Below are positions 1-64,000 of a DNA stretch of 64,000 bases, in pieces. The DNA lies in the NCBI GenBank assembly GCA_028716845.1, contig JAQUPF010000010.1, positions 1 to 64,000 on the forward strand, written 5' to 3'. The position numbers and the translations under genes were made by a program. The notes under the pieces are model-generated. The model searched no databases and had not been told where the DNA came from. It saw only the letters and a list, made by a program, of their open reading frames with translations. The DNA comes from a bacterium. Its GTDB lineage: Bacteria; Auribacterota; Tritonobacteria; UBA1439. The first letter of the stretch is position 1. Each line of letters begins with the position of its first letter.

Positions 1-1
1 C

Positions 2-952
2 GCCGCCAAGGCGGAGGGGTGGGCGGTCCTCGGGATCCGGCGCGGCTGGAAGGGGTTGCTGGAACGCGACACGGTCCCGCTCGGCCTGTCCGATGTCGTC
101 GGGATCGTCCGGCGCGGGGGGACCGTCATCCGCACCTCGCGCACCAACCCCTGCAAGAGCGCGGAGCGGATGCGCGAGGTGACGGACAACTTCAGGGCGA
201 TGGGGCTCGACGCCCTCGTCGCCGTCGGCGGCGACGACACGCTCGGCGCGGCGAAGCGGATGGCCGACGAGGGGCTCCCCGCGGTGGGGGTGCCCAAGAC
301 CATCGACAACGACCTCTCGGGGACCGACCGGACCTTCGGCTTCGACACCGCCGTCAACATCGCCATGGAGGCGTGCGACCGCCTGAGCACGACGGCCGAA
401 TCGCACGAGCGCGTCCTCGTCGTCGAGATCATGGGAAGGCACGCGGGCTGGATCGCCCTCTGGGCGGGCCTCGCGGGCGCGGCGAGCTACATCCTCATCC
501 CGGAGGTGAAGGCGGACCTCGACGACCTCTGCCGGACGCTCAAGCGCCGGCACGACGGCTACGCGGCCTCCAGCATCGTCGCCGTCGCCGAGGGGGCCGA
601 CCTCGGCTCCGGCTGGCGGCTCCAGACGGAGGAGCGGGACGCCTTCGGCAACGTCCGGCTCGGCGGGGTCGGCGAGGCGGTCGCGAGGATCATCCAGGAG
701 CGCACCGGCTACGAGACGCGGCACGTCGTCCTCGGGCACCTCCAGCGGGGAGGCTGCCCGACGGCGCTCGACCGGGTCATCGGCCTCCGCTTCGGGATCC
801 ACGCCGTCCGCCTGATCCGGGAGGGGAAATTCGGCCGCATGGTGAGCTTGCGGGGGAACGAGGTGGTCTCGGTCCCGCTCGCGGAGGCGGTGGAGAAGCT
901 CCGGACGGTGCCGATCGAACTCTATGAAGAGGCCCGACAGTTCTTCATCTGA
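2..952 (+). CDS. pfp: 6-phosphofructokinase, probably PPi-dependent type (5' end missing)
   Basis: The reading frame is open from base 2, so the true start lies before the window. The visible part begins inside the N-terminal region at G-F/I-R-x-G-W-K-G-L-L, followed by the family core. The phosphate-donor motif reads GGDDT (227-241) and the substrate loop reads PKTIDND (293-313). ATP-dependent enzymes normally have GGDGS or GGEGT and PGTIDND. The second Asp and the Lys are the established marks of pyrophosphate-dependent enzymes, so I infer PPi as the phosphoryl donor for fructose-6-phosphate. The last codons overlap the start of gmhA by 29 bases, so this gene leads a coupled operon. A non-specific or ATP-using group III enzyme remains possible. 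Confidence 0.9.
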   Translation, partial: AAKAEGWAVLGIRRGWKGLLERDTVPLGLSDVVGIVRRGGTVIRTSRTNPCKSAERMREVTDNFRAMGLDALVAVGGDDTLGAAKRMADEGLPAVGVPKTIDNDLSGTDRTFGFDTAVNIAMEACDRLSTTAESHERVLVVEIMGRHAGWIALWAGLAGAASYILIPEVKADLDDLCRTLKRRHDGYAASSIVAVAEGADLGSGWRLQTEERDAFGNVRLGGVGEAVARIIQERTGYETRHVVLGHLQRGGCPTALDRVIGLRFGIHAVRLIREGKFGRMVSLRGNEVVSVPLAEAVEKLRTVPIELYEEARQFFI

Positions 953-1562
953 CCCGGCCGCGGCGATCCGCGCGGCGCTCGATGACTCGGCCGCCCTGCT
1001 CGCCCGGGTCGGCCGGGAGCACGCCGGGACGATCGCCCGCATGGCCGACGTCCTCATCGAATCCTTCCGGCGCGGCGGGCGGCTCCTCGTCTGCGGGAAC
1101 GGCGGCAGCGCCGCCGACGCCCAGCACATCGCCGGGGAGCTCGTCGGCCGCTTCCTGAGGGAGCGGAGCCCCCTGAGCTGCCTGTCGCTCACCGTGGACA
1201 CCTCCGTCCTCACCGCCATCGGGAACGACTACGGCTTCGAGCACGCCTTCGACCGGCAGGTGCGGGCGCACGGCAGGGAGGGGGACGTCCTCCTCTCCAT
1301 CTCGACGAGCGGCGCCTCCCCGAACGTCATCAACGCCGTCCTCGAGGCGCGCCGGATCGGGATGCGGACGGTCGCCCTGAGCGGCCGTGACGGCGGGGAG
1401 CTCGCGCGGGCGGCGGAGGTGTGCCTCACGATCCCCGCGGACTCCTCTCCCCGGATCCAGGAGGCCCACGGGGCGGTCGGGCACGTCCTCTGCGCGATGG
1501 TCGAGGAGGCCCTCTTCGGCGGTGAGGGGACGCCCGGCGCGCCGCCCCCCCCGGCGCCATGA
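924..1562 (+). CDS. gmhA: Phosphoheptose isomerase GmhA
   Basis: Sedoheptulose-7-phosphate isomerase makes D-glycero-D-manno-heptose 7-phosphate, the first step of ADP-heptose synthesis for lipopolysaccharide or other glycans. The 212-residue protein is one SIS domain. [12 protein letters not shown] spans residues 57-68 and the phosphate loop [10 protein letters not shown] spans 125-134. By alignment with the E. coli enzyme, His68, Glu72, Gln179 and His187 are the zinc ligands. A Pro/Gly-rich tail of about 15 residues is added at the C-terminus. The gene starts inside the end of the phosphofructokinase gene and its stop overlaps the next ATG (ATGA), so translation is coupled. The cytosolic role is well supported. 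Confidence 0.93.
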
Positions 1563-2062
1563 GGGCCGAGCGCGCGAAGATCCTCCCGCCCCGGAAGATG
1601 CGGGAGGTCGTCCGGCGGCTGCAGGCCGCCGGGAGGACGGTCGCCTTCACGAACGGCTGTTTCGATATCCTGCACGCCGGCCACGCCCGCTTCCTGCGGC
1701 GGGCGAGGGAGGAGGGCGACTGCCTGGTCGTGGGCTTGAACAGCGACGCCTCGGTGCGCCGGCTGAAGGGCCCCGGCCGGCCGATCGTCCCGCAGGCCGA
1801 CCGCGCCGAGCTCCTCGCGGCGCTCGCGGCGGTCGACTACGTGACCGTCTTCGGCGAGGACACCCCGGCACGGCTGATCGCCGACCTCCTCCCCGACGTC
1901 CTGGTGAAGGGGGCCGATTACGGGCGCGGGGAGATCGTCGGGCGGCGGACCGTCGAGGAGGCGGGGGGGAGGGTGGTGCGCGTGCCGCTCCTCCGCGGCC
2001 GCTCGACGAGCGCGCTCGTCGGGAGGGTCCGCGACCGCGGGCGGCGGTCCGGCGGGGCGTGA
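1559..2062 (+). CDS. hldE: D-glycero-beta-D-manno-heptose 1-phosphate adenylyltransferase (RfaE domain II)
   Basis: This 167-residue stand-alone nucleotidyltransferase corresponds to the C-terminal half of bifunctional HldE/RfaE and makes ADP-heptose from heptose 1-phosphate and ATP. The signature is [13 protein letters not shown] (residues 30-42) with the HxGH nucleotide-binding pair His39/His42. The tail loop GRSTSALV near the C-terminus also fits the family. It follows gmhA with an ATGA overlap. The kinase half of HldE is absent here. The PfkB-type kinase two genes downstream could be considered, but its sequence is not HldA-like, so the heptose kinase is probably elsewhere. Confidence 0.9.
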
Positions 2063-2709
2063 GCGATCTCCGGTTCGACCTCTACGTTATCCTCGACGAG
2101 GGGCTCCTCGCCGGGGAGGAGCCTCCGGGGATCGTCGCCGCGCTCCTCGGGGCCGGGGTGCGCTGGTTCCAGTACCGGGACAAGCGCTCGGACGACCGGC
2201 GGTTCTCCCTGGCCGCCTCGGCGCTCGCCCGCCTCTGCCGGCCCGCGGGCGCCCGCCTCATCCTCAACGACCGGGTCGAGGCCGTCCGACGCTCCGGCGC
2301 GGACGGCGTGCACCTCGGCGGGGGCGACATGCCGGTCCCCGCGGCGAGGCGCCTCCTCGGCGGCGGGACGATCATCGGCCGCACCGTCCGCGGCCCCGAT
2401 GAGGCGTCGGCGGCGGAGCGCGAGGGGGCGGACTACCTGGGCGCCGGGTCGGTCCACCCGACGGCGACGAAGGGGGACGCGCCCGTCATCGGCCTCGACG
2501 GCCTCTCCCGCGTCTGCCGCGCCACGCGGCTGCCGGTCGTGGCCGTCGGCGGGATCGACCGGGCGGGGGCGGCCGCGGCGCTCGCGGCCGGCGCGGCGGG
2601 GCTGGCCGTCGCCGGCGCCGTCCTCCGGGCCCCGGACCCGGCGGCGGCGGCGCGGGGGCTCCTCGAGGAGATCGGCAGGTGCCGGGCGGAGGGCGGGGGC
2701 TGCACATGA
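2059..2709 (+). CDS. thiE: Thiamine-phosphate synthase ThiE
   Basis: ThiE joins the pyrimidine (HMP-PP) and thiazole phosphate halves of thiamine. I chose the GTG at 2059, which overlaps the previous stop as GTGA, giving 216 residues, the usual ThiE length. Visible family features are QYRDK near residue 38, LILNDR, the GVHLGGGD strand, the pyrophosphate-binding stretch [12 protein letters not shown], and VVAVGGI in the TIM barrel. A longer upstream extension of the frame is a GC-driven artefact. The gene is coupled to thiC by an ATGA overlap, so two thiamine genes end a heptose operon. No TPP riboswitch lies in front of them. Confidence 0.9.
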
Positions 2710-4007
2710 CGGAGGAGAGGGTGCTGCAGGTGGTCGAGGCCCGGAAGGGCAACCTCACCGAGGAGGTGCGGGCGGTCGCGGAGGCCGAATCGGCCGATCC
2801 CGCCGCCCTCATGCGCGCGGTCGCCGGCGGGACGGCGGTCGTCCCGAGGAACCGCCGCCGCCGGCTCCTCTCGCCGCGCGGGATCGGCGGGGGCCTCAGG
2901 ACGAAGGTGAACGCCAACATCGGCAGCTCCCCGGACGTCGCCGATCCCGATCTCGAGCTCCGGAAGGTCGCGGCCGCCGTCGAGGCCGGCGCCGACGCGG
3001 TCATGGACCTCTCGATCGGCGGCGACATCGCGGGGATCCGGCGGCGGGTGCTCGACGCCTGCCCGGTCCCCGTGGGGACGGTCCCGATCTACGGGGCTGC
3101 GGCCGCCCGCGCCGGCACGCCGGGCGGCATCGCCGCAATGACCGCGGACGAGCTCTTCGAGGCGGTCGAGGCGCACGGGCGGGACGGCGTCGATTTCGTC
3201 ACCGTCCACTGCGGGGTGACGCTCGCGGCGCTCGAGCGGCTCCGTCGGGGGGGGCGCGTCCTCGACGTCGTGAGCCGCGGGGGGGCGTTCCTCGTCGCCT
3301 GGATGATCGCCGGCGGGCGCGAGAACCCGCTCTTCGCCGACTTCGGCCGCCTCGTCGAGATCGCCGCCCGGCACGACATGACGCTGAGCCTCGGCGACGG
3401 GATGCGGCCCGGCTGCATCGCCGACGCGAACGACCGGGCCCAGTTCCAGGAGCTCATCACGCTCGGGGAGCTCCAGGCGTACGCCCTCCGGGAGGGGGTG
3501 CAGGTCATGATCGAGGGGCCGGGGCACGTCCCCCTCCACATGGTCGCCGAGAACGTGCGCCTCCAGAAGGAGATTTGCCGCGGCGCCCCGTTCTACGTCC
3601 TCGGGCCGGTCGTCACCGACGTGGCCCCCGGCCACGACCACGTCGCCGCCGCCATCGGCGGGGCGGCCGCGGGCGCGGCGGGCGCCGATTTCCTCTGCTA
3701 CGTGACGCCCGCCGAGCACCTGGGGCTGCCGGGCCCCGACGAGGTGCGGGAGGGGGTCATCGTCACGCGGCTGGCGGCGCACGCCGCGGATATCGCGAAG
3801 GGCATTGCCGGCGCCGCGGACTGGGATCTCGCCATGGCGAGGAAGCGGAAGGCCCGCGACTGGGAGGGGATGCTGGATCTCGCCCTCGACCGCCGGAAGG
3901 CGCGGGCGATCCGCGGGACGAGCCCGCCGCGCGACCCGGGCGTCTGCACGATGTGCGGGGAGTACTGCGCGATCAGGATCGTGGAGGAGTACCTGGGGAG
4001 GGAATGA
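2706..4007 (+). CDS. thiC: Phosphomethylpyrimidine synthase ThiC (short form)
   Basis: ThiC is a radical-SAM enzyme that rearranges aminoimidazole ribotide into HMP-P. The ATG at 2706 overlaps the thiE stop and gives 433 residues. This is the short form without the large N-terminal insert of the 630-residue E. coli protein. Recognisable blocks are NANIGSSPD, DLSIGGD, FVTVHCGVT, LSLGDGMRPGCIADAND, MIEGPGHVP and the C-terminal iron-sulfur motif with Cys414, Cys417 and Cys421 (CTMCGEYC). The spacing CX2CX3C is one residue shorter than in E. coli-type ThiC, which I believe is normal for the short form. It acts in the cytosol. Confidence 0.93.
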   Translation: MTEERVLQVVEARKGNLTEEVRAVAEAESADPAALMRAVAGGTAVVPRNRRRRLLSPRGIGGGLRTKVNANIGSSPDVADPDLELRKVAAAVEAGADAVMDLSIGGDIAGIRRRVLDACPVPVGTVPIYGAAAARAGTPGGIAAMTADELFEAVEAHGRDGVDFVTVHCGVTLAALERLRRGGRVLDVVSRGGAFLVAWMIAGGRENPLFADFGRLVEIAARHDMTLSLGDGMRPGCIADANDRAQFQELITLGELQAYALREGVQVMIEGPGHVPLHMVAENVRLQKEICRGAPFYVLGPVVTDVAPGHDHVAAAIGGAAAGAAGADFLCYVTPAEHLGLPGPDEVREGVIVTRLAAHAADIAKGIAGAADWDLAMARKRKARDWEGMLDLALDRRKARAIRGTSPPRDPGVCTMCGEYCAIRIVEEYLGRE

Positions 4008-4075
4008 GGGGCGCGGGCCGCCGGGCATTGTGCGACCGTGCCCGCGGCGCGGAACCCGAGGCCGGGAGGTCGGAG

Positions 4076-4978
4076 ATGAGCATACTCGTCGTCGGTTCGG
4101 TGGCGCTCGACAGCGTCGAGACGCCGTTCGGGAAGCGGGAGCGGGCGCTCGGAGGCTCCGCGACCTTCTTCTCCTTCTCCGCGAGCTTCTTCGACCGGGT
4201 GAACCTCGTGGGCGTCGTCGGGGAGGATTTCCCGCCCGAGTACGTCGAGCTCCTCCGGTCGCGCGGCATCGACACGAGGGGGCTCGCGACGCTTCCCGGC
4301 GAGACGTTCCACTGGGTCGGCTCCTACCGGTACGACATGGGCCAGGCGGTCACCCACTCGACCTGCCTGAACGTCTTCGAGCGGTTCCAGCCGGAGATCC
4401 CCGCCGAGTACCGCGAGAGCGGGCACCTGTTCCTCGCCAACATCGACCCGGAGCTCCAGATGGACGTGCTCCGCCGGATCGAGCGGCCGAGGCTCGTGGC
4501 GTGCGACACGATGAACTTCTGGATCGAGGGGAAGCGGGACGCCCTCATCGAGCTCCTCGGCTCGGTGGACGTGATCATCCTCAACGACGCCGAGGCCCGC
4601 CAGCTCACGGGGCAGCCGAACCTCGTGCGGGCGGCGAAGGCCATCATGGAGTGGGGGCCGGAGGAGGTGGTCATCAAGAAGGGGGAGCACGGCGCGCTCC
4701 TGTTCGGCGCGGATTCGATCTTCGTCGCCCCCGCCTACCCGCTCGAACACATCATCGACCCGACCGGCGCGGGGGACACGTTCGCCGGGGGCTTCGTGGG
4801 GCACCTCGCCCGGGCGGGGAAGCGCGATTGGAAGACGATGTGCCGGGCGGCCATCTACGGGAGCGTCATGGCGTCCTTCTGCGTCGAGGACTTCAGCCTC
4901 GACCGGATGAAGACGCTCACCGAGGAGGAGATCAGCTTCCGCTACCGCGAGTTCATCAGGCTCTCCCGCATCGATTGA
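4076..4978 (+). CDS. PfkB-family carbohydrate/nucleoside kinase
   Basis: This is a 300-residue ribokinase-fold kinase. The start at 4076 is preceded by GGGAGG with good spacing; the frame extends upstream only as noise over thiC. The N-terminal strand ILVVGSVALDSVE and the GGSATFFSF substrate-binding stretch are PfkB features. The catalytic motif TGAGD spans residues 230-234, with Asp234 as the base, in the context IDPTGAGDTFAGG. The substrate cannot be told from sequence; ribokinase-like or adenosine kinase-like activity is possible. It is not obviously the missing heptose kinase. It lies 68 bases after thiC and may be the last gene of that operon. Confidence 0.85.
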   Translation: MSILVVGSVALDSVETPFGKRERALGGSATFFSFSASFFDRVNLVGVVGEDFPPEYVELLRSRGIDTRGLATLPGETFHWVGSYRYDMGQAVTHSTCLNVFERFQPEIPAEYRESGHLFLANIDPELQMDVLRRIERPRLVACDTMNFWIEGKRDALIELLGSVDVIILNDAEARQLTGQPNLVRAAKAIMEWGPEEVVIKKGEHGALLFGADSIFVAPAYPLEHIIDPTGAGDTFAGGFVGHLARAGKRDWKTMCRAAIYGSVMASFCVEDFSLDRMKTLTEEEISFRYREFIRLSRID

Positions 4979-4984
4979 ACGGCA

Positions 4985-5014
4985 TTGCCTCCCGCCGCCC
5001 GGGCGTGCTACCAT
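4985..5014 (+). promoter_or_regulatory. Promoter before tRNA-Gly/gatC
   Basis: TTGCCT at 4985-4990 and TACCAT at 5009-5014 are separated by 18 bases, with a TG two bases before the -10 (extended -10). The likely transcription start is near 5021, ahead of the tRNA at 5059. This is read by eye only. Confidence 0.5.
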
Positions 5015-5058
5015 TCCGTCCGGATGGCCCCCGAACGACTGCCTCGTGAGGTCGAGGG

Positions 5059-5132
5059 GCGGGTGTAGCTCAATGGCAGAGCTCCAGCTTCCCAAGCTGG
5101 CTACGAGGGTTCGATTCCCTTCACCCGCTCCA
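5059..5132 (+). tRNA. tRNA-Gly (anticodon CCC)
   Basis: The acceptor stem GCGGGTG (5059-5065) pairs perfectly with CACCCGC (5122-5128). The discriminator is T and CCA is encoded (5130-5132). The D stem GCTC/GAGC, the anticodon stem CCAGC/GCTGG around the loop TTCCCAA, and a T stem with TTCGATT loop are all present. The anticodon CCC reads GGG glycine codons, which are common in this GC-rich sequence. The tRNA sits 38 bases ahead of gatC and probably shares its transcript. Confidence 0.95.
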
Positions 5133-5170
5133 TTTTCCCGCCCGCGGCGACGAACGAGGGGAGGAGACCG

Positions 5171-5458
5171 ATGACGATCGGACGCGACGAGGTCGAGCAC
5201 GTGGCGCGCCTCGCCCGGCTGCGGCTCACCGACGAGGAGCGGGAGCGGTTCACCGCCCAGCTCGCGGCGATCCTCGACTACGTGCGGAAGCTGAACGAGA
5301 TCGACACCGCGGGCGTGGAGCCCACCGCCCACGTCCTCCCCCTCAGGAACGTGACCAGGCCGGACGAGGTGCGGCCGTCGCTGGAGCGGGAGGGCGTCCT
5401 GAGGCTCGCCCCGAGGGCGGACGACGGCTTCATCATGGTGCCGAGGGTGATCGAGTGA
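5171..5458 (+). CDS. gatC: Asp-tRNA(Asn)/Glu-tRNA(Gln) amidotransferase subunit C
   Basis: GatC is the small linker subunit of the GatCAB complex, which amidates misacylated Glu-tRNA(Gln) and Asp-tRNA(Asn). The 95-residue protein shows the family layout: an N-terminal helical part (VEHVARLARLRL), the LDYVRKLNEIDTAG segment, the VEPTAHVLPL stretch, and a C-terminal FIMVPRVIE. The gene has a GAGGAG ribosome site (5160-5165). It is separated from gatA and gatB by a 257-base repeat-bearing spacer, which suggests that the element inserted within a former gatCAB operon. Confidence 0.93.
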   Translation: MTIGRDEVEHVARLARLRLTDEERERFTAQLAAILDYVRKLNEIDTAGVEPTAHVLPLRNVTRPDEVRPSLEREGVLRLAPRADDGFIMVPRVIE

Positions 5459-5460
5459 GC

Positions 5461-5499
5461 AACTACAGTTCAAGGTTGAAAGTTCAAAGTCGAACGTAG
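5461..5499 (+). repeat. Dispersed CTTTCAACT-type repeat, copy 1
   Basis: The stretch starts AACTACAGTTCAAGGTTGAA right after gatC and ends TCGAACGT. Its close relative lies in the opposite orientation at 44215-44254. A partial second unit (GGAAGTTGAAAGTGAAC) is at about 5541-5557. The composition is much more AT-rich than the surrounding genes. It does not appear to code. Confidence 0.7.
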
Positions 5500-5510
5500 A
5501 ATGGTTTCTG

Positions 5511-5662
5511 CCGCGGATTATCGCGGATTCAACTCTAGCCGGAAGTTGAAAGTGAACAGATGCTTGGTTTCTACTGCGTCTCATGCGATGTGCGAAGGAC
5601 GAACGACGCGCTGGCATACAATCCGTGAAGATCCGCCAATGATCCGTGGAAATCCGTGGTGA
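5511..5662. repeat. Long imperfect inverted-repeat element, copy A (between gatC and gatA)
   Basis: The right arm (5619-5662) is made of ATCCGTG-type repeats and its reverse complement matches the arms of copies B (18284-18379) and C (33107-33304). The left arm is shorter and only its first 20 bases (CCGCGGATTATCGCGGATTC) match well. About 90 bases of unrelated sequence lie between the arms. The rest of the 5459-5715 spacer shows no gene. Confidence 0.65.
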
Positions 5663-5715
5663 TCGGTACATTGTGACGGATGGGGAGGCGGCGAAAGAGA
5701 TCCCGGCGATAGGAA

Positions 5716-7199
<1,484 letters not shown>

Positions 7200-7203
<4 letters not shown>

Positions 7204-8648
7204 GCGACCCGTCGGCGGCCGCGTACGAGGCGGTGATCGGCCTGGAGGTGCACGTCCATCTGAAGACCCGTTCGAAGGTCTTCTGCGGCTGCCCCGCGTC
7301 CTTCGGCGCCCCCCCGAACACGAACGTCTGCCCGGTCTGCCTCGGCCTCCCCGGCTCGCTCCCCGTCCTCAACGAGGCGGCGCTCCGGTCCGCGCTCCTG
7401 GCGGGGCTCATGCTCGGCTGCCGCATCGCCCCCTTCAGCAAGTTCGACCGGAAGAACTACTTCTATCCCGACCTGCCGAAGAACTACCAGATATCGCAGT
7501 ACGACCTCCCCCTCTGCGCGGGCGGGGGGCTCGAGATCGAGGCGGACGGGCGGCGGCGTCGGATCGGCATCACGCGCGTCCACCTCGAGGAGGACGCCGG
7601 CAGGCTCGTCCACACCGAGGGGGGGGCGGGCGGTTCGGGCGTGGATTTCAACCGGACCGGCGTGCCGCTCCTCGAGATCGTGAGCGAGCCGGAGCTGCGC
7701 GGCCCCGAGGAGGCGGTCGCCTACCTGAAGGAGCTGCGGCGGACCCTCCGGTACATCGGCGTGTCGGACTGCGACATGGAGAAGGGGAGCCTCCGCTGCG
7801 ACGCGAACGTCTCGATCAGGCCGCGGGGGGCGGCGGCGCTCGGCGTGAAGGTCGAGGTGAAGAACATGAACTCGTTCCGCGCCGTCGGCAAGGCGCTCGC
7901 CCACGAGATCGAGCGGCAGGCCCGCGCCCTCGCGGAGGGGGAGCGGATCGCGCGGGAGACGAGGCTCTGGGAGGCCGAGGCGGGCGTGACGCGCCCGATG
8001 CGGGGCAAGGAGGAGGCGCACGACTACCGCTACTTCCCCGATCCGGACCTCGTGCCGGTCGTCCCCGCGGCGGCGCTCGTCGAGGAGCTCCGCGCGTCGC
8101 TCCCCGAGCCGCCGCTCCGGCGGCGGGACCGGTTCGCGGATCGGTACGGACTGCCCGCCTACGACGCCGAGGTGCTCACCGCCGAGCGGGAGACCGCCGA
8201 CTACTTCGAGGCGTGCGTCGCCGCCGGCGCCGAGCCGAAGGCGGCGAGCAACCTCATCATGGGCGAGATGCTGCGGCTCCTGAAGGAGGCGGGCATCCCC
8301 ATCCGGGAGGCGAAGGTCGCGCCGGCGGGGATCGCCGAGCTCACGCGGCTCGTCGCCGCGGGGGAGGTGAGCGGCACGGCCGCCAAGGAGGTCTTCGCGG
8401 AGATGTTCGCCGCGGGCCGGGGGGCGGAGGAGATCGTGCGCGCGCGCGGTCTCGCCCAGCTCAGCGACGAGGGCGAGCTGGAGCGCGTGGTCGGGGAGGT
8501 CCTGCGCGCGAACCCGCAATCGGCGGCGGATTACCGGGCCGGGAAGGCGAAGGCCCTCGGCTTCATCGTGGGCCGGGTCATGAAGGCGACGAAGGGGAGG
8601 GCCAACCCGGGCCTGGTGAATAAGATATTGAAAAAGGCCCTTGGATGA
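7200..8648 (+). CDS. gatB: Asp-tRNA(Asn)/Glu-tRNA(Gln) amidotransferase subunit B
   Basis: GatB binds misacylated tRNA, activates it with ATP and transfers the amide nitrogen. The ATG at 7200 overlaps the gatA stop and gives 482 residues, the usual length. The GatB signature is present: VIGLEVHVHLKTRSK, the zinc-type CGC/CPVC cysteines near residues 29-47, DRKNYFYPDLPKNYQISQ, the LEEDAGRLVH strand, DFNRTGVPLLEIVSEP and VEVKNMNSFR. The C-terminal YqeY-like tail domain ends NPGLVNKILKKAL. Together with gatA and gatC this implies that Gln-tRNA and/or Asn-tRNA are made by the indirect route. Confidence 0.96.
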
Positions 8649-8716
8649 TTATACGTTTATCATCGGGTGGACATGCCCGCCCTCAACGTTCGGCCTTCAA
8701 CCATGGGCTGTAGCTG

Positions 8717-9610
8717 ATGCGATTTTTCGCGAGGCGCATCAAGGTCAAGAAGCGGGACATCCCCGCGGGCGTCTGGACGAAGTGCAGGCGCTGCAAGGAG
8801 ATGGTCACGTCGCAGGAGGTCGAGGAGAACCTGATGACGTGCCCGAAATGCGGCTACCTCTCCCCCCTCCCCGCCCCCGCGCGGATCCGCTCGCTCTTCG
8901 CGGACGGCGAGTTTCATGAGATCGACGCGCGGATGCGCCCCGCCGACCCCCTCAAGTTCGTCGATTCGCTCCCGTACCCGAAGCGGCAGCAGTCGGCGGA
9001 GAAGAGGTCGGGCCTCCCCGAGGCGGTGGTGACCGGCATCGGCTCGCTCGGCGGCTTCGCCGTCGCCTGCGCGGTCATGGATTTCGAGTACATGGGGGGG
9101 AGCATGGGGTCGGTGGTGGGCGAGAAGATCACCCGGCTCATCGAGGCGGCGATCGAGAAGCGCATCCCGCTCCTCATCATCTCGTCGTCGGGAGGCGCCC
9201 GGATGCAGGAGGGGGCGCTCAGCCTCCTCCAGCTCGCCAAGACGAGCGCCGCGCTCGCCCGCCTCGACGCCGAGGGCATCCTCTTCGTCTCCGTCATGAC
9301 CAACCCGACGACCGGCGGCACGACGGCGTCGTTCGCCTCCCTCGGCGACGTCATCGTCGCGGAGCCGGGGGCGCTCATCGGCTTCGCCGGCCCGCGCGTC
9401 ATCAAGCAGACGATCCAGCAGGACCTCCCGGACGGCTTCCAGACCGCCGAGTTCCTCCTCGCCCACGGCATGGTCGACATGATCGTGCCGCGGCGGGAGC
9501 TCGGGGGGCGGCTCGCGGCGATCCTCTCGCTCTTCGGCGCGCCGCGGTTCCGGAGCGCGGCGCACGCCCCCCGGCAGCGCCGCCCCCGCCGGGAGGGCGC
9601 CGAGGCGTGA
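8717..9610 (+). CDS. accD: Acetyl-CoA carboxylase carboxyltransferase subunit beta
   Basis: AccD forms the carboxyltransferase with AccA and moves CO2 from biotin to acetyl-CoA to make malonyl-CoA. The 297-residue protein starts with the zinc ribbon of the family (Cys23, Cys26, Cys42, Cys45). The crotonase-fold core follows, with GGSMGSVVGEKITR, IISSSGGARMQEG, PTTGGTTASFA and ALIGFAGPRVI. The last 25 residues are Arg/Pro-rich and poorly conserved. A 68-base gap separates it from gatB; a weak ATGAT/ATCAT inverted repeat lies at 8645-8663. folC follows after 13 bases, the common accD-folC pairing. Confidence 0.95.
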   Translation: MRFFARRIKVKKRDIPAGVWTKCRRCKEMVTSQEVEENLMTCPKCGYLSPLPAPARIRSLFADGEFHEIDARMRPADPLKFVDSLPYPKRQQSAEKRSGLPEAVVTGIGSLGGFAVACAVMDFEYMGGSMGSVVGEKITRLIEAAIEKRIPLLIISSSGGARMQEGALSLLQLAKTSAALARLDAEGILFVSVMTNPTTGGTTASFASLGDVIVAEPGALIGFAGPRVIKQTIQQDLPDGFQTAEFLLAHGMVDMIVPRRELGGRLAAILSLFGAPRFRSAAHAPRQRRPRREGAEA

Positions 9611-9623
9611 CCCGCGCCCGCCC

Positions 9624-10925
9624 GTGACGCCGTTCGACGAGTACCTCGACCGCCTCGACCCGTTCGGCATGCGGCCCGGCCTCGAGCGGATACGGGGGCT
9701 GCTCGCCTCCTCCGGCGACCCGCAGCGCTCCCTCGCCTGCCTCCACGTCGTCGGCACGAACGGCAAGGGCTCCGTCTGCGCGATGGCGGAGTCGGTCCTC
9801 CGCGCCGCCGGCTCCCGCACCGGCCTCTACACCTCGCCGCACCTCGTCTCGCGGCGCGAGCGCATCCGGATCGACGGCGCCGAGGCCCCGGAGGGGCTCC
9901 TCGGCGCCTGCGCCGCGGCGCTCATTCCCGCCGCGGAGCGCCTCGCGGCGGCTGCCGCCGGGAGGCCGACCTGGTTCGAGTTCATGACGGCAGTCGCCCT
10001 CCTCGCCTTCGCGCGGGCGGGGGTGGCGTACGCCGTCGTGGAGGCGGGGCTCGGCGGCCGGCTCGACGCGACGGGCGTCATCGGCGCGCCGGTCGTCGCG
10101 ATCCCCGCCGTCGGCCTCGAGCACCGCGCCCATCTCGGCGACACCGTCGCGGCGATCGCCGCGGAGAAGGCGGCGGTCATCGGGGAGGGGGCCTCCGTCT
10201 CGTGCGGGCCCGTCGGGGGGGAGGCCCTCGCCGTCATCGAGCGGCGCTGCCGGCAACAATCGGCTGTCCTGCGCCGGGTCGGCGCTGATATAATCGCCGT
10301 CCCGGCGCGCCATTCCCCCGGCCGCCTGGTCCTGGACGTGCGCGGGGCCTTCGGCCGGTACGACGGCCTCGAGCTCCCGCTCGCCGGCCGCCACCAGGCG
10401 GACAACTGCGCGGTCGCGCTCGGGGCGCTCGACGCCCTCGCCGCGATCGGCGCGCCCGTGACACGGGAGGCCGTCTACGAAGGCCTGGCGGGCGTGCGCT
10501 GGCGGGGGAGACTGGAGGAGCTGCGCGGCGATCCGCCGCTCCTGGCGGACTGCGCGCACAACCCGGCCGCCGCCGCCGCGGCCGCCGCGGCGCTGGGCGA
10601 CGTCTATCCCGGCAGGCGGTGGGTCCTCGTCATCGGCATACTGGCGGACAAGGACATCGACGGGATCTGCGACGCCCTCGCGCCGGCCGCCTCGGAGATC
10701 GTCGCCACGGCCGTCCGGTGCCGGCGGTCGGCGGAGGCCGGGCTGGTCGCCCGCGCCTGCCGCCGGCGGGCGCGAGGCGGCGTGTTCGAGGAGGAGCGCC
10801 TGCCGGCGGCCCTCGAGCGGGCCGACGAGCTCGTGGCGCGCGGCCTGGCGGACGGCGTCTTCCTGACGGGCTCGACGTACCTCGTCGGGGAGGCGATGGA
10901 ATTGACGGAGGGAGGGGGCGCATGA
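9624..10925 (+). CDS. folC: Folylpolyglutamate synthase / dihydrofolate synthase
   Basis: FolC adds glutamate to dihydropteroate and to reduced folates. The GTG at 9624 gives 433 residues. The Mur-ligase fold is clear: the P-loop GTNGKGS spans residues 44-50, TGLYTSPHL follows, then the FEFMTAVALLAF block, EAGLGGRLDATG, an Asn-rich ADNCAVALGAL helix and the domain hinge WRGRLEEL. The metal/Lys region HxxHLG is represented by LEHRAHLGDTV. The stop overlaps the start of nagA (ATGA). The function is well supported, although FolC and dihydrofolate-only forms cannot be told apart. Confidence 0.92.
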   Translation: MTPFDEYLDRLDPFGMRPGLERIRGLLASSGDPQRSLACLHVVGTNGKGSVCAMAESVLRAAGSRTGLYTSPHLVSRRERIRIDGAEAPEGLLGACAAALIPAAERLAAAAAGRPTWFEFMTAVALLAFARAGVAYAVVEAGLGGRLDATGVIGAPVVAIPAVGLEHRAHLGDTVAAIAAEKAAVIGEGASVSCGPVGGEALAVIERRCRQQSAVLRRVGADIIAVPARHSPGRLVLDVRGAFGRYDGLELPLAGRHQADNCAVALGALDALAAIGAPVTREAVYEGLAGVRWRGRLEELRGDPPLLADCAHNPAAAAAAAAALGDVYPGRRWVLVIGILADKDIDGICDALAPAASEIVATAVRCRRSAEAGLVARACRRRARGGVFEEERLPAALERADELVARGLADGVFLTGSTYLVGEAMELTEGGGA

Positions 10926-12106
10926 GCGCCGGCGGTTCCCTAACGATCGCCAACTGCCGGATCGTCACGGAGGCGGCCGTCATCGACGACGGCGTCGTGG
11001 AGGTCGAGGGGGGCCGCATCCGCTCCTTCGGCCCGCGCGGGCCGGCGTCGCCGCGCGGAGGCGGGGCGCTCGACGCGGGCGGCCGCTTCCTGAGCGCGGG
11101 GTTCATCGACCTGCACGTCCACGGGGCGGCGGGGGAGGGATTCCTCGGCGGCGACGCCGTCGCCGCGCGCCGCATCGTCGCCGCCCACGCGCGCCGCGGC
11201 ACCACCGGCCTCTGCGCCGTCGTCGGCACCGCCCCCCTCGGGGAGATGCGGCGCGCCGTCGCCGCGCTCGGGGGGCTCGCCGCCGCCGGGGCCTGCCCCG
11301 GCCTCCTCGGCGTCGGCGTCGAGGGGCCGTACCTGAACCCCGCCCGCTGCGGCGCCCAGCCGGCGGCCTCCATCCGCCGGCCCGACAGGGAGGAGCTCCT
11401 CGACCTCATCGCCGCCGGGGGGGGCGGCGTGCGGATCGTCACGCTCGCCCCGGAGCTCGACGGGGCGCGCGGCCTGGTCGAGGCGCTCGTCTCCCGCGGG
11501 ATCGTCCCGTCGGCGGGACACTCGGACGCGACGTTCGAGGAGGCGCGGGCGGCGTTCGCCGCCGGCGTCCGCCACGTCACGCACCTCTTCAACGCCATGA
11601 GCGGGACGGACCATCGCCGGCCGGGGCTCGCGGCCGCGGCGCTCCTGGCGGGCGGCGTCACCGCGGAGATCGTCGCCGACGGCGTCCATCTCCACCCGGC
11701 GGCGGTCGCCCTCGCCGCCCGGCTGAAGGGGGACGACCTCGTCCTCGTCACCGACTGCACGGAGGCGCTCGACGCCCCCTCCCCGCCCCCCGCCGGCGGG
11801 CGGCCCGTCTCGGTCAGCGGCGGCGCCCCGCGCCTCGACGGCGGCGTGCTCTACGGGTCGGTGCTCACCATGAACGGGGCCGTCCGGCGGTTCATGCGCT
11901 TCACGGGCGCGGGCCTCACCGAGGCGGTGCGGGCGGCCGCCCTCGCGCCCGCGAGGGTCCTCGGCATCGAGGACAGGAAGGGATCGATCGGGCGGGGGAA
12001 GGACGCGGACCTCGTCGTCTTCGACGAGCGCCTCGAGGTCGCCGCGACCGTCATCGGGGGGACCCTCGTCCACGGGGCGCTCGATCCTGTCGAACGGCGG
12101 CCCTGA
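10922..12106 (+). CDS. nagA: N-acetylglucosamine-6-phosphate deacetylase
   Basis: NagA removes the acetyl group from GlcNAc-6-phosphate in cell-wall and amino-sugar recycling. The 394-residue protein has the amidohydrolase metal sites: His65-x-His67 (DLHVHG), Glu134 in VEGPY, His200 in SAGHSDA, His221 in THLFNAM and the catalytic Asp278 in VTDCTEA. DGVHLHP also fits. The GIEDRKGSIGRGKDADLVV stretch forms the second beta domain. The gene sits directly before glmS, so breakdown (NagA) and synthesis (GlmS) of glucosamine-6-phosphate are neighbours. It is coupled to folC through an ATGA overlap. Confidence 0.93.
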   Translation: MSAGGSLTIANCRIVTEAAVIDDGVVEVEGGRIRSFGPRGPASPRGGGALDAGGRFLSAGFIDLHVHGAAGEGFLGGDAVAARRIVAAHARRGTTGLCAVVGTAPLGEMRRAVAALGGLAAAGACPGLLGVGVEGPYLNPARCGAQPAASIRRPDREELLDLIAAGGGGVRIVTLAPELDGARGLVEALVSRGIVPSAGHSDATFEEARAAFAAGVRHVTHLFNAMSGTDHRRPGLAAAALLAGGVTAEIVADGVHLHPAAVALAARLKGDDLVLVTDCTEALDAPSPPPAGGRPVSVSGGAPRLDGGVLYGSVLTMNGAVRRFMRFTGAGLTEAVRAAALAPARVLGIEDRKGSIGRGKDADLVVFDERLEVAATVIGGTLVHGALDPVERRP

Positions 12107-12112
12107 ATCGCG

Positions 12113-12118
12113 TATAAT
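12113..12118 (+). promoter_or_regulatory. -10 box before glmS
   Basis: A perfect TATAAT lies 20 bases before the glmS ATG, so a leader of only about 14 bases is expected. No good -35 hexamer is seen at the right distance. The short leader excludes a glmS ribozyme. Confidence 0.5.
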
Positions 12119-12138
12119 ACGCCCCGGGACAGGCAGCC

Positions 12139-13968
12139 ATGTGCGGCATCGTCGGCTATATCGGACCCAGAGACGCCCCCTCCGTGGTGCTGCGGGGGCT
12201 CCACCGCCTCGAGTACCGCGGCTACGACTCGGCGGGGATCGCCGCGGTCCGGGACGGCCGCCTCGAGATCCGGAAGTGCGAGGGGAAGCTCGAGTGCCTG
12301 ACCGCCCTCCTCGGGGAGCGGCCGCTCGCCGGCGCCGTCGCCGTCGGCCACACGCGCTGGGCCACGCACGGCAAGCCCGACACCCCCAACGCCCATCCGC
12401 ACGCGGACTGCGCCGGCCGCCTCGCCGTCGTCCACAACGGCATCATCGAGAACTATGCGGCCCTCAAGGCCGGGCTCGTCGCGCGCGGCCACGCCTTCCG
12501 CTCCGAGACCGACAGCGAGGTGCTCGCCCACCTGATCGAGGAGCGGTACCGCGGCGACCTCCTCGACGCCGTCCGGCGGGCGTTCGCCCCCGTCGAGGGG
12601 GCCTACGCCGTCGCCGTCGTCGCCGCGGACCGCCCGGGCGAAATCGCGGTGGCCCGGCGGGCGAGCCCCCTCGTCGTCGGCCTCGGCGAGGGGGAGACGT
12701 TCATCGCCTCGGACGTGACCGCGATCCTCGAGTACACGAACAGGGTCGTCTACCTGGAGGACGGGGAGGCGGGGCGCGTGACGCGGGAGGGGGTCGAGCT
12801 CTCCACCATGGAGATGCGGCGGGTGGAACGCCCCCCCGCCGTCGTCGAGTGGACGCTCGAGCAGGCCGAGCGGGGCGGCTACGAGAAGTTCATGCTGAAG
12901 GAGATCCACGAGCAGCCCGAGGCGTTCAGGAACGTGCTCCGCGGCAGGATCCTCCCCGACCGGAGCGGCGTCCGGCTCGGGATGGTGCACGTCGACGAGG
13001 AGACGATCCGCCGCCTCGAGAAGGTCTTCATCATCTCCTGCGGCACCGCCTTCTACGCCGGCGTCGGGGGGCGCTACCTCCTCGAGCACCACACCGACCT
13101 GGCCGTGGAGGTCGACTACTCGAGCGAGTTCCGCTACCGGGACCCGAAGCTGAACAGCGGGACGCTCGTCCTGACCGTGAGCCAGTCGGGCGAGACGGCC
13201 GACACCATCGCGAGCCTGCGGATGGCGAAGGGGGAGGGCTGCAAGGTCATCTCGGTCGTGAACGTGGTCGGGAGCACGATCGACCGGGAGAGCCACGGCG
13301 TGATCTACACGAGGGCCGGCCCCGAGATCGGCGTCGCCTCCACGAAGGCGTACACGGCCCAGCTCGGCGCCCTCGTCCTCTTCACCGTGTACGCCGGGCG
13401 CCTGCGGGGGCAGATCGACGCCGGGGAGGCGCGCCGGCTGCTCGCCGAGCTCGAGGCGATCCCGGAGAAGATCGAGCGGGCCCTGCGGGCCGAGGACCGG
13501 ATCAGGGCGATCGCCGCGAAATACGCGGGGGCGCGGAGCGCCTTCTTCCTCGGGAGGGGCTTCAACTACCCGAACGCACTCGAGGGGGCCCTCAAGCTGA
13601 AGGAGATCTCCTACCTCCACGCGGAGGGGTACCCCGCGGGGGAGATGAAGCACGGGCCGATCGCCCTCATCGACCGGGAGTTCCCCGTCGTCTGCCTCTG
13701 CACCGCCGGCGAGAAGTATGATAAGATGTTCTCCAACATCAAGGAGGTGGAGGCGCGCGGCGGGCGGATCATCGCCATCGTCACCGAGGGGGACGCCGCG
13801 CTCGACTCGATCGCCGAAGACGTGATCCACGTGCCCGCGACGCCGGAGGAGCTCTCTCCCATCGTCAACGTCATCCCGCTGCAGCTGTTCGCCTACCACG
13901 TGGCCCGCGTCCGGGGATGCGACATCGACAAGCCCCGGAACCTCGCCAAGAGCGTGACCGTCGAGTGA
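12139..13968 (+). CDS. glmS: Glutamine-fructose-6-phosphate aminotransferase (isomerizing)
   Basis: GlmS makes glucosamine-6-phosphate from fructose-6-phosphate and glutamine, the entry to peptidoglycan and LPS precursors. The 609-residue protein starts MCGIVGYIG, so Cys2 becomes the N-terminal nucleophile of the class II glutaminase domain. The domain shows HTRWATHG and the VHNGIIENY loop. Two SIS domains follow, with SCGTAFYAG, SQSGETADT, STKAYTAQ and GRGFNYPNALEGALKLKEISYLHAEG. The C-terminus DKPRNLAKSVTVE is the canonical end. Length and motifs are complete. Confidence 0.97.
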   Translation: MCGIVGYIGPRDAPSVVLRGLHRLEYRGYDSAGIAAVRDGRLEIRKCEGKLECLTALLGERPLAGAVAVGHTRWATHGKPDTPNAHPHADCAGRLAVVHNGIIENYAALKAGLVARGHAFRSETDSEVLAHLIEERYRGDLLDAVRRAFAPVEGAYAVAVVAADRPGEIAVARRASPLVVGLGEGETFIASDVTAILEYTNRVVYLEDGEAGRVTREGVELSTMEMRRVERPPAVVEWTLEQAERGGYEKFMLKEIHEQPEAFRNVLRGRILPDRSGVRLGMVHVDEETIRRLEKVFIISCGTAFYAGVGGRYLLEHHTDLAVEVDYSSEFRYRDPKLNSGTLVLTVSQSGETADTIASLRMAKGEGCKVISVVNVVGSTIDRESHGVIYTRAGPEIGVASTKAYTAQLGALVLFTVYAGRLRGQIDAGEARRLLAELEAIPEKIERALRAEDRIRAIAAKYAGARSAFFLGRGFNYPNALEGALKLKEISYLHAEGYPAGEMKHGPIALIDREFPVVCLCTAGEKYDKMFSNIKEVEARGGRIIAIVTEGDAALDSIAEDVIHVPATPEELSPIVNVIPLQLFAYHVARVRGCDIDKPRNLAKSVTVE

Positions 13969-14011
13969 GCGGGGCCCCGCGCCGCCGCCTCCGACGCCCC
14001 GGCGGGACGCC

Positions 14012-16075
14012 GTGAAGATGCCCATACGCCTCAAGATGCTGCTCAGTTTCATGGCGATGGTGGCCCTCATCGTCGCCCTCATCGTCTTCGCGCTCGTCTC
14101 CTCCCGCATCATGGCCGACGGCGCCCGCCGCCTCATGCACGTCCAGCAGAAGGAGGCGCTCATCGCCGACCTCCAGACGACGGTGGACCGGGCGGTCACC
14201 GCGCTCGGCGGCTACCTCCTCTCGGGGAGGGAGGCCCAGCGCACGACCTTCATCCAGCTCGTCGTCTTCTCCCGGCGGCAGCTCGCCGCCCTCGAGCGGA
14301 CGGCCGCCGCCGACGCGGGGGGCGGCGCGCTCGAGCGGCGGAAGATCGCCGAGCTGCGGGCGGAGATCGACCGGATCGAGGAGAACGCCCGTGAGGTCAT
14401 CCTCCTCGCCGACCGGATCGAGAAGGGGCGCGGCCAGGAGATCGTCCGCGACGTCATCGGGACGGTGAAGTCCGCCCTCGATCGGCGGAAGGCGCCCGAG
14501 GGGGGTGAGCGGACGCCGGGCGACCTCCGCAGCCTCGGGGCCCTCCTCGGCGTGAGCACGCGCGACGCCCAGGAGCGGCTCGAGGAGATCGAGGCGCTCA
14601 GCCGGCTCGTCTCGGAGTCGGAGGCGCGGCTCCGGGAGCTCTCGATGCGCCTCGTCGAGTCGAAGGACCGCGCGCTCGAGATCATCGGCGACATCCGGGA
14701 GCACGCCCAGCGGGAGGGGGTCGTCGCCGTCGAGATCGCCGCGGCGGCGGACGGGCGGGCGTGGAAGTACCTGCTCGTGGGCGCCGTCATCACGCTCGCC
14801 TGCGGCCTCAGCCTCGCCCTCTACCTATCGCGCTCCCTCTCCCGGCCGATCGTGGCGCTCGGGCGCGGGGCCCGCCTCATCGGCGGCGGGGACTTCGACC
14901 ACCGCATCGAGCTCGAGACCGGGGACGAGCTCGAGGACCTCGCCGGGCGGTTCAACGCGATGGCCGCGCGCCTCAAGGAGTCCTACGCCGGCCTCGAGGA
15001 GCGGGTGCGGGAGCGGACGCGCGAGCTCGAGGAGGCCGGCCTGCGGCTCCGCCGCCTCTTCGACGGCATCACCGACGGGATCACGGTCATCGACCGCCGC
15101 CACCGGATCGTCGACTCGAACACCGGCATCGCCTCGATGGCCGGCGCGGACGGCCGCCGGCTCGCCGGGCGGGCCTGCCACGAGGCGTACAACGGGAGCC
15201 CGGAGCCGTGCCCCGGCTGCCCCGCGGCGGACACCTTCAGGAACGGGGCCGCCTCGTCGGGGGAGATCCGCTGGAGCCCGCCCGGCGGGAAGCCCCGGGA
15301 CATGGAGATCTACACCTTCCCCCTCGTCGAGGAGAAGGGGAAGGTGATGCACGTCATCGAGTACGCCAAGGACGTGAGCGACCGGAAGGCGCTCGAGCGG
15401 AAGCTGTTCCAGTCGGCGAAGCTCGCGGGGATCGGGACGCTCGCGGCGGGCGTCGCGCACGAGATCCGGAACCCGCTCGGCATCATGAAGACGTCGGCGG
15501 ACATGATCCGGCGCGGCAGCAGGGACGGCGAGCAGAACTTCGAGCTCGCCCAGTTCATGGTCGAGGAGATCGAGCGGCTCAACCGCGTCGTCACCCGCCT
15601 CCTCGAGTTCGCGCGGCCCTCCGCGCCGAAGGTCGAGTCGTGCGATCTCCACGAGATCCTCGACCGCGCGCTCGCCCTCGTCGGCCCGCAGCACCGCCTC
15701 GGGAACCTCGAGATCGCGCGCGACTACGCCGCCGGCCTGCCGCACATACCGGGGGACCGGGAGCAGCTCTGCCAGCTCTTCCTGAACCTCATCATCAACG
15801 CCGCGCAGGCGATGCCGGGGGGCGGGCGGCTGACCCTCTCGACCGGCTTCGAGGGGACGGGCGCCGTCCGGGTCGGCGTCGCCGACACGGGGGAGGGGAT
15901 CGACGAGAAGATCCTGGACAACATCTTCGACCCGTTCTTCAGCACGAAGGAGGACGGGTCGGGCCTCGGCCTCGCCATCGCGTTCAGGATCGCGGAGGCC
16001 CACCGGGGGCGGATCGAGGCGAGGAGCACGCGGGGGGAGGGGACGGTGTTCACCGTCATCCTCCCGGCCGCATAG
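14012..16075 (+). CDS. Membrane sensor histidine kinase with HAMP and Cys-PAS domains
   Basis: This 687-residue sensor pairs with the sigma54 activator encoded next. Its order is TM1 (about 8-30), a long helical sensor region (31-248), TM2 (252-272), HAMP (273-325), a coiled coil, PAS (about 345-455), then HisKA and HATPase. The phospho-acceptor is His483 in VAHEIRNPLG. The ATP-binding boxes are NLIINAAQAM, DTGEGI, FDPFFSTK and GSGLGLAI. The PAS domain carries Cys389, Cys400 and Cys403 (CHEAYNG...CPGC), a pattern that may bind a metal or cofactor or sense redox state. The start may be GTG 14012 or ATG 14018. The signal is unknown. Confidence 0.93.
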   Translation: MKMPIRLKMLLSFMAMVALIVALIVFALVSSRIMADGARRLMHVQQKEALIADLQTTVDRAVTALGGYLLSGREAQRTTFIQLVVFSRRQLAALERTAAADAGGGALERRKIAELRAEIDRIEENAREVILLADRIEKGRGQEIVRDVIGTVKSALDRRKAPEGGERTPGDLRSLGALLGVSTRDAQERLEEIEALSRLVSESEARLRELSMRLVESKDRALEIIGDIREHAQREGVVAVEIAAAADGRAWKYLLVGAVITLACGLSLALYLSRSLSRPIVALGRGARLIGGGDFDHRIELETGDELEDLAGRFNAMAARLKESYAGLEERVRERTRELEEAGLRLRRLFDGITDGITVIDRRHRIVDSNTGIASMAGADGRRLAGRACHEAYNGSPEPCPGCPAADTFRNGAASSGEIRWSPPGGKPRDMEIYTFPLVEEKGKVMHVIEYAKDVSDRKALERKLFQSAKLAGIGTLAAGVAHEIRNPLGIMKTSADMIRRGSRDGEQNFELAQFMVEEIERLNRVVTRLLEFARPSAPKVESCDLHEILDRALALVGPQHRLGNLEIARDYAAGLPHIPGDREQLCQLFLNLIINAAQAMPGGGRLTLSTGFEGTGAVRVGVADTGEGIDEKILDNIFDPFFSTKEDGSGLGLAIAFRIAEAHRGRIEARSTRGEGTVFTVILPAA

Positions 16076-16086
16076 GGGGGCGGGAG

Positions 16087-17454
16087 ATGAAGAAGCGGAT
16101 ACTCGTTGTGGAGGACGATCCGAAGATGGCCCGGATCCTCCAGATCGCCCTCGAGCAGATCGGCTACGAGCCGCTCGCGGCGGGCGCCGCCGAGGGGGCG
16201 CTCGAGATCCTCGGGCGGAAACGGGTGGACCTCGTCCTCACCGATCTCCACCTGCCGGGGGGGATGAGCGGGATCGACCTCCTCGTGGAGATGCGGCACC
16301 GGGAGCTCGCCACGCCGGTGGTCATCATCACCGCCTACGGGACGATCGACAGCGCCGTCGAGGCGATGAGGGCCGGGGCGAGCGACTTCATCCTCAAGCC
16401 GTTCGACGTCGGCAGCATCGAGGTCGTCATCTCCCGTGTCCTCGAGTTCGAGAAGTACAAGCGCGAGAACGTGTTCCTCCGGGAGGAGCTCACCCGGCAG
16501 GGGGAGGAGATCATCGGCCAGAGCCCGAAGATGCGCGAGATCTACGCCCTCGTCGAGCGGATCGCGCCGACGGACGTCTCGGTCCTCATCAGGGGGGAGA
16601 CGGGGACGGGGAAGGAGATCATCGCCCGGACGATCCACGAGAAGAGCCCTCGGCGGGAGAAGCTCTTCGTCGCCGTCAACTGCGCCGCCATCCCCACGGC
16701 CCTCCTCGAGAGCGAGCTGTTCGGCCACGTGAAGGGGGCGTTCACGGGGGCGAACGTGGAGCGGACCGGCAGGTTCGAGAAGGCCGACGGCGGGAGCATC
16801 TTCTTCGACGAGATCGGCGACATGGAGCCGGTCCTCCAGGCGAAGATCCTCCGGGTGCTCCAGGAGAAGGAGTTCGAGAAGGTGGGGAGCACCGAGACGA
16901 TCAGCGTGAACGTCCGCCTCATCACCGCGACGAACCGCGACCTGGCCAGGATGATCGGCGAGGGGACCTTCCGCAAGGACCTCTACTACCGGCTGAACGT
17001 CGTCGACATCGTCGTCCCGCCGCTCCGGGAGCGCGCCGAGGACATCCCGCTGCTCGCGGAGCATTTCACGAGGAAGTACGGCCGCGAGTGGGGCAAGGAG
17101 GTGCAGCCGCCGACGGAGGAGGTGATCGGGGCGCTCCAGGCCTACCCGTGGCCCGGCAACGTCCGCGAGATGGAGAACGTCATCGAGCGGGCCGTCGCCC
17201 TCTGCACGTCGGGGCAGATCGGCCTCGAGGACCTCCCCCCGGAGATCATCCACGGCGTCCCCGGCGAGCACGCCGCCGGCCCCCCGCCGCCCGAGGAGGG
17301 GCACGATCTCGAGGGATCCGTCGCCGGCCTCGAGCGGGAGATGATCGGGCGGGCGCTCGCGGAGGCGGGCGGGATCAAGGCGCGCGCCGCGCGCCTCCTC
17401 GGCATCAGCGAGAGGAACCTGTGGTACAAGATCAAGAAGTACCGGATTTCCTGA
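16087..17454 (+). CDS. NtrC-family sigma54-dependent response regulator
   Basis: This 455-residue transcription activator lies 11 bases after the kinase gene. The receiver domain has Asp10/Asp11, phospho-acceptor Asp53, Thr82 and Lys104. The AAA+ domain has Walker A GETGTGKE (170-177), the sigma54-contact loop GAFTGA (217-222), Walker B FFDEIGD (about 239-245) and an arginine-finger region. The C-terminal Fis-type helix-turn-helix is ARLLGISERNLWYKIKKYR. The intact GAFTGA loop implies activation of RNA polymerase with sigma54. The targets are not visible; the envelope-type genes downstream are candidates only by neighbourhood. Confidence 0.95.
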   Translation: MKKRILVVEDDPKMARILQIALEQIGYEPLAAGAAEGALEILGRKRVDLVLTDLHLPGGMSGIDLLVEMRHRELATPVVIITAYGTIDSAVEAMRAGASDFILKPFDVGSIEVVISRVLEFEKYKRENVFLREELTRQGEEIIGQSPKMREIYALVERIAPTDVSVLIRGETGTGKEIIARTIHEKSPRREKLFVAVNCAAIPTALLESELFGHVKGAFTGANVERTGRFEKADGGSIFFDEIGDMEPVLQAKILRVLQEKEFEKVGSTETISVNVRLITATNRDLARMIGEGTFRKDLYYRLNVVDIVVPPLRERAEDIPLLAEHFTRKYGREWGKEVQPPTEEVIGALQAYPWPGNVREMENVIERAVALCTSGQIGLEDLPPEIIHGVPGEHAAGPPPPEEGHDLEGSVAGLEREMIGRALAEAGGIKARAARLLGISERNLWYKIKKYRIS

Positions 17455-17476
17455 CCGGGACGGAGGAGGGAGGGCG

Positions 17477-18259
17477 ATGAGACGCCTGGTCGCCGCCGCG
17501 GCGGCCGCCTGCCTGTTCCCGGCCTCCTCCGGGGCGTCGGAGGTGTCGCCGGGCCGTCCCGCGCGCGTGACGCCGCTCTCCGCGGACTACTGGCGGGATC
17601 TCGCCCCGCGCCCCGCCGATCTCTGGGGGGAGACGAGGGAGACGTTCCGGGGGGCGAACCTGGCCCTGATCGCCGCCGCGGCCGGCGCCGCCGGCGGTCT
17701 CGCCTTCCTCGACAACGACATGCAGAAGCCCTGGCGGCGGGGTGAGGAGCTCCTCGGCCACGACATCGCCAAGATCGGCGACGTCTTCGGGAATCCCGGC
17801 GTGCAGGCGGGCGTGATGGCGTTCGCCTACACGCTCGGCCGGTACGCCGGCGACGACACGCTCGCCCGGGCCGGGAAATCCATGGCTGAGACGATGATCT
17901 TCACCTCGCTCACCACGCTCGCCGTGAAGGGCGCCTTCAACAGGAGGCGGCCGGACGGCGACGACCGCCTCGCCTTCCCCTCCTGGCACGCCTCCGCCAC
18001 CTTCGGGAACGCCGCCGTCCTCGCCGAGTACTACGGCTGGAAGGCGGCGGTGCCGGCCTACCTCGCGGCGGCCTTCGTCGCCTGGACCCGCGTCGAGCAG
18101 AACAGGCATTTCGTCTCGGACGTCGTCGCCGGCGCCGCGATCGGCTGCATATACGGCCACGCCGTCTCGCGCTACAATATGCGGGTGCACCCGGCCGTCG
18201 CCGTCGAGCCGGTCCTCATGGAGAACGGCGCCGGCGTGCGGGCGCGGGTGCTGTTCTAG
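17477..18259 (+). CDS. PAP2-family membrane phosphatase
   Basis: The 260-residue protein has an N-terminal signal sequence (about 1-20, ending SSGASE) and a hydrophobic segment near residues 58-78. It carries the three phosphatase motifs of the PAP2/acid phosphatase family: KGAFNRRRP, PSWHAS, and RVEQNRHFVSDVVAG with the catalytic His. Such enzymes dephosphorylate undecaprenyl-PP, phosphatidate or related lipids on the outer face of the membrane. The second motif has Trp where PSGH is usual, a common variant. It lies 22 bases after the sigma54 activator and ahead of the phosphodiesterase cluster. The substrate is unknown. Confidence 0.82.
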   Translation: MRRLVAAAAAACLFPASSGASEVSPGRPARVTPLSADYWRDLAPRPADLWGETRETFRGANLALIAAAAGAAGGLAFLDNDMQKPWRRGEELLGHDIAKIGDVFGNPGVQAGVMAFAYTLGRYAGDDTLARAGKSMAETMIFTSLTTLAVKGAFNRRRPDGDDRLAFPSWHASATFGNAAVLAEYYGWKAAVPAYLAAAFVAWTRVEQNRHFVSDVVAGAAIGCIYGHAVSRYNMRVHPAVAVEPVLMENGAGVRARVLF

Positions 18260-18283
18260 CCCCCGCGGCGGCGTATCGTGTTT

Positions 18284-18379
18284 CCGCCGCGGATGAACGC
18301 GGATCATGAAAGGATACTCACGGATTCTTTCGCTGCGCTATCCGTGATGGTCCGTAATGATCCGTGATCATCCGTGGTC
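18284..18379. repeat. Long imperfect inverted-repeat element, copy B
   Basis: The left arm (18284-18326) and right arm (18340-18379) are imperfect reverse complements over about 38 bases, joined by a short loop. The arms share CACGGAT-like units, for example GCGGATCATGAAAGGA in the left arm and ATCCGTGATCATCCGTGG in the right. The compact palindrome lies between the PAP2 gene and the next promoter. It matches copies A and C. Confidence 0.75.
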
Positions 18380-18381
18380 GA

Positions 18382-18411
18382 TTGGTTCTTTATTAGGTAC
18401 TATTATATAAT
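18382..18411 (+). promoter_or_regulatory. Promoter of the phosphodiesterase cluster, probably leaderless
   Basis: TTGGTT (18382-18387) and TATAAT (18406-18411) are 18 bases apart. The expected start of transcription coincides with the ATG at 18418, so the mRNA may have no leader. The promoter directly abuts repeat copy B. Confidence 0.6.
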
Positions 18412-18417
18412 GGAGTC

Positions 18418-20526
18418 ATGATGGGGAAGAGACGCGGGACGCTGATCGCGCTCCTCGCCGCCGTACTCGCGGCGAGGCCGGACCCGGCGGCCGCCTACAT
18501 CGGGCCGGGGGCGGGGTTCGCCTTCCTCGGCTCGTTCGTCTTCATCCTCGGGGGGCTCCTCTTCGCCCTCGCCGTCCTCCTCACCCTCCCCGCGCGGCTG
18601 CTCGCCCGTCGGATCCGGTCCCGGCGGCGGCGCGCCGCGGCGAAGGTCGGGAGGGTCGTCATCGTCGGTTTCGACGGGATGGATCCCGAGCTCGCCGAGG
18701 CGTTCATGGCGGAGGGGAAGCTGCCGAACCTGGCGCGCCTTGCCCGCGACGGCTCCTACGCCCGCCTCGGGACGACCAACCCCCCGATTTCCCCGGTCGC
18801 CTGGTCGACGTTCATGACCGGATCGGATCCCGGCAAGCACGCGATATTCGACTTCCTCCGGCGCGAGCCCGGCGGCTACCTCCCCGGCCTCTCCTCGGCG
18901 GATATCCGGCCGCCCCGGCGGTCGATCCGGCTCGGCCCCTACCGGATCCCGATCGGCAAGCCGCGCATCCGGATGCTCCGCAGGGGCGTGCCGTTCTGGA
19001 AGACGCTCGGCGAGCACGGCGTGCCGGCGGCCGTCCTCAAGGTCCCGATCACCTTCCCGCCGGAGCGGTTCCGCGGCCTGCTCCTGAGCGGCCTCTGCAC
19101 GCCCGACCTGAAGGGCTCCCAGGGGACCTTCGCCTTCTACACGAACGGCGACCGCGGCCGGAACGTGCGCACCGGCGGCTACGCCGTCCGCCTCGAGGGG
19201 CCGGGGCCGGTCTTCGAGACCGCCGTGAGCGGGCCGAGGAACCCGTTCCGGGACGACGGGGACCTGTCGATCCCGATGCGGATCACGGTCGACGCCGCCC
19301 GCCGCTCCGCCCGCCTCCGCATCGGCGCCGAGACGTTCGAGATCGCGGAGGGGGAGCTGTCGGACTGGATACCGCTCACCTTCAGGGCCCCGTTCGGCGT
19401 GAAGGTGCGGGGGATCGCGCAGGCGTACCTGCGGAGCGCCGCCCCCGCCGTCGAGCTCTACCTCTCGCCGGTCCAGATCGACCCCGAGCGGCCCTCCCTC
19501 CCCGTCTCCCACCCCGTCGCCTACTCGGTCTACCTCGCGAAGGTCCTCGGCCCCTTCGCGACCCTCGGCCTCCCGCAGGACACCTGGGCGCTCAACGAGG
19601 GGGTGCTCACCGACGAGGCGTTCCTCGAGCAGGCGTACCGCATCCACGACTGGCTCGAGGCGGCGTTCTTCCACACGCTCGCCCAGGTGCGGGAGGGGCT
19701 CGTCTGCTGCGTCTTCGACACGACGGACGTCATCCAGCACGAGTTCTGGCGGTACATCGCCCCCGGCCACCCCGCCCTTCGCGGCGGCGGCGCGTCGGGG
19801 GGGGGCGTCATCGAGGACCTCTACCGCCGGATGGACGCCCTCGTGGGGCGGCTGCGGGAGCGGCTCGGGCCCCGCGACCTCCTCCTCATCCTCTCCGACC
19901 ACGGCTTCAAGCTCTTCTCGCGCGGCTTCAACCTCAACAGCTGGCTCGTCAGGAACGGCTACCTCGTCCTCCGGGACGGCGCCGCCGTCTGCGGCGAATG
20001 GTTCGAGGGGGTCGACTGGTCGCGGACGCGCGCGTACGCCCTCGGCCTCGCGGGGCTCTTCCTCAACCGGCGCGGGCGGGAACCGCGGGGGATCGTGGAG
20101 CGGGGAGACGCGGCGGCGCTGAAGGCCGAGCTCTCGGGGAAGCTCGCGGGGCTCGTCGACGGGGAGAAGGGCGCGACGGCGATCGCCGCCGTCTACGACG
20201 CGGCCGAGATCTACAGCGGCCCCTACGCGGCGGAGGGGCCGGACCTCATCATCGGCTACGCGCCCGGCTGGCGGGTCTCGTGGGAGTCGGTGACCGGCCG
20301 GGCGACGGAGGAGATCTTCATCGACAACGAGAAGGCCTGGAGCGCCGACCACTGCATCGACCACCGGTTCGTGCCGGGGGTCTTCTTCTGCAGCGGGAGG
20401 ATCGCCTCGTCGTCGCCGCACCTGCGGGACATCGCGCCGACCGTCCTCGACCTGTTCGGCGTCGCCCCGCCGGCCTCCATGGACGGCGCCCCCCTCGGCG
20501 TCGCGGCGGCGGAGGGGCGGCCATGA
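18418..20526 (+). CDS. Membrane-anchored alkaline-phosphatase-superfamily phosphodiesterase 1
   Basis: This 702-residue protein belongs to the type I phosphodiesterase/nucleotide pyrophosphatase clan. Metal-binding Asp lies in VGFDGMDP (residues 85-90). By comparison with NPP enzymes the likely nucleophile is Ser125 in PPISPVAWS, and LILSDHGF supplies further ligands. It has an N-terminal hydrophobic segment (8-20), the motif AYIGPGAG, a TM helix (about 33-57) and then an Arg-rich stretch (60-72). By the positive-inside rule the catalytic domain would face the cytoplasm. It is clearly paralogous to the next gene (LPQDTWALNEG against MPEDTKALTNG). The start may be ATG 18418 or 18421. The substrate is unknown. 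Confidence 0.85.
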   Translation: MMGKRRGTLIALLAAVLAARPDPAAAYIGPGAGFAFLGSFVFILGGLLFALAVLLTLPARLLARRIRSRRRRAAAKVGRVVIVGFDGMDPELAEAFMAEGKLPNLARLARDGSYARLGTTNPPISPVAWSTFMTGSDPGKHAIFDFLRREPGGYLPGLSSADIRPPRRSIRLGPYRIPIGKPRIRMLRRGVPFWKTLGEHGVPAAVLKVPITFPPERFRGLLLSGLCTPDLKGSQGTFAFYTNGDRGRNVRTGGYAVRLEGPGPVFETAVSGPRNPFRDDGDLSIPMRITVDAARRSARLRIGAETFEIAEGELSDWIPLTFRAPFGVKVRGIAQAYLRSAAPAVELYLSPVQIDPERPSLPVSHPVAYSVYLAKVLGPFATLGLPQDTWALNEGVLTDEAFLEQAYRIHDWLEAAFFHTLAQVREGLVCCVFDTTDVIQHEFWRYIAPGHPALRGGGASGGGVIEDLYRRMDALVGRLRERLGPRDLLLILSDHGFKLFSRGFNLNSWLVRNGYLVLRDGAAVCGEWFEGVDWSRTRAYALGLAGLFLNRRGREPRGIVERGDAAALKAELSGKLAGLVDGEKGATAIAAVYDAAEIYSGPYAAEGPDLIIGYAPGWRVSWESVTGRATEEIFIDNEKAWSADHCIDHRFVPGVFFCSGRIASSSPHLRDIAPTVLDLFGVAPPASMDGAPLGVAAAEGRP

Positions 20527-22535
20527 GGAGATCGCTCGCCCTCCTGCTCATCCTCGCGGTCCTCGCCCCGGCGGGCTGCCGGCGCGGGGGCCGCTGGACC
20601 GGCGACCGGAAGGTCATCGTCCTCGCCTTCGACGGCATGGACCCGAGGATCGTCCGCGGGATGTTCGCCGAGGGGAAGCTGCCCAACCTCAGGGCGCTCG
20701 CCGAGCGGGGGGATTTCAGGGACCTCTGGTCGAGCGTCCCGCCCCAGAGTCCCGTCGCGTGGGCGAACTTCATCACGGGAACGAACCCCGGCGGCCACGC
20801 CATATTCGACTTCATCCATCGCGACCCGAGGACCTACCTCCCGTTCCTCTCGACCTCCGAGACGGTGCCGCCGCGGCGGACGCTCGCCGTCGGCGAGTAC
20901 ATCCTGCCCCTCTCCCGCGGCGCGGTCGTCCTCCGGCGGGAGGGGAAGGCGTTCTGGGAATACCTCGCCGAGCGCGGGGTGCCCGCGACCGTCTTCAGGA
21001 TCCCGTCCAACTTCCCGCCCGTCGCCGGCGCGGGGGAGGCCGTCTCCGGCATGGGGACGCCCGACATCGTGGGGAGTTACGGCATCTATCAGTATTTCAC
21101 GACCGACCCGTCCGACATCCCGAAGGACCCGTCCGGCGGCGAGTTCACGGTCGTCGGCCTCGGCGGGGGAGTCGTCCGCTCCCGCATCGGGGGGCCGCCG
21201 GACGCCCTCCGGAAGGGCGCCCCGAGGATGACGGTGGATTTCACGGCGCGGGTGGACCGGGAGAGCCGCGCGGCGCGGATCGACGTGGCCGGCGAGAGCG
21301 TGCTCCTCGCCCAGGGCGAGTGGAGCGACTGGGTCACGCTCCGGTTCCGCGGCGCCCCGTTCGCCGGCACCGTCTCGGGGATCTGCCGGCTGTACCTGAA
21401 GGAGGCCTCGCCGCACTTCCGCCTCTACGTGAGCCCGATCAACATCGACCCGCGGCGCCCCGCCCTCCCGATCGACGCCCCCGCCGGCTACGCGCGGCGG
21501 ATCGCCGACGAGGCGGGCCTCTTCTACACGCAGGGGATGCCGGAGGACACCAAGGCCCTGACGAACGGGACCTTCACGACGGACGAGTTCTACGTCCAGG
21601 CGCGCATGGTCCATGACGAGAGCGACCGCCTCTTCGACCACCTCTACGGGAAGTTCGACCGCGGCCTCTTCTTCTACTACTACTCGAGCTCCGACCTCGG
21701 CACCCACATCTTTTGGCACCTCCGCGACGCGGCGCATCCCGCCCACGACGCCGCGGCCCGCGCGCGGCTCGGCGACGTCATCGAGGAAATCTACGAGCGG
21801 CTCGACGGGGTCGTCGGGAAGGTCCTCGACCGGCTCGACGACGCCACCACCTTCATCGTCATGTCCGATCACGGCTTCGGCCCCTACTACAAGGGGTTCA
21901 GCCTCAACACCTGGCTCCACCGGAACGGCTACCTCGCGCTCAAGGGGGGGGCGTCGACCGGCTCCCTCTTCCAGAACGTGGACTGGTCCCGGACGCGCGC
22001 CTACGCCCTCGGTCTCAATTCCCTCTACGTCAACCTCCGCGGCAGGGAGCGGGAGGGGATCGTCGAGCCGGGGTCGGAGCGGGACGCGCTCGCGCGGGAG
22101 ATAGCGCGGCGGCTCGAGGAGGTGCGGGATCCCGAGAACGGCCTGCCCGTCGTCAGGAGGGCGCACCTCGCAGAGGAGGTCTACAGCGGCGATTTCGCGC
22201 AGCGGGCGCCCGACCTCGTCGTCGGGTACGACTGGGGCTACCGGACCTCGTGGGAGAGCGCCCTCGGCGACGTCACGGCGGACCTCATCAAGGTGTCGGA
22301 CGAGAAGTGGAGCGGCGATCACTGCGGGGCGACGGAGATCGTGCCGGGCGTGCTCTTCGCGAACAAGAGGATCCGCATCGAGCAGCCGCGCCTGTACGAC
22401 ATCACCCCGGCGATCCTCGCCGAGTTCGGGATCGAGCGGCCGGCCGGCATGACGGGGCGCAGCATCTTCGGGGAGGCCCCCGCCGCGCCGGCGAGCGGGC
22501 CGCGGGCGACGATCGGCCCGCTGCCCTATCTCTGA
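20523..22535 (+). CDS. Lipoprotein alkaline-phosphatase-superfamily phosphodiesterase 2
   Basis: This 670-residue paralogue of the preceding gene is coupled to it by ATGA. The signal peptide ends in APAGC with Cys19 as the likely lipidated residue; Pro at -3 is not ideal for a lipobox. Core motifs are LAFDGMDP, the PPQSPVAWANFITG nucleophile block (Ser), SDHGFGPYYKGFSLNTW, and a C-terminal metal site with WSGDHCG. Extracytoplasmic placement contrasts with paralogue 1. Hydrolysis or transfer on a phospho- or sulfo-ester is inferred from the fold only. The neighbours suggest work on envelope glycans or lipids. Confidence 0.84.
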   Translation: MRRSLALLLILAVLAPAGCRRGGRWTGDRKVIVLAFDGMDPRIVRGMFAEGKLPNLRALAERGDFRDLWSSVPPQSPVAWANFITGTNPGGHAIFDFIHRDPRTYLPFLSTSETVPPRRTLAVGEYILPLSRGAVVLRREGKAFWEYLAERGVPATVFRIPSNFPPVAGAGEAVSGMGTPDIVGSYGIYQYFTTDPSDIPKDPSGGEFTVVGLGGGVVRSRIGGPPDALRKGAPRMTVDFTARVDRESRAARIDVAGESVLLAQGEWSDWVTLRFRGAPFAGTVSGICRLYLKEASPHFRLYVSPINIDPRRPALPIDAPAGYARRIADEAGLFYTQGMPEDTKALTNGTFTTDEFYVQARMVHDESDRLFDHLYGKFDRGLFFYYYSSSDLGTHIFWHLRDAAHPAHDAAARARLGDVIEEIYERLDGVVGKVLDRLDDATTFIVMSDHGFGPYYKGFSLNTWLHRNGYLALKGGASTGSLFQNVDWSRTRAYALGLNSLYVNLRGREREGIVEPGSERDALAREIARRLEEVRDPENGLPVVRRAHLAEEVYSGDFAQRAPDLVVGYDWGYRTSWESALGDVTADLIKVSDEKWSGDHCGATEIVPGVLFANKRIRIEQPRLYDITPAILAEFGIERPAGMTGRSIFGEAPAAPASGPRATIGPLPYL

Positions 22536-22548
22536 GGAGGAGGCGACC

Positions 22549-22734
22549 ATGCCGAAGATCAGGATCGACGGCGATCTCTGGGCCCGGCTCGAGCGGTGCG
22601 CCGCCGGCGCGGGCTACTCGGGGACCGAGGAGTTCATCACGCACCTCCTCGAAAAGACGGTCCGCGACATCGAGCCCGGCGACGACGCCGAGCAGGTGAA
22701 GGAGAAGCTCCGGGGCCTCGGCTACCTGTCCTGA
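22549..22734 (+). CDS. Ribbon-helix-helix-like mini-protein
   Basis: This 61-residue protein has an excellent ribosome site (GAGGAGG at 22534-22540). It starts with a short strand (KIRIDGDLW) followed by two helices (ARLERCAAGAGYS, TEEFITHLLEKTV), which is the Arc/CopG ribbon-helix-helix layout. It ends EKLRGLGYLS; an LR-x-LGY tail is often seen at the C-terminus of alkaline-phosphatase-superfamily and sulfatase proteins. DNA binding is possible, so it could be a local regulator of the cluster. It could equally be a structural partner of the phosphodiesterases. The function is not known. Confidence 0.6.
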   Translation: MPKIRIDGDLWARLERCAAGAGYSGTEEFITHLLEKTVRDIEPGDDAEQVKEKLRGLGYLS

Positions 22735-22755
22735 GGCCGCCGCGGAGAGCACACC

Positions 22756-23562
22756 ATGGCCGGCGCACTGGGCATTCTCACCGCGTTGTTCGACCTGCTG
22801 CTCCTCCCGTTCCGGGGCCTGCCGCCGGCCTGGGGGGTCGGCTTCCTCTCGCTCCTCGCCGCGGCGCTCGTCCTCTGGATCTACGGGAAGGTCTCCGACC
22901 AGCGGGCGATCCGGCGGATCAAGAAGAGGGTCCAGGGGCATTTCCTCGGCATCTACCTGTTCCGCGACGATCCGGCCCAGGTCCTCCGCTCGCTCGCCAG
23001 GGTGTTCGCCGGCTCGTTCCGGTACGTGGGGTACTCGCTCGTTCCGCTCGCCGTCGTCATCGTCCCGCTGCTCCTGGCGTGCGTGCAGATGGAGCTCCGT
23101 TACGGCCGCCGCCCCCTCCTCCCGGGCGAGCGGGTCATCGTCTCCGCCGCCGTCTCCGGGCGGCGGGCCCCCGTCCTCAGGGCCTCCCCCGGGCTGGCGG
23201 TGGAGACCCCCGCCGTTCGGATCGGCGGGGGGGAGTTCGCCTGGAGGGTCCGCGCCGTCGCCGCGGGGGACGGGGCGGTCGAACTCGAGGCGGGCGGCGC
23301 CACGGTCGGCATGGACGTCCCCGTCGGGCCCGGCGCGCGGCGCATCTACCCGGTGCGGTCGAAGGGGTCCCCGCTCCGGGCGCTCCTCTCGCCGGGCCTC
23401 GCGCCGATCGCGGACGGCGCGCCGGTCGAATGGATTCGGGTGCGCTTCCCCTCGGCCTCGGTGCGCCTCTGGCGGATCGACCTCCACTGGAGCATCGCCT
23501 TCTTCCTCCTCGCGATCGTCTTCGGTCTCGCCCTCAAGCCTGTATTCGGCGTTGATTTCTAG
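22756..23562 (+). CDS. Oxa1/EMC3-like integral membrane protein, uncharacterised
   Basis: This 268-residue protein has two hydrophobic segments near the N-terminus (about 5-17 and 24-42), the basic stretch SDQRAIRRIKKRVQ, a TM near residues 95-112, a beta-rich soluble domain (about 118-235) and a last TM ending ALKPVFGVDF. The N-terminal LPPAWGVGFLSLLAAALVLW followed by a DQ and a basic helix recalls the archaeal DUF106/EMC3 branch of the Oxa1 insertase family. I see this by eye and hold it loosely. Its place between the phosphodiesterases and cysDN suggests a membrane scaffold or insertase for that system. Confidence 0.6.
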   Translation: MAGALGILTALFDLLLLPFRGLPPAWGVGFLSLLAAALVLWIYGKVSDQRAIRRIKKRVQGHFLGIYLFRDDPAQVLRSLARVFAGSFRYVGYSLVPLAVVIVPLLLACVQMELRYGRRPLLPGERVIVSAAVSGRRAPVLRASPGLAVETPAVRIGGGEFAWRVRAVAAGDGAVELEAGGATVGMDVPVGPGARRIYPVRSKGSPLRALLSPGLAPIADGAPVEWIRVRFPSASVRLWRIDLHWSIAFFLLAIVFGLALKPVFGVDF

Positions 23563-23581
23563 CCCCGTCCGCTGCTACAAT
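23552..23581 (+). promoter_or_regulatory. Promoter of cysDN
   Basis: TTGATT (23552-23557, overlapping the end of the membrane-protein gene) and TACAAT (23576-23581) are 18 bases apart, with an extended TG before the -10. Transcription should start near 23588. Confidence 0.6.
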
Positions 23582-23615
23582 GCCGCCTCCCGGCGCTGCG
23601 GGGGAGGGAGCGGTG

Positions 23616-24419
23616 ATGGACGAACTGACGGAACTCGAGAGCCGGACGATCTACGTCGTGCGGGAGGCCTACAGCAGGTTCAAGCGGATCGGCATGCTCT
23701 GGTCGATCGGCAAGGACTCCACCTCCCTCCTCTGGATGTGCCGGAAGGCGTTCTTCGGGAAGATCCCGTTCCCCGTCATCCACATCGACACCGGCTACAA
23801 GTTCAGGGAGATCTACGAGTTCCGGGACCGCTACGCCAGGGAGTGGGGCCTCGACCTCATGGTCGCGAGGAACGAGAAGGCGCTCGCGGCCGGGACGGGC
23901 CCGGAGACCGGCAGCAAGCTCGACTGCTGCCACGCGCTCAAGACGCAGGCGCTGATCGATTTCATCGCGGCGCACCGGCTCGACGCCATCCTCCTCGGGA
24001 TACGACGCGACGAGCACGGCATCCGGTCGAAGGAGCGCTATTTCTCGCCCCGGGACGAGCGGTTCCAGTGGGACTACCAGAACCAGCCCCCGGAGCTCTG
24101 GGACCAGTTCAAGTCGAGCACCGAGGGCCACCACCACCTGCGGGTCCACCCGATCCTGCACATGACCGAGCTCGACATCTGGCGCTACGTCGAGCGGGAG
24201 GGGATCCCGATCGTCGACCTCTACTTCGCGAAGAACGGCGCCCGGTACCGGTCGATCGGCTGCGCCTGCTGCTGCTCCACCGTCGAGTCCGAGGCGGACA
24301 CCGTCGACAAGATCATCCATGAAATCGCCACCACAGACGTCTCCGAGCGGGCGGGGAGGGCCCAGGACAAGGAGAACGCCTACACGATGCAGAAACTCCG
24401 GGCGCTCGGCTACATGTAA
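23616..24419 (+). CDS. cysD: Sulfate adenylyltransferase subunit 2 (CysD-like)
   Basis: CysD makes adenosine 5'-phosphosulfate from ATP and sulfate, powered by GTP hydrolysis in CysN. I chose the ATG at 23616, which follows GGGAGGGAG; upstream in-frame codons lie at the promoter. The 267-residue protein has the PP-loop SIGKDS (residues 30-35), HIDTGYKFREIYEFRD, KLDCCHALKTQAL, LLGIRRDEHGIRSKER and FSPRDE. The C-terminus TMQKLRALGYM resembles the usual basic-x-x-GYF end that docks on CysN. One block reads GCACCCSTVES where E. coli has GCWPLTGAVES, which gives an unusual cysteine cluster at 24261-24278. Confidence 0.9.
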   Translation: MDELTELESRTIYVVREAYSRFKRIGMLWSIGKDSTSLLWMCRKAFFGKIPFPVIHIDTGYKFREIYEFRDRYAREWGLDLMVARNEKALAAGTGPETGSKLDCCHALKTQALIDFIAAHRLDAILLGIRRDEHGIRSKERYFSPRDERFQWDYQNQPPELWDQFKSSTEGHHHLRVHPILHMTELDIWRYVEREGIPIVDLYFAKNGARYRSIGCACCCSTVESEADTVDKIIHEIATTDVSERAGRAQDKENAYTMQKLRALGYM

Positions 24420-24426
24420 GACCGCA

Positions 24427-24454
24427 GTTTCTCGTTTCGAGTTTCTCGTTCCAG
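24427..24454 (+). repeat. Short tandem 14-base repeat between cysD and cysN
   Basis: Two near-identical units, GTTTCTCGTTTCGA and GTTTCTCGTTCCAG, stand head to tail. The composition is AT-richer than the flanking genes. The unit recalls the other AT-rich spacer repeats in the window but is not the same sequence. Confidence 0.55.
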
Positions 24455-24478
24455 CCGCCCGGAGAGGGGGGTGACGGC

Positions 24479-25717
24479 ATGGCGAAGCGCGAGAGCATGA
24501 AGATCGTCATCGTGGGGCACGTGGACCACGGCAAGTCCACCCTCATCGGCAGGCTCCTCTACGACACCGGCTCCCTCCCGCCCGACCGGCTCGACGTCAT
24601 CCGCCGGACCTGCGAGGAGATGGGCCGGCCGGTCGAGTTCGCCTTCGTCATGGACCACCTGCAGGAGGAGCGGGAGCGGGGCATCACGATCGACACCGCC
24701 CAGACCTTCTTCCGGACCGCCACGCGGGACTACGTCATCATCGACGCCCCCGGCCACCGGGAGTTCATGAAGAACATGATCACCGGGGCGAGCCAGGCGC
24801 AGACGTCGATCCTCGTCGTGGACGCGCGCGAGGGGATGATGGAGCAGACGAGGCGGCACGCCTACGTCCTCGGGATGCTGAACCTGCGGCGGAACATCCT
24901 CGTCATCAACAAGATGGACCTCGTCGGGTGGAGCGCGGAACGGTTCGAGGAGGTCCGGCGCGAGATCACCGCCTTCCTCCGGCGCCTCGACATCCTCCCC
25001 GCCGCCGCCGTCCCCGTCTCGGGGACGATGGGGGACAACTTCGCCGGCCGCTCGGAGCGGATGCCCTGGTACGGCGGGCCGACCGTCTTCGAGGCGCTCG
25101 ACGCCCTCGAGCGGGACGCGGACATCGCGGCGCTGCCGCTCCGCCTGCCCGTCCAGGACGTCTACGAGCGGGAGGAGGGCCGGATCGTCGCCGGCAGGGT
25201 CGAATCGGGGACGCTCGCCGAGGGGGACGAGCTCCTGCTCCTCCCCGCCGGCAGGGCGGTCCGGGTCGCGCGGATCCTCGAGTTCGGGCGGGAGCGCCGC
25301 GCGGCGGAGGCGGGGGAGAGCGTCGGCATCATCCTGGAGGGGGACGGCGGGGCGGCGCGGGGCGACGTACTGAGCGCGGCGGGCGACCGTCCGCGCGTGG
25401 ACGACGTGCTCGCCGCGAACCTCTTCTGGATGTCCCCGCGCGAGTTCCGCCCGGCCGAGCGGCTCACCTTCAGGGCGAACACGCAGGAGGCGCCCTGCCG
25501 CATCGAGGCGATCAGGCGGCGGATCGACTCATCGACGCTCGAGTGCATCGAGGAGGACGCCGCCGTCCTCCGCGAGACCGAGGTCGGCGAGGTCCGCATC
25601 CGTACCGGGCGGCGGGTGGCGTTCGAGCTCTTCTCCGCCATCCCGGAGATGGGCCGGTTCGTCCTCGAGCGCGACAACGACATCGTCGCCGGCGGGATCA
25701 TCACGCACGGCGCCTGA
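24479..25717 (+). CDS. cysN: Sulfate adenylyltransferase subunit 1 (CysN-like GTPase)
   Basis: This EF-Tu-like GTPase drives CysD. The 412-residue protein has P-loop GHVDHGKST (13-21), the switch region RGITIDTAQ, DAPGH, and NKMD for guanine recognition, followed by two beta-barrel domains. There is no fused APS kinase, and no cysC or cysH lies in the window. The fate of APS (reduction or PAPS-dependent sulfation) is therefore open. The 59-base gap to cysD contains the tandem repeat. Its neighbours are phosphodiesterase-superfamily enzymes, not assimilatory reductases, which suggests sulfate activation for surface modification. Confidence 0.9.
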   Translation: MAKRESMKIVIVGHVDHGKSTLIGRLLYDTGSLPPDRLDVIRRTCEEMGRPVEFAFVMDHLQEERERGITIDTAQTFFRTATRDYVIIDAPGHREFMKNMITGASQAQTSILVVDAREGMMEQTRRHAYVLGMLNLRRNILVINKMDLVGWSAERFEEVRREITAFLRRLDILPAAAVPVSGTMGDNFAGRSERMPWYGGPTVFEALDALERDADIAALPLRLPVQDVYEREEGRIVAGRVESGTLAEGDELLLLPAGRAVRVARILEFGRERRAAEAGESVGIILEGDGGAARGDVLSAAGDRPRVDDVLAANLFWMSPREFRPAERLTFRANTQEAPCRIEAIRRRIDSSTLECIEEDAAVLRETEVGEVRIRTGRRVAFELFSAIPEMGRFVLERDNDIVAGGIITHGA

Positions 25718-25721
25718 CCGC

Positions 25722-25739
25722 GGCGGGGCCGGTCCCGCC
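25722..25739 (+). terminator. GC-rich hairpin after cysN
   Basis: GGCGGG (25722-25727) can pair with CCCGCC (25734-25739) across a six-base loop, just after the cysN stop. No T-run follows, so termination is uncertain. Confidence 0.3.
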
Positions 25740-25762
25740 CCGTCGTCCATGAGGTGTCCCCG

Positions 25763-27049
25763 ATGACAACGGTTCCGCGGGCGGTCATCATCGGCCTCGA
25801 CGGCGTCCCCCACCGGCTCATCGAGCGGTACGCCTCAGACGGGACGATGCCGAACCTCGGGAGAATCCTTTCGAGGGGGACACTCCGGAAGATGGCCTCC
25901 TCCGTCCCGGACGTCTCCTGCGTCGCCTGGAGCACGGTCATCACCGGGAAGAACGCGGGCGAGCACGGCGTCTACGGCTTCATGAACCTCAGGCCCGGCA
26001 CGTACCGGTTCTCGTTCCCCACCTTCGACGACCTGGGGGCGCGCCCCTTCTGGGAGGAGATGCCGGGGCGCCGCGCCGCCGTCATCAACGTCCCCGGCAC
26101 CTACCCGGCGCGGGAGATGAACGGGGCGCTCATCTCCGGCTTCGTCGCCCTCGACCTCGCGAAGGCGACGCACCCGAAGGCCCTCGTCCCGGAACTGGAG
26201 CGGATCGGCTACCGGATCGACGTGGACGCCTCGAAGGGCCACTCGGACATGGACGCCTTCCTCCGCGACCTCGCGGAGGAGACCGAATCGAAGGTGCGGG
26301 CGTACCGGCACCTGTGGGAGCGGGGGCCGTGGGACGTCTTCTTCCTCGTCTTCACGGGGACCGACCGCCTCGGCCATTTCCTCTTCGAGGCGTTCGACGA
26401 CGGGCGGCACCCGTACGCGGCGGCGTTCCGCGCCCACTTCGCGAGGATCGACGAGGTCCTCGGGGAGATCGAGGGGAGGGCCGGCGGCGACGGCCTCTTC
26501 ATGATGCTCTCCGACCACGGCTTCGGCCCGATCGGGCGGGAGGTCAACGTCAACCGCTTCCTCGCGGAGCGGGGATTCCTCCGCGTCGTCGACCCGTCCC
26601 CGGACTCGTTCGAGGGGGTGGGGGAGGGATCGAGGGCGTTCGCGCTCGACCCCTGCCGCGTGTACGTGCACCTCGCCGGCCGCTATCCGAGGGGCCGCGT
26701 GCCTCCCGCCGACCGGGAGCGGGTCGCCGAGGAGGTCGCCGCGGCGTTCGGGGATCTCCGGATCGACGGGAGGCCCGTCGCGCGCCGGATCTGCCGGCGC
26801 GCCGAAACCTTTTCGGGGCCGCACCTCGACGCCGCCCCCGACCTCGTCGTCCTCCCCCACCGCGGCTTCGACCTGAAGGCCCGCCTCGCCGCGCCGCAGC
26901 TCGTCTCGAGGGGCGCCTTCACCGGGGCGCACACGCAGGACGACGCCTTCCTCTTCCTGCGGTCGGGCGCGATCCCGGAATCGGCGATCCCCGCCGCTCC
27001 CTGGGTGGGCGACGTGCGCGGCCTCATCGAGCGGGGAATCGCCCGCTAG
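25763..27049 (+). CDS. Cytosolic alkaline-phosphatase-superfamily phosphodiesterase 3
   Basis: This 428-residue enzyme of the same clan as the two upstream paralogues has no signal peptide or TM segment. The ATG at 25763 is spaced well from GAGG; the GTG at 25754 is the alternative. Motifs are IIGLDGVP, PDVSCVAWSTVITGK (probable Ser nucleophile), FTGTDRLGHFLFEAF, MLSDHGFGP and a C-terminal His in TGAHTQDDAF. It belongs to the subgroup often annotated as nucleotide pyrophosphatase or predicted AP-superfamily phosphohydrolase. It is 45 bases behind cysN and may act on a soluble intermediate of the same pathway. Confidence 0.83.
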   Translation: MTTVPRAVIIGLDGVPHRLIERYASDGTMPNLGRILSRGTLRKMASSVPDVSCVAWSTVITGKNAGEHGVYGFMNLRPGTYRFSFPTFDDLGARPFWEEMPGRRAAVINVPGTYPAREMNGALISGFVALDLAKATHPKALVPELERIGYRIDVDASKGHSDMDAFLRDLAEETESKVRAYRHLWERGPWDVFFLVFTGTDRLGHFLFEAFDDGRHPYAAAFRAHFARIDEVLGEIEGRAGGDGLFMMLSDHGFGPIGREVNVNRFLAERGFLRVVDPSPDSFEGVGEGSRAFALDPCRVYVHLAGRYPRGRVPPADRERVAEEVAAAFGDLRIDGRPVARRICRRAETFSGPHLDAAPDLVVLPHRGFDLKARLAAPQLVSRGAFTGAHTQDDAFLFLRSGAIPESAIPAAPWVGDVRGLIERGIAR

Positions 27050-27109
27050 GGTCAACCGTCCCGCCGGTGCCCGGCCGATCTGCGTGGTAGCGGCCGGGGC
27101 GCAATCTGA

Positions 27110-27115
27110 TACAAT
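27110..27115 (+). promoter_or_regulatory. -10 box before the UDP-sugar dehydrogenase gene
   Basis: TACAAT with an extended TG (CTGATACAAT) lies 39 bases before the ATG. No convincing -35 is seen. Confidence 0.4.
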
Positions 27116-27154
27116 AGCCGCCGTCCGGCACCGTCTCCACGGAAGGAACGCGCG

Positions 27155-28810
27155 ATGAAGAAGAAAGAACCGGTCTATTCCACCAGCCCCTCCGGCGAGC
27201 GGTTCCCCCTCCCCGCCCCGGAGGAGTACGAGAGGGAGTTCGAGCGGGTGCGGGCGCTCGCCGACGCCCAGCGCGCGGCGGGGCGCGAGATCGTCGTCGT
27301 GATGGGGGTCGGCTTCGTCGGCGCGGTGATGGCGGCGATCGTCGCCGACACGACCGGCCCGGAGGGGGAGCCCGCGAAGTTCGTCATCGGGATGCAGCGG
27401 CCGAGCACGAGGAGCTACTGGAAGATCCCGCTCCTCAACCGGGGGCTCTCCCCGGTCGAGGCGGAGGACCCCGAGGTGGCGCCGATGATCCGCCGCTGCG
27501 TCCTCGAGAAGAAGACCCTCACCGCCACCTACGTCTACGACGTCCTCTCCCTCGCCGACGTCGTCGTCGTGGACGTGCAGTGCGACTACGCGAAGCACGC
27601 CCTCGGGAACGTCCGGCACGGCTGGGCGGACATGGCCGCGCTCGAGCAGTCGCTCGAGATCATCGCCGCCCGCATCAGGCCTGAGGCGCTCGTCCTCATC
27701 GAGACGACCGTCCCGCCGGGCACGACGGAGCAGGTGGCGTATCCGATCATGCGGAAGGTGTTCAGGAAGCGGGGGATACAGGCCGACCCGCTCCTCGCGC
27801 ACAGCTACGAGCGCGTCATGCCCGGGCGGGAGTACGTCGCGAGCATCAGGGACTTCTGGCGCGTGTGCAGCGGCATCAGCGAGGAGGCGAAGGCGCGCGT
27901 GGTGAAGTTCCTGGGCGAGGTGCTCAACACGAAAGGGTATCCGCTCACGGTGCTCGACCGGCCGATCGAGTCCGAAACCGCCAAGATCGTCGAGAACAGC
28001 TACCGCGCGGCGATCCTCGCCTTCATGGATGAGTGGTGCCTCTTCGCCGAGCGGAACGGCGTGGACATCATCAAGGTCATCGACGCCGTCCGGGTCCGGC
28101 CGACGCACGGCAACATGCTCTTCCCCGGCCCCGGCGTCGGCGGCTACTGCCTGCCGAAGGACGGCGGCCTCGGCGTGTGGGCCTACCGGCACATCCTGGG
28201 GTTCGAGGACGAGATCTTCAAGATCACCCCCCTCGCGATCGACATCAACGACACCCGCGCCCTCCGCGCGGCCCAGATGACGCGGGACGCGCTGCGGAAC
28301 ATGAACCGGCCCGTCGCCGCCGCCGCCGTCCTCATCCTCGGAGCCTCGTACCGCGAGGACGTGGGCGACACCCGCTACAGCGGCTCCGAGATCATCGCCC
28401 GGCGCCTCACCGAGATGGGCGCCGAGATACGCGTCCACGACCCCTACGTGCGGGAGTGGCCGGAGATCGAGAAGCAGGACACCTATCCGGGCGCGGGGCA
28501 CGGCCGGAAGCAGTTCTTCAGGGGGCAGGACCGGCTGGCCGAGGTCAGGGTCACGCGGGATCTCGGGGAGGCGCTCAGGGGGGCGGACGCCGTGATCCTC
28601 GCCGTCAGGCACCGGGCGTACCTGGGCCTCGAACCCGACCGGGTCGTCGAGGCGATCGGCGAGCCCGCCGCGATCGTGGACTGCTTCGGCATACTCGACG
28701 ACGCGCGGATCCGCCGGTATTTCGAGCTCGGCTGCGAGGTGAAGGGGCTCGGCCGCGGCCACATCCAGCGGATCAAGGACGAGGTCCGCAGGGAGAAGAT
28801 GAGCGGCTGA
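27155..28810 (+). CDS. Nucleotide-sugar (UDP-sugar) dehydrogenase
   Basis: This enzyme of the UDP-glucose / UDP-N-acetylhexosamine dehydrogenase family oxidises a sugar C6-OH to a carboxylate with two NAD. The 551-residue protein is long for the family because about 45 residues precede the NAD motif GVGFVG (51-56). The catalytic Cys332 lies in GPGVGGYCLPKD. ETTVPPGTT, the SYERVMPGREY block and IVENSYRAAILAF support the wider UDP-ManNAc/GlcNAc dehydrogenase branch. GASYREDVGDTRYS starts the C-terminal domain. A good ribosome site (GGAAGGA) is present. The product is probably a uronic acid for a surface glycan. Confidence 0.88.
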   Translation: MKKKEPVYSTSPSGERFPLPAPEEYEREFERVRALADAQRAAGREIVVVMGVGFVGAVMAAIVADTTGPEGEPAKFVIGMQRPSTRSYWKIPLLNRGLSPVEAEDPEVAPMIRRCVLEKKTLTATYVYDVLSLADVVVVDVQCDYAKHALGNVRHGWADMAALEQSLEIIAARIRPEALVLIETTVPPGTTEQVAYPIMRKVFRKRGIQADPLLAHSYERVMPGREYVASIRDFWRVCSGISEEAKARVVKFLGEVLNTKGYPLTVLDRPIESETAKIVENSYRAAILAFMDEWCLFAERNGVDIIKVIDAVRVRPTHGNMLFPGPGVGGYCLPKDGGLGVWAYRHILGFEDEIFKITPLAIDINDTRALRAAQMTRDALRNMNRPVAAAAVLILGASYREDVGDTRYSGSEIIARRLTEMGAEIRVHDPYVREWPEIEKQDTYPGAGHGRKQFFRGQDRLAEVRVTRDLGEALRGADAVILAVRHRAYLGLEPDRVVEAIGEPAAIVDCFGILDDARIRRYFELGCEVKGLGRGHIQRIKDEVRREKMSG

Positions 28811-28821
28811 CGGGGAAGGGC

Positions 28822-29388
28822 GTGAATCGGCTCCACCAGTTCGCCCTGATCGGCTCGACCCTCCTCCTCTCCTGGCTCGGGATGATGGCGGTCCACGAGG
28901 CCGGCCACGTCGCCGCGGCCCGGCTCACCGGCGGCCGCGTCTCCCGCATCGTGCTCCACCCGCTCGCGATCTCCCGCACCGACCTCAGCCGGAACCCGCG
29001 GCCGCTCCCCGTTGCCTGGGGAGGGGCGGTCGCCGGGACGCTCATCCCGCTCGCCGCCTGGGCCGCCGCCCGCGCGGCGGGGCTCGCCTCGGCCTATCTC
29101 CTCAGGTTCTTCGCCGGATTCTGCCTCCTCGTCAACGGCGTCTACCTCGGCGAGGACGCCTTCTTCAGGGCGGGGGACGGGGGTGACCTCATCCGGCACG
29201 GCGCGCCGCCGTGGACGCTCGTCCTCTTCGGCGCGGCGGCGGCGGCGGCGGGAATCGCGCTCCTGAACGGCCTCGGCGGGCGCTTCGGCCTCGCGGGTTC
29301 AGGCGGTGTCGACCGGCGGCACGCCCGCCTCGCCCTCTGCGCGGCGATCGCGGTCACGGTCCTGCTCGCCGCCCTCGATCTCCGCTGA
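28822..29388 (+). CDS. M50-like membrane metalloprotease
   Basis: The GTG start at 28822 follows GGGGAAGGG. The 188-residue protein is largely hydrophobic (about four to five TM segments) with the zinc motif HEAGH at residues 25-29 in the first TM. LLVNGVYLGED near residue 105 may supply the third ligand, as in site-2-protease-type M50 enzymes. It is shorter than typical RseP and has no PDZ domain. The last 90 bases overlap the convergent ATP-grasp gene. Its final TM (ARLALCAAIAVTVLLAALDL) looks real. The substrate is unknown. Confidence 0.6.
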   Translation: MNRLHQFALIGSTLLLSWLGMMAVHEAGHVAAARLTGGRVSRIVLHPLAISRTDLSRNPRPLPVAWGGAVAGTLIPLAAWAAARAAGLASAYLLRFFAGFCLLVNGVYLGEDAFFRAGDGGDLIRHGAPPWTLVLFGAAAAAAGIALLNGLGGRFGLAGSGGVDRRHARLALCAAIAVTVLLAALDLR

Positions 29389-30294
29389 CGGCCGCCCGCC
29401 GATCGCGGAGCGCACGAATCGCGCGAGCGCCTCGCAGACGTCGGCGACCACGCCGTCGGGGACCCCGTCCCTGGCCCTCGACTGCAGGCGCATGTCGCAC
29501 GGCTCGTTCACGTAGTCCACGGAGATGAACCTGCCGTCCGCCGTCACGGCGATCTCGGTCGAGAAGAAGCGGAGGCCGGAGATCTCGTGGATCCTGACGG
29601 CGATCCGCTCGATCTCGCGGAGGCCGTGGCGATCCATCTCCTCCGGCGCGACCCGTTCCGACAGGTGCGCCCGCGGGTTCCACCAGCAGGCGCGGACATC
29701 CCCCGCCGCGTAGTAGACGCGGAAGTAGGCCGGCCTGCCGTCGAGGATGCGGGGGACGATGTTCTCCTGGATGAGGATCTGGTCGTCCAGGTAGTCCCGC
29801 CGGGCGGCCATGACGTCGGCGATCGACCGCGCCCCGAGGAGGACCCCGTCGCCCCCGCCGCCGTGGGCGGGCTTGACGATGAACGGCACGCCCACGCCGT
29901 CGAACTTGAAGATCTGCGCCGTCGGATCCTTCTCGTAGACGGGGAGGATGATGGTGTAGGGGACGTTGATCCCCCCCGACAGGAACTCCAGGTGCATGGC
30001 GGCCTTGTTGACCGCCCGCCGCGCGGCGAGGGGGTGGTTGACGAAGAGGCTCCCGGCCTCGAGCGCCGCCCTGGCGACCGGCTCGAAGGCGCTCGTCGTG
30101 TCCGAGGCCCGGTCGAGGAAGGCCCTGAAGCGGCGCGCCCCGCCGAGGACGGCGGGGGCGACGGCGGCGAGATCCGGCGGGCCGATGAGAACGGTGGAGA
30201 GCCCCCGGCGGCCGCAGGAGGCGGCGAGGAGCGAGACGAAATCGGCGTCGTACTCCCAGTCCCAGGCGATGCCGAAGTCGGCGGTCTCGGTCAT
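29299..30294 (-). CDS. RimK-like ATP-grasp enzyme
   Basis: This 331-residue protein starts at ATG 30294; a GTG at 30315 that overlaps the upstream stop as GTGA is the alternative. The ATP-grasp layout is visible: VNHPLAARRAVNKAAMHLEF, the nucleotide-binding VPFIVKPAHGGGGDGV, QILIQENIVPR, AYFRVYY and the metal-binding SVDYVNEP. Such enzymes ligate carboxylates to amines or thiols through acyl-phosphates. The last 25 residues are charged, low-complexity and lie antisense to the M50-like gene, so the functional protein may end earlier. It forms a pair with the zinc-ribbon protein encoded upstream. The substrate is unknown. Confidence 0.75.
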   Translation of the reverse strand: MTETADFGIAWDWEYDADFVSLLAASCGRRGLSTVLIGPPDLAAVAPAVLGGARRFRAFLDRASDTTSAFEPVARAALEAGSLFVNHPLAARRAVNKAAMHLEFLSGGINVPYTIILPVYEKDPTAQIFKFDGVGVPFIVKPAHGGGGDGVLLGARSIADVMAARRDYLDDQILIQENIVPRILDGRPAYFRVYYAAGDVRACWWNPRAHLSERVAPEEMDRHGLREIERIAVRIHEISGLRFFSTEIAVTADGRFISVDYVNEPCDMRLQSRARDGVPDGVVADVCEALARFVRSAIGGRPSAEIEGGEQDRDRDRRAEGEAGVPPVDTA

Positions 30295-30311
30295 GCCGAC
30301 CGGCCCCCGCG

Positions 30312-31223
30312 TCACGCCGCGTCGCCGCGGGCGCCGAGGCCGAGGGCGTTCAGCTCCCTGATCTCGGTCCCGCTGAGGGAGGGGTACGCCTCGCCGGAGA
30401 GAGGCGTCCCCGTCTCCAGGACGCCCTTCACGAGACTGCGGTAGACCGCGACCATGCCGATCTCGCAGTTGTAGGAGTTGCTCGCCTTCAGGAGCACGCC
30501 CCGCTTGTAGTACCGGATGGCGGCGTCGGCGTCGCCCGCCTGGAAGGAGCACCGGCCGATGTACGCGTAGGCGAGGGCGAGCTTGAAATCCCTGTGCTTG
30601 CTCTTGAGGAGGTCGATGTTCTCCTCCATGAACTGGATGAGCACCTTCAGGAAATCGGCCGCCTGGTCGTACTCGCCCTTCCGGTCGGCGTAGTGGGTGG
30701 CCTTGTCGAACGCCCGCGTGAACCATCCGAACCGGTCGTTGAAGATGTAGAGGAACTTCTCCGCGGAGAGGGGGAAGACCCTCCTGTCGCCGCCCCCCTC
30801 GGCCGGTTCCGTGCGCGCCCTGCACTGCGGGCAGCACTCGTCGGTCCGGGCGGCGATGCCGCCGCAGGAGGGACAGACCATCGTCTCCCCGACGCCGGCC
30901 GGCGGGCCGGGCTTCCGCTCCAGCCGCATGATCTCCGCGCGGATGATCTCGCGGATCCGGTCCTGGATGCGGGAGAGTTTCCTGTCCGCCTCCGACTCGT
31001 CATCGAGGAGCGGCGCGGCCGCCGTCGCCTCGCCGGCCGGGGCGGGCTCGACCGTCTCCGGCAGGCCCCAGAGCCCCTTCTCGAGCTCCCGGGCCCTCCG
31101 CCGGCAGTCCTCGAGCTCCTTCTCGATGAGCTCGATGTTCTTCCGGCACTCTTCGAGCTTGTGCTCGAGGGCGCTCGCGGCGTCCTCCGCTCCGGACCGC
31201 GCCCGCCCTTCCCGTTCCGTCAT
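30312..31223 (-). CDS. Coiled-coil, zinc-ribbon and TPR-like protein, uncharacterised
   Basis: This 303-residue protein starts with a charged coiled coil (about 15-50), followed by a Pro/Ala linker and another helix (about 80-105). Next is a zinc ribbon CPSCGG...CCPQC (about 117-135), then a helical part with TPR-like features (KLALAYAYIGRCSFQAGDADAAIRYYKRG). It has no signal peptide and should be cytosolic. It is coupled to the ATP-grasp gene by a possible GTGA start overlap, so the two may act together, the TPR part perhaps binding the enzyme or its protein substrate. I do not recognise the family. Confidence 0.6.
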   Translation of the reverse strand: MTEREGRARSGAEDAASALEHKLEECRKNIELIEKELEDCRRRARELEKGLWGLPETVEPAPAGEATAAAPLLDDESEADRKLSRIQDRIREIIRAEIMRLERKPGPPAGVGETMVCPSCGGIAARTDECCPQCRARTEPAEGGGDRRVFPLSAEKFLYIFNDRFGWFTRAFDKATHYADRKGEYDQAADFLKVLIQFMEENIDLLKSKHRDFKLALAYAYIGRCSFQAGDADAAIRYYKRGVLLKASNSYNCEIGMVAVYRSLVKGVLETGTPLSGEAYPSLSGTEIRELNALGLGARGDAA

Positions 31224-31287
31224 GTGGGGCCCCTCCGGGCCGTCGCCCCCTCTCGGAGAATAGTCTATCCGAGGGGAGCCGTTGCAG

Positions 31288-31500
31288 TCAACGCGGCCGG
31301 GAGGCGGCGCCGTCGGCGCCGCCCCCCCGCTCGAGTTCGGAGATCTCGGCCTCGAGCCGCTCGATCTCCTCCACGATCTCCACGTCCTCGGGGAGCGAAT
31401 ACTTCGCGCCGTCGCAGGTGGCGCGGGAGAGGGCGCTCGAGAGGCGGCGGATCTTCTCGCGCCGCTCGAGGATGAGGGCCGCTTTCCGCTCCCTGTCCAT
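31288..31500 (-). CDS. Small charged coiled-coil protein, hypothetical
   Basis: This 70-residue reading frame lies 30 bases after the PLP-enzyme gene on the same strand. It is rich in Glu and Arg and has two predicted helices (RERKAALILERREKIRRL and VEIVEEIERLEAEISELE) separated by a short loop with one Cys. The composition and phase are those of a real helical protein rather than a GC-bias frame, but there is no family match that I recognise. A ribosome site is not obvious. Confidence 0.45.
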   Translation of the reverse strand: MDRERKAALILERREKIRRLSSALSRATCDGAKYSLPEDVEIVEEIERLEAEISELERGGGADGAASRPR

Positions 31501-31530
31501 CGGGTGCCGGGGGGGCGCCCCGCCGCGGGG

Positions 31531-33003
31531 CTACAGCCTCTTGAGGAGGCCCGTCCGCTCGTTGAACTCGTCGATGAGCCGGTCGATCCGGGCGGTCTGG
31601 GCGTGGACCTCCTCCCAGTAGTCGGGGTACCGGTACCACTGCTCGTTGAGCTCGTTGACGTCGCGGCCCTGCTGCTCGATCCAGGTGTAGTACTTGAGGT
31701 TGTGGACCCGCTTCCGGTCGTAGTGGCCGAGCTCGAGCATGGAGTCGGTGGCGACCGCCATGAGGTGCCGGTGGTAGTCCCGGACGGCGTCGGCCTCGGT
31801 GTAGGCGCCGTGGGCCTCCCGCATCTGCCTCATGCGGCTTTCGTAGAGTTCCATCGAATCCGTCCAGACGGTGAGGACGATGTCCCGCTCCGTGAGCTCG
31901 TAGTACTTCGCGAACTTGATCGCGCAGAGGAGGTTGCCCACGCTCGAGATCCCGAGGAGATCGAGCCGGCCCACGACCTCCTCGGGCGCGCCCTGCCGGG
32001 CGAGGTAGGCCCTGCCCGCGGGCTCGTTGAAGAGGCGGGTGATGTGCATGCAGGCCTCGTCGTCGGCGGCGATCACCATGTCGGTGTTGCGGATGTTGTG
32101 GATCCACGGGACGTGCTTGTCGCCGATCCCCTCGATCCGGTGCCCGCCGAAGCCGTTGAGGAGCAGCGTGGGGCACTGGAGCGCCTCGCCGGCGGCGATC
32201 CTGCTCGTCGGGAAGCGCTTCTTCAGGTAGTCGCCGCAGCCGATCGTCCCCGCGGAGCCGGTGGTGAGGACGACGCCGGCGTACCGGTCGCCGTTCCGCA
32301 TCTCCCTGCCGAGCACCTCCTCCATCGCGCGGCCGGTGACCTCGTAGTGCCAGAGGTGGTTGCCGAACTCGTCGAATTGGTTGAAGATGACGATGTCCTT
32401 CCGGGTCCGCCGGAGCTCCCAGCACTTATCGTAAATCTCCTTCACGTTCGACTCGCACCCCGGCGTGGCGATGACCTCGCCGGCGACCTGCTTCAGCCAC
32501 TCGAAGCGCTCGGCGCTCATCTCCTCCGGCAGGATGGCGATCGACTCGCAGGCGAGGAGGTGGGCGTCGTAGGCGCCGCCGCGGCAGTAGTTGCCCGTCG
32601 AGGGCCAGACCGCCTTCTGCCGGGTGGGGTCGAACTGGCCGGTGACGAGGCGCGGCACGAGGCAGCCGAAGCTCGCCCCCACCTTGTGCGAGCCGGTGGG
32701 GAACCATTTCCCGACGAGGCAGATGATGCGCGCCGGGACGCCGGTGATGGCGGGCGGGAGCTCGAGGTAGTTGACGCCGTCGTAGAGGCCGCCCTTCGGC
32801 ACCGGCTCGTTCTTCCAGTTGATCCGGAAGAGGTTGAGCGAGTCGAAGTCCCAGAGGCCGATGCCCTTCAGGCGCGACTTGACCTTCTCGGGGACGAGGT
32901 CGGGGTTCACCTGCTCGGCGATCGTGGGGATGATGATGCTCCGCTCGCGGCACCGCTCCACCGCCTTCTGGAGCCCCTTCTCGTTGATGGTCAGATCAAT
33001 CAT
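31531..33003 (-). CDS. TrpB/cysteine-synthase-like PLP-dependent enzyme (fold type II)
   Basis: This 490-residue enzyme starts at ATG 33003 behind GAGGGAGG; the longer frame from 33057 runs into the promoter. The PLP lysine is probably Lys107 in FPTGSHKVGASFG, followed by WPSTGNYCRGGAYDAH (substrate loop) and LTTGSAGTIGCGDYL (phosphate loop). It is much longer than cysteine synthase and has an extra C-terminal region of about 130 residues. Such proteins are usually annotated as PLP-dependent lyase or synthase beta-family members without a proven reaction. It stands alone with its own promoter. Confidence 0.75.
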   Translation of the reverse strand: MIDLTINEKGLQKAVERCRERSIIIPTIAEQVNPDLVPEKVKSRLKGIGLWDFDSLNLFRINWKNEPVPKGGLYDGVNYLELPPAITGVPARIICLVGKWFPTGSHKVGASFGCLVPRLVTGQFDPTRQKAVWPSTGNYCRGGAYDAHLLACESIAILPEEMSAERFEWLKQVAGEVIATPGCESNVKEIYDKCWELRRTRKDIVIFNQFDEFGNHLWHYEVTGRAMEEVLGREMRNGDRYAGVVLTTGSAGTIGCGDYLKKRFPTSRIAAGEALQCPTLLLNGFGGHRIEGIGDKHVPWIHNIRNTDMVIAADDEACMHITRLFNEPAGRAYLARQGAPEEVVGRLDLLGISSVGNLLCAIKFAKYYELTERDIVLTVWTDSMELYESRMRQMREAHGAYTEADAVRDYHRHLMAVATDSMLELGHYDRKRVHNLKYYTWIEQQGRDVNELNEQWYRYPDYWEEVHAQTARIDRLIDEFNERTGLLKRL

Positions 33004-33052
33004 GTCGCGCGCCTCCCTCAATCCGTTCCGCACAATGGAAACGATGTACGCT

Positions 33053-33058
33053 ATCATA
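33053..33058 (-). promoter_or_regulatory. -10 box of the PLP-enzyme gene
   Basis: TATGAT reads on the minus strand 50 bases before the ATG. The best -35 at 17 bases is TTCAGT. A TTGACC also lies upstream but at too short a spacing. The 375-base spacer 33004-33378 otherwise holds repeat copy C and no gene. Confidence 0.4.
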
Positions 33059-33106
33059 CCGGCGCCGGCCGGTCAACTGAATCTGCCCCGGCCATATGGA
33101 GAACCA

Positions 33107-33304
33107 GCCGCGGATTGCCACGGATCATTACGGATACTCACTGATCCGGCTGCGGCCCCGACGTGCAGGAGGAAAGCCCGAAGAGCAAAGGTGTCTGCAG
33201 GAGAGAGTGTCGGATTGGCCCTGCCGTGCGAACCTGCGTTCAGCCGGGACATATGCATGTGCATTATCCGTGAGCACCCGTAGGGATCCGTGGGGATCCG
33301 TGGT
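33107..33304. repeat. Long imperfect inverted-repeat element, copy C
   Basis: The left arm (33107-33145) and right arm (33264-33304) are imperfect reverse complements over about 38 bases and match copies A and B. Shared pieces are CACGGATCATTACGGAT in the left arm and GGGATCCGTGGGGATCCGTG in the right. About 118 bases between the arms contain no obvious gene. Confidence 0.75.
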
Positions 33305-33338
33305 GAGGGGTGCATTGCGTGTTCGCGGGGGCGGGGGC

Positions 33339-33368
33339 TTGCGCCGGCGGCGGCCCCTGTGCTATCCT
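33339..33368 (+). promoter_or_regulatory. Promoter of the molybdenum hydroxylase operon, probably near-leaderless
   Basis: TTGCGC (33339-33344) and TATCCT (33363-33368), 18 bases apart, with TGTGC before the -10. The expected start near 33375 leaves about four bases before the ATG at 33379, and no ribosome site is visible. Confidence 0.45.
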
Positions 33369-33378
33369 GCGCACTGCG

Positions 33379-34245
33379 ATGAGGCCGGAACTGAAGAAGG
33401 TGCACCACCCGAAGACGGCGGAGGAGCTCCTCGCGCTCCTCGCGGCCGGCGGCGGGCGCGTCGCGCCGGCGGGCGGCGGCGTCTCGTTCGCCTTCGCGAT
33501 CCCGCCCGGCGTCGAGGAGCTCGCGAGCCTCCGGGCGCTCGGCCTCGACCGGATCGACCTCGACGGCGACGGGCTCCGCATCGGCGCCATGGCGACCATC
33601 AACCTCCTCGCGCGGTCCCCCGCCGCCGCCGGCTTCAGGGACGGCCTCCTCGCGGAGGCGGCCTCCCGGGTGGCCGCCACGCCGAACAGGAACCTCATCA
33701 CCGTCGGCGGCAACGCCTGCCGCCTCTTCATCTGGTCCGACCTTCCGGTCGTCTACTGCGCGGCGGGCGCCCGCTTCCGGGTGCGGGGCGCGAAGGGGGT
33801 GCGGGTCCTCTCGTGCGAGGAGTTCTACCGGGGAACCCCCCTCGACATGATCGGGCGCGCGGAGTATCTCGAGGAGATCGTCATCCCCCCCGCGGCCGGC
33901 CGCGCCGGCGACGCCCACCGGAAGTTCTTCGAGACGCACAACCAGTTCGGCCTCGTCTCGGCCGCCGCCTCGGTGACCCTCGACGAGGCGGGCGCGTGCC
34001 GCTCGGCGCGGCTCTGCCTCGGCGGCCTCCGGCTCAACCCCGCCGTGTCGGCCGAGGCGGCGGGCGTCCTCGAGGGTCGGGAGCCGTCTCCGGACCGCCT
34101 CCGCGAGGCCGCGGAGGCCGCGGTCGCCGCCGTGAAGGTGGTCCGGGACGTGCGGATGAGCGACGAGTACAAGCGGGCGCTCGCGGCGACGGTCGGCCGG
34201 GAGGCCCTCGAGGCGGCGTTCGAGAGGGCGCGGGAGAGGCGATGA
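33379..34245 (+). CDS. Molybdenum hydroxylase FAD-binding (medium) subunit
   Basis: The 288-residue protein is the FAD subunit of a xanthine-dehydrogenase-family enzyme (CoxM/HcrB type). FAD-binding loops are VAPAGGGVSF near residue 30 and ITVGGNACRLF near 110. The C-terminal CO-dehydrogenase-flavoprotein domain shows RKFFETHNQFGLVSAAASV and SARLCLGGLRLNP. It passes electrons from the iron-sulfur subunit to an acceptor. The gene leads a three-gene operon in the order medium-small-large, each overlapping the next by ATGA. Start at the first ATG after the promoter. Confidence 0.87.
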   Translation: MRPELKKVHHPKTAEELLALLAAGGGRVAPAGGGVSFAFAIPPGVEELASLRALGLDRIDLDGDGLRIGAMATINLLARSPAAAGFRDGLLAEAASRVAATPNRNLITVGGNACRLFIWSDLPVVYCAAGARFRVRGAKGVRVLSCEEFYRGTPLDMIGRAEYLEEIVIPPAAGRAGDAHRKFFETHNQFGLVSAAASVTLDEAGACRSARLCLGGLRLNPAVSAEAAGVLEGREPSPDRLREAAEAAVAAVKVVRDVRMSDEYKRALAATVGREALEAAFERARERR

Positions 34246-34712
34246 AGATCACCTTCACGATCAACGGCGCGCGGAAGACGGTCGAGGCGAGGCCGTGCGA
34301 GCCGCTCCTCGACGTCCTCCGCCGCGAGGGCTACAAGGGGGCCAAGTTCGGCTGCGGGCAGGGGTTCTGCGGGGCGTGCACGGTGCTCCTCGACGGCGAG
34401 CCGGTGAACTCGTGCCTCCTGCTCGCGGGGCTCGTCGAGGGGAGGGAGATCACGACGATCGAGGGGATCGGGGGCGTCGACCGGCTCCACCCGATCCAGG
34501 AGGCGTACCTGGACGCGGGGGCCGTCCAGTGCGGCTACTGCACCCCCGGCCTCGTCCTCGCCACGAAGGCGCTCCTCGACCGGAACGCCGATCCGGGAGA
34601 CGGGGAGATCAGGGAGGCCCTCGACGGCAACTACTGCCGCTGCACCGGCTACGTGAAGATCGTGGACGCGGTGAAGCTCGCCGCGGAGCGGATGAAGGGG
34701 ACGGGCGGATGA
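34242..34712 (+). CDS. Molybdenum hydroxylase [2Fe-2S] (small) subunit
   Basis: The 156-residue protein carries two [2Fe-2S] clusters. The plant-type cluster uses Cys38, Cys43, Cys46 and Cys58 (GCGQGFCGACTV), and the second uses Cys97, Cys100, Cys132 and Cys134 (CGYCTPG ... YCRCTGY). Length and motif spacing are exactly those of CoxS/HcrC/XdhC-type subunits. It connects the molybdenum site to FAD. It overlaps both neighbours by ATGA. Confidence 0.95.
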   Translation: MKITFTINGARKTVEARPCEPLLDVLRREGYKGAKFGCGQGFCGACTVLLDGEPVNSCLLLAGLVEGREITTIEGIGGVDRLHPIQEAYLDAGAVQCGYCTPGLVLATKALLDRNADPGDGEIREALDGNYCRCTGYVKIVDAVKLAAERMKGTGG

Positions 34713-37030
34713 GCGGGGAGCGGCGGTTCAGCGAGGTCGGCCGGGAGCGCCGGCGGATCGACGGGATCGGCCTCGTCACCGGCGCGGCCCTCTACACCGA
34801 CGACCACGACATGCCGGGCATGCTCGCCGCGAAGGTGCTCCGGAGCCCGCACGCCCACGCCCGCATCGTCTCGATCGACGCCTCGAGGGCGCGCGCGCTG
34901 GCGGGGGTGCGCGCGGCGCTCACCTGGGAGGACGTGCCGCGCGTCGCCTTCACCGGCGCCGGCCAGGGGTGCCCCGAGCCGTCGCCGTACGACAAGTTCA
35001 TTCTCGATCGCAAGGTCCGGTTCGTGGGCGACGAGGTCGCCGCGGTCGCCGCCGAGACGAGCGAGATCGCCGAGAAGGCCCTCACCCTCATCCGGGTGGA
35101 GTACGAGCCGCTCGAGCCGATCTTCGACCCGCGCGAGTCGATGCGGCCCGGCGCGCCGGTCATCCACGACGAGCCCGAGTGGGAGATCCCCATCCCGGTG
35201 GAGATGGACCCGAGGCGGAACCTCTGCGGCAGGGCGGACGTCACCATCGGGGACATGGCGCGGGGATTCGCCGAGGCGGACCTCGTCCTCGAGGCCGAGT
35301 ACGAGAACCAGTACGCCCAGCACGTCGCCAACGAGCCGCACATCACGATCAGCTGGCTCGACGCGCAGAACAGGCTGGTCATCCTCTCCTCGACCCAGGT
35401 GCCGTTCCACGTCCGTCGGATCGTCGCCCGGGCCCTCCAAATCCCGGTGAAGCGCATCCGGGTGATCAAGCCGAGGATCGGCGGCGGCTTCGGCTCCAAG
35501 CAGGACATCGTCACCGAGCCGATCTGCGCGGCCCTCACCCTCGCCACCGGCAGGCCGGTCCGGCTCCAGCTCACCCGCGAGGAGGTGTTCGCCTCGAGCC
35601 GCACGCGCCACCCGACCAGCACCCGGCTCAAGACCGGCATCCGGCGGGACGGCGCCCTCACGGCCATCGAGATGGAGTGCCTCCAGACGGCCGGCCCGTA
35701 CGGCACGCACGGCCTCACCGTCCTGACGAACACCGGCTCGAAGATCCTGCCGCTCTTCCGCTGCCCGAACGTCCGCTTCAACGCATGGAGCGTCTACACG
35801 AACCAGTCGCAGGGAGGGGCCTACCGCGGCTACGGGGGGACGCAGTCCGGCCTCGCGGTGAACATCCAGATGGACGAGATGGCGCGCGCCATCGGGATGG
35901 ATCCCCCCGACCTCTACCGGAAGCTCCACATCAGGGAGGGGGAGGGATCGCCGGTCTTCGAGGCGCTCGGCGAGGGGGCCGAGGGGCACGCGATGACCAT
36001 CGGGTCCTGCGGCCTCGCCTCGTGCATCGACATCGCCGTCCGGGAGAGCGGGTGGGCGGGCAAACGGAACAGGCCGGGGGAGGGGCGGTTCAGGCGCGGG
36101 ATCGGCATGGCGGTCATGATGCAGGGCTCCTCCATTCCGAAGATCGACATGGCCTCCTGCTCGATCAAGATGAACGAGGACGGCTCCTTCAACCTCCTCT
36201 GCGGCGCCACCGACATCGGCACCGGCTCCGACACCGTGATGGCCAAGATCGCCGCCGAGGTCCTCGGCGTCCGGACGGACGACGTCATCGTCCACTCCTC
36301 GGACACCGACCTGACGCCGTTCGACGTCGGCGCCTACGCCTCGAGCACGACCTACCTGTCCGGGATGGCGGCGATGCGGTGCGCGGAGAAGGTGGCGGCG
36401 CAGATACGGGCGGTGGCCGCCGAGATGCTCGAGGAGGCGGCGGACGGCATCGCCCTCCGGGACGGGAAGGCGGTCGGGGCGGGGGGCGAGGTGACGCTCG
36501 CCCGGGTGGGGTCGCGGAGCCTCTACGAGAAGGACCAGCACCAGATCGCGGCGTTCGCCTCGGCCTTCTCCGACCAGTCGCCGCCGCCGTTCTCCGCGCA
36601 CACCGCCGAGGTGGAGGTGGACACGGAGACCGGGCTGGTGCGGGTCGTGCGGTACGTCACCGCCACCGACTGCGGCGTGGCGGTCAACCCGCTCCTCGCC
36701 GAGGGGCAGGCGGAGGGGGCCGCCCTCAACGGCATCAGCTACGCCCTGAGCGAGCGGTACATCTACAACGCGAAGGGACGGCTCCTCAACGCCTCGTTCG
36801 GCACCTACGGCGTCTACTTCATGAAGGACCTGCCGGAGATGCGCACCTTCCTCGTGCCGACGTACGAGCCGTCCGGGCCGTTCGGCGCCAAGTCGATCGC
36901 CGAGGTCTGCATCAACGGCCCCTGCCCGGCCATCTCGAACGCGATCTTCGACGCGGTCGGCCTCCGTCTCCGGAGGCCCCCCTACACGCCCGAGACCGTC
37001 TGGCGGGCCCTCCGATCCCAGACCCCATAG
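34709..37030 (+). CDS. Molybdenum hydroxylase catalytic (large) subunit
   Basis: The 773-residue molybdopterin subunit hydroxylates an unknown substrate with water. Visible motifs are TGAALYTDDHDMPGML at the N-terminus, IGGGFGSKQD, QGGAYRGYGGTQ at the substrate site, DIGTGSDTVMAKIAAEVLG, and GPFGAKSIAE with the catalytic Glu near the C-terminus. AYRGYGG is unlike the AYxCSFR loop of CO dehydrogenase form I, so CO is an unlikely substrate. Xanthine-, aldehyde- or hydroxybenzoyl-CoA-type chemistry remains possible. The cofactor is probably the molybdopterin cytosine dinucleotide form. A transposase gene follows 91 bases later. Confidence 0.9.
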   Translation: MSGERRFSEVGRERRRIDGIGLVTGAALYTDDHDMPGMLAAKVLRSPHAHARIVSIDASRARALAGVRAALTWEDVPRVAFTGAGQGCPEPSPYDKFILDRKVRFVGDEVAAVAAETSEIAEKALTLIRVEYEPLEPIFDPRESMRPGAPVIHDEPEWEIPIPVEMDPRRNLCGRADVTIGDMARGFAEADLVLEAEYENQYAQHVANEPHITISWLDAQNRLVILSSTQVPFHVRRIVARALQIPVKRIRVIKPRIGGGFGSKQDIVTEPICAALTLATGRPVRLQLTREEVFASSRTRHPTSTRLKTGIRRDGALTAIEMECLQTAGPYGTHGLTVLTNTGSKILPLFRCPNVRFNAWSVYTNQSQGGAYRGYGGTQSGLAVNIQMDEMARAIGMDPPDLYRKLHIREGEGSPVFEALGEGAEGHAMTIGSCGLASCIDIAVRESGWAGKRNRPGEGRFRRGIGMAVMMQGSSIPKIDMASCSIKMNEDGSFNLLCGATDIGTGSDTVMAKIAAEVLGVRTDDVIVHSSDTDLTPFDVGAYASSTTYLSGMAAMRCAEKVAAQIRAVAAEMLEEAADGIALRDGKAVGAGGEVTLARVGSRSLYEKDQHQIAAFASAFSDQSPPPFSAHTAEVEVDTETGLVRVVRYVTATDCGVAVNPLLAEGQAEGAALNGISYALSERYIYNAKGRLLNASFGTYGVYFMKDLPEMRTFLVPTYEPSGPFGAKSIAEVCINGPCPAISNAIFDAVGLRLRRPPYTPETVWRALRSQTP

Positions 37031-37074
37031 ATTGTACCCATATGGCCCAAAAGGACGATTATATTGACCCCAAA

Positions 37075-37095
37075 ATTCCACCTCGTAGGTGGAAT
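37075..37095 (+). repeat. Perfect hairpin at the left edge of the transposase element
   Basis: ATTCCACCT (37075-37083) pairs perfectly with AGGTGGAAT (37087-37095) across a CGT loop. Its reverse complement matches 37789-37806 over 18 bases. The surrounding 37031-37110 region is AT-richer than the flanking genes. Confidence 0.8.
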
Positions 37096-37121
37096 CGAGA
37101 TCCGGGAGAACCATCGTGCAG

Positions 37122-37820
37122 ATGAGGAAGGATCCGCTTGTCGAAGGGTGTGTCTATCACGTCTTCAGCAGAGGCATCATGGATCTGAAGATCTTCAGCG
37201 CGCGGGCCGAATTTGCCCGGATGCTGGAGGCGATGCGCTATTACCAGCGCGATGTCGCCAAGATCAAGCTATCGAGGTATCTCAGACTGCAAGCGGAGGC
37301 CCTGTCCTTCCTCCGGCGGAGGATGCGGGCGGCGGAGGGAGGGGGATTGCGTTTTGTTTCGATTATCTGTTACGCTCTCATGCCCACGCACATCCACTTC
37401 GTGCTCAAGCAGGTTGCGGAGGATGGCATTTCGATCTTCATGGCCAATCTCCTGAACAGTTACACGCGATATTTCAACACACGGCACGAGAGGAAGGGGA
37501 CCCTCTGGGAGGGCAGATTCAAGAGCGTGCTCGTCAGGACCCAGGCCCAGCTCCTTCACCTGACGAGGTACATCCATCTCAATCCCGTGACCGCGGGACT
37601 TGTCGAGAGGCCGGAGGAGTGGGCCGCCTCATCCTATCGCGAGTACCTGCGAATAGTGCCCGAAGGCAGGCGCATCTGCGATTATGGGAACCTCATCGAC
37701 ATGGGCCCGAGCAGCTACGCGAAGTTCGTCGAGGACAGGATAGGATATCAGCGCCAGCTGGCGAGGATACGGAAGCTGCTCCTGGAGCATTCCACCTACG
37801 AGGTGGTCTGTAGAAAGTAA
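37122..37820 (+). CDS. REP-associated Y1 (IS200-like) transposase
   Basis: This 232-residue single-strand transposase of the TnpA-REP/RAYT group has the HUH pair His90-x-His92 in ALMPTHIHFVL and the Tyr region NSYTRYFNTRHERKGTLWEGR (Tyr114 or Tyr117). The C-terminal HLTRYIHLNPVTAGLVERPEEWAASSYREY block is characteristic. I chose ATG 37122; the upstream GTG at 37089 lies inside the hairpin. A matching hairpin is built into its last codons. The gene is less GC-biased than its neighbours, which suggests transfer. It splits the molybdenum-hydroxylase genes from the MoaD-like gene. Confidence 0.9.
   Translation: MRKDPLVEGCVYHVFSRGIMDLKIFSARAEFARMLEAMRYYQRDVAKIKLSRYLRLQAEALSFLRRRMRAAEGGGLRFVSIICYALMPTHIHFVLKQVAEDGISIFMANLLNSYTRYFNTRHERKGTLWEGRFKSVLVRTQAQLLHLTRYIHLNPVTAGLVERPEEWAASSYREYLRIVPEGRRICDYGNLIDMGPSSYAKFVEDRIGYQRQLARIRKLLLEHSTYEVVCRK
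37789..37806 (+). repeat. Hairpin at the right edge of the transposase element
   Basis: CCACCT (37792-37797) pairs with AGGTGG (37801-37806) across an ACG loop. The 18 bases ATTCCACCTACGAGGTGG are the exact inverted copy of the left hairpin. The hairpin lies inside the last codons of the transposase gene. Confidence 0.8.
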
Positions 37821-38056
37821 TGAAAATCACTCTGGAGATGGTGGGGGCGATGCGGAAGCCGCTCGGCCAGGGGCCGGTCGAGGTCGAGACGGAGGAGGGG
37901 ACCACCGTCGAGCGGTTCATGACGGAACGGCTCGGCTACCGGTCCGAGCACGTGCCGCGCCTGAGCTACTTCATCGACGGCGAGGCCGCCCGCCCCTCCG
38001 CCGTCCTCACCGCCGGGTGCCGCCTCAGGATCCTCATGATCATCGGCGGGGGATGA
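37820..38056 (+). CDS. MoaD/ThiS-family ubiquitin-like sulfur carrier
   Basis: This 78-residue beta-grasp protein ends LRILMIIGGG, the Gly-rich C-terminus that is adenylated and thiocarboxylated in MoaD-type carriers. The ATG overlaps the transposase stop (TAATG), so its original upstream context was displaced. It may provide sulfur for molybdopterin or support maturation of the neighbouring molybdenum hydroxylase. One extra Gly after the usual GG end is unusual. Its last 17 bases overlap the end of the convergent large oxidoreductase gene. Confidence 0.7.
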   Translation: MKITLEMVGAMRKPLGQGPVEVETEEGTTVERFMTERLGYRSEHVPRLSYFIDGEAARPSAVLTAGCRLRILMIIGGG

Positions 38057-41000
38057 TGTTCTCCGGCCGGAAGAGCATGCCCCATATCTCCGCGTTCCCG
38101 TAGCCGCAGAGGGGCGGGAGCGCCCGCTCGAACCGCGCCTTCCCCCCGTCGAAGCGCGTCACCGTCCCCGCGCTCTCCGCCCAGCTCGCCGCCGGCAGGA
38201 CGACATGCGCGAGGCGGGCGATCGGGGAGGGGACGAGCGCCTGCGCGAGGACGAACGGCACCTTCCGGAGCGCCGCGGCCATCTCCCGGTCTCCCTCAGG
38301 CGCGGGCCCGAGGAAGAGGGCGGCCGTGATCCTCCCGCGCCGCATCGCGGCGAGCATTCCTTCCCGGTCCATCCCCCGCCAGGCCGGTATCCGGCAGCCC
38401 CATTCCCGTTCGAGCCGCCCGCGCGCGGCGGCGTCGGTCACCGGCTTCCGGCCGGGGAGGAGGAACGGCGAGACCCCCGCCTCGAGGAGTCCCCGGGCGT
38501 TGATCTCGGAATGGAGCCCCACGACCGCGCAGCCGTTCTTCCGGGCGAACCGGTGGAGGGACGCGACGGCGGCCGGGCCGATCGAGTCCCGGTCGAACAC
38601 GACGGCGGGCCGGCGGGCCCCGGCGATGAACGCCGCGGCGCGGCGGAGCGAGGCGGCCGGCCGCCGTCCGTCGAACGGGATGTGCGCCGAGGCGAGGGCG
38701 TCGAGCTTCGTCCCGGGGCGACCCGCGATCAGGAGGCGGGCCCCGCCCCGCACCGCCCGGATGACGGAGAGCAGGGCGACCCTGTCGGCCCGCATGGCGG
38801 CCGGCTCCACGAGGACGATCGCGTCGGCCGACTCCGAAGCGGAGAGGTCGGCGGGGGGGAGAGGCCGTTCGAGCATGCGCGCCGCCGGGACCGCGCCGGC
38901 GGACGGGCATATGTTGTTCGTCCCGAGGATGCAGCGGGCGATCCGCTGGGCCTCGTGCGCCTCCTCGTCGGTGCAGCGGGGCGAGACGAAGACGGCGATC
39001 TCCCTCGGGCGGAGCCCGGCGAGCCCCTCGCGCACGGCGGCGGCCGCCTCCTCCCACGTTATGCGGCCGCGCCGCCCGCGAATCCGGGGGAGGATGATCC
39101 GGTCGTCCGCGGAGAGGGGGGCGCAGCCGAAGCGGCCCCGCTCGCACAGGTTGCCGTTCCCGAGCGGCTCGACGGCGAGTATCCTGCCGCCGGCGACGCG
39201 GAGGGCGACGGGGCAGGCGTCGCCGCAGTTCCCGCAGGTCGTCTCGATCCGCTCGGCGAGGGCGTGGAGGCGGGCCGGGGCCGTCCGCCGCTCGATGAGC
39301 GCCCCCGTGGGGCAGGCGGTGAGGCACTGGCCGCACGACTCGCAGTCGGTGTCCTGGAGCGGCCTCCCGAACGGCGGGGCGACCTGCATGTCGAAGCCGC
39401 GCCCCTCGAAGCCCCATGCCCCGATCCCCTGGACCTCGAGGCAGACCCTGATGCAGCGCGCGCACTTGATGCACCGGTCGGGGTCGCGGATGATGTACGG
39501 GTGCCGGTCGTCGTTCTTCCAGCGCTTCGGCGGCGAGCCGAACCGGTTCAGCCCGACGCCGTACTCGACGGCGAGGTCGCGCAGCGTGCAGTCGCCCGCC
39601 TTCTCGCAGCCGCACTCCATGCAGCGGTAGGCCTCCCGGAGGGCGTCCTCCTCCGGAAGCGTCCGCTCCGCCTCGCTGAAATCCCGCCGCCGCTCCGCCG
39701 CCGGCAGCGCCGGGCAGGTCGCCCGCGGCAGCCGCTCCACCGAGGCGTACTCGGACGGGTCGATTGTCTCTCTGTCCCGGCGGGCGGGGCTCGCCGGTGC
39801 GGGGAGGGAGGCGGCGGCGCCGGTCCGGAGGAACGAGTCGATCGCGTGGGCGGCGCGCCGCCCGGCGGCGACGGCGGCCACGGCGATGTCCGGGCCGGTG
39901 ACGCAGTCGCCCGCGGCGAAGACCGCCGCGAGGCCCGTCTGGAGAGTGTCGTCGCGCGCGCCGATCCGTCCGCGCGGCGAGGGGGCGAGGCCCGTCCCGT
40001 CGAGGACCGAGGCGTCGACGGACTGGCCGATCGCCATGATCACCGTGTCGCAGGAGAGGAGGTGGTCGCCGCCCGGAACCGGCACGGGCGAGCGCCGCCC
40101 GCTCTCGTCCGGCGGGCCGAGCGCCATCCGCGCGCAGGCGATCTCGAGGCGGCCGTCGCGGCGGGCGATCCGGACGGGGAGCGTGAGGAAGCGGATCCCG
40201 ATCCCCTCCTCCTCCGCGGCGCGCACCTCCGCGGGGGCCGCGGGCATCTCGTCGCGCGATCGCCGGTAGACGATCGAAACGTCCGACGCCCCGAGCCGGA
40301 GCGCCGTCCGCGCCGCGTCCACGGCGGTGTCGCCGCCGCCGACGACGATGACCGAGCCGCGCACGACCCGCCGTTCCCCCGCGGCGACCGCGGCGAGGAA
40401 GTCGATGCCGCCCTCCACCCCCTCCAGCTCCTCCCCCTCGATTCCCATCGCGCGGTTGCGCTGCGCGCCGACCGCGAGGAGGACGGCGCCGTATCCCTCC
40501 CCGAACAGGCCGGTGACACCGTCGCCGCCGCCGACGGGGGATGCGCAGCGGATCTCCACGCCGAGCGACCGGATGAGGTCGATCTCCCCGTCGAGAACCT
40601 CCTTCGGCAGGCGGTACGCCGGGATGCCGTAGCGGAGCATCCCGCCCGGCCGCTCGCGCGCCTCGAGGATCGTGACCGCGTGCCCCCGGAGGGCGAGGAA
40701 GTAGGCGGCCGTGAGTCCCGCCGGACCCGAGCCGACCACCGCGACGCGCCTCCCCGTGGGCGCCTCCCTCGGCGGGACCGCCCGCGCGGGCGATCCCGCC
40801 TCCGCCGCGAAGCGCTTGAGCGAGCAGATGGAGGCGGGCTCGTCGACGAGGCCCCGCCTGCACGCCTCCTCGCACGGGTGCGGACAGATCCTCCCGATCG
40901 TCGCCGGGAGGGGCACCGTTTCCATGATGAGCCGGAGGGCGTCGTCGGGCCGCCGCTCGAGGAGGAGGCCGAGGTAGCCGCGGGCGTCGCAGCCGGCGGG

Positions 41001-41372
41001 GCAGGCGAGGAGGCAGGGGGGGAGGCAGTCGCCGCAGTGGTCCGAGAGGAGGAGCTCCAGGCAGAGCCGGCGGGCGGCGACGATCTCCTCGTCCGCGGTG
41101 ACGACCTCCATCCCCGCGCGCACCCTCGTCGCGCAGGCGGGGCTCAACCGGCGCCCTCCGTCCACCCGCACCGCGCAGATCCAGCAGGAGGCGTACGGCT
41201 CGAGCTTGCCGTCGTGGCAGAGCGTCGGGATGCGGACCCCCGCGCGCCGCGCGGCGTCGAGGATGGTCTCGCCGGGTCGCGCCGCGACGTTCCTGCCGTC
41301 GACGGTGATGGAGACGGCGGTCCGAGCGGCCGCCCGGCCTCCGGATCCGATGTGCCTGCCTCGTGCGCCCAT
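38040..41372 (-). CDS. GltD/NfnB-like and NuoG-like fusion oxidoreductase
   Basis: The 1110-residue protein starts at ATG 41372; the much longer open frame covers nuoF. An N-terminal plant-type [2Fe-2S] domain (Cys52, 63, 66, 80) is followed by a GltD-type cysteine domain (about 113-183), an FAD site VVGSGPAGLTAAY (from 212) and a second nucleotide site VVGGGDTAVDAA. Next come two [4Fe-4S] ferredoxin motifs (CIKCARCIRVC, CESCGQCLTACP), a fourth-type cluster TTCGNCGDACP and a molybdopterin-oxidoreductase fold. The Cys/Sec of formate dehydrogenases is missing (TNNICPSAG), so the last domain is probably structural as in NuoG. Together with nuoE and nuoF it resembles StnABC-type electron-bifurcating transhydrogenases. 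Confidence 0.82.
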   Translation of the reverse strand: MGARGRHIGSGGRAAARTAVSITVDGRNVAARPGETILDAARRAGVRIPTLCHDGKLEPYASCWICAVRVDGGRRLSPACATRVRAGMEVVTADEEIVAARRLCLELLLSDHCGDCLPPCLLACPAGCDARGYLGLLLERRPDDALRLIMETVPLPATIGRICPHPCEEACRRGLVDEPASICSLKRFAAEAGSPARAVPPREAPTGRRVAVVGSGPAGLTAAYFLALRGHAVTILEARERPGGMLRYGIPAYRLPKEVLDGEIDLIRSLGVEIRCASPVGGGDGVTGLFGEGYGAVLLAVGAQRNRAMGIEGEELEGVEGGIDFLAAVAAGERRVVRGSVIVVGGGDTAVDAARTALRLGASDVSIVYRRSRDEMPAAPAEVRAAEEEGIGIRFLTLPVRIARRDGRLEIACARMALGPPDESGRRSPVPVPGGDHLLSCDTVIMAIGQSVDASVLDGTGLAPSPRGRIGARDDTLQTGLAAVFAAGDCVTGPDIAVAAVAAGRRAAHAIDSFLRTGAAASLPAPASPARRDRETIDPSEYASVERLPRATCPALPAAERRRDFSEAERTLPEEDALREAYRCMECGCEKAGDCTLRDLAVEYGVGLNRFGSPPKRWKNDDRHPYIIRDPDRCIKCARCIRVCLEVQGIGAWGFEGRGFDMQVAPPFGRPLQDTDCESCGQCLTACPTGALIERRTAPARLHALAERIETTCGNCGDACPVALRVAGGRILAVEPLGNGNLCERGRFGCAPLSADDRIILPRIRGRRGRITWEEAAAAVREGLAGLRPREIAVFVSPRCTDEEAHEAQRIARCILGTNNICPSAGAVPAARMLERPLPPADLSASESADAIVLVEPAAMRADRVALLSVIRAVRGGARLLIAGRPGTKLDALASAHIPFDGRRPAASLRRAAAFIAGARRPAVVFDRDSIGPAAVASLHRFARKNGCAVVGLHSEINARGLLEAGVSPFLLPGRKPVTDAAARGRLEREWGCRIPAWRGMDREGMLAAMRRGRITAALFLGPAPEGDREMAAALRKVPFVLAQALVPSPIARLAHVVLPAASWAESAGTVTRFDGGKARFERALPPLCGYGNAEIWGMLFRPENIIPRR

Positions 41373-41377
41373 GGCCG

Positions 41378-43162
41378 CTACTCCGCCGCGATCGCGTCCG
41401 CCGGGCACGCCTCGACGCAGAGCCCGCAGCGCGTGCAGCGGGCCTCGTCGATCAGGTGCGGCCGACCCTTCTCTCCGGCGACCGCCCCGACCGGGCAGAC
41501 GCGCGCGCACGCACCGCAGCCGGTGCAGCGGGACGGGTCGACCCGGTAGCGGAAGAGCGCCCGGCACTTCTTCGCCGGACACCTCCTGTCCCGGATGTGC
41601 GCCTCGTACTCCTCCCGGAAGAACCGGAGCGTCGTGAGGACGGGGTTCGGCGCCGTCTGACCGAGGCCGCAGAGGGAGGCGATCCCGACCGACCGGCCGA
41701 GCTCCTCGAGGAGATCGAGGTCGCCCTCCTCGGCGCGGCCGAGGGCGATCCGGTCCAGAATCTCGAGCATCCGCTTCGTCCCGACCCGGCAGAAGGTGCA
41801 CTTGCCGCACGACTCGTCCCGGGTGAAGGAGAGGAAGTAGCGGGCGATGTCCACCATGCAGGCCGACTCGTCGAGGACGATCATGCCGCCGGAGCCCATG
41901 ATCGCCCCGCTCTCCTTCAGCGACTCGTAGTCCACCGGGGTGTCGAAGCGCGACGCCGGCAGGCAGCCGCCCGAGGGGCCGCCGATCTGGACGGCCTTCA
42001 CCGGGAGGCCGGTCCCGGAGCCGCCGCCGATCTCCTCGATGATCTCCCGGAGGGTGATCCCCATCGGCACCTCCACGAGCCCCCCGCGGGCGACCTTCCC
42101 GGCGAGGGCGAACACCTTCGTCCCCCTGCTCCCCGGCGTCCCGATGGCGGCGTAGCGTTCCGCGCCATGCCGGACGATCCAGGGGACGTTCGCGAGCGTC
42201 TCCACGTTGTTGATGCAGGTCGGCATCCCCCGGAGGCCGCGCGCGGCGGGGAACGGCGGCCGCAGCCGCGGCATCCCGCGCCCGCCCTCGAGGGAGGCGA
42301 TGAGCGCGGTCTCCTCCCCGCAGACGAACGCCCCCGCCCCCTCCATGAGGGCGACGGAGAAGTCGAAGCCGCTCCCGAGGATGTCGCGGCCGAGGAGGCC
42401 GCGGCGCTCCGCCTGCCCGATCGCCGCCCGGAGGCGCCGCACCGCGAGCGGATACTCGGCCCGCACGTAGACGACGCCCCGCGACGCCCCGACCGCGTAG
42501 GCGGCGATCGCGAGGCCCTCGAGGACGGTGTGCGGGTCCCCCTCGAGGACGCTCCGGTCCATGAAGGCGCCCGGGTCCCCCTCGTCCGCGTTGCAGATGA
42601 CGTATTTCTCCGCCCCCGGCGATTCCCTCGTCCGGCGCCACTTCGCGCCGGTCGGGTATCCCGCGCCGCCGCGCCCGCGGAGGCCGGACGCCTCGACGCA
42701 CGCGATGACCGCCTCGGGGGAGCCCTCCGCGAGGACCGCGCGGAGCGCCTCGTAGCCGCCCATCGAGATGGCATCGTCGATCTCCTCAGGGTCGATGAAG
42801 CCGCAGTTGCGGAGGACGATCTTCTTCTGCTTGGCGAAGTAGGGAAGGGCGTGGAGGGGGGCGCGGTCGTCCGCCACGATCCATTCCCGGACCGGCTCGC
42901 CGCCGAGGAGGTGCCGCTCGACGATCCGCGCCGCCCGCTCAGGGGTGAGGTCGCCGTAGATCGTCGCGCCGCCGCCCGGCGGCGACACCTCGGCGAGGAC
43001 CTCCCGGTGGCACATGCCGACGCAGCCGGTGATCCGGATCGCGGCGGGGAGGCGCCGCCGGGCGATCTCCCGGCGGAACGCCTCGCGGACCGCCTCGGCC
43101 CCCGCCGCGACGCCGCAGGAGGACATCCCGACGGTCACCGTCCATCCCGGCCGCGCTCTCAC
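41378..43162 (-). CDS. NuoF/HydB-like NADH-binding flavoprotein
   Basis: The 594-residue protein starts at GTG 43162, overlapping the nuoE stop (GTGA). An N-terminal thioredoxin-like [2Fe-2S] domain (SSCG ... GCVGMCH) precedes the NADH site GRGGAGYPTG, the FMN site CNADEGDPGAFMDR and the [4Fe-4S] motif ESCGKCTFCRVG. It ends with two ferredoxin motifs CTGCGACARVCP and CTRCGLCVEACP. This HydB layout, with added N- and C-terminal domains, is found in bifurcating hydrogenases and transhydrogenases rather than in complex I. Five bases separate it from the large fusion gene. Confidence 0.93.
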   Translation of the reverse strand: MRARPGWTVTVGMSSCGVAAGAEAVREAFRREIARRRLPAAIRITGCVGMCHREVLAEVSPPGGGATIYGDLTPERAARIVERHLLGGEPVREWIVADDRAPLHALPYFAKQKKIVLRNCGFIDPEEIDDAISMGGYEALRAVLAEGSPEAVIACVEASGLRGRGGAGYPTGAKWRRTRESPGAEKYVICNADEGDPGAFMDRSVLEGDPHTVLEGLAIAAYAVGASRGVVYVRAEYPLAVRRLRAAIGQAERRGLLGRDILGSGFDFSVALMEGAGAFVCGEETALIASLEGGRGMPRLRPPFPAARGLRGMPTCINNVETLANVPWIVRHGAERYAAIGTPGSRGTKVFALAGKVARGGLVEVPMGITLREIIEEIGGGSGTGLPVKAVQIGGPSGGCLPASRFDTPVDYESLKESGAIMGSGGMIVLDESACMVDIARYFLSFTRDESCGKCTFCRVGTKRMLEILDRIALGRAEEGDLDLLEELGRSVGIASLCGLGQTAPNPVLTTLRFFREEYEAHIRDRRCPAKKCRALFRYRVDPSRCTGCGACARVCPVGAVAGEKGRPHLIDEARCTRCGLCVEACPADAIAAE

Positions 43163-43641
43163 CGCGCGCGCCTCCGCAGGACGGCCTTCGCCTTCGCGGG
43201 GGTCAGGCGCCCGTGCGCGGTCTCGCCCACCATCATGACGGGGGCGAGGCTGCAGCAGCCGAGGCAGGCGACGTTCCGGAGGGTGAAGAGGCCGTCGGGC
43301 GTCGTTCCGCCGGTCCTGATCCCGAGGGCGCCCTCGAGCGCCTCGGATATCCGCTCCGCCCCCGCCACGTGGCAGGCCGTCCCGTGGCAGACGGTGACGA
43401 GGTGCCTCCCCGCCGGCCGGAGACGGAACTGCCCGTAGAACGTGGCGACGCCGTAGACCTGCGCCGGGGAGAGCCGGAGGCGCCGCGCGATCCGGACGAG
43501 GGCCCGCTCCGGGAGGTAGCCGTACAGCCCCTGTGTCTTCTGGAGGAGGGGGATGAGGGATCCGCTCTCCTCCGCCCCCGAGAGGAGGCGGCGGAAGGCG
43601 GCATCCCGCGCGGCGTCCGATTTCGCGATCGTGCTCTTCAT
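43159..43641 (-). CDS. NuoE/HydC-like [2Fe-2S] thioredoxin-fold subunit
   Basis: The 160-residue protein holds one [2Fe-2S] cluster through Cys85, Cys90, Cys126 and Cys129 (VCHGTAC and CLGC). The N-terminal helical half contains LIPLLQKTQGLYGYLP and QVYGVATFYGQF, both typical of the family. ATG 43641 is preferred; a GTG ten codons upstream would extend it across the -10 region. It leads the minus-strand operon and relays electrons between NADH-FMN and the other subunits. Confidence 0.93.
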   Translation of the reverse strand: MKSTIAKSDAARDAAFRRLLSGAEESGSLIPLLQKTQGLYGYLPERALVRIARRLRLSPAQVYGVATFYGQFRLRPAGRHLVTVCHGTACHVAGAERISEALEGALGIRTGGTTPDGLFTLRNVACLGCCSLAPVMMVGETAHGRLTPAKAKAVLRRRAR

Positions 43642-43656
43642 GCGGCGTCGCCGTAC

Positions 43657-43666
43657 ATGGTACCAT
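43657..43666. promoter_or_regulatory. Palindromic ATGGTACCAT shared as -10 by two divergent genes
   Basis: The ten-base palindrome gives TGG-TACCAT on the plus strand (before the phosphodiesterase gene at 43710) and TGG-TACCAT on the minus strand (before nuoE at 43641). Good -35 boxes are missing on both sides. Confidence 0.4.
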
Positions 43667-43709
43667 TTCACCCCGGCCCGAGACAGGCCATTCGGGGGGA
43701 GGGACGAGG

Positions 43710-44192
43710 ATGAAGATCGGGCTGATCGCGGATTCGCACGAGCACATGCCGGTGATCGCGCGGGCGGTGGATCTCTTCAACTGCGAGGGGGTGGGCGTCG
43801 TCCTCCACGCGGGCGACATCATCTCGCCGATCACCGCGCGGGAGTTCAGGAAATTGCAGGCGCCGATGATCGTCGTCCTCGGCAACAACGACGGGGAGAA
43901 GCTGTTCCTGAAGGAGACGTTCTCCCCCTTCGCCGAGATCCACGAGCGCGCCTGGGAGGGGGAGCTCGGGGGGAGGAAGATCCTCCTCATCCACGCCCCC
44001 GACACGCTGCCGGCCCTCGAGCGGAGCGGGGCCTACGACGTCATCGTCTACGGCCACACGCACGCGGCCGAGATCAGGAAGGGGAGGACGCTCGTCGTCA
44101 ACCCGGGCGAGTGCTGCGGCTGGATCACCGGCCGCCCGACGGTCGCCATCCTCGACACGGCGGCGATGGAGGCGGAGCTCCGCGACCTCTGA
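43710..44192 (+). CDS. YfcE/MJ0936-type metallophosphoesterase
   Basis: The 160-residue single-domain calcineurin-like phosphodiesterase has the full metal site: Asp8-x-His10 (ADSH), Gly-Asp36 (HAGD), Asn60 in GNND, His in LIHAPD, and YGHTH. Members of this short family hydrolyse phosphodiesters in vitro; the cellular substrate is usually unknown. The start has a strong ribosome site (GGGGGGAGGGA). It is a single gene, followed by the CTTTCAACT-type repeat. Confidence 0.85.
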   Translation: MKIGLIADSHEHMPVIARAVDLFNCEGVGVVLHAGDIISPITAREFRKLQAPMIVVLGNNDGEKLFLKETFSPFAEIHERAWEGELGGRKILLIHAPDTLPALERSGAYDVIVYGHTHAAEIRKGRTLVVNPGECCGWITGRPTVAILDTAAMEAELRDL

Positions 44193-44214
44193 CTCCCCCC
44201 ATCGATCTATCTTC

Positions 44215-44254
44215 GCACGTTCGACTTTACACTTTCAACTTTCAACTGTAGTTA
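44215..44254 (-). repeat. Dispersed CTTTCAACT-type repeat, copy 2 (inverted)
   Basis: Read on the minus strand it starts with the gdhA stop (TAA), continues CTACAGTTGAAAGTTGAAAG and ends TCGAACGTGC. It is nearly the same as 5461-5499. It fills the space between the phosphoesterase and gdhA genes and might act as a transcription end for both. Confidence 0.7.
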
Positions 44255-45520
44255 CGGCCAGAGTCCCCGCAGCGCCGCCGCCTCCGCCACGCGCCCGACG
44301 CCGAGCATCATCGCCCCGAGGCGCATGTCCACCCGGTGCGTGTCCATGACGGCGACGACGTCGTCGAACGCCTGCGTCATGATGCGGCGGAGCCTTTCGT
44401 TCACCTCCTCCTCGGTCCAGAAGTACGCCTGGAGGCCCTGCACCCACTCGAAGTAGGAGACCGTCACCCCGCCGGCGTTCGCGAGGATGTCCGGGACGAC
44501 GAGGATGTTGCGCTCCTTCAGGATGCAGTCGCCCGCCGGCGTCGTGGGGGCGTTCGCCGCCTCCACGACGAACCGGGCCTTGAGCCGGGGGGCGTTCTCC
44601 TCGGTGATCTGCCCCTCGAGGGCGGCCGGGACGAGGATGTCGCAGCGCGTCTCGAGGAGCTGGCGGTTCGTGATCGCCTTGCCGCCGGAGAAGCCGCGGA
44701 CCGTCCCGTGCCCCTGCGAATACTCGATGAGCCTCGGGATGTCGAGGCCGCCGGGGTTGTGCACGCCCCCGTACACGTCGCTCACGGCGACGATCGTCGC
44801 GCCGTGCTCGTGGAAGATGCGGGCGGCGTGCGACCCGACGTTGCCGAACCCCTGGATCGCCACGGTCGCCTCGGCGAGCCGGATCCCGACGTGCGCGCAC
44901 ATTCGCTCGGTGACGTAGAAGGTGCCCCGGGCCGTGGCCTCGAGCCTCCCGCTCGAGCCGCCGAGCGCGAGCGGCTTGCCGGTGACGACGCCCATCACGG
45001 AATGCCCCACGCTCATGCTGAACGTGTCCATGATCCAGCCCATGACGCGGGGGTTCGTGTTCACGTCGGGGGCGGGGATGTCCTTGTCGGGGCCGATGAT
45101 GATGGCGATCTCGCTCGCGAAGCGCCGCGTCATCCGCTCGATCTCGTAGACGGACATCTTCGACGGGTCGCAAACCACGCCCCCCTTCGCCCCCCCGTAC
45201 GGGATGCCGACGACGGCGCACTTGTAGGTCATGAGCATGGCGAGCGCCGTGATCTCGTCGAGGTCCACCTGCGGGTGGAAGCGGATCCCCCCCTTGCAGG
45301 GGCCGCGCTCCATGCTGTGCTGGACGCGGTACCCCGTGTAGACCTCGAGCCGGCCGTCGTCCATGCGGACCGGCACGGCGACGATGAGCGTCCGCTGCGG
45401 GTGCTTCAGCTTCTCGTGAATGTTCCGATCGAGCTTCAGCTTCCCGGCGGCGAGGGCGAGCTGCCCGAGCACCATGTCGAGCGGCTTCTGCCCGCCGCCC
45501 TTCACGCAGACCTTCTTCAT
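44252..45520 (-). CDS. gdhA: Glutamate dehydrogenase (Glu/Leu/Phe/Val dehydrogenase family)
   Basis: The 422-residue enzyme interconverts 2-oxoglutarate plus ammonia and glutamate. Family blocks are GYRVQHSMERGPCKGGIRFHP, PYGGAKGGVVCDP with the catalytic Lys, PAPDVNTNPRVMGWIMD, the Rossmann motif IQGFGNVGSHAA, EAANAPTTPAGD and PDILANAGGVTVSYFEW. The ribosome site is GGAGGAG. The gene ends the minus-strand operon with serA, the aminotransferase and DUF1015. Glutamate made here could feed the SerC transamination nearby. Cofactor preference is not clear. Confidence 0.94.
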   Translation of the reverse strand: MKKVCVKGGGQKPLDMVLGQLALAAGKLKLDRNIHEKLKHPQRTLIVAVPVRMDDGRLEVYTGYRVQHSMERGPCKGGIRFHPQVDLDEITALAMLMTYKCAVVGIPYGGAKGGVVCDPSKMSVYEIERMTRRFASEIAIIIGPDKDIPAPDVNTNPRVMGWIMDTFSMSVGHSVMGVVTGKPLALGGSSGRLEATARGTFYVTERMCAHVGIRLAEATVAIQGFGNVGSHAARIFHEHGATIVAVSDVYGGVHNPGGLDIPRLIEYSQGHGTVRGFSGGKAITNRQLLETRCDILVPAALEGQITEENAPRLKARFVVEAANAPTTPAGDCILKERNILVVPDILANAGGVTVSYFEWVQGLQAYFWTEEEVNERLRRIMTQAFDDVVAVMDTHRVDMRLGAMMLGVGRVAEAAALRGLWP

Positions 45521-45547
45521 CTCCTCCGCTCCCTTCGGCCGGCCGGA

Positions 45548-46450
45548 TCAGGCCTTCAGCCGGTCCACGACGAGCTGCGCGATCTCCGTGCCGACGCGGA
45601 ACTGCCCCTCCTTCGTGGAGGCGCCGATGTGCGGCGTCGCGACGACGTTCTCCTGGGCGAGCAGCGGGTTGTCGCCCGGCGGCTCCTGATCGAAGACGTC
45701 GAGCCCCGCCCCGCGGACCTTCCCGCTCTTCAGGGCCTCGAGGAGCGCCTTCTCGTCCACGACGCCGCCGCGGGCGCAGTTGACGATGATGACGCCGTCC
45801 TTCATCTTCGCGATGGTCTCGCGGTTGATGATGTTGCGGGTCTCATCGGTGCGGGGGATGTGGAGCGAGATGTAGTCCGCCGCGGGCAGCATCTCGTCGA
45901 GTGTGGAGAGGGTCCCGTACGGGCTCTCCTTCCTGGTCTTCCTGACGATCAGCACCTTCATCCCGAGCGCGACGGCGCGCTTCGCCAGCTCGGTGCCGAT
46001 GCGGCCGGAACCGATGAGGCCGAGCGTCTTGCCGTGGAGCTCCCGCCCCATGAACCGCTTCTTCTCCCATTTCCCCGCCTTGATGGACGCGTCGGCGGCG
46101 GCGATGCCCCGGGCGACGGCGAACATCAGGCCGATCGCGAGCTCGGCGACGGAGACGGACGAGGCGGTGGGGGTGTTGACGACGGGTATGCTGCGCTCCT
46201 TCGCGCACGCGGTGTCGATGTTGTCGAGGCCGACGCCGCCCCGCGCGATGACCTCGAGGCTCTTCCCCGCCTCGATCACCCTGCGGGTGATCTTCGTCGC
46301 GCTCCTGACGATCACGCCGTGGTAGCCGCCGATGCAGCCGACGAGGTCGTCCTCCTTGAGGCCGCTCCGCTCGTCCACCTCGAGCCCCGCGTCCTTGAGG
46401 ATCGCGATCGCTTCCTTCGCGAGCGGATCACAGACGAGCACCTTCTTCAT
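45548..46450 (-). CDS. serA: D-3-phosphoglycerate dehydrogenase, short type
   Basis: SerA oxidises 3-phosphoglycerate to 3-phosphohydroxypyruvate, the first step of serine synthesis. The 300-residue protein has only the catalytic core: GLIGSGRIGTELAKRA for NAD, NCARGGVVDEKALL with Arg, and ATPHIGAST with the catalytic His. The C-terminal ACT/ASB regulatory domains are absent, so serine feedback by that route is unlikely. The ribosome site is AAGGAGG. It precedes gdhA by 27 bases. Another hydroxyacid dehydrogenase role is possible, but the serC gene 4 kb away supports SerA. Confidence 0.9.
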   Translation of the reverse strand: MKKVLVCDPLAKEAIAILKDAGLEVDERSGLKEDDLVGCIGGYHGVIVRSATKITRRVIEAGKSLEVIARGGVGLDNIDTACAKERSIPVVNTPTASSVSVAELAIGLMFAVARGIAAADASIKAGKWEKKRFMGRELHGKTLGLIGSGRIGTELAKRAVALGMKVLIVRKTRKESPYGTLSTLDEMLPAADYISLHIPRTDETRNIINRETIAKMKDGVIIVNCARGGVVDEKALLEALKSGKVRGAGLDVFDQEPPGDNPLLAQENVVATPHIGASTKEGQFRVGTEIAQLVVDRLKA

Positions 46451-46512
46451 GCCCTAACCTCCTTCCCCTGTTGACCGTTCGGTCCGATCCCGGCGCCCGG
46501 TCCGCCCGGGCA

Positions 46513-47655
46513 TCACGGTTCCCGCAGGACCTCCGCCGCCGCCGCGAGGCCCCTCCCGATCTCGACCGGCCGGCCGAGATCGGCGAGGGCCATCCCGAGG
46601 GCGGCGAGGGCGGTGACAACGTCGAACGGGCCGGCGTACCCCATGTGGGCGATGCGGATGATCCTGCCCCGCAGCCGCCCCTGGCCGCCGGCGACGAGGA
46701 CGCCGTAGCGCTCCCGCATGCGCTCCCGCAGCAGGTCGGCGTCGATCCGGTCGGGCGTCCGCACGGCCGTCAGTCCGTCGGCGGGGGCGTCCGGGGCGAG
46801 GAGGCGGAGGCCCATTCCCGCGACGCCCGCCCGGCACGCCTCGCCGAGCCGGCGGTGCCGGGCGATGCACGCCTCGAGCCCCTCGGCGAGGATGCCGTCG
46901 AGCGCCTCCGCGAGCCCGGCGACGAGCGCGGCGGGAGACGACCACGCCGTCTCGCTGCGGCCCGCCGCCTCGATCGCCGGCCGCCAGTCGTAATAGTACC
47001 TCGCCGCCGAGGATTTTTCAATGAGCGCGCGCGCCCGCCGGCTCCCGACCACCGCGATCCCGAGACCGGTGGGGCACATGAGCCCCTTCTGGCAGCCGGC
47101 CACGGCGACGTCCACCCCCCAGTCGTCCATCCGGAACTCGGAGCAGCAGAGGCCGCTCGTCGCGTCCACGACGAGCGCCGCCCCCCCGCCCCCCGCGACC
47201 CGACCGAGCGCCTCGATGTCCGTCTTCACGCCCGTCGAGGTCTCGCAGAGCGTCGAGAAGACCGCCTTCGCCGCCGGGTGCCGCCGGAGCGCGGCGGCCA
47301 CGTCGCCGGGGCTGACCGCCTCCCCCCACTCCACGTCCACGGGGACGACCCGCGCGCCGAAGGCGGCGCAGATCTCCGCCCAGCGGTCGCCGAACTTCCC
47401 GCCCCTGACGACGACCGCCTCGTCGCCGGGCGAGAGGAGGTTCGAGACCGCCGCCTCCATGACGCCCGTCCCCGTGCAGGCGAACAGGAGGACGTCGCCC
47501 GCGGTGCAGAGCACCGAGCGGAGGCCGGCGGTGACCGCCGCGTGGAGGGCGTGGTACTCGTCCGACCGGTGGTGGATGACGGGCCGCGCGACGGCGAGGC
47601 CGACCCGCGGCGGGACGGGGCAGGGCCCGGGCGTCAGCAGGTAGGTCTTTCCCAT
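46513..47655 (-). CDS. Class V aminotransferase (alanine/serine-glyoxylate type)
   Basis: The 380-residue PLP enzyme begins YLLTPGPCPVPP, the hallmark of the alanine-glyoxylate/serine-pyruvate aminotransferase group. The PLP lysine is in VAGCQKGLMCPTGLG, with VDATSGLCC before it. FACTGTGVMEAAVSNLL and SPAALVAGLAEAL also fit. In an operon with serA it could transaminate phosphohydroxypyruvate, as some class V enzymes of this group do, or use serine as donor. A dedicated SerC is encoded at 50805, so the roles may differ. It lies 62 bases from serA. Confidence 0.85.
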   Translation of the reverse strand: MGKTYLLTPGPCPVPPRVGLAVARPVIHHRSDEYHALHAAVTAGLRSVLCTAGDVLLFACTGTGVMEAAVSNLLSPGDEAVVVRGGKFGDRWAEICAAFGARVVPVDVEWGEAVSPGDVAAALRRHPAAKAVFSTLCETSTGVKTDIEALGRVAGGGGAALVVDATSGLCCSEFRMDDWGVDVAVAGCQKGLMCPTGLGIAVVGSRRARALIEKSSAARYYYDWRPAIEAAGRSETAWSSPAALVAGLAEALDGILAEGLEACIARHRRLGEACRAGVAGMGLRLLAPDAPADGLTAVRTPDRIDADLLRERMRERYGVLVAGGQGRLRGRIIRIAHMGYAGPFDVVTALAALGMALADLGRPVEIGRGLAAAAEVLREP

Positions 47656-47674
47656 GGTTCCGTGCCCCTGCTGC

Positions 47675-48985
<1,311 letters not shown>

Positions 48986-49026
48986 GACGCGCTTCCTCCC
49001 TCTCCCGCTGCCTGCGTGCGGGGGCC

Positions 49027-49055
49027 ATGGTACACGCTGCCCGCCCCCCTGTCAA
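49027..49055 (-). promoter_or_regulatory. Strong promoter of the DUF1015-serA-gdhA operon
   Basis: On the minus strand a perfect TTGACA (49050-49055) and TACCAT (49027-49032) are 17 bases apart. Transcription should begin near 49020, about 35 bases before the ATG. It is back to back with the next promoter. Confidence 0.65.
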
Positions 49056-49065
49056 GGCCCGGGCC

Positions 49066-49094
49066 TGTACACGCCGGCCGACCTGTGGTATCGT
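49066..49094 (+). promoter_or_regulatory. Divergent promoter for the GT-C-like gene
   Basis: TGTACA (49066-49071) and TATCGT (49089-49094) are 17 bases apart, with TGG directly before the -10. The two divergent -35 boxes are ten bases apart. Confidence 0.5.
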
Positions 49095-49133
49095 AGCCGC
49101 TCGCGCCGGCCGCGCGACAGCAGGATCCCCGGG

Positions 49134-50768
49134 ATGCAATCGCCGCGCACGGGTAATCTCCCGCCCCTCCTCCTCCTCGCCCTCCTCTCCCTCCTTCTCT
49201 ACGCGGCGCTCCCCTCGAAGGGGTACCACGACGACGACATGTACTACGCGATGTCCGTCCGCGCCGGCGACCCGCGCGCCTTCCTCCTCGGCCAGCCGCA
49301 CTACTATTTCTGGACCTCCCTCGGCGCCGCGGCGTACGCCCTCTGCCTCCGCGCCGGCCTCCCGGCGACGCCGCACGGCGCGCTCGCAGGCCTGAACGCC
49401 CTCCTCGGCTTCGCGGGGCTCGCCGCGATGTACCTCCTCCAGCGGCGCGTCTGCGGCCTCGGCCGCGCCGCCGCTTTCCTCGGCAGCCTCTTCCTCGGCC
49501 TGGGTTTCGGCTACTGGAACAGCGCCGTCTCGGCGGGGAAATACGCGCTCGAGACGGTCTTCCTCATCCCCGCCTTCTTCCTCATCCTCGAGACCGCGCG
49601 GCGGGATTCCATCCCGGTCGCGGCGCGCTGCGGGGCGTGCATCGGCCTCGCGCTCCTCTCGCAGATGGTCGACCTGCTCCTCTTCCCGGTCATGCTCCTC
49701 TTCTTCCTCCTCGCGGGGGGCCTCTCCGGGGGACGGGCGCGGCGCCTGCTCGTCTGCCTCCTCGTCGCCCTCTCCCTCGCCGGGGCGGGCCTGTCCGCGA
49801 TGGGCTGGTTCCTCCGCGGCCATCGCTCGTTCGGCGCGCTGATCGGGTGGCTGACGGCGTACCCCGTGCGGGAGTTCGTCCACTTCCACCCGGCCAATCT
49901 CCTCATGGTGCTTGCCGGGAACGCGCGCGCCGTCTGGGGGATCGGCTTCGTCAAGTCGTTCATGCTCGGCAAGACGGGCCCGCTCGCCTTCGGCGCCGTC
50001 GCCGCCCTCGTCGCGGCGGGGAGCGGCGCCCTGCTGTTCCTGGCCGTCGCCCGCCCCGCGCGCCGCGGACGCTGCGCGGGCGCGGCGGCGCTCGCGTTCG
50101 CGTGGATCGTCGTCTTCTCGGCGTTCTTCGGCTTCTATTCGCCCGGGCAGCCGAAGTTCTACACCAGGAACCTCGTCCCGGCGGCGGTCCTCTTCGGCCT
50201 CGCCTGGGAAGGCCTGCCCGCGGGCGACCGCCTGCGGCGGGGCTGCGCCCTCGCCGCCGTCGCCTGCCTCCTGCTCGCGAACCTGTTCGGCACGATCCTC
50301 CCCCAGGCCGCGATCGGGCACAACGACGATACGACCTACGCGCGGTTCATCCTGGCCCGCACCGAGGCCGACGGCGTCCTCATCTTCCCCGGGGCGGGCG
50401 AGTCGAGCGTGCCGCTCCAGGTGCGGTATTTCGGCCGGCGCGAGGTGATCGAGCTCCTGCCCGGACGGCGGGCGCCGGACGCGCTCGACCGCCGGATCCG
50501 CGCGGCCCTCGCGGAAGGGCTGCCCTGCTACCTCGTGGGGGAGGATCGGGCGGTCGCGTCGTACCACTGGTTCAAACCCGTCCGGGAACGGGTGCGGGGC
50601 GTCTCCCCGGCCGCGGAGGCGACGCGGCGGTTCTTCGCCGGGCGCGGCTACGCGCTCGCGCCGCACGCGAGGTACGAGGCGGCGGGCGACTACCGGGGGA
50701 ACGAGATCCACCGGGTTTCGCGCGTCGCCGATCCGCTGGACAGGGGGCGGGGGGGTATGGTACAGTGA
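49134..50768 (+). CDS. Polytopic membrane protein, GT-C glycosyltransferase-like
   Basis: The 544-residue protein has about ten TM helices followed by a soluble C-terminal domain of about 150 residues. The first TM is followed by KGYHDDDMYYAMSVR, which resembles the acidic first loop of GT-C enzymes such as ArnT/PMT that use polyprenyl-phosphate sugars. HYYFWTSLGAAAYAL and WNSAVSAGKYALETVF also recall that group, but no decisive motif is visible. The ATG at 49134 is the first after the promoter; upstream frame extension is noise. It probably acts on envelope glycans or lipids. Confidence 0.6.
   Translation: MQSPRTGNLPPLLLLALLSLLLYAALPSKGYHDDDMYYAMSVRAGDPRAFLLGQPHYYFWTSLGAAAYALCLRAGLPATPHGALAGLNALLGFAGLAAMYLLQRRVCGLGRAAAFLGSLFLGLGFGYWNSAVSAGKYALETVFLIPAFFLILETARRDSIPVAARCGACIGLALLSQMVDLLLFPVMLLFFLLAGGLSGGRARRLLVCLLVALSLAGAGLSAMGWFLRGHRSFGALIGWLTAYPVREFVHFHPANLLMVLAGNARAVWGIGFVKSFMLGKTGPLAFGAVAALVAAGSGALLFLAVARPARRGRCAGAAALAFAWIVVFSAFFGFYSPGQPKFYTRNLVPAAVLFGLAWEGLPAGDRLRRGCALAAVACLLLANLFGTILPQAAIGHNDDTTYARFILARTEADGVLIFPGAGESSVPLQVRYFGRREVIELLPGRRAPDALDRRIRAALAEGLPCYLVGEDRAVASYHWFKPVRERVRGVSPAAEATRRFFAGRGYALAPHARYEAAGDYRGNEIHRVSRVADPLDRGRGGMVQ
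50737..50766 (+). promoter_or_regulatory. Promoter of serC inside the end of the upstream gene
   Basis: TGGACA (50737-50742) and TACAGT (50761-50766) are 18 bases apart, with an extended TGG before the -10. Both lie in the last codons of the GT-C-like gene. Confidence 0.6.
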
Positions 50769-50804
50769 CGCCCCTGTGAGGTTCCAAACGAGAGGAGGTC
50801 CGCG

Positions 50805-51890
50805 ATGGGAAAGAGGGTGTTCAACTTCTACGCGGGGCCGGCGACGCTGCCCCTGAAGGCGCTGAAGGAGGCGAAGAAGGACCTCCTCGACTTCCGCGGG
50901 ACGGGGATGTCGGTCTGCGAGATCAGCCACCGGTCGAAGGACTTCCAGGCCGTCATGGACGAGGCGACGGCCCTCGTGCGGGAGCTCTACGCGGTGCCGG
51001 AGGGGTTCCACATCCTCTGGCTCGGCGGCGGGGCCTCCACCCAGTTCTTCCACATCCCCTGGAACCTCGGCGTCGAGGGGAGGCCGTTCGCCTACATCCA
51101 CACCGGCTCGTGGGCGAAGGCGGCGATCAAGGAGGCGAAGTTCTTCGGCGAGGTGAAGGTGCTCGCCTCCTCGGAGGACGCGAACTTCTCCTACGTCCCG
51201 CGCCGGTTCGAGCCCGACCCGAACGCCGCCTACCTCCACATCACCTCGAACGAGACGATCGGCGGCATCGAGTGGCTCTCCTTTCCCGACCCGGGCGACG
51301 TCCCGCTCGTCGTGGACGCCTCGTCCGATTTCCTGAGCCACCCGGTGGACTGGTCGAAGATCGCCCTCCTCTACGCCGGGGCGCAGAAGAACCTCGGCCC
51401 CGCCGGGGTGACGGTCGTGATCGTGCGCGAGGACCTCGTGGCGCGCGCCCGCGCGAAGAGCCTCCCCACCATGGTGTCGTACGCGACCCACGTCGACAAG
51501 GGCTCCATGCACAACACGCCCCCCTGCTTCCCGATCTACCTCTCGATGCTCGCCCTCCGCGACCTGAAGGAGAAGGGCGGCCTCCCGTCCATGGAGCGGC
51601 TGAACAAGCGGAAGGCGGGGCTCCTCTACCGGCTCATCGACTCGTCGAACGGCTTCTACCGCGGCGTCGCGAGGAAGGATTCCCGCTCGCGCATGAACGT
51701 GACCTTCCGGCTCCCGACCGAGGAGCTCGAGGGGAAGTGCGTCGCGGAGGCGAAGGCGCGGGGCCTCATCGGCCTCAAGGGGCATCGGAGCGTCGGCGGG
51801 ATGCGGGCGTCCATCTACAACGCCATGACGCCCAAGGGGGTCAAGACGCTCGCCCAGTTTCTCCGCGAGTTCCAGCTCGCGAACGCCTGA
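50805..51890 (+). CDS. serC: Phosphoserine aminotransferase
   Basis: SerC converts 3-phosphohydroxypyruvate and glutamate to phosphoserine and 2-oxoglutarate. The 361-residue protein has the family hallmarks FNFYAGPATLPLKALKEA, MSVCEISHRSKDF, LWLGGGASTQFF, ITSNETIGGIEW, DASSDFLS, and the PLP Lys in YAGAQKNLGPAGVT. HNTPPCFPIYL and the C-terminal GHRSVGGMRASIYNAM also match. The ribosome site GAGAGGAGG is strong. It stands apart from serA on the other strand with its own promoter. Confidence 0.97.
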   Translation: MGKRVFNFYAGPATLPLKALKEAKKDLLDFRGTGMSVCEISHRSKDFQAVMDEATALVRELYAVPEGFHILWLGGGASTQFFHIPWNLGVEGRPFAYIHTGSWAKAAIKEAKFFGEVKVLASSEDANFSYVPRRFEPDPNAAYLHITSNETIGGIEWLSFPDPGDVPLVVDASSDFLSHPVDWSKIALLYAGAQKNLGPAGVTVVIVREDLVARARAKSLPTMVSYATHVDKGSMHNTPPCFPIYLSMLALRDLKEKGGLPSMERLNKRKAGLLYRLIDSSNGFYRGVARKDSRSRMNVTFRLPTEELEGKCVAEAKARGLIGLKGHRSVGGMRASIYNAMTPKGVKTLAQFLREFQLANA

Positions 51891-51929
51891 CGAGCCGCGC
51901 GCGGCACGCGCGCCCGGGGGCCCGTCCCT

Positions 51930-51947
51930 CCCGCCCGGGGGGGCGGG
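51930..51947 (+). terminator. GC-rich hairpin after serC
   Basis: CCCGCCC (51930-51936) pairs perfectly with GGGCGGG (51941-51947) across GGGG. It lies 40 bases after the serC stop. There is no clear T-tract, so its role is uncertain. Confidence 0.4.
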
Positions 51948-51968
51948 CCTTCCCGCGATCCCGCGCCG

Positions 51969-51997
51969 TTGTCCGCGCCCGGATCGTGTGCTATAGT
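51969..51997 (+). promoter_or_regulatory. Promoter of adenine deaminase
   Basis: TTGTCC (51969-51974) and TATAGT (51992-51997) are 17 bases apart, with TGTGC before the -10. The leader would be about 14 bases. Confidence 0.65.
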
Positions 51998-52017
51998 CTC
52001 CGCTCGGAGCAGGCGCC

Positions 52018-53766
52018 ATGGCGAACCTCGAACGGATGATCAGGGTTGCCCGGGGGAAGGCGAAGGCCGACACCGTCCTCAAGAACGGCCGGGTCGTGAA
52101 CGTCTACTCGGGCGAGATCGTCCGGGCCGACGTCGCCGTCGTCGGGGGGGTCATCGCCGGCCTCGGCAGCTACCGCGGCGCCCGCGAATTCGACGTCGCC
52201 GGGCGCCTCGTCGCCCCGGGCCTCATCGACGCCCATATCCACCTCGAGAGCGCCATGGTGACCGTGCCCGAGTTCGCGCGGGTGGTGGTGCCGCTCGGGA
52301 CGACCTCGGTCGTGAGCGATCCGCACGAGATCGCGAACGTCATGGGGCTCGAGGGGATCAACTACATGCTCAAGTCGAGCAAGTACAACCCCCTCAACGT
52401 CTTCGTCATGATCCCCTCCTGCGTCCCCTCCTCGCCGCTGGAGACCTCCGGCTCCGAGCTCCGGGCGACGGACATCTTCTTCATGCTGAACCAGGACTGG
52501 GTCCTGGGCCTCGGCGAGGTGATGGACTACCCGGGCCTCCTCGCGGCGCAGCCGAACCTCCTCGACAAGATCAAGATCGTGGAGGGGAAGGTGATCGACG
52601 GCCACGCCCCCGGCCTCTCGGGCAGGGACCTCTGCGCATACGCCGCGATGCGCATATCCTCCGACCACGAGTGCTCGACCCCGGAGGAGGCGCGGGAGAA
52701 GCTCCGCCTCGGCATGACGATCATGGTGCGGGAGGGGAGCGGCGCGAGGAACATGGAGGCCCTCCTCCCGCTCGTCACGCCGCAGAACCTCCCCCAGTTC
52801 GTCTTCTGCACGGACGACCTCCACCCGCACGACCTCGTCGGCGAGGGGCACATGAACGCCGTCGTCCGGAAGGCGGTGCGCCTCGGGCTGGACCCGGTCT
52901 CGGCGATCCGCATGTGCACCATCAACCCGGCCCGCCACTACCGGCTCGGGCAGCTGGGGGCCATCGCCCCCGGCAAGACCGCCGACATGGTCGTCATCGG
53001 CGACCCGGAGGCGATGCGCGTCGACATGGTCTTCAAGAACGGCGTCCTCGTCGCGCGGGACGGGGCGCTCCTGCCGGGGGCCGCCGCCGCGGTGCGCCCG
53101 CCGGAGCCGCTCCGCGGCTCGATCAACATCCAGTGGCTCAGGCCCGAGTACCTCGAGATCCCCGCCCGGGCGGGACGCTGCCGCGTCATCCGGCTCGTCC
53201 CGGGCCAGCTCCTCACCCGGCAGGAGCTCGTCAGGCCGAAGACGATCGGCGGGAGGGTCGTCGCCGACACCGAGGCCGACATCCTCAAGCTCGCGGTCGT
53301 CGAGCGGCACCACGCCTCGTCCCGCATCGGCCTCGGCCTCGTCCGGGGGTTCGGCCTGAAGAAGGGGGCGATCGCCTCCTCGGTGGCCCACGACGCCCAC
53401 AACATCATCGCCGTCGGCACGAACGACGCCGACATCATGGAGGCGGTCATCAAGATACGGAAGCTCCAGGGCGGCTTCACGGCGGTCGTGGAGGGGAAGC
53501 TCATCGCGAGCCTCGCGCTCCCCATCGCCGGCCTCATGTCCGTGAAGGCGGCGGGGGAGGTGAGCGCCGAGATCAGGGAGCTCATCCTCGTCGCGCGGTC
53601 GATGGGATGCGCCGTCGAGGACCCGTTCATGGCGCTCTCGTTCCTCTCCCTCTCCGTCATCCCGGAACTCAAGCTCACCGACCGGGGACTCGTGGACGTG
53701 TCGGGGCAGAAGATCGTCCCGCTCTTCGTGCGCGGGCGGGCTGCGGGAGGGCGCCCCCGTGCGTGA
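52018..53766 (+). CDS. ade: Adenine deaminase
   Basis: This amidohydrolase turns adenine into hypoxanthine. The 582-residue protein shows the metal site IDAHIHLESAMVT, SVVSDPHEIANVMG, IDGHAPGLSG, SDHECSTPEEA, MVREGSG and FCTDDLHPHDL. It also carries the long C-terminal domain of Ade proteins, including SVAHDAHNIIAVGTND. Length and motifs are complete. With the xanthine-dehydrogenase-like enzyme 15 kb upstream a purine breakdown route is thinkable, but the two are not linked by operon. Confidence 0.95.
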   Translation: MANLERMIRVARGKAKADTVLKNGRVVNVYSGEIVRADVAVVGGVIAGLGSYRGAREFDVAGRLVAPGLIDAHIHLESAMVTVPEFARVVVPLGTTSVVSDPHEIANVMGLEGINYMLKSSKYNPLNVFVMIPSCVPSSPLETSGSELRATDIFFMLNQDWVLGLGEVMDYPGLLAAQPNLLDKIKIVEGKVIDGHAPGLSGRDLCAYAAMRISSDHECSTPEEAREKLRLGMTIMVREGSGARNMEALLPLVTPQNLPQFVFCTDDLHPHDLVGEGHMNAVVRKAVRLGLDPVSAIRMCTINPARHYRLGQLGAIAPGKTADMVVIGDPEAMRVDMVFKNGVLVARDGALLPGAAAAVRPPEPLRGSINIQWLRPEYLEIPARAGRCRVIRLVPGQLLTRQELVRPKTIGGRVVADTEADILKLAVVERHHASSRIGLGLVRGFGLKKGAIASSVAHDAHNIIAVGTNDADIMEAVIKIRKLQGGFTAVVEGKLIASLALPIAGLMSVKAAGEVSAEIRELILVARSMGCAVEDPFMALSFLSLSVIPELKLTDRGLVDVSGQKIVPLFVRGRAAGGRPRA

Positions 53767-54616
53767 CCCGCGCCGCTCCGGCGGCTTTTCCGCGAGGCGG
53801 GGGAATCGATCCGGCGACCTTGAGTTCTGGAAACTGCGCGCGCGCACCTACAACAGACTCCAATGGGCGCAGCAATCCTCCTGCCTCCGCGCGTTCGTCA
53901 GGGCCGGCGGCTTCCGGAAGGGCGACGTCGTCCTCGACGTGGGGACGGGCACCGGCATCGTCGCCCATGCAGTCGCGCCGATGGTGGCCGAGGTGATCGG
54001 CCTCGACAAGTCGCAGGACATGCTGGCGCACAGCAACTGGCGCGGGAACAAGTACTTCATCCGTCGGGACATCAGGACGCCCATCTTCGCCGACGGCGTC
54101 TTCGACAAGGTGACCGCGCGGATGGTGTTCCATCATATCCTGGAGGGCACGCAGGAGGCGATGAACGAGTGCCACAGGGTCCTGAAACCGGGCGGGCTGA
54201 TGGTCTTCTCGGAGGGAATCCCGCCCTGCGCAGAGGTAAAGCCGGACTACGAGGAGATATTCAGGCACAAGGAGAAGCGGCTTACCTTCATGGAGGGCGA
54301 TCTCGTCCGGCTCATGCGGCGCGCCGGATTCCGGAACATCAGGGTGCGCATCCACTGGATGCGCCGGATGAGCGTCAGGAACTGGCTCGAGAACAGCGGG
54401 TTGCCGCCCTCGGTGCAGCGCACGATATTCCTCCTCCACGAGGAGGCGCGGCCGGCCTTCCGGAGGGCCTATCGCCTCATGCACGTGCGGGGGGATTGCC
54501 TGATCGACATGAAGATGGCCATCCTCACCGGGGAGAAGGAGGCGGGAGTGGTGTCCGACGGCCCACCTCGGAAATCCGCCCGATTCCGCCGGGCCCTGCG
54601 ACGGTCGGAGCCATGA
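53759..54616 (+). CDS. Class I SAM-dependent methyltransferase
   Basis: The 285-residue protein starts at a GTG overlapping the end of ade by 8 bases. The SAM-binding motif is VVLDVGTGTGIVAHAV (about residues 57-72), followed by VIGLDKSQDML and FDKVTARMVFHHI, as in UbiE-like enzymes. HRVLKPGGLMVFSEG is the usual post-motif. The target is unknown. It opens the surface-polysaccharide block, so methylation of a sugar or lipid is a guess. Confidence 0.8.
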   Translation: MRDPRRSGGFSARRGNRSGDLEFWKLRARTYNRLQWAQQSSCLRAFVRAGGFRKGDVVLDVGTGTGIVAHAVAPMVAEVIGLDKSQDMLAHSNWRGNKYFIRRDIRTPIFADGVFDKVTARMVFHHILEGTQEAMNECHRVLKPGGLMVFSEGIPPCAEVKPDYEEIFRHKEKRLTFMEGDLVRLMRRAGFRNIRVRIHWMRRMSVRNWLENSGLPPSVQRTIFLLHEEARPAFRRAYRLMHVRGDCLIDMKMAILTGEKEAGVVSDGPPRKSARFRRALRRSEP

Positions 54617-54643
54617 CCAACGTGATGGCGGAGATCCTCGTGC

Positions 54644-55552
54644 ATGGATAGACCCTGCCCCCTGTGCGACTGGCCGCGTTCGAGACCCCTGTGGACGCTG
54701 CGGGGCGCGACGCTCCTCCGCTGCGGCTCCTGCGGGGCCGTCCGCGTGCACCCCATGCCGTCGCCGGCCGCGGCACGGGCGGCCGCCGAGGGTGCCGCCG
54801 CGGAGAGGCTTTCCTCGGAGCGGGACGGGGAGGTGCTCGCGCGGCTGGGCGAGCGCAACGCGAAGATCCTCGGCGCGCTGGAGCGCAGGGTCGGCGTCGG
54901 GTCGCTCCTGGACGTCGGCTGCGGGCGCGGCATCCTCCTGGCCGACGCGCGGCGGAGGGGATGGCGCGCGGCGGGGGTCGAACCGGCGAGGCACACCGCG
55001 GAGGAGGGCATCCGGGCGCGCGACCTGGACATCAGGATCGGCACCATCCGCGAGGCGGCGTTCGGGGAGGCATCGTTCGACGCCGTCGTCTTCAGCCACT
55101 CCATCGAGCATCTCGTCGACCCCCGCGCGGACCTGGCCGCGGCGGTCCGGCTCCTCAGGGCGGGGGGATGGGTCTACATCGAGACGCCGAACTGGTCCTC
55201 CCTCTCCCGGCGGCTCCTCGGGCGCCGATGGTGGATCATCGACCCGGAGAACCATCTCCACTACCTCACCCCCGCCTCCCTGGAGGCCCTCGTCCGCCGC
55301 GCCGGCCTGCGGCTCCGCTCCATGGAGGGGACCCATTTCGACGCGCCGGCGGTGCTCATACGGCTCGCGCATTTCGGCCGGGATTCGTACAACGACATCA
55401 GGACGATCAACGCCTGCCGCGACCGGATCATGGCCGTCCGCGGGGCCTGGCGCTCGGCCGGGGCGATTGACGCCGTCGTCCGGGCGGTGCTCCGGCGGAG
55501 CCGCCTGAACGACTACCTGGCGGCGTGGGCCGAGAGGGCGGACGGCGCGTGA
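54644..55552 (+). CDS. Methyltransferase with N-terminal zinc-binding cysteines
   Basis: The 302-residue protein has CPLC (5-8) and CGSC (27-30), a small zinc ribbon, then a class I methyltransferase domain with LLDVGCGRGILLADA, VEPARHTAEEG and FDAVVFSHSIEHLVDP. WVYIETPNW and NHLHYLTPASLEALVRRAGL are typical of Methyltransf_23-type enzymes in glycan clusters, which often modify sugars. It lies 27 bases after the previous methyltransferase gene and ends 24 bases before a convergent gene. Confidence 0.82.
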   Translation: MDRPCPLCDWPRSRPLWTLRGATLLRCGSCGAVRVHPMPSPAAARAAAEGAAAERLSSERDGEVLARLGERNAKILGALERRVGVGSLLDVGCGRGILLADARRRGWRAAGVEPARHTAEEGIRARDLDIRIGTIREAAFGEASFDAVVFSHSIEHLVDPRADLAAAVRLLRAGGWVYIETPNWSSLSRRLLGRRWWIIDPENHLHYLTPASLEALVRRAGLRLRSMEGTHFDAPAVLIRLAHFGRDSYNDIRTINACRDRIMAVRGAWRSAGAIDAVVRAVLRRSRLNDYLAAWAERADGA

Positions 55553-55576
55553 GCGGGCCGGCGGAGACGCGCCCGC

Positions 55577-56536
55577 CTATTTCGAGAACAACCTCCGGAG
55601 CGCCGCCCCGTGCAGCTCCGTTTCCCCGTACCTCACCACGAGAGCGGTCGAGAGCAGGACGTAGGGCGCGCCTGCAACCGCGTAGAACAGGATGATGCAC
55701 TTGAGGGGCAGCGCGGCCGCCACCTCCCCCCACGCGAGCGAGCCTACCTTCGAGACGATGACTCCCACGCCCAAGACGTTGAACAACACCGTCGGTTCGA
55801 AGACGAATTTCACGCCGCCCCGCACCGAGGAGAGGAACGACGCTCCCCCCGCCTTGGAATTCCGGGGGGGCGGTCCCGTCCCGGCGGGGGTTCCCCCCGC
55901 CGCCTCGCCGGCATCCGGCATCTCCCGGCCCATCAGGATGCGGGAGCGGTGGCCGAGGTAGGCCGCCTTGAAGCGAAGGTCATAGCACGCGTCGGTCCAC
56001 ACCAGGAAGAGCGCGGCCGCCCCGCCGAGCGCCAGCCACGGTTCTCCTTCCGTGCGGGACAGGCCGAACGAGGCGCAGAACAGCGTCGCCGCCGGCACGA
56101 CGTAGTGGCTGAGGGCGTCGAGGTAGTTGCCGGTCAGACTGGATGTTCCCCGATAGCGAGCCACCTCCCCGTCGCAGCAGTCCAGGATCATGCTCATCTG
56201 GAGGAGGAGGGCGCCGCAGAGGGCCGGTGCCCATCTCCCCGGCAGGAAGCACAACGCGCCCGCCATCCCCGTCAGGAACATGAGGATGGTGACCCCGTTG
56301 GCGGTCACGCGGGTCCGAACGAGGACCCTCGTGAGATGGATGGAGAAGATGCGACAGACGCGCTCTATCCACCACGGGGACCAGAGGCCCGGAGCGAGGC
56401 GGGGCGACTGCAGTTTCTCGCGCAACGCGCGGATCGATTCCACGAGAGCTCCTCGGGGCGGTCGCACCGCAGCGGGGGATAGGCCCGCCTCCGCCCAAGC
56501 GGACCAATGGTACCTCCTGTCCGCCGCGTCACTCAA
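55577..56536 (-). CDS. CDP-alcohol phosphatidyltransferase-like membrane protein with altered active site
   Basis: The protein has several TM segments and the CDP-alcohol phosphotransferase motif DCCDGEVAR...GNYLDALSH (residues 119-144). The spacing fits D-x2-D-G-x2-A-R-x8-G-x3-D-x3-D exactly, but the final Asp, usually the general base, is His144. A 50-residue Gly/Pro-rich insert (about 205-240) lies in a loop. The 319-residue start uses TTG 56536, which overlaps the flippase stop; a GTG at 56443 behind GAGGAG is a good alternative. It probably makes a phospho-alcohol or phosphoglycan link, or has lost activity. Confidence 0.75.
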   Translation of the reverse strand: MSDAADRRYHWSAWAEAGLSPAAVRPPRGALVESIRALREKLQSPRLAPGLWSPWWIERVCRIFSIHLTRVLVRTRVTANGVTILMFLTGMAGALCFLPGRWAPALCGALLLQMSMILDCCDGEVARYRGTSSLTGNYLDALSHYVVPAATLFCASFGLSRTEGEPWLALGGAAALFLVWTDACYDLRFKAAYLGHRSRILMGREMPDAGEAAGGTPAGTGPPPRNSKAGGASFLSSVRGGVKFVFEPTVLFNVLGVGVIVSKVGSLAWGEVAAALPLKCIILFYAVAGAPYVLLSTALVVRYGETELHGAALRRLFSK

Positions 56537-58079
56537 GGAATAAGCGGGCCGCGGGAAAGGCGCGGAGAATCGCGTCCTTTTCCCCGCGTGAAAAATACCC
56601 GATCCTCTTCAAAAGGAGCAGGTAGCAGGAAGCGAAGATCGCTCCCTGGAGCGCGAGCAATGCCGCGTTGGAAAGGCGCGAGGCGCATGAGGGGGCGGGG
56701 AGCAAGAATACATTGCAGGTGACGATCGGCGCCGCGGCCAGAATGCTCGAGACGAGCGGCGTCACGAGGATGGCACGAAGGGCGGGGAGAATCGGCTGCC
56801 GGAAGTAGAACCGGTGCGTCGCGAAGAGAAAGTAGGCGGGCGCGAGGAGCATGGCGAGCGAGGTGCCGAGCGGGGGGCCGCAGATGCCGAGCACGCGCAG
56901 CATGGCCAGGCTCAGGGCGATGTTGAGCATCGCGTAGATGAGCGATGACCACATCTGGTAGTGCGGCCTGCCCACACCCTGCATGGCGGCGGTCAGCGTG
57001 AGGAGCAGCGTGTTGACGAGGTAGCCCACGGAGAGGATTTGCATGATCCGCGCCGAAAGCCCGTACCCTCCGCCCATCCAGACCTCGATGATTCTCTGCG
57101 AGCCGACAACCGAGAACGCCATCGCCGGCATGAGCACGCAGGCGCACAGCTTCGTCACGCCCAGGGTGTAGCCGTACAACTGGGTCCTCGATCGGGACAC
57201 GCTCATTTCGGAAAACGCCGGGACGAGAATAGGGAAGATCAACAGGGCAAACTGGCGCAGCGCGAGGGGAATCTTCGCGCCGATGTCGTAGTAGGCTACC
57301 TGGGCGACGAGGAGGGAATGGCCGATGAGGAACTTGTCAAACTGGAGCGCAATGAGCGTCGAAAACCTGCTCGTCTGTATGCGGGCACCGAATCGCAAAA
57401 GGCGCAGGAACATCTCGCCGGTGCAGTAGCGCATGCCTATACGCAGGCGGGGGAAGATGCGAAAACAAAGCCATATCTCGACGGAGGCGCTGAACATGAA
57501 GCAGATGAGATCATTGAGAAGCAGGCCGCGGATGCCATAGCCCATGCGGAGGACGAGAACGGTTCCGATTGCGTTGACCACGGTGTAGCCCATTTGGACC
57601 TTGCGCTGGAGGTCGATTCTCTGGAGCCCGCGGAGGATGGACGTCACGCACGCAACCGCCTGTTCCAGAACGAAGATAAGAATCCCGATTCGGAGCACAA
57701 AAAGGGCGTCATCGTGGAGGGAGGGGGAGAAGCGGAAGAGGCCCAATAGACGGTCACCGGCGAGGGAAAAGAGGGTGACCGCCGCGACCCCGAAAAGGAC
57801 ATAAAACAGGAGGCCGGTGTTGACAACCTGGTTGAGCCTTTCTTCGTCCGACTTGGAGAAGTACTCGGCGATATATTTTGAGAAAGGGCTCGAGAGGCCG
57901 AGGTCGAAGAGCCCGCAGTACTGCGTGGCGGCCGCGACGATGACCCACAGCCCGAAACGCTCTTTCCCGATCGTCGCGACGATGTAGGGGAGCAGCACGA
58001 AACCGACTGCGATCCTGAATATGTGCGCGCAGAAGGTGAAGAGGCTGTTCCTGCTGATCTTCTCCGTCAGTGAAGTCAT
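56529..58079 (-). CDS. Polysaccharide flippase (Wzx/MATE-like)
   Basis: The 516-residue protein has about 12-14 TM helices and the N-terminal pattern of lipid-linked oligosaccharide flippases: FRIAVGFVLLPYIVATIGKE, FGLWVIVAAATQYCGLFDLG and SPFSKYIAEYFS. It would move undecaprenyl-linked repeat units across the inner membrane. Its codons are less GC-extreme than those of the neighbours (many AT-rich codons), which suggests recent acquisition. The -10 box almost touches the ATG. The downstream CDP-alcohol transferase gene overlaps its stop. Confidence 0.86.
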   Translation of the reverse strand: MTSLTEKISRNSLFTFCAHIFRIAVGFVLLPYIVATIGKERFGLWVIVAAATQYCGLFDLGLSSPFSKYIAEYFSKSDEERLNQVVNTGLLFYVLFGVAAVTLFSLAGDRLLGLFRFSPSLHDDALFVLRIGILIFVLEQAVACVTSILRGLQRIDLQRKVQMGYTVVNAIGTVLVLRMGYGIRGLLLNDLICFMFSASVEIWLCFRIFPRLRIGMRYCTGEMFLRLLRFGARIQTSRFSTLIALQFDKFLIGHSLLVAQVAYYDIGAKIPLALRQFALLIFPILVPAFSEMSVSRSRTQLYGYTLGVTKLCACVLMPAMAFSVVGSQRIIEVWMGGGYGLSARIMQILSVGYLVNTLLLTLTAAMQGVGRPHYQMWSSLIYAMLNIALSLAMLRVLGICGPPLGTSLAMLLAPAYFLFATHRFYFRQPILPALRAILVTPLVSSILAAAPIVTCNVFLLPAPSCASRLSNAALLALQGAIFASCYLLLLKRIGYFSRGEKDAILRAFPAARLFLE

Positions 58080-58087
58080 GGCGCGTC

Positions 58088-58116
58088 ATTATAGCAGGCA
58101 GCGAATGCACCTACAA
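58088..58116 (-). promoter_or_regulatory. Promoter of the flippase gene, probably leaderless
   Basis: On the minus strand TTGTAG (58111-58116) and TATAAT (58088-58093) are 17 bases apart, with TGC before the -10. The expected start of transcription lies within about two bases of the ATG at 58079. Confidence 0.6.
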
Positions 58117-58139
58117 TCCGCCGCCGATCGGAGTGCCGC

Positions 58140-58168
58140 TTGTTCGCCCAGAGGCGCTGTGCTATATT
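58140..58168 (+). promoter_or_regulatory. Promoter of the polysaccharide operon
   Basis: TTGTTC (58140-58145) and TATATT (58163-58168) are 17 bases apart, with TGTGC before the -10. It is divergent to the flippase promoter; the two -35 boxes are 23 bases apart. Confidence 0.65.
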
Positions 58169-58195
58169 AAATCTACAATCTTCACGGGAGACGGC

Positions 58196-59701
58196 ATGGC
58201 CATGCTGCGGCAGTACCCCGGGGGGCCCCCGCCGGTGGCCCCGCCCGCCGAGCCGCCCGCCGGCGCCGGCGCGGTCTGGGTGAAGGCCGCCATGATCATC
58301 GGCCTCCTCGCCCTCGGCAAGATGGCCTCGATGCAGTCGCGCGGAGCGGTGGGGACGCAGGAACTCCGGCTGATCGGCATCGTCGTGGGGCAGATCCTCC
58401 TCCTCGTCGTGGCGCTCGTGAACGTGGAGTTCGTCTACTACGTCCTCCTCTTCTACCTGCCGTTCAGCGCGCGGATGCCGGGCGACTACGGGACGGCGGT
58501 GAACATCACGAACGTCCTGACCGTGATCGTCATCTTCGGCCTCTTCTGCCGGAGCACGAAGGAGGGGGGCCACTTCTTCGTCCGGACGGAGCTCGACAAC
58601 CTCATGTGGCTGTACCTCCTCCTCGTCTTCATCTCGTTCTTCCGGACGGCGATCGCCGAGGAGAACGACTGGGTCCTCCTCGTGACGCTCGTGAAGCGCT
58701 TCTGCACGCCGATCTTCATGTTCTACCTCACGAACTGGGTGGTGCGGTCGCGGGAGCAGATCAAGGAGAGCATCTTCGTCATCATGCTCACGACGCTCAT
58801 GGTGGCGTTCCTGGCGACGAAGGACACGACGACGCCGACCCACTTCTCCTGGGAGCGGCGCGAGGCGGGGGTGGTGGCGCAGGCGAACATCATGGCGTCG
58901 TTCATGGCGTACTACATGTTCTACTTCGTGAGCTACTGCCGGATGTACACGGACAACTGGAAGGCGTGGCTGCTGCTCCTCGCGATCTACCCGTGCGGCC
59001 GGTCGATCATGCTGACCTTCTCGCGCGGGGGATACATCTCCTTCGTCGCGGGGGCGCTCTTCGTCTCGTACCTCTGGAAGAAGGCGCTCGCCGTCGCGGT
59101 GGCGGCGGTGATGATCTTCGTCTGGTTCAACAAGGAGGCGTTCCTGCCGGGGGCGGTCGTGGAGCGCCTCGACGAGACCTTCATCCAGGAGGATGCGGCG
59201 TACGGGAAGAAGACGGTGAGGATGGAGGAGTCGGCCCAGGGCCGGATGGAAATCTGGAAGGGCGGGATCCGGATGATCGCCGCGAACCCGATCCTGGGGG
59301 TCGGCTACGGCCAGTTCCCGCCGCTCCTGCCGTACTACTCGATGATGCCCTACCCGATGGACGCCCACAACGCCTACATCCTCATCGCGGCGGAGATGGG
59401 GCTCCCGGCGCTCATCGTCTTCCTCCTGATCACCTGGCGGCTCTTCAAGTACTCGCTCCACATCTACACGCATTGCGCCGACCGGCTCTACGCGGCCCTC
59501 GGGATGGGGTACGCGACGGGGATGGTGGCCTTCTGGTGGTCGAACGGCTTCGGGTGCCGCTTCAACACCACGGAGACGATCTCCTACTTCTGGATCCTCG
59601 CCGCGATCATCATGCTCATCCGGAAGAAGATGGCCCTCTCCCTCATCGCGAACGGCGCCCGGAACGGCATCGCCCCGCCGCCGGGCCCCCCGCGGCCGTG
59701 A
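58196..59701 (+). CDS. O-antigen ligase/polymerase-like membrane protein
   Basis: The 501-residue protein has a Pro-rich N-terminus and about 11 TM helices. The Wzy_C/O-antigen-ligase domain is recognised by TFSRGGYISFVAG and the long external loop with GRMEIWKGGIRMIAANPILGVGYGQF, followed by MDAHNAYILIAAEMGLPAL. It probably polymerises or ligates surface glycan on the outer face of the membrane. The ATG at 58196 has a GGGAG five bases ahead. It leads the glycosyltransferase operon. Confidence 0.87.
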   Translation: MAMLRQYPGGPPPVAPPAEPPAGAGAVWVKAAMIIGLLALGKMASMQSRGAVGTQELRLIGIVVGQILLLVVALVNVEFVYYVLLFYLPFSARMPGDYGTAVNITNVLTVIVIFGLFCRSTKEGGHFFVRTELDNLMWLYLLLVFISFFRTAIAEENDWVLLVTLVKRFCTPIFMFYLTNWVVRSREQIKESIFVIMLTTLMVAFLATKDTTTPTHFSWERREAGVVAQANIMASFMAYYMFYFVSYCRMYTDNWKAWLLLLAIYPCGRSIMLTFSRGGYISFVAGALFVSYLWKKALAVAVAAVMIFVWFNKEAFLPGAVVERLDETFIQEDAAYGKKTVRMEESAQGRMEIWKGGIRMIAANPILGVGYGQFPPLLPYYSMMPYPMDAHNAYILIAAEMGLPALIVFLLITWRLFKYSLHIYTHCADRLYAALGMGYATGMVAFWWSNGFGCRFNTTETISYFWILAAIIMLIRKKMALSLIANGARNGIAPPPGPPRP

Positions 59702-59724
59702 GGCGCCCCGGCGCGCACCCCGCT

Positions 59725-60705
59725 ATGGACAGGAAGATCTGCATCATCGTGCTGAACTGGAACGGGCGGGAGGAGACGCTCGCCTGCCTCCGGTCGCTCC
59801 GGGAGATCGACTACGCCGACTACTCGGTCGTGCTCGTGGACAACGCCTCGACGGACGGCTCCGCCGACGAGATCGAGCGCCTGCACCCCGAGGTGCGCCT
59901 CATCAGGAACCCGGTCAACGCGGGCTTCGACGGCGGCAACAACATCGGCATCCTGGCGGCGCTCCGGGACGGGGCGGAGGCGGTGCTGCTCCTGAACAAC
60001 GACACGATCGTCTGCCCGGGCATCCTCAGGGCGTTCGCCGACGCGGACCGGTCGCTCCCGCGGGCCGGGATCCTCGGCCCGAAGATCTACTACCACGAGC
60101 GGCCGTCCGTCTTCTGGTGGGCGGGCTGCCGGCGCACCGCCTCGACGACCGGCTGGCTCCTCAGCTTCACCCAGGAGGGGAAGTTCCGCGAGGACCACGG
60201 CCAGTACGACGAGATCAGGAAGATCGACTCGGTGATCGGCTGCGCGATGTACATCAGGCGCCGCGTGATCGAGGAGATCGGGATGCTCGACGAGCGGTTC
60301 TTCATCTACCACGAGGAGTACGATTTCTGCCAGCGGGCGGCCAACGTCGGCTGGCAGTGCTACTTCGTCCCCTCGGCGAGGGTCTGGCACAAGGTGTCGC
60401 TCTCGATGGGGGGCGCCTACTCCCCCTCGCTCTACTACCTCTGGACGAGGAACTGGCTGCTCGTGACGAGGAAGCAGACGCCGTTCATCCTGTGGCCGAT
60501 GCTGTACGCCGCCTACGCGCGCGAGGCCCTCTGGGTCTACCAGGGGCTCGTCGACCGGGGAAAGGAGGATGCGGCCCGCGCCTCCCTCGCCGGGGCGTGG
60601 AACGCCCTCCTCAACCGGTACGGCCCGGTCAGGAACATGCGCCCGCCGGCGCTCCTCCGGCGGCTCGCCGAATGGCACGACCGCCGCGGCGGCAGGGAGG
60701 GGTGA
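59725..60705 (+). CDS. Family 2 glycosyltransferase (rhamnosyltransferase-like)
   Basis: The 326-residue protein has the GT-A fold: IIVLNWNGREETLACLRSL, VLVDNASTDGS, LIRNPVNAGFDGGNN and LLLNNDT (DXD-like site). IDSVIGCAMYIRRRVIEEIG and FIYHEEYDFCQRA are typical of WbbL/rhamnosyltransferase-type enzymes. The C-terminal part has hydrophobic helices that may contact the membrane. The donor sugar is unknown. It lies 23 bases after the ligase/polymerase gene. Confidence 0.9.
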   Translation: MDRKICIIVLNWNGREETLACLRSLREIDYADYSVVLVDNASTDGSADEIERLHPEVRLIRNPVNAGFDGGNNIGILAALRDGAEAVLLLNNDTIVCPGILRAFADADRSLPRAGILGPKIYYHERPSVFWWAGCRRTASTTGWLLSFTQEGKFREDHGQYDEIRKIDSVIGCAMYIRRRVIEEIGMLDERFFIYHEEYDFCQRAANVGWQCYFVPSARVWHKVSLSMGGAYSPSLYYLWTRNWLLVTRKQTPFILWPMLYAAYAREALWVYQGLVDRGKEDAARASLAGAWNALLNRYGPVRNMRPPALLRRLAEWHDRRGGREG

Positions 60706-60709
60706 GGGC

Positions 60710-61849
60710 ATGCGGATCGGCGTCGACGCCTGCATCCTCTCCGCCTCCCGGAGGACCGGGATCGGCCGCTACGCCTTCTCCCTCCTCGAGGCCATGGCCC
60801 CGCAGGCCGCCGGCCGCGTCATCGGCCTCTTCTTCCCGCGCGGGAGGGGATGCCCCGACCTCCGGGGCGGCTGCTTCCGGCGGATCGGGGGTCCCGTTCC
60901 CGACGACCTCCGCGAGGACCGGTTCCACCGGCTCTGGCTCGACCTGTACCTCCCGCTCCGCATCGCGGCCGGCGGGTTCGACGTCTTCCACGGGCCGAGC
61001 TACCTCCTCCCGCGGGCGCGCGGCGTCCGCACCGTCGTCACCGTCCACGATCTCACGCACGAGAAGTTCCCGCAGTGGGCCGCCGGCTGCTCCGCCGGCT
61101 TCGCGCGGCGCGCCCGGGAGAGCGTCCGGCGGGCGGACGCCGTGATCGCCGTCTCCGCGGCGACCCGGGACGACGTCCTCGAGGTGTACGGCGTGGCGGA
61201 GGAGAAGGTCCGGGTCATCCACGAGGCGGCGGGCGCCGCCTTCAGGCCGGTCGGCGACCGGGGGGCGCTCGAGGAGTGCCGCCGGCGGCACGGCCTGCCG
61301 GAGCGGTTCGTCCTCTCCGTCCTCTCGCTCCACCCGCGGAAGAACATCCGGGGGCTCATCCGCGCCTTCTCGATCGCGAAGCGGGACGGCCGCCTCCCGC
61401 ACCGGCTGGCGCTCGCGGGGAAGGAGTACGCGGGGGGCGGGGACGGGGCGGCGGGCCCCGGGGACGAGATCATCCCTCTCCGCTACGTCCCCGAGGATGA
61501 CCTGCCGCTCCTCTACAACCTCGCCGACGCGTTCGTCTTCCCGTCGTTCTACGAGGGGTTCGGCCTGCCGCCCCTCGAGGCGATGGCGTGCGGCCGGCCG
61601 GTCGCCGCCTCGAACGTCGCCTCCCTGCCGGAGGTCCTCGGCGACGCGGCCCGCTACTTCGATCCGCACGATGTCCGGGGCATGGCCGCGGCGATACGGG
61701 AGGTGCTCGAGCCGGGGGCGGCGGACGACCTCGGTCGGCGGGGGCTGGCCCGCGCCGCGATGTTTTCATGGGAGCGGGCGGCCGCGGAGACCCTCGCGCT
61801 CTACGACGAGCTCGCGTCGGGGCGCGCCCCCCGCATCGAAAGGGATTGA
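60710..61849 (+). CDS. Family 4 glycosyltransferase
   Basis: The 379-residue GT-B enzyme starts [28 protein letters not shown], followed by [14 protein letters not shown] and [15 protein letters not shown]. The retaining GT4 signature is [22 protein letters not shown] (E-x7-E). [16 protein letters not shown] forms the start of the nucleotide-binding domain. The ATG at 60710 follows GGGAGGGGTGAGG. The acceptor and donor are unknown. Confidence 0.92.
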
Positions 61850-61919
61850 CAGCGCGCGCCCGATTGTGATGTTCTGCACACCCCGTCCCGCGGGCGGGGC
61901 ATCACGGGAGGAGAACCAG

Positions 61920-62939
61920 ATGGCGGAGGCCGTACTCGTCACCGGCGGAGCGGGATTCATCGGCAGCAACATCGCGGCGGGCCTCGCGGGGCGGGGCCGG
62001 AGGGTCCGCGTCTACGACGACCTCTCGAGGCGCGGGACGGAACACAACATCCGGTGGCTCCTCGAGACGTTCCCCGGCCTCGTCGAGTTCGTGCGGGCCG
62101 ACATCCGCGATTTCGACCGGCTGCGGGCGGCGGCGGCCGACGCGCCGGTCATCTTCCACCTCGCCGCCCAGGTCGCCGTGACGACCTCGGTGGCGGCGCC
62201 GCGGCCCGACTTCGAGGTCAACGCCCTCGGGACCTTCAACCTGCTCGAGGCGGCGCGGCTCGGCGGGCGGGACCCGGTCGTCGTCTTCACCTCCACGAAC
62301 AAGGTGTACGGCGGCATGGAGGACCTCGCGGTGGAGGAGGGGGAGACGAGGTACCGTTTCGCCGGCGACTGCCGCGGCGTGTCGGAGGAGCGGCCGCTCG
62401 ACTTCCACTCCCCCTACGGCTGCTCGAAGGGGGCGGCGGACCAGTACGTCCGGGACTACGCCCGGATCTACGGGATGCGGACGGTCGTCTTCAGGATGTC
62501 GTGCATCTACGGCCCGCGGCAGTTCGGGAACGAGGACCAGGGCTGGGTCGCGCACTTCCTCATCTCGGGAATGAAGGGGAGGCCGGTCACGGTCTACGGC
62601 GACGGCAAGCAGGTGCGGGACATCCTCTTCGTCGGCGACCTCGTCCGCGCCTTCGACCTGGCCGTCGAGCGGATCGACGCCGCGCGGGGGCGCGTCTACA
62701 ACATCGGCGGCGGCGACCGGAACACGCTCTCGCTCCTGGAACTCCTCGCCCTCATGCGGGAGTCGGGCGGCCGGCCGGTCGAGCCGTCGTTCGCGCCGTG
62801 GCGGCCCGGCGACCAGCCGATCTACGTGAGCGACATCGGGAGGGCCCGCCGCGAGCTCGGCTGGGAGCCGCTCGTCGGCAGGGACGAGGGGATCGCGCGG
62901 CTCCGGGCCTGGATCCTGGACAACGAGCGGATGCTCTGA
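61920..62939 (+). CDS. NAD-dependent sugar epimerase, CDP-paratose 2-epimerase-like
   Basis: The 339-residue extended short-chain dehydrogenase has the NAD motif VTGGAGFIGSN and the Y-x3-K pair in SPYGCSKGAADQYV. FTSTNKVYGGMED, CIYGPRQFGNEDQGWVAHF and VRDILFVGDLVRAF are close to RfbE-type CDP-paratose (CDP-tyvelose) 2-epimerases. No other CDP-dideoxyhexose genes are seen, so another nucleotide-sugar substrate is possible. The ribosome site GGGAGGAG is strong. A short hairpin (CCCCG/CGGGG, 61881-61899) lies upstream. Confidence 0.87.
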   Translation: MAEAVLVTGGAGFIGSNIAAGLAGRGRRVRVYDDLSRRGTEHNIRWLLETFPGLVEFVRADIRDFDRLRAAAADAPVIFHLAAQVAVTTSVAAPRPDFEVNALGTFNLLEAARLGGRDPVVVFTSTNKVYGGMEDLAVEEGETRYRFAGDCRGVSEERPLDFHSPYGCSKGAADQYVRDYARIYGMRTVVFRMSCIYGPRQFGNEDQGWVAHFLISGMKGRPVTVYGDGKQVRDILFVGDLVRAFDLAVERIDAARGRVYNIGGGDRNTLSLLELLALMRESGGRPVEPSFAPWRPGDQPIYVSDIGRARRELGWEPLVGRDEGIARLRAWILDNERML

Positions 62940-62966
62940 GGCGCCGCCGCGCGCCGGCCGCGTCCC

Positions 62967-64000
62967 ATGAAGATCCTGTGGATCACCGACAACTTCCTGC
63001 CGCACTACGGCGGCTCGCGCGTCCTCTACCACCAGACGATGCGGCGCCTCCCGGCGGGGACGGTGACGCTCCTGACGAGGCGGGTGCCCGGCTGGCGGCG
63101 GTTCGACGCCGCCTCCGGCATCGATACCCGGCGCGGCTTCTTCCGGGGGCCGCCGGGGCCGGCGTTCCTGCGCGAGCTCCCCGTCTACGCCGAGATGCTC
63201 GCCCGCGGCGCCTGGCTGCTCCTCCGGACGCGGCCGGACGCGATCGTCTGCGGGGAACTTCTCCCCACCGGCCTCGTCGGCCTGCTCCTCTCCCGGATGG
63301 GCGGCCGGCCGTTCCTCGTGTACGTCCACGGCGAGGAGCTCGGCACGTACGAGCGGCTCCGCGGCGAGCGGCGGCTGGCGTTCTCGGTCCTCCGGGCGGC
63401 GGACGCGGTGCTCCCGAGCGCGTCGGAGGCGCGGGCGAAGGCGCTCGCGCACGGGGCGCGGCCGGACCGCGTCCATCTCCTCACGCCGGGCGTCGCCGAC
63501 GAGCTGCTCGAGGCGCGCCCCCGCCCGGAGCGGGCGCGGGCCCGCTTCGGCCTCGAGGGGAGGCCGCTCCTCCTGACCGTGGGCCGTCTCGTCGAGCGGA
63601 AGGGACACGCGGACGTCCTGCGCGCCGTCCGGGCGCTCGGCCGTGACTTTCCGGGGCTCGCCTGGCTCGTCGCGGGGACGGGGCCGCTCGACCGAAGGCT
63701 GCGGGAACTCGCCCGCGAGCTCGGCGTCGAGGAATCCGTCGTCTTCGCCGGCCGGCTCCCCGACGGGGATCTCGCCGACTGCTACGCGGCGTGCGACGTC
63801 TTCGTCATGCCGAACAGGGAGCTCGCGGGCGGCGACACCGAGGGGGCGGGGATCGTGCTCCTCGAGGCGGCGGCGATGGGCAGGCCGGTCGTCGCGGGGC
63901 GGGCCGGCGGGACCGGCGATTCGGTCGTCGACGGGGTGACGGGGTTCCTGGTCGACCCGGACCGGCCGGGTGAACTCGAGGACCGGCTCCGGCTGCTCCT
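62967..64000 (+). CDS. Family 4 glycosyltransferase, 3' end cut by the window
   Basis: The frame opens at ATG 62967 and stays open to the window end, so at least 344 residues are encoded. It begins ILWITDNFLPHYGGSRVLYHQTM and has VYVHGEELGTYERL, LLTVGRLVERKGHADVLRAV, a PNRELAGGDTEGAGIVLLEAAAMG catalytic block and TGFLVDPDRP near the end. The protein should be nearly complete. It is the third glycosyltransferase of the operon. Confidence 0.9.
   Translation, partial: MKILWITDNFLPHYGGSRVLYHQTMRRLPAGTVTLLTRRVPGWRRFDAASGIDTRRGFFRGPPGPAFLRELPVYAEMLARGAWLLLRTRPDAIVCGELLPTGLVGLLLSRMGGRPFLVYVHGEELGTYERLRGERRLAFSVLRAADAVLPSASEARAKALAHGARPDRVHLLTPGVADELLEARPRPERARARFGLEGRPLLLTVGRLVERKGHADVLRAVRALGRDFPGLAWLVAGTGPLDRRLRELARELGVEESVVFAGRLPDGDLADCYAACDVFVMPNRELAGGDTEGAGIVLLEAAAMGRPVVAGRAGGTGDSVVDGVTGFLVDPDRPGELEDRLRLL

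Follow-up and report, generated by a model that had tools for sequence, protein, structure and literature searches.

A conserved bacterial block of AP-superfamily enzymes, a ribbon-helix-helix mini-protein and an EMC3-like membrane protein, and its probable link to sulfate activation

Here we describe a four-gene block, encoding two AP-superfamily enzymes (AP1 and AP2), a ribbon-helix-helix mini-protein (RHH) and a 268-residue membrane protein (M268), that recurs in many bacterial phyla and is, close to certainly, a real system. Sulfate-activation genes adjoin it in two different versions, and a functional tie of the block to sulfate activation is likely. We tentatively propose that the cluster is one form of an inner-membrane module, widespread in bacteria, in which sulfate activation and AP-superfamily chemistry are coupled for an envelope-related product, and we give this reading a probability of roughly 0.45.

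The gene cluster and its conserved core

The window, the whole stretch of 64,000 nucleotides that was analyzed, belongs to a bacterium whose nearest named relative is Candidatus Tritonobacter lacicola, in Candidatus Auribacterota; the DNA read is 71% GC. Ten co-oriented genes occupy positions 17477-29388 of the + strand. The original prediction had the co-orientation and the gene identities right and counted eight to nine genes where there are ten. The features of the region are as follows.

14012..17454, + strand: histidine kinase and NtrC-type sigma-54 response regulator, directly 5' of the cluster and kept in relatives G002 and G003
17477..18259, + strand: PAP2-family phosphatase, a local addition common only to relative G003
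18418..20526, + strand: AP1, 702-residue AP-superfamily (PF01663) protein with a signal-like N-terminus, a conserved YIGPGAG motif and one transmembrane (TM) helix followed by a K/R-rich stretch
20523..22535, + strand: AP2, 670-residue AP-superfamily protein with a lipoprotein-type signal (LAPAGC), predicted to be exported
22549..22734, + strand: RHH, 61-residue ribbon-helix-helix mini-protein with the C-terminal sequence KLRGLGYLS (LGY tail)
22756..23562, + strand: M268, 268-residue membrane protein assigned to the EMC3/Oxa1 superfamily by profile and AF2 model
23552..23581, + strand: sigma-70-like promoter match TTGATT-18-TACAAT with extended TG, 5' of cysD
23616..24419, + strand: CysD, compact 267-residue ATP sulfurylase small subunit (a start at ATG 23616 is likelier than one at 23580)
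24479..25717, + strand: CysN, 412-residue GTPase subunit of ATP sulfurylase, lacking a fused APS kinase
25763..27049, + strand: AP3, 428-residue AP-superfamily protein, predicted to be soluble, linked to CysDN or, in other genomes, to Sat/CysC
27155..28810, + strand: UDP-sugar dehydrogenase, a local addition common only to relative G003
3' of the UDP-sugar dehydrogenase, + strand: M50-like gene, the last of the ten; the cluster ends at 29388

The AP1 and AP2 reading frames overlap by four bases and the gaps between AP2, RHH, M268, CysD, CysN and AP3 measure 13-59 bases, which suggests that AP1 through AP3 form one transcription unit. Two recognizable promoters had been claimed. Two sigma-70-like matches do occur in 15.6 kb, against 0.5 expected, but only one precedes a gene (cysD) and the other lies within AP3. 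The upstream histidine kinase and NtrC-type regulator are a possible candidate for control of the cluster; no sigma-54 promoter match was found within the cluster. Nor was there any inverted repeat 5' of AP1, a result that does not decide against DNA binding by an RHH dimer.

The order AP1-AP2-RHH-M268 is kept in nearly all of about 100 loci, as judged by gene calling and clustering over 80 AP2 loci and other loci; in some Acidobacteria, AP1 sits after M268. The contig scan, with one genome per species, used AP2 as its query, since the 13-row M268 alignment was too diverse; it returned at least 569 relatives, from which the 80 loci were read. If there were no system, the neighbors were expected to vary at random in related genomes. 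The core does not behave in this way, although variation is seen for PAP2 and the UDP-sugar dehydrogenase, which among the relatives compared recur only in G003; we remove both from the conserved system in which they had been placed.

By MAG label, carriers of the core span a dozen or more phyla, although labels and binning may be wrong in single cases. These labels include Auribacterota, Acidobacteriota, Aminicenantes, Nitrospirota, Dadabacteria, Poribacteria, Eisenbacteria, Krumholzibacteria, Sumerlaeota, Planctomycetota, Omnitrophota, Gemmatimonadota, Desulfobacterales and Bacteroidota. M268 itself was found in 43 of 384 sampled genomes (about one in nine, 40 genera), all chosen as relatives of the window.

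Enzymes, membrane protein and a shared C-terminal tail

All three predicted AP-superfamily enzymes match PF01663 (AP1, 3.2e-29; AP2, 1.5e-29; AP3, 7.2e-38). Alignments show invariant D86, S125, D437, H441, D494, H495 and H645 in AP1 and invariant S76, D391, H395, D449, H450 and H600 in AP2; in AP3, D13, D201, H205 and H390 are invariant, D251 and H252 nearly so, and S/T52 marks the nucleophile position. From knowledge of the family, we take the conserved columns other than the nucleophile to be metal ligands. The nucleophile column holds Ser in AP1, AP2 and AP3 and Thr in a variant, AP3'. The three proteins thus share fold family, two-metal ligands and a Ser/Thr nucleophile with type I phosphodiesterase/nucleotide pyrophosphatase (phosphonoacetate hydrolase, Xanthomonas NPP), but similarity to solved members is mostly restricted to the nucleophile region, and AP1 and AP2 are longer (about 700 residues) with a large insert. 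AP-superfamily enzymes act on phosphate esters and on sulfate esters, and PF01663 members are known chiefly for phosphodiesterase and phosphonate hydrolase activity.

A formylglycine (FGly) sulfatase identity was rejected for all three: only PF01663 was matched, PF00884 was not, and the C/S-x-P-x-R motif is missing, the nucleophile motifs QSPVAW, ISPVAW and VSCVAW having Ser and no Arg at the motif position.

Because AP1 combines a signal-like N-terminus with a further TM helix and then a basic stretch (mean net charge of +3.8 after the TM helix in 63 AP1 proteins), its enzyme domain is predicted to face the cytoplasm. The N-terminus of AP2, by comparison, is Tat-like, lipobox-bearing or hydrophobic in 70 of 81 proteins, most of the other 11 look start-truncated, and AP2 is predicted to be exported.

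The Oxa1/EMC3-like character of M268 was borne out at the family level. Its family profile aligns over positions 4-118 with the archaeal YidC-like protein MJ0480/5c8j (E 4.6e-10), and EMC3_TMCO1 is recognized in 14 of 52 relatives (best 3.8e-7); the window protein alone gave no significant match against Pfam. The AF2 model (pLDDT 95.6, pTM 0.87) places TM1 (24-46), coiled-coil helices (49-68 and from 73), TM2, an Ig-like beta-domain insert (118-194) and a C-terminal TM helix (245-264), a helix order that corresponds to the Oxa1/EMC3 layout of TM1, cytosolic coiled coil, TM2 and TM3. Foldseek with the whole model returned essentially Ig-like-domain matches, with MJ0480 absent among the matches listed, so the assignment rests on profiles and layout. 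On these grounds, M268 is confirmed as an EMC3/Oxa1-superfamily protein with an extra Ig-like domain; membrane-insertase activity is putative, from superfamily membership. With EMC3, archaeal DUF106 (MJ0480) and YidC/Oxa1 it shares three TM helices, the number described for archaeal DUF106 (PMC8887752), and the coiled coil between the first two. It differs from them by the Ig-like domain between TM2 and TM3 and by its fixed operon with AP enzymes.

The mini-protein likewise proved to be of the RHH type. RHH_1 is matched in 19 of 54 relatives; the AF2 model (pLDDT 91.6) has the two RHH helices and a third helix in the tail; and the leading Foldseek matches are NikR, omega, VapB and other RHH proteins, at weak E-values and a probability of up to 0.94. 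Every one of 83 RHH proteins ends in an LxxLGY-type motif (LxxLGY[IL]).

This tail extends beyond the RHH family. The CysC proteins of the module (n=6) continue for about 28 residues beyond the kinase domain and end LKDLGYI, like the RHH tail; this extension is absent from the APS kinases outside the module that were read elsewhere in the phylum. Degenerate CysC-like proteins (L188, L232, L238) and a degenerate CysD-like protein (L093) keep the tail, which suggests, from sequence, that the tail rather than catalysis has been retained. Of the sulfatase-family proteins read in related genomes, 13 of 20 end in the tail, against 6 of 688 neighboring proteins of no named module family, the motif being written slightly differently in the two counts. 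The end of CysD, LRALGYM, was set aside as a shared tail: canonical CysD ends alike in the 1ZUN alignment, and it was not counted as independent evidence.

Tails on proteins of differing function, together with the superfamily of M268, invite a reading in which protein biogenesis is primary: M268 as a dedicated insertase and RHH as an adaptor would insert AP1 and further LGY-tailed proteins into the membrane or move them across it, and the sulfate genes would be optional clients. That the core often occurs without sulfate genes fits this account. The added periplasmic Ig-like domain is atypical of insertases, however, and cytosolic CysC bears the tail yet needs no insertion, and we regard the account as quite unlikely.

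The tailed sulfatase-family proteins bear on another explanation, catabolic salvage, in which glycans or lipids would lose sulfate or phosphate esters to exported AP2 and to sulfatase-like enzymes; the fragments would be trimmed by the module within the cell, and the sulfate regained through CysDN. The export predicted for AP2 agrees with it, as does the tail on most sulfatase-family proteins read from the window genome, and within the window's family (six genomes only) module-bearing genomes have 9, 4 and 6 sulfatase-family matches where module-less sisters have 0, 1 and 2. But where the nucleophile region is readable, LGY-tailed sulfatase-like proteins have Thr in place of the Cys-type FGly site, so they may not be true sulfatases. 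The AP enzymes of the module belong to PF01663 rather than to the FGly sulfatases, AP1 is predicted to face the cytoplasm, and several modules would make PAPS, which degradation does not need. We regard salvage as an unlikely account of the module.

Sulfate activation beside the core

The predicted CysDN pair is well supported: CysD aligns with the solved ATP sulfurylase CysD 1ZUN at E 1.6e-63, and CysN passes TIGR02034 with 356 bits (cut-off 336). CysD matches PRK05253 and scores 261 bits against TIGR02039, below the cut-off of 396.6; by sequence it is a compact variant. This form is not exclusive to the module, since 12 of 20 genomes that carry compact CysD are without M268.

CysD-CysN-AP3 follows M268 in the window, in five relatives (G002, G003, G006, G011 and G021) and in one Planctomycete. 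At other loci, RHH2-Sat-AP3'-CysC-AP3 precedes AP1, with the second RHH protein at its head. Two non-orthologous activation sets, CysD with CysN or Sat with CysC, thus adjoin the same core, usually together with an AP3-type enzyme, and two sulfurylase families unrelated to each other have joined one block. Activation genes adjoin the core in about 15 of 43 M268 loci, against about 0.3 expected under a rough calculation that assumes random gene placement and ignores phylogeny. Among the 384 genomes, 9 have a recognized RHH2-Sat-AP3'-CysC operon, and M268 is present in 8 of these 9 (P 1e-7, with phylogeny left out of account). Placements of both sets are scattered over the M268 tree: the Sat/CysC labels require 8 changes and CysDN 4, of which well-supported branches force only 2 and 1. 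AP3 adjoins CysDN even away from the core (G013, G211, G335), and a sulfotransferase-fold gene follows M268 in four loci (L037, L056, L059, L099), from Scalindua, a Planctomycete and a Bacteroidota MAG. In most loci, those of the well-sampled Aminicenantes and Acidobacteria among them, no sulfate genes adjoin the core, and the module may thus have several inputs, with sulfate as one.

A competing reading for CysDN is assimilatory sulfate reduction: the pair would supply a CysH encoded on another contig with APS, and would lie next to AP genes only incidentally. The window genome (G000, 95% complete) has one APS-reductase-type CysH (C1 27948-28673, on a contig other than the window's); its operon also encodes CysK, a CysP-type permease and a siroheme reductase and has no sulfurylase of its own. 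It has a single CysD, no Sat and no APS kinase (PF01583), and dissimilatory AprA was not found above cut-off. The absence of cysC, cysH or a reductase noted by the original prediction therefore holds for the cluster and, for cysC, for the whole genome, but not for CysH and its companions. Since the window CysDN is the only recognized ATP sulfurylase in a genome with an APS-reductase operon, it probably serves assimilation as well, and a promoter-like match just 5' of cysD fits such a use. Dependence of assimilation on this pair, which had been named as evidence against a dedicated system, is thus very probable in the window genome, and that objection holds in part.

In the five relatives named above, whose genomes are 92-98% complete, the module retains CysDN although neither CysH nor CysC is present. 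Unless genes were missed in these drafts, CysDN has another use there, and assimilation cannot be the whole explanation. The non-orthologous Sat and CysC in the same neighborhood of other phyla, and the company that AP3 keeps with sulfurylase genes away from the core, also argue against incidental placement, and we consider assimilation improbable as the full account. What remains of the predicted membrane-linked system tied to sulfate activation is the conserved core, its EMC3-like protein and the adjoining CysDN or Sat and CysC, with the qualification that CysDN in the window genome probably has an assimilatory role too. The surface glycan or lipid of the original prediction is a putative product.

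For the sulfate-coupled module that we favor, we propose the following arrangement. CysDN would make APS in the cytoplasm (elsewhere, Sat and CysC would make PAPS), and soluble AP3 and cytoplasm-facing AP1, as candidate transferases or editors, would act on the activated group and transfer a sulfuryl or phosphoryl moiety by way of their Ser/Thr nucleophile. M268 would anchor the assembly or insert AP1, exported AP2 would act on the product at the outer face, and RHH and the LGY tails would assemble or regulate the module. The choice of APS or PAPS as a substrate of AP3 or AP1 is a guess by analogy, made because the AP superfamily handles both phosphate and sulfate esters and because of the acmG precedent discussed below. 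A bolder version, which we hold doubtful, would make AP3-type enzymes a new class of sulfuryl or adenylyl-sulfate transferase that uses APS or PAPS directly and that, with an EMC3-like scaffold and RHH-recruited LGY-tailed partners, forms a membrane-bound sulfation machine across many phyla. Counted against the sulfate-coupled model were the frequent absence of sulfate genes beside the core, the lack of a sulfotransferase match in the window genome and the best-known activities of PF01663.

Relation to known systems

The nearest known kind is the PAPS-dependent sulfation cluster, CysDN/CysC or Sat/CysC with a P-loop sulfotransferase, in which genes for ATP sulfurylase likewise adjoin those of a biosynthetic pathway; CysC or a sulfotransferase-fold protein is also added at some module loci. 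The window version, in contrast, stops at APS. Its genome has neither the APS kinase, which is present in Sat-CysC versions of the module, nor a recognized sulfotransferase (PF13469 and PF00685 gave no match in it, nor PF00685 in seven related genomes). The partners of activation also differ, being AP-superfamily enzymes, an RHH mini-protein and an EMC3-like protein.

The ascamycin cluster contains CysDN (acmA/acmW), CysC (acmB), a "sulfatase" (acmG) and a sulfotransferase (acmK), and acmG, of the AP superfamily, is essential there (PMC4257720). An AP-superfamily enzyme is thus required in a CysDN and CysC pathway, a parallel to the module. Ascamycin is the product of a secondary-metabolite cluster, however, and among its genes compared there is no membrane scaffold, RHH protein or AP1/AP2 pair (PMC4257720).

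No published description of the AP1-AP2-RHH-M268/sulfate gene combination was found in the open-access literature, in agreement with the original claim of an undescribed system. Because no known system was found with the same composition, and because the window genome has neither the APS kinase nor the sulfotransferase that define the nearest known kind, we judge the module to be of a new kind.

A set of fixed order in about one in nine of 384 related genomes, across many phyla, suggests a fundamental envelope or sulfur process not seen in model organisms. It places an EMC3-type protein within a bacterial operon and ties AP-superfamily enzymes to sulfate activation through independent gene associations, and the shared C-terminal LGY motif makes the assembly testable.

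Surroundings of the cluster

Features of the window outside the ten-gene cluster include:
5059-5132, tRNA-Gly (CCC)
14012-17454, genes for a histidine kinase and an NtrC-like regulator that precede the cluster

The tRNA gene is the sole RNA gene found within the window. The kinase/regulator pair is kept in two relatives, and no match to a sigma-54 promoter was found near it.

Assimilatory operon and solitary M268

The window genome carries an assimilatory operon on a contig other than that of the window:
L136 7949-12998 (G000:C1 27948-32997), assimilatory operon

It comprises CysH of the APS-reductase type, a CysP-type permease, CysK, and a siroheme reductase of the sulfite/nitrite type, with no ATP sulfurylase gene of its own. 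Elsewhere in the phylum, two genomes (G028, locus L020; G033, locus L023) harbor a solitary M268, the EMC3/Oxa1-type membrane protein of the core module; AP1, AP2, and RHH are not within reach of it at either locus, and CysD is absent from both genomes.

LGY tails beyond the core module

Four proteins with a degraded nucleotide loop retain the C-terminal LGY tail:
L188 6557-6979, CysC-like
L238 9556-9975, CysC-like
L232 14441-14989, CysC-like
L093 4571-5146, CysD-like

A second protein at L232, an intact APS kinase, lacks the added tail. In G002 (L186 5900-6966), a 267-aa P-loop ATPase with an LGY tail adjoins an RHH2 protein, distant from the core module. In AP2 of some lineages, the LxxLGY motif is on the N-terminal side rather than C-terminal (L073 81-2219; L222 5557-7611). 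Within the window genome, six sulfatase-family proteins (loci L247, L249, L250, L251, and L252) end in an exact LxxLGY[IL][QN]; in those whose nucleophile position can be read, it appears to be Thr, not Cys.
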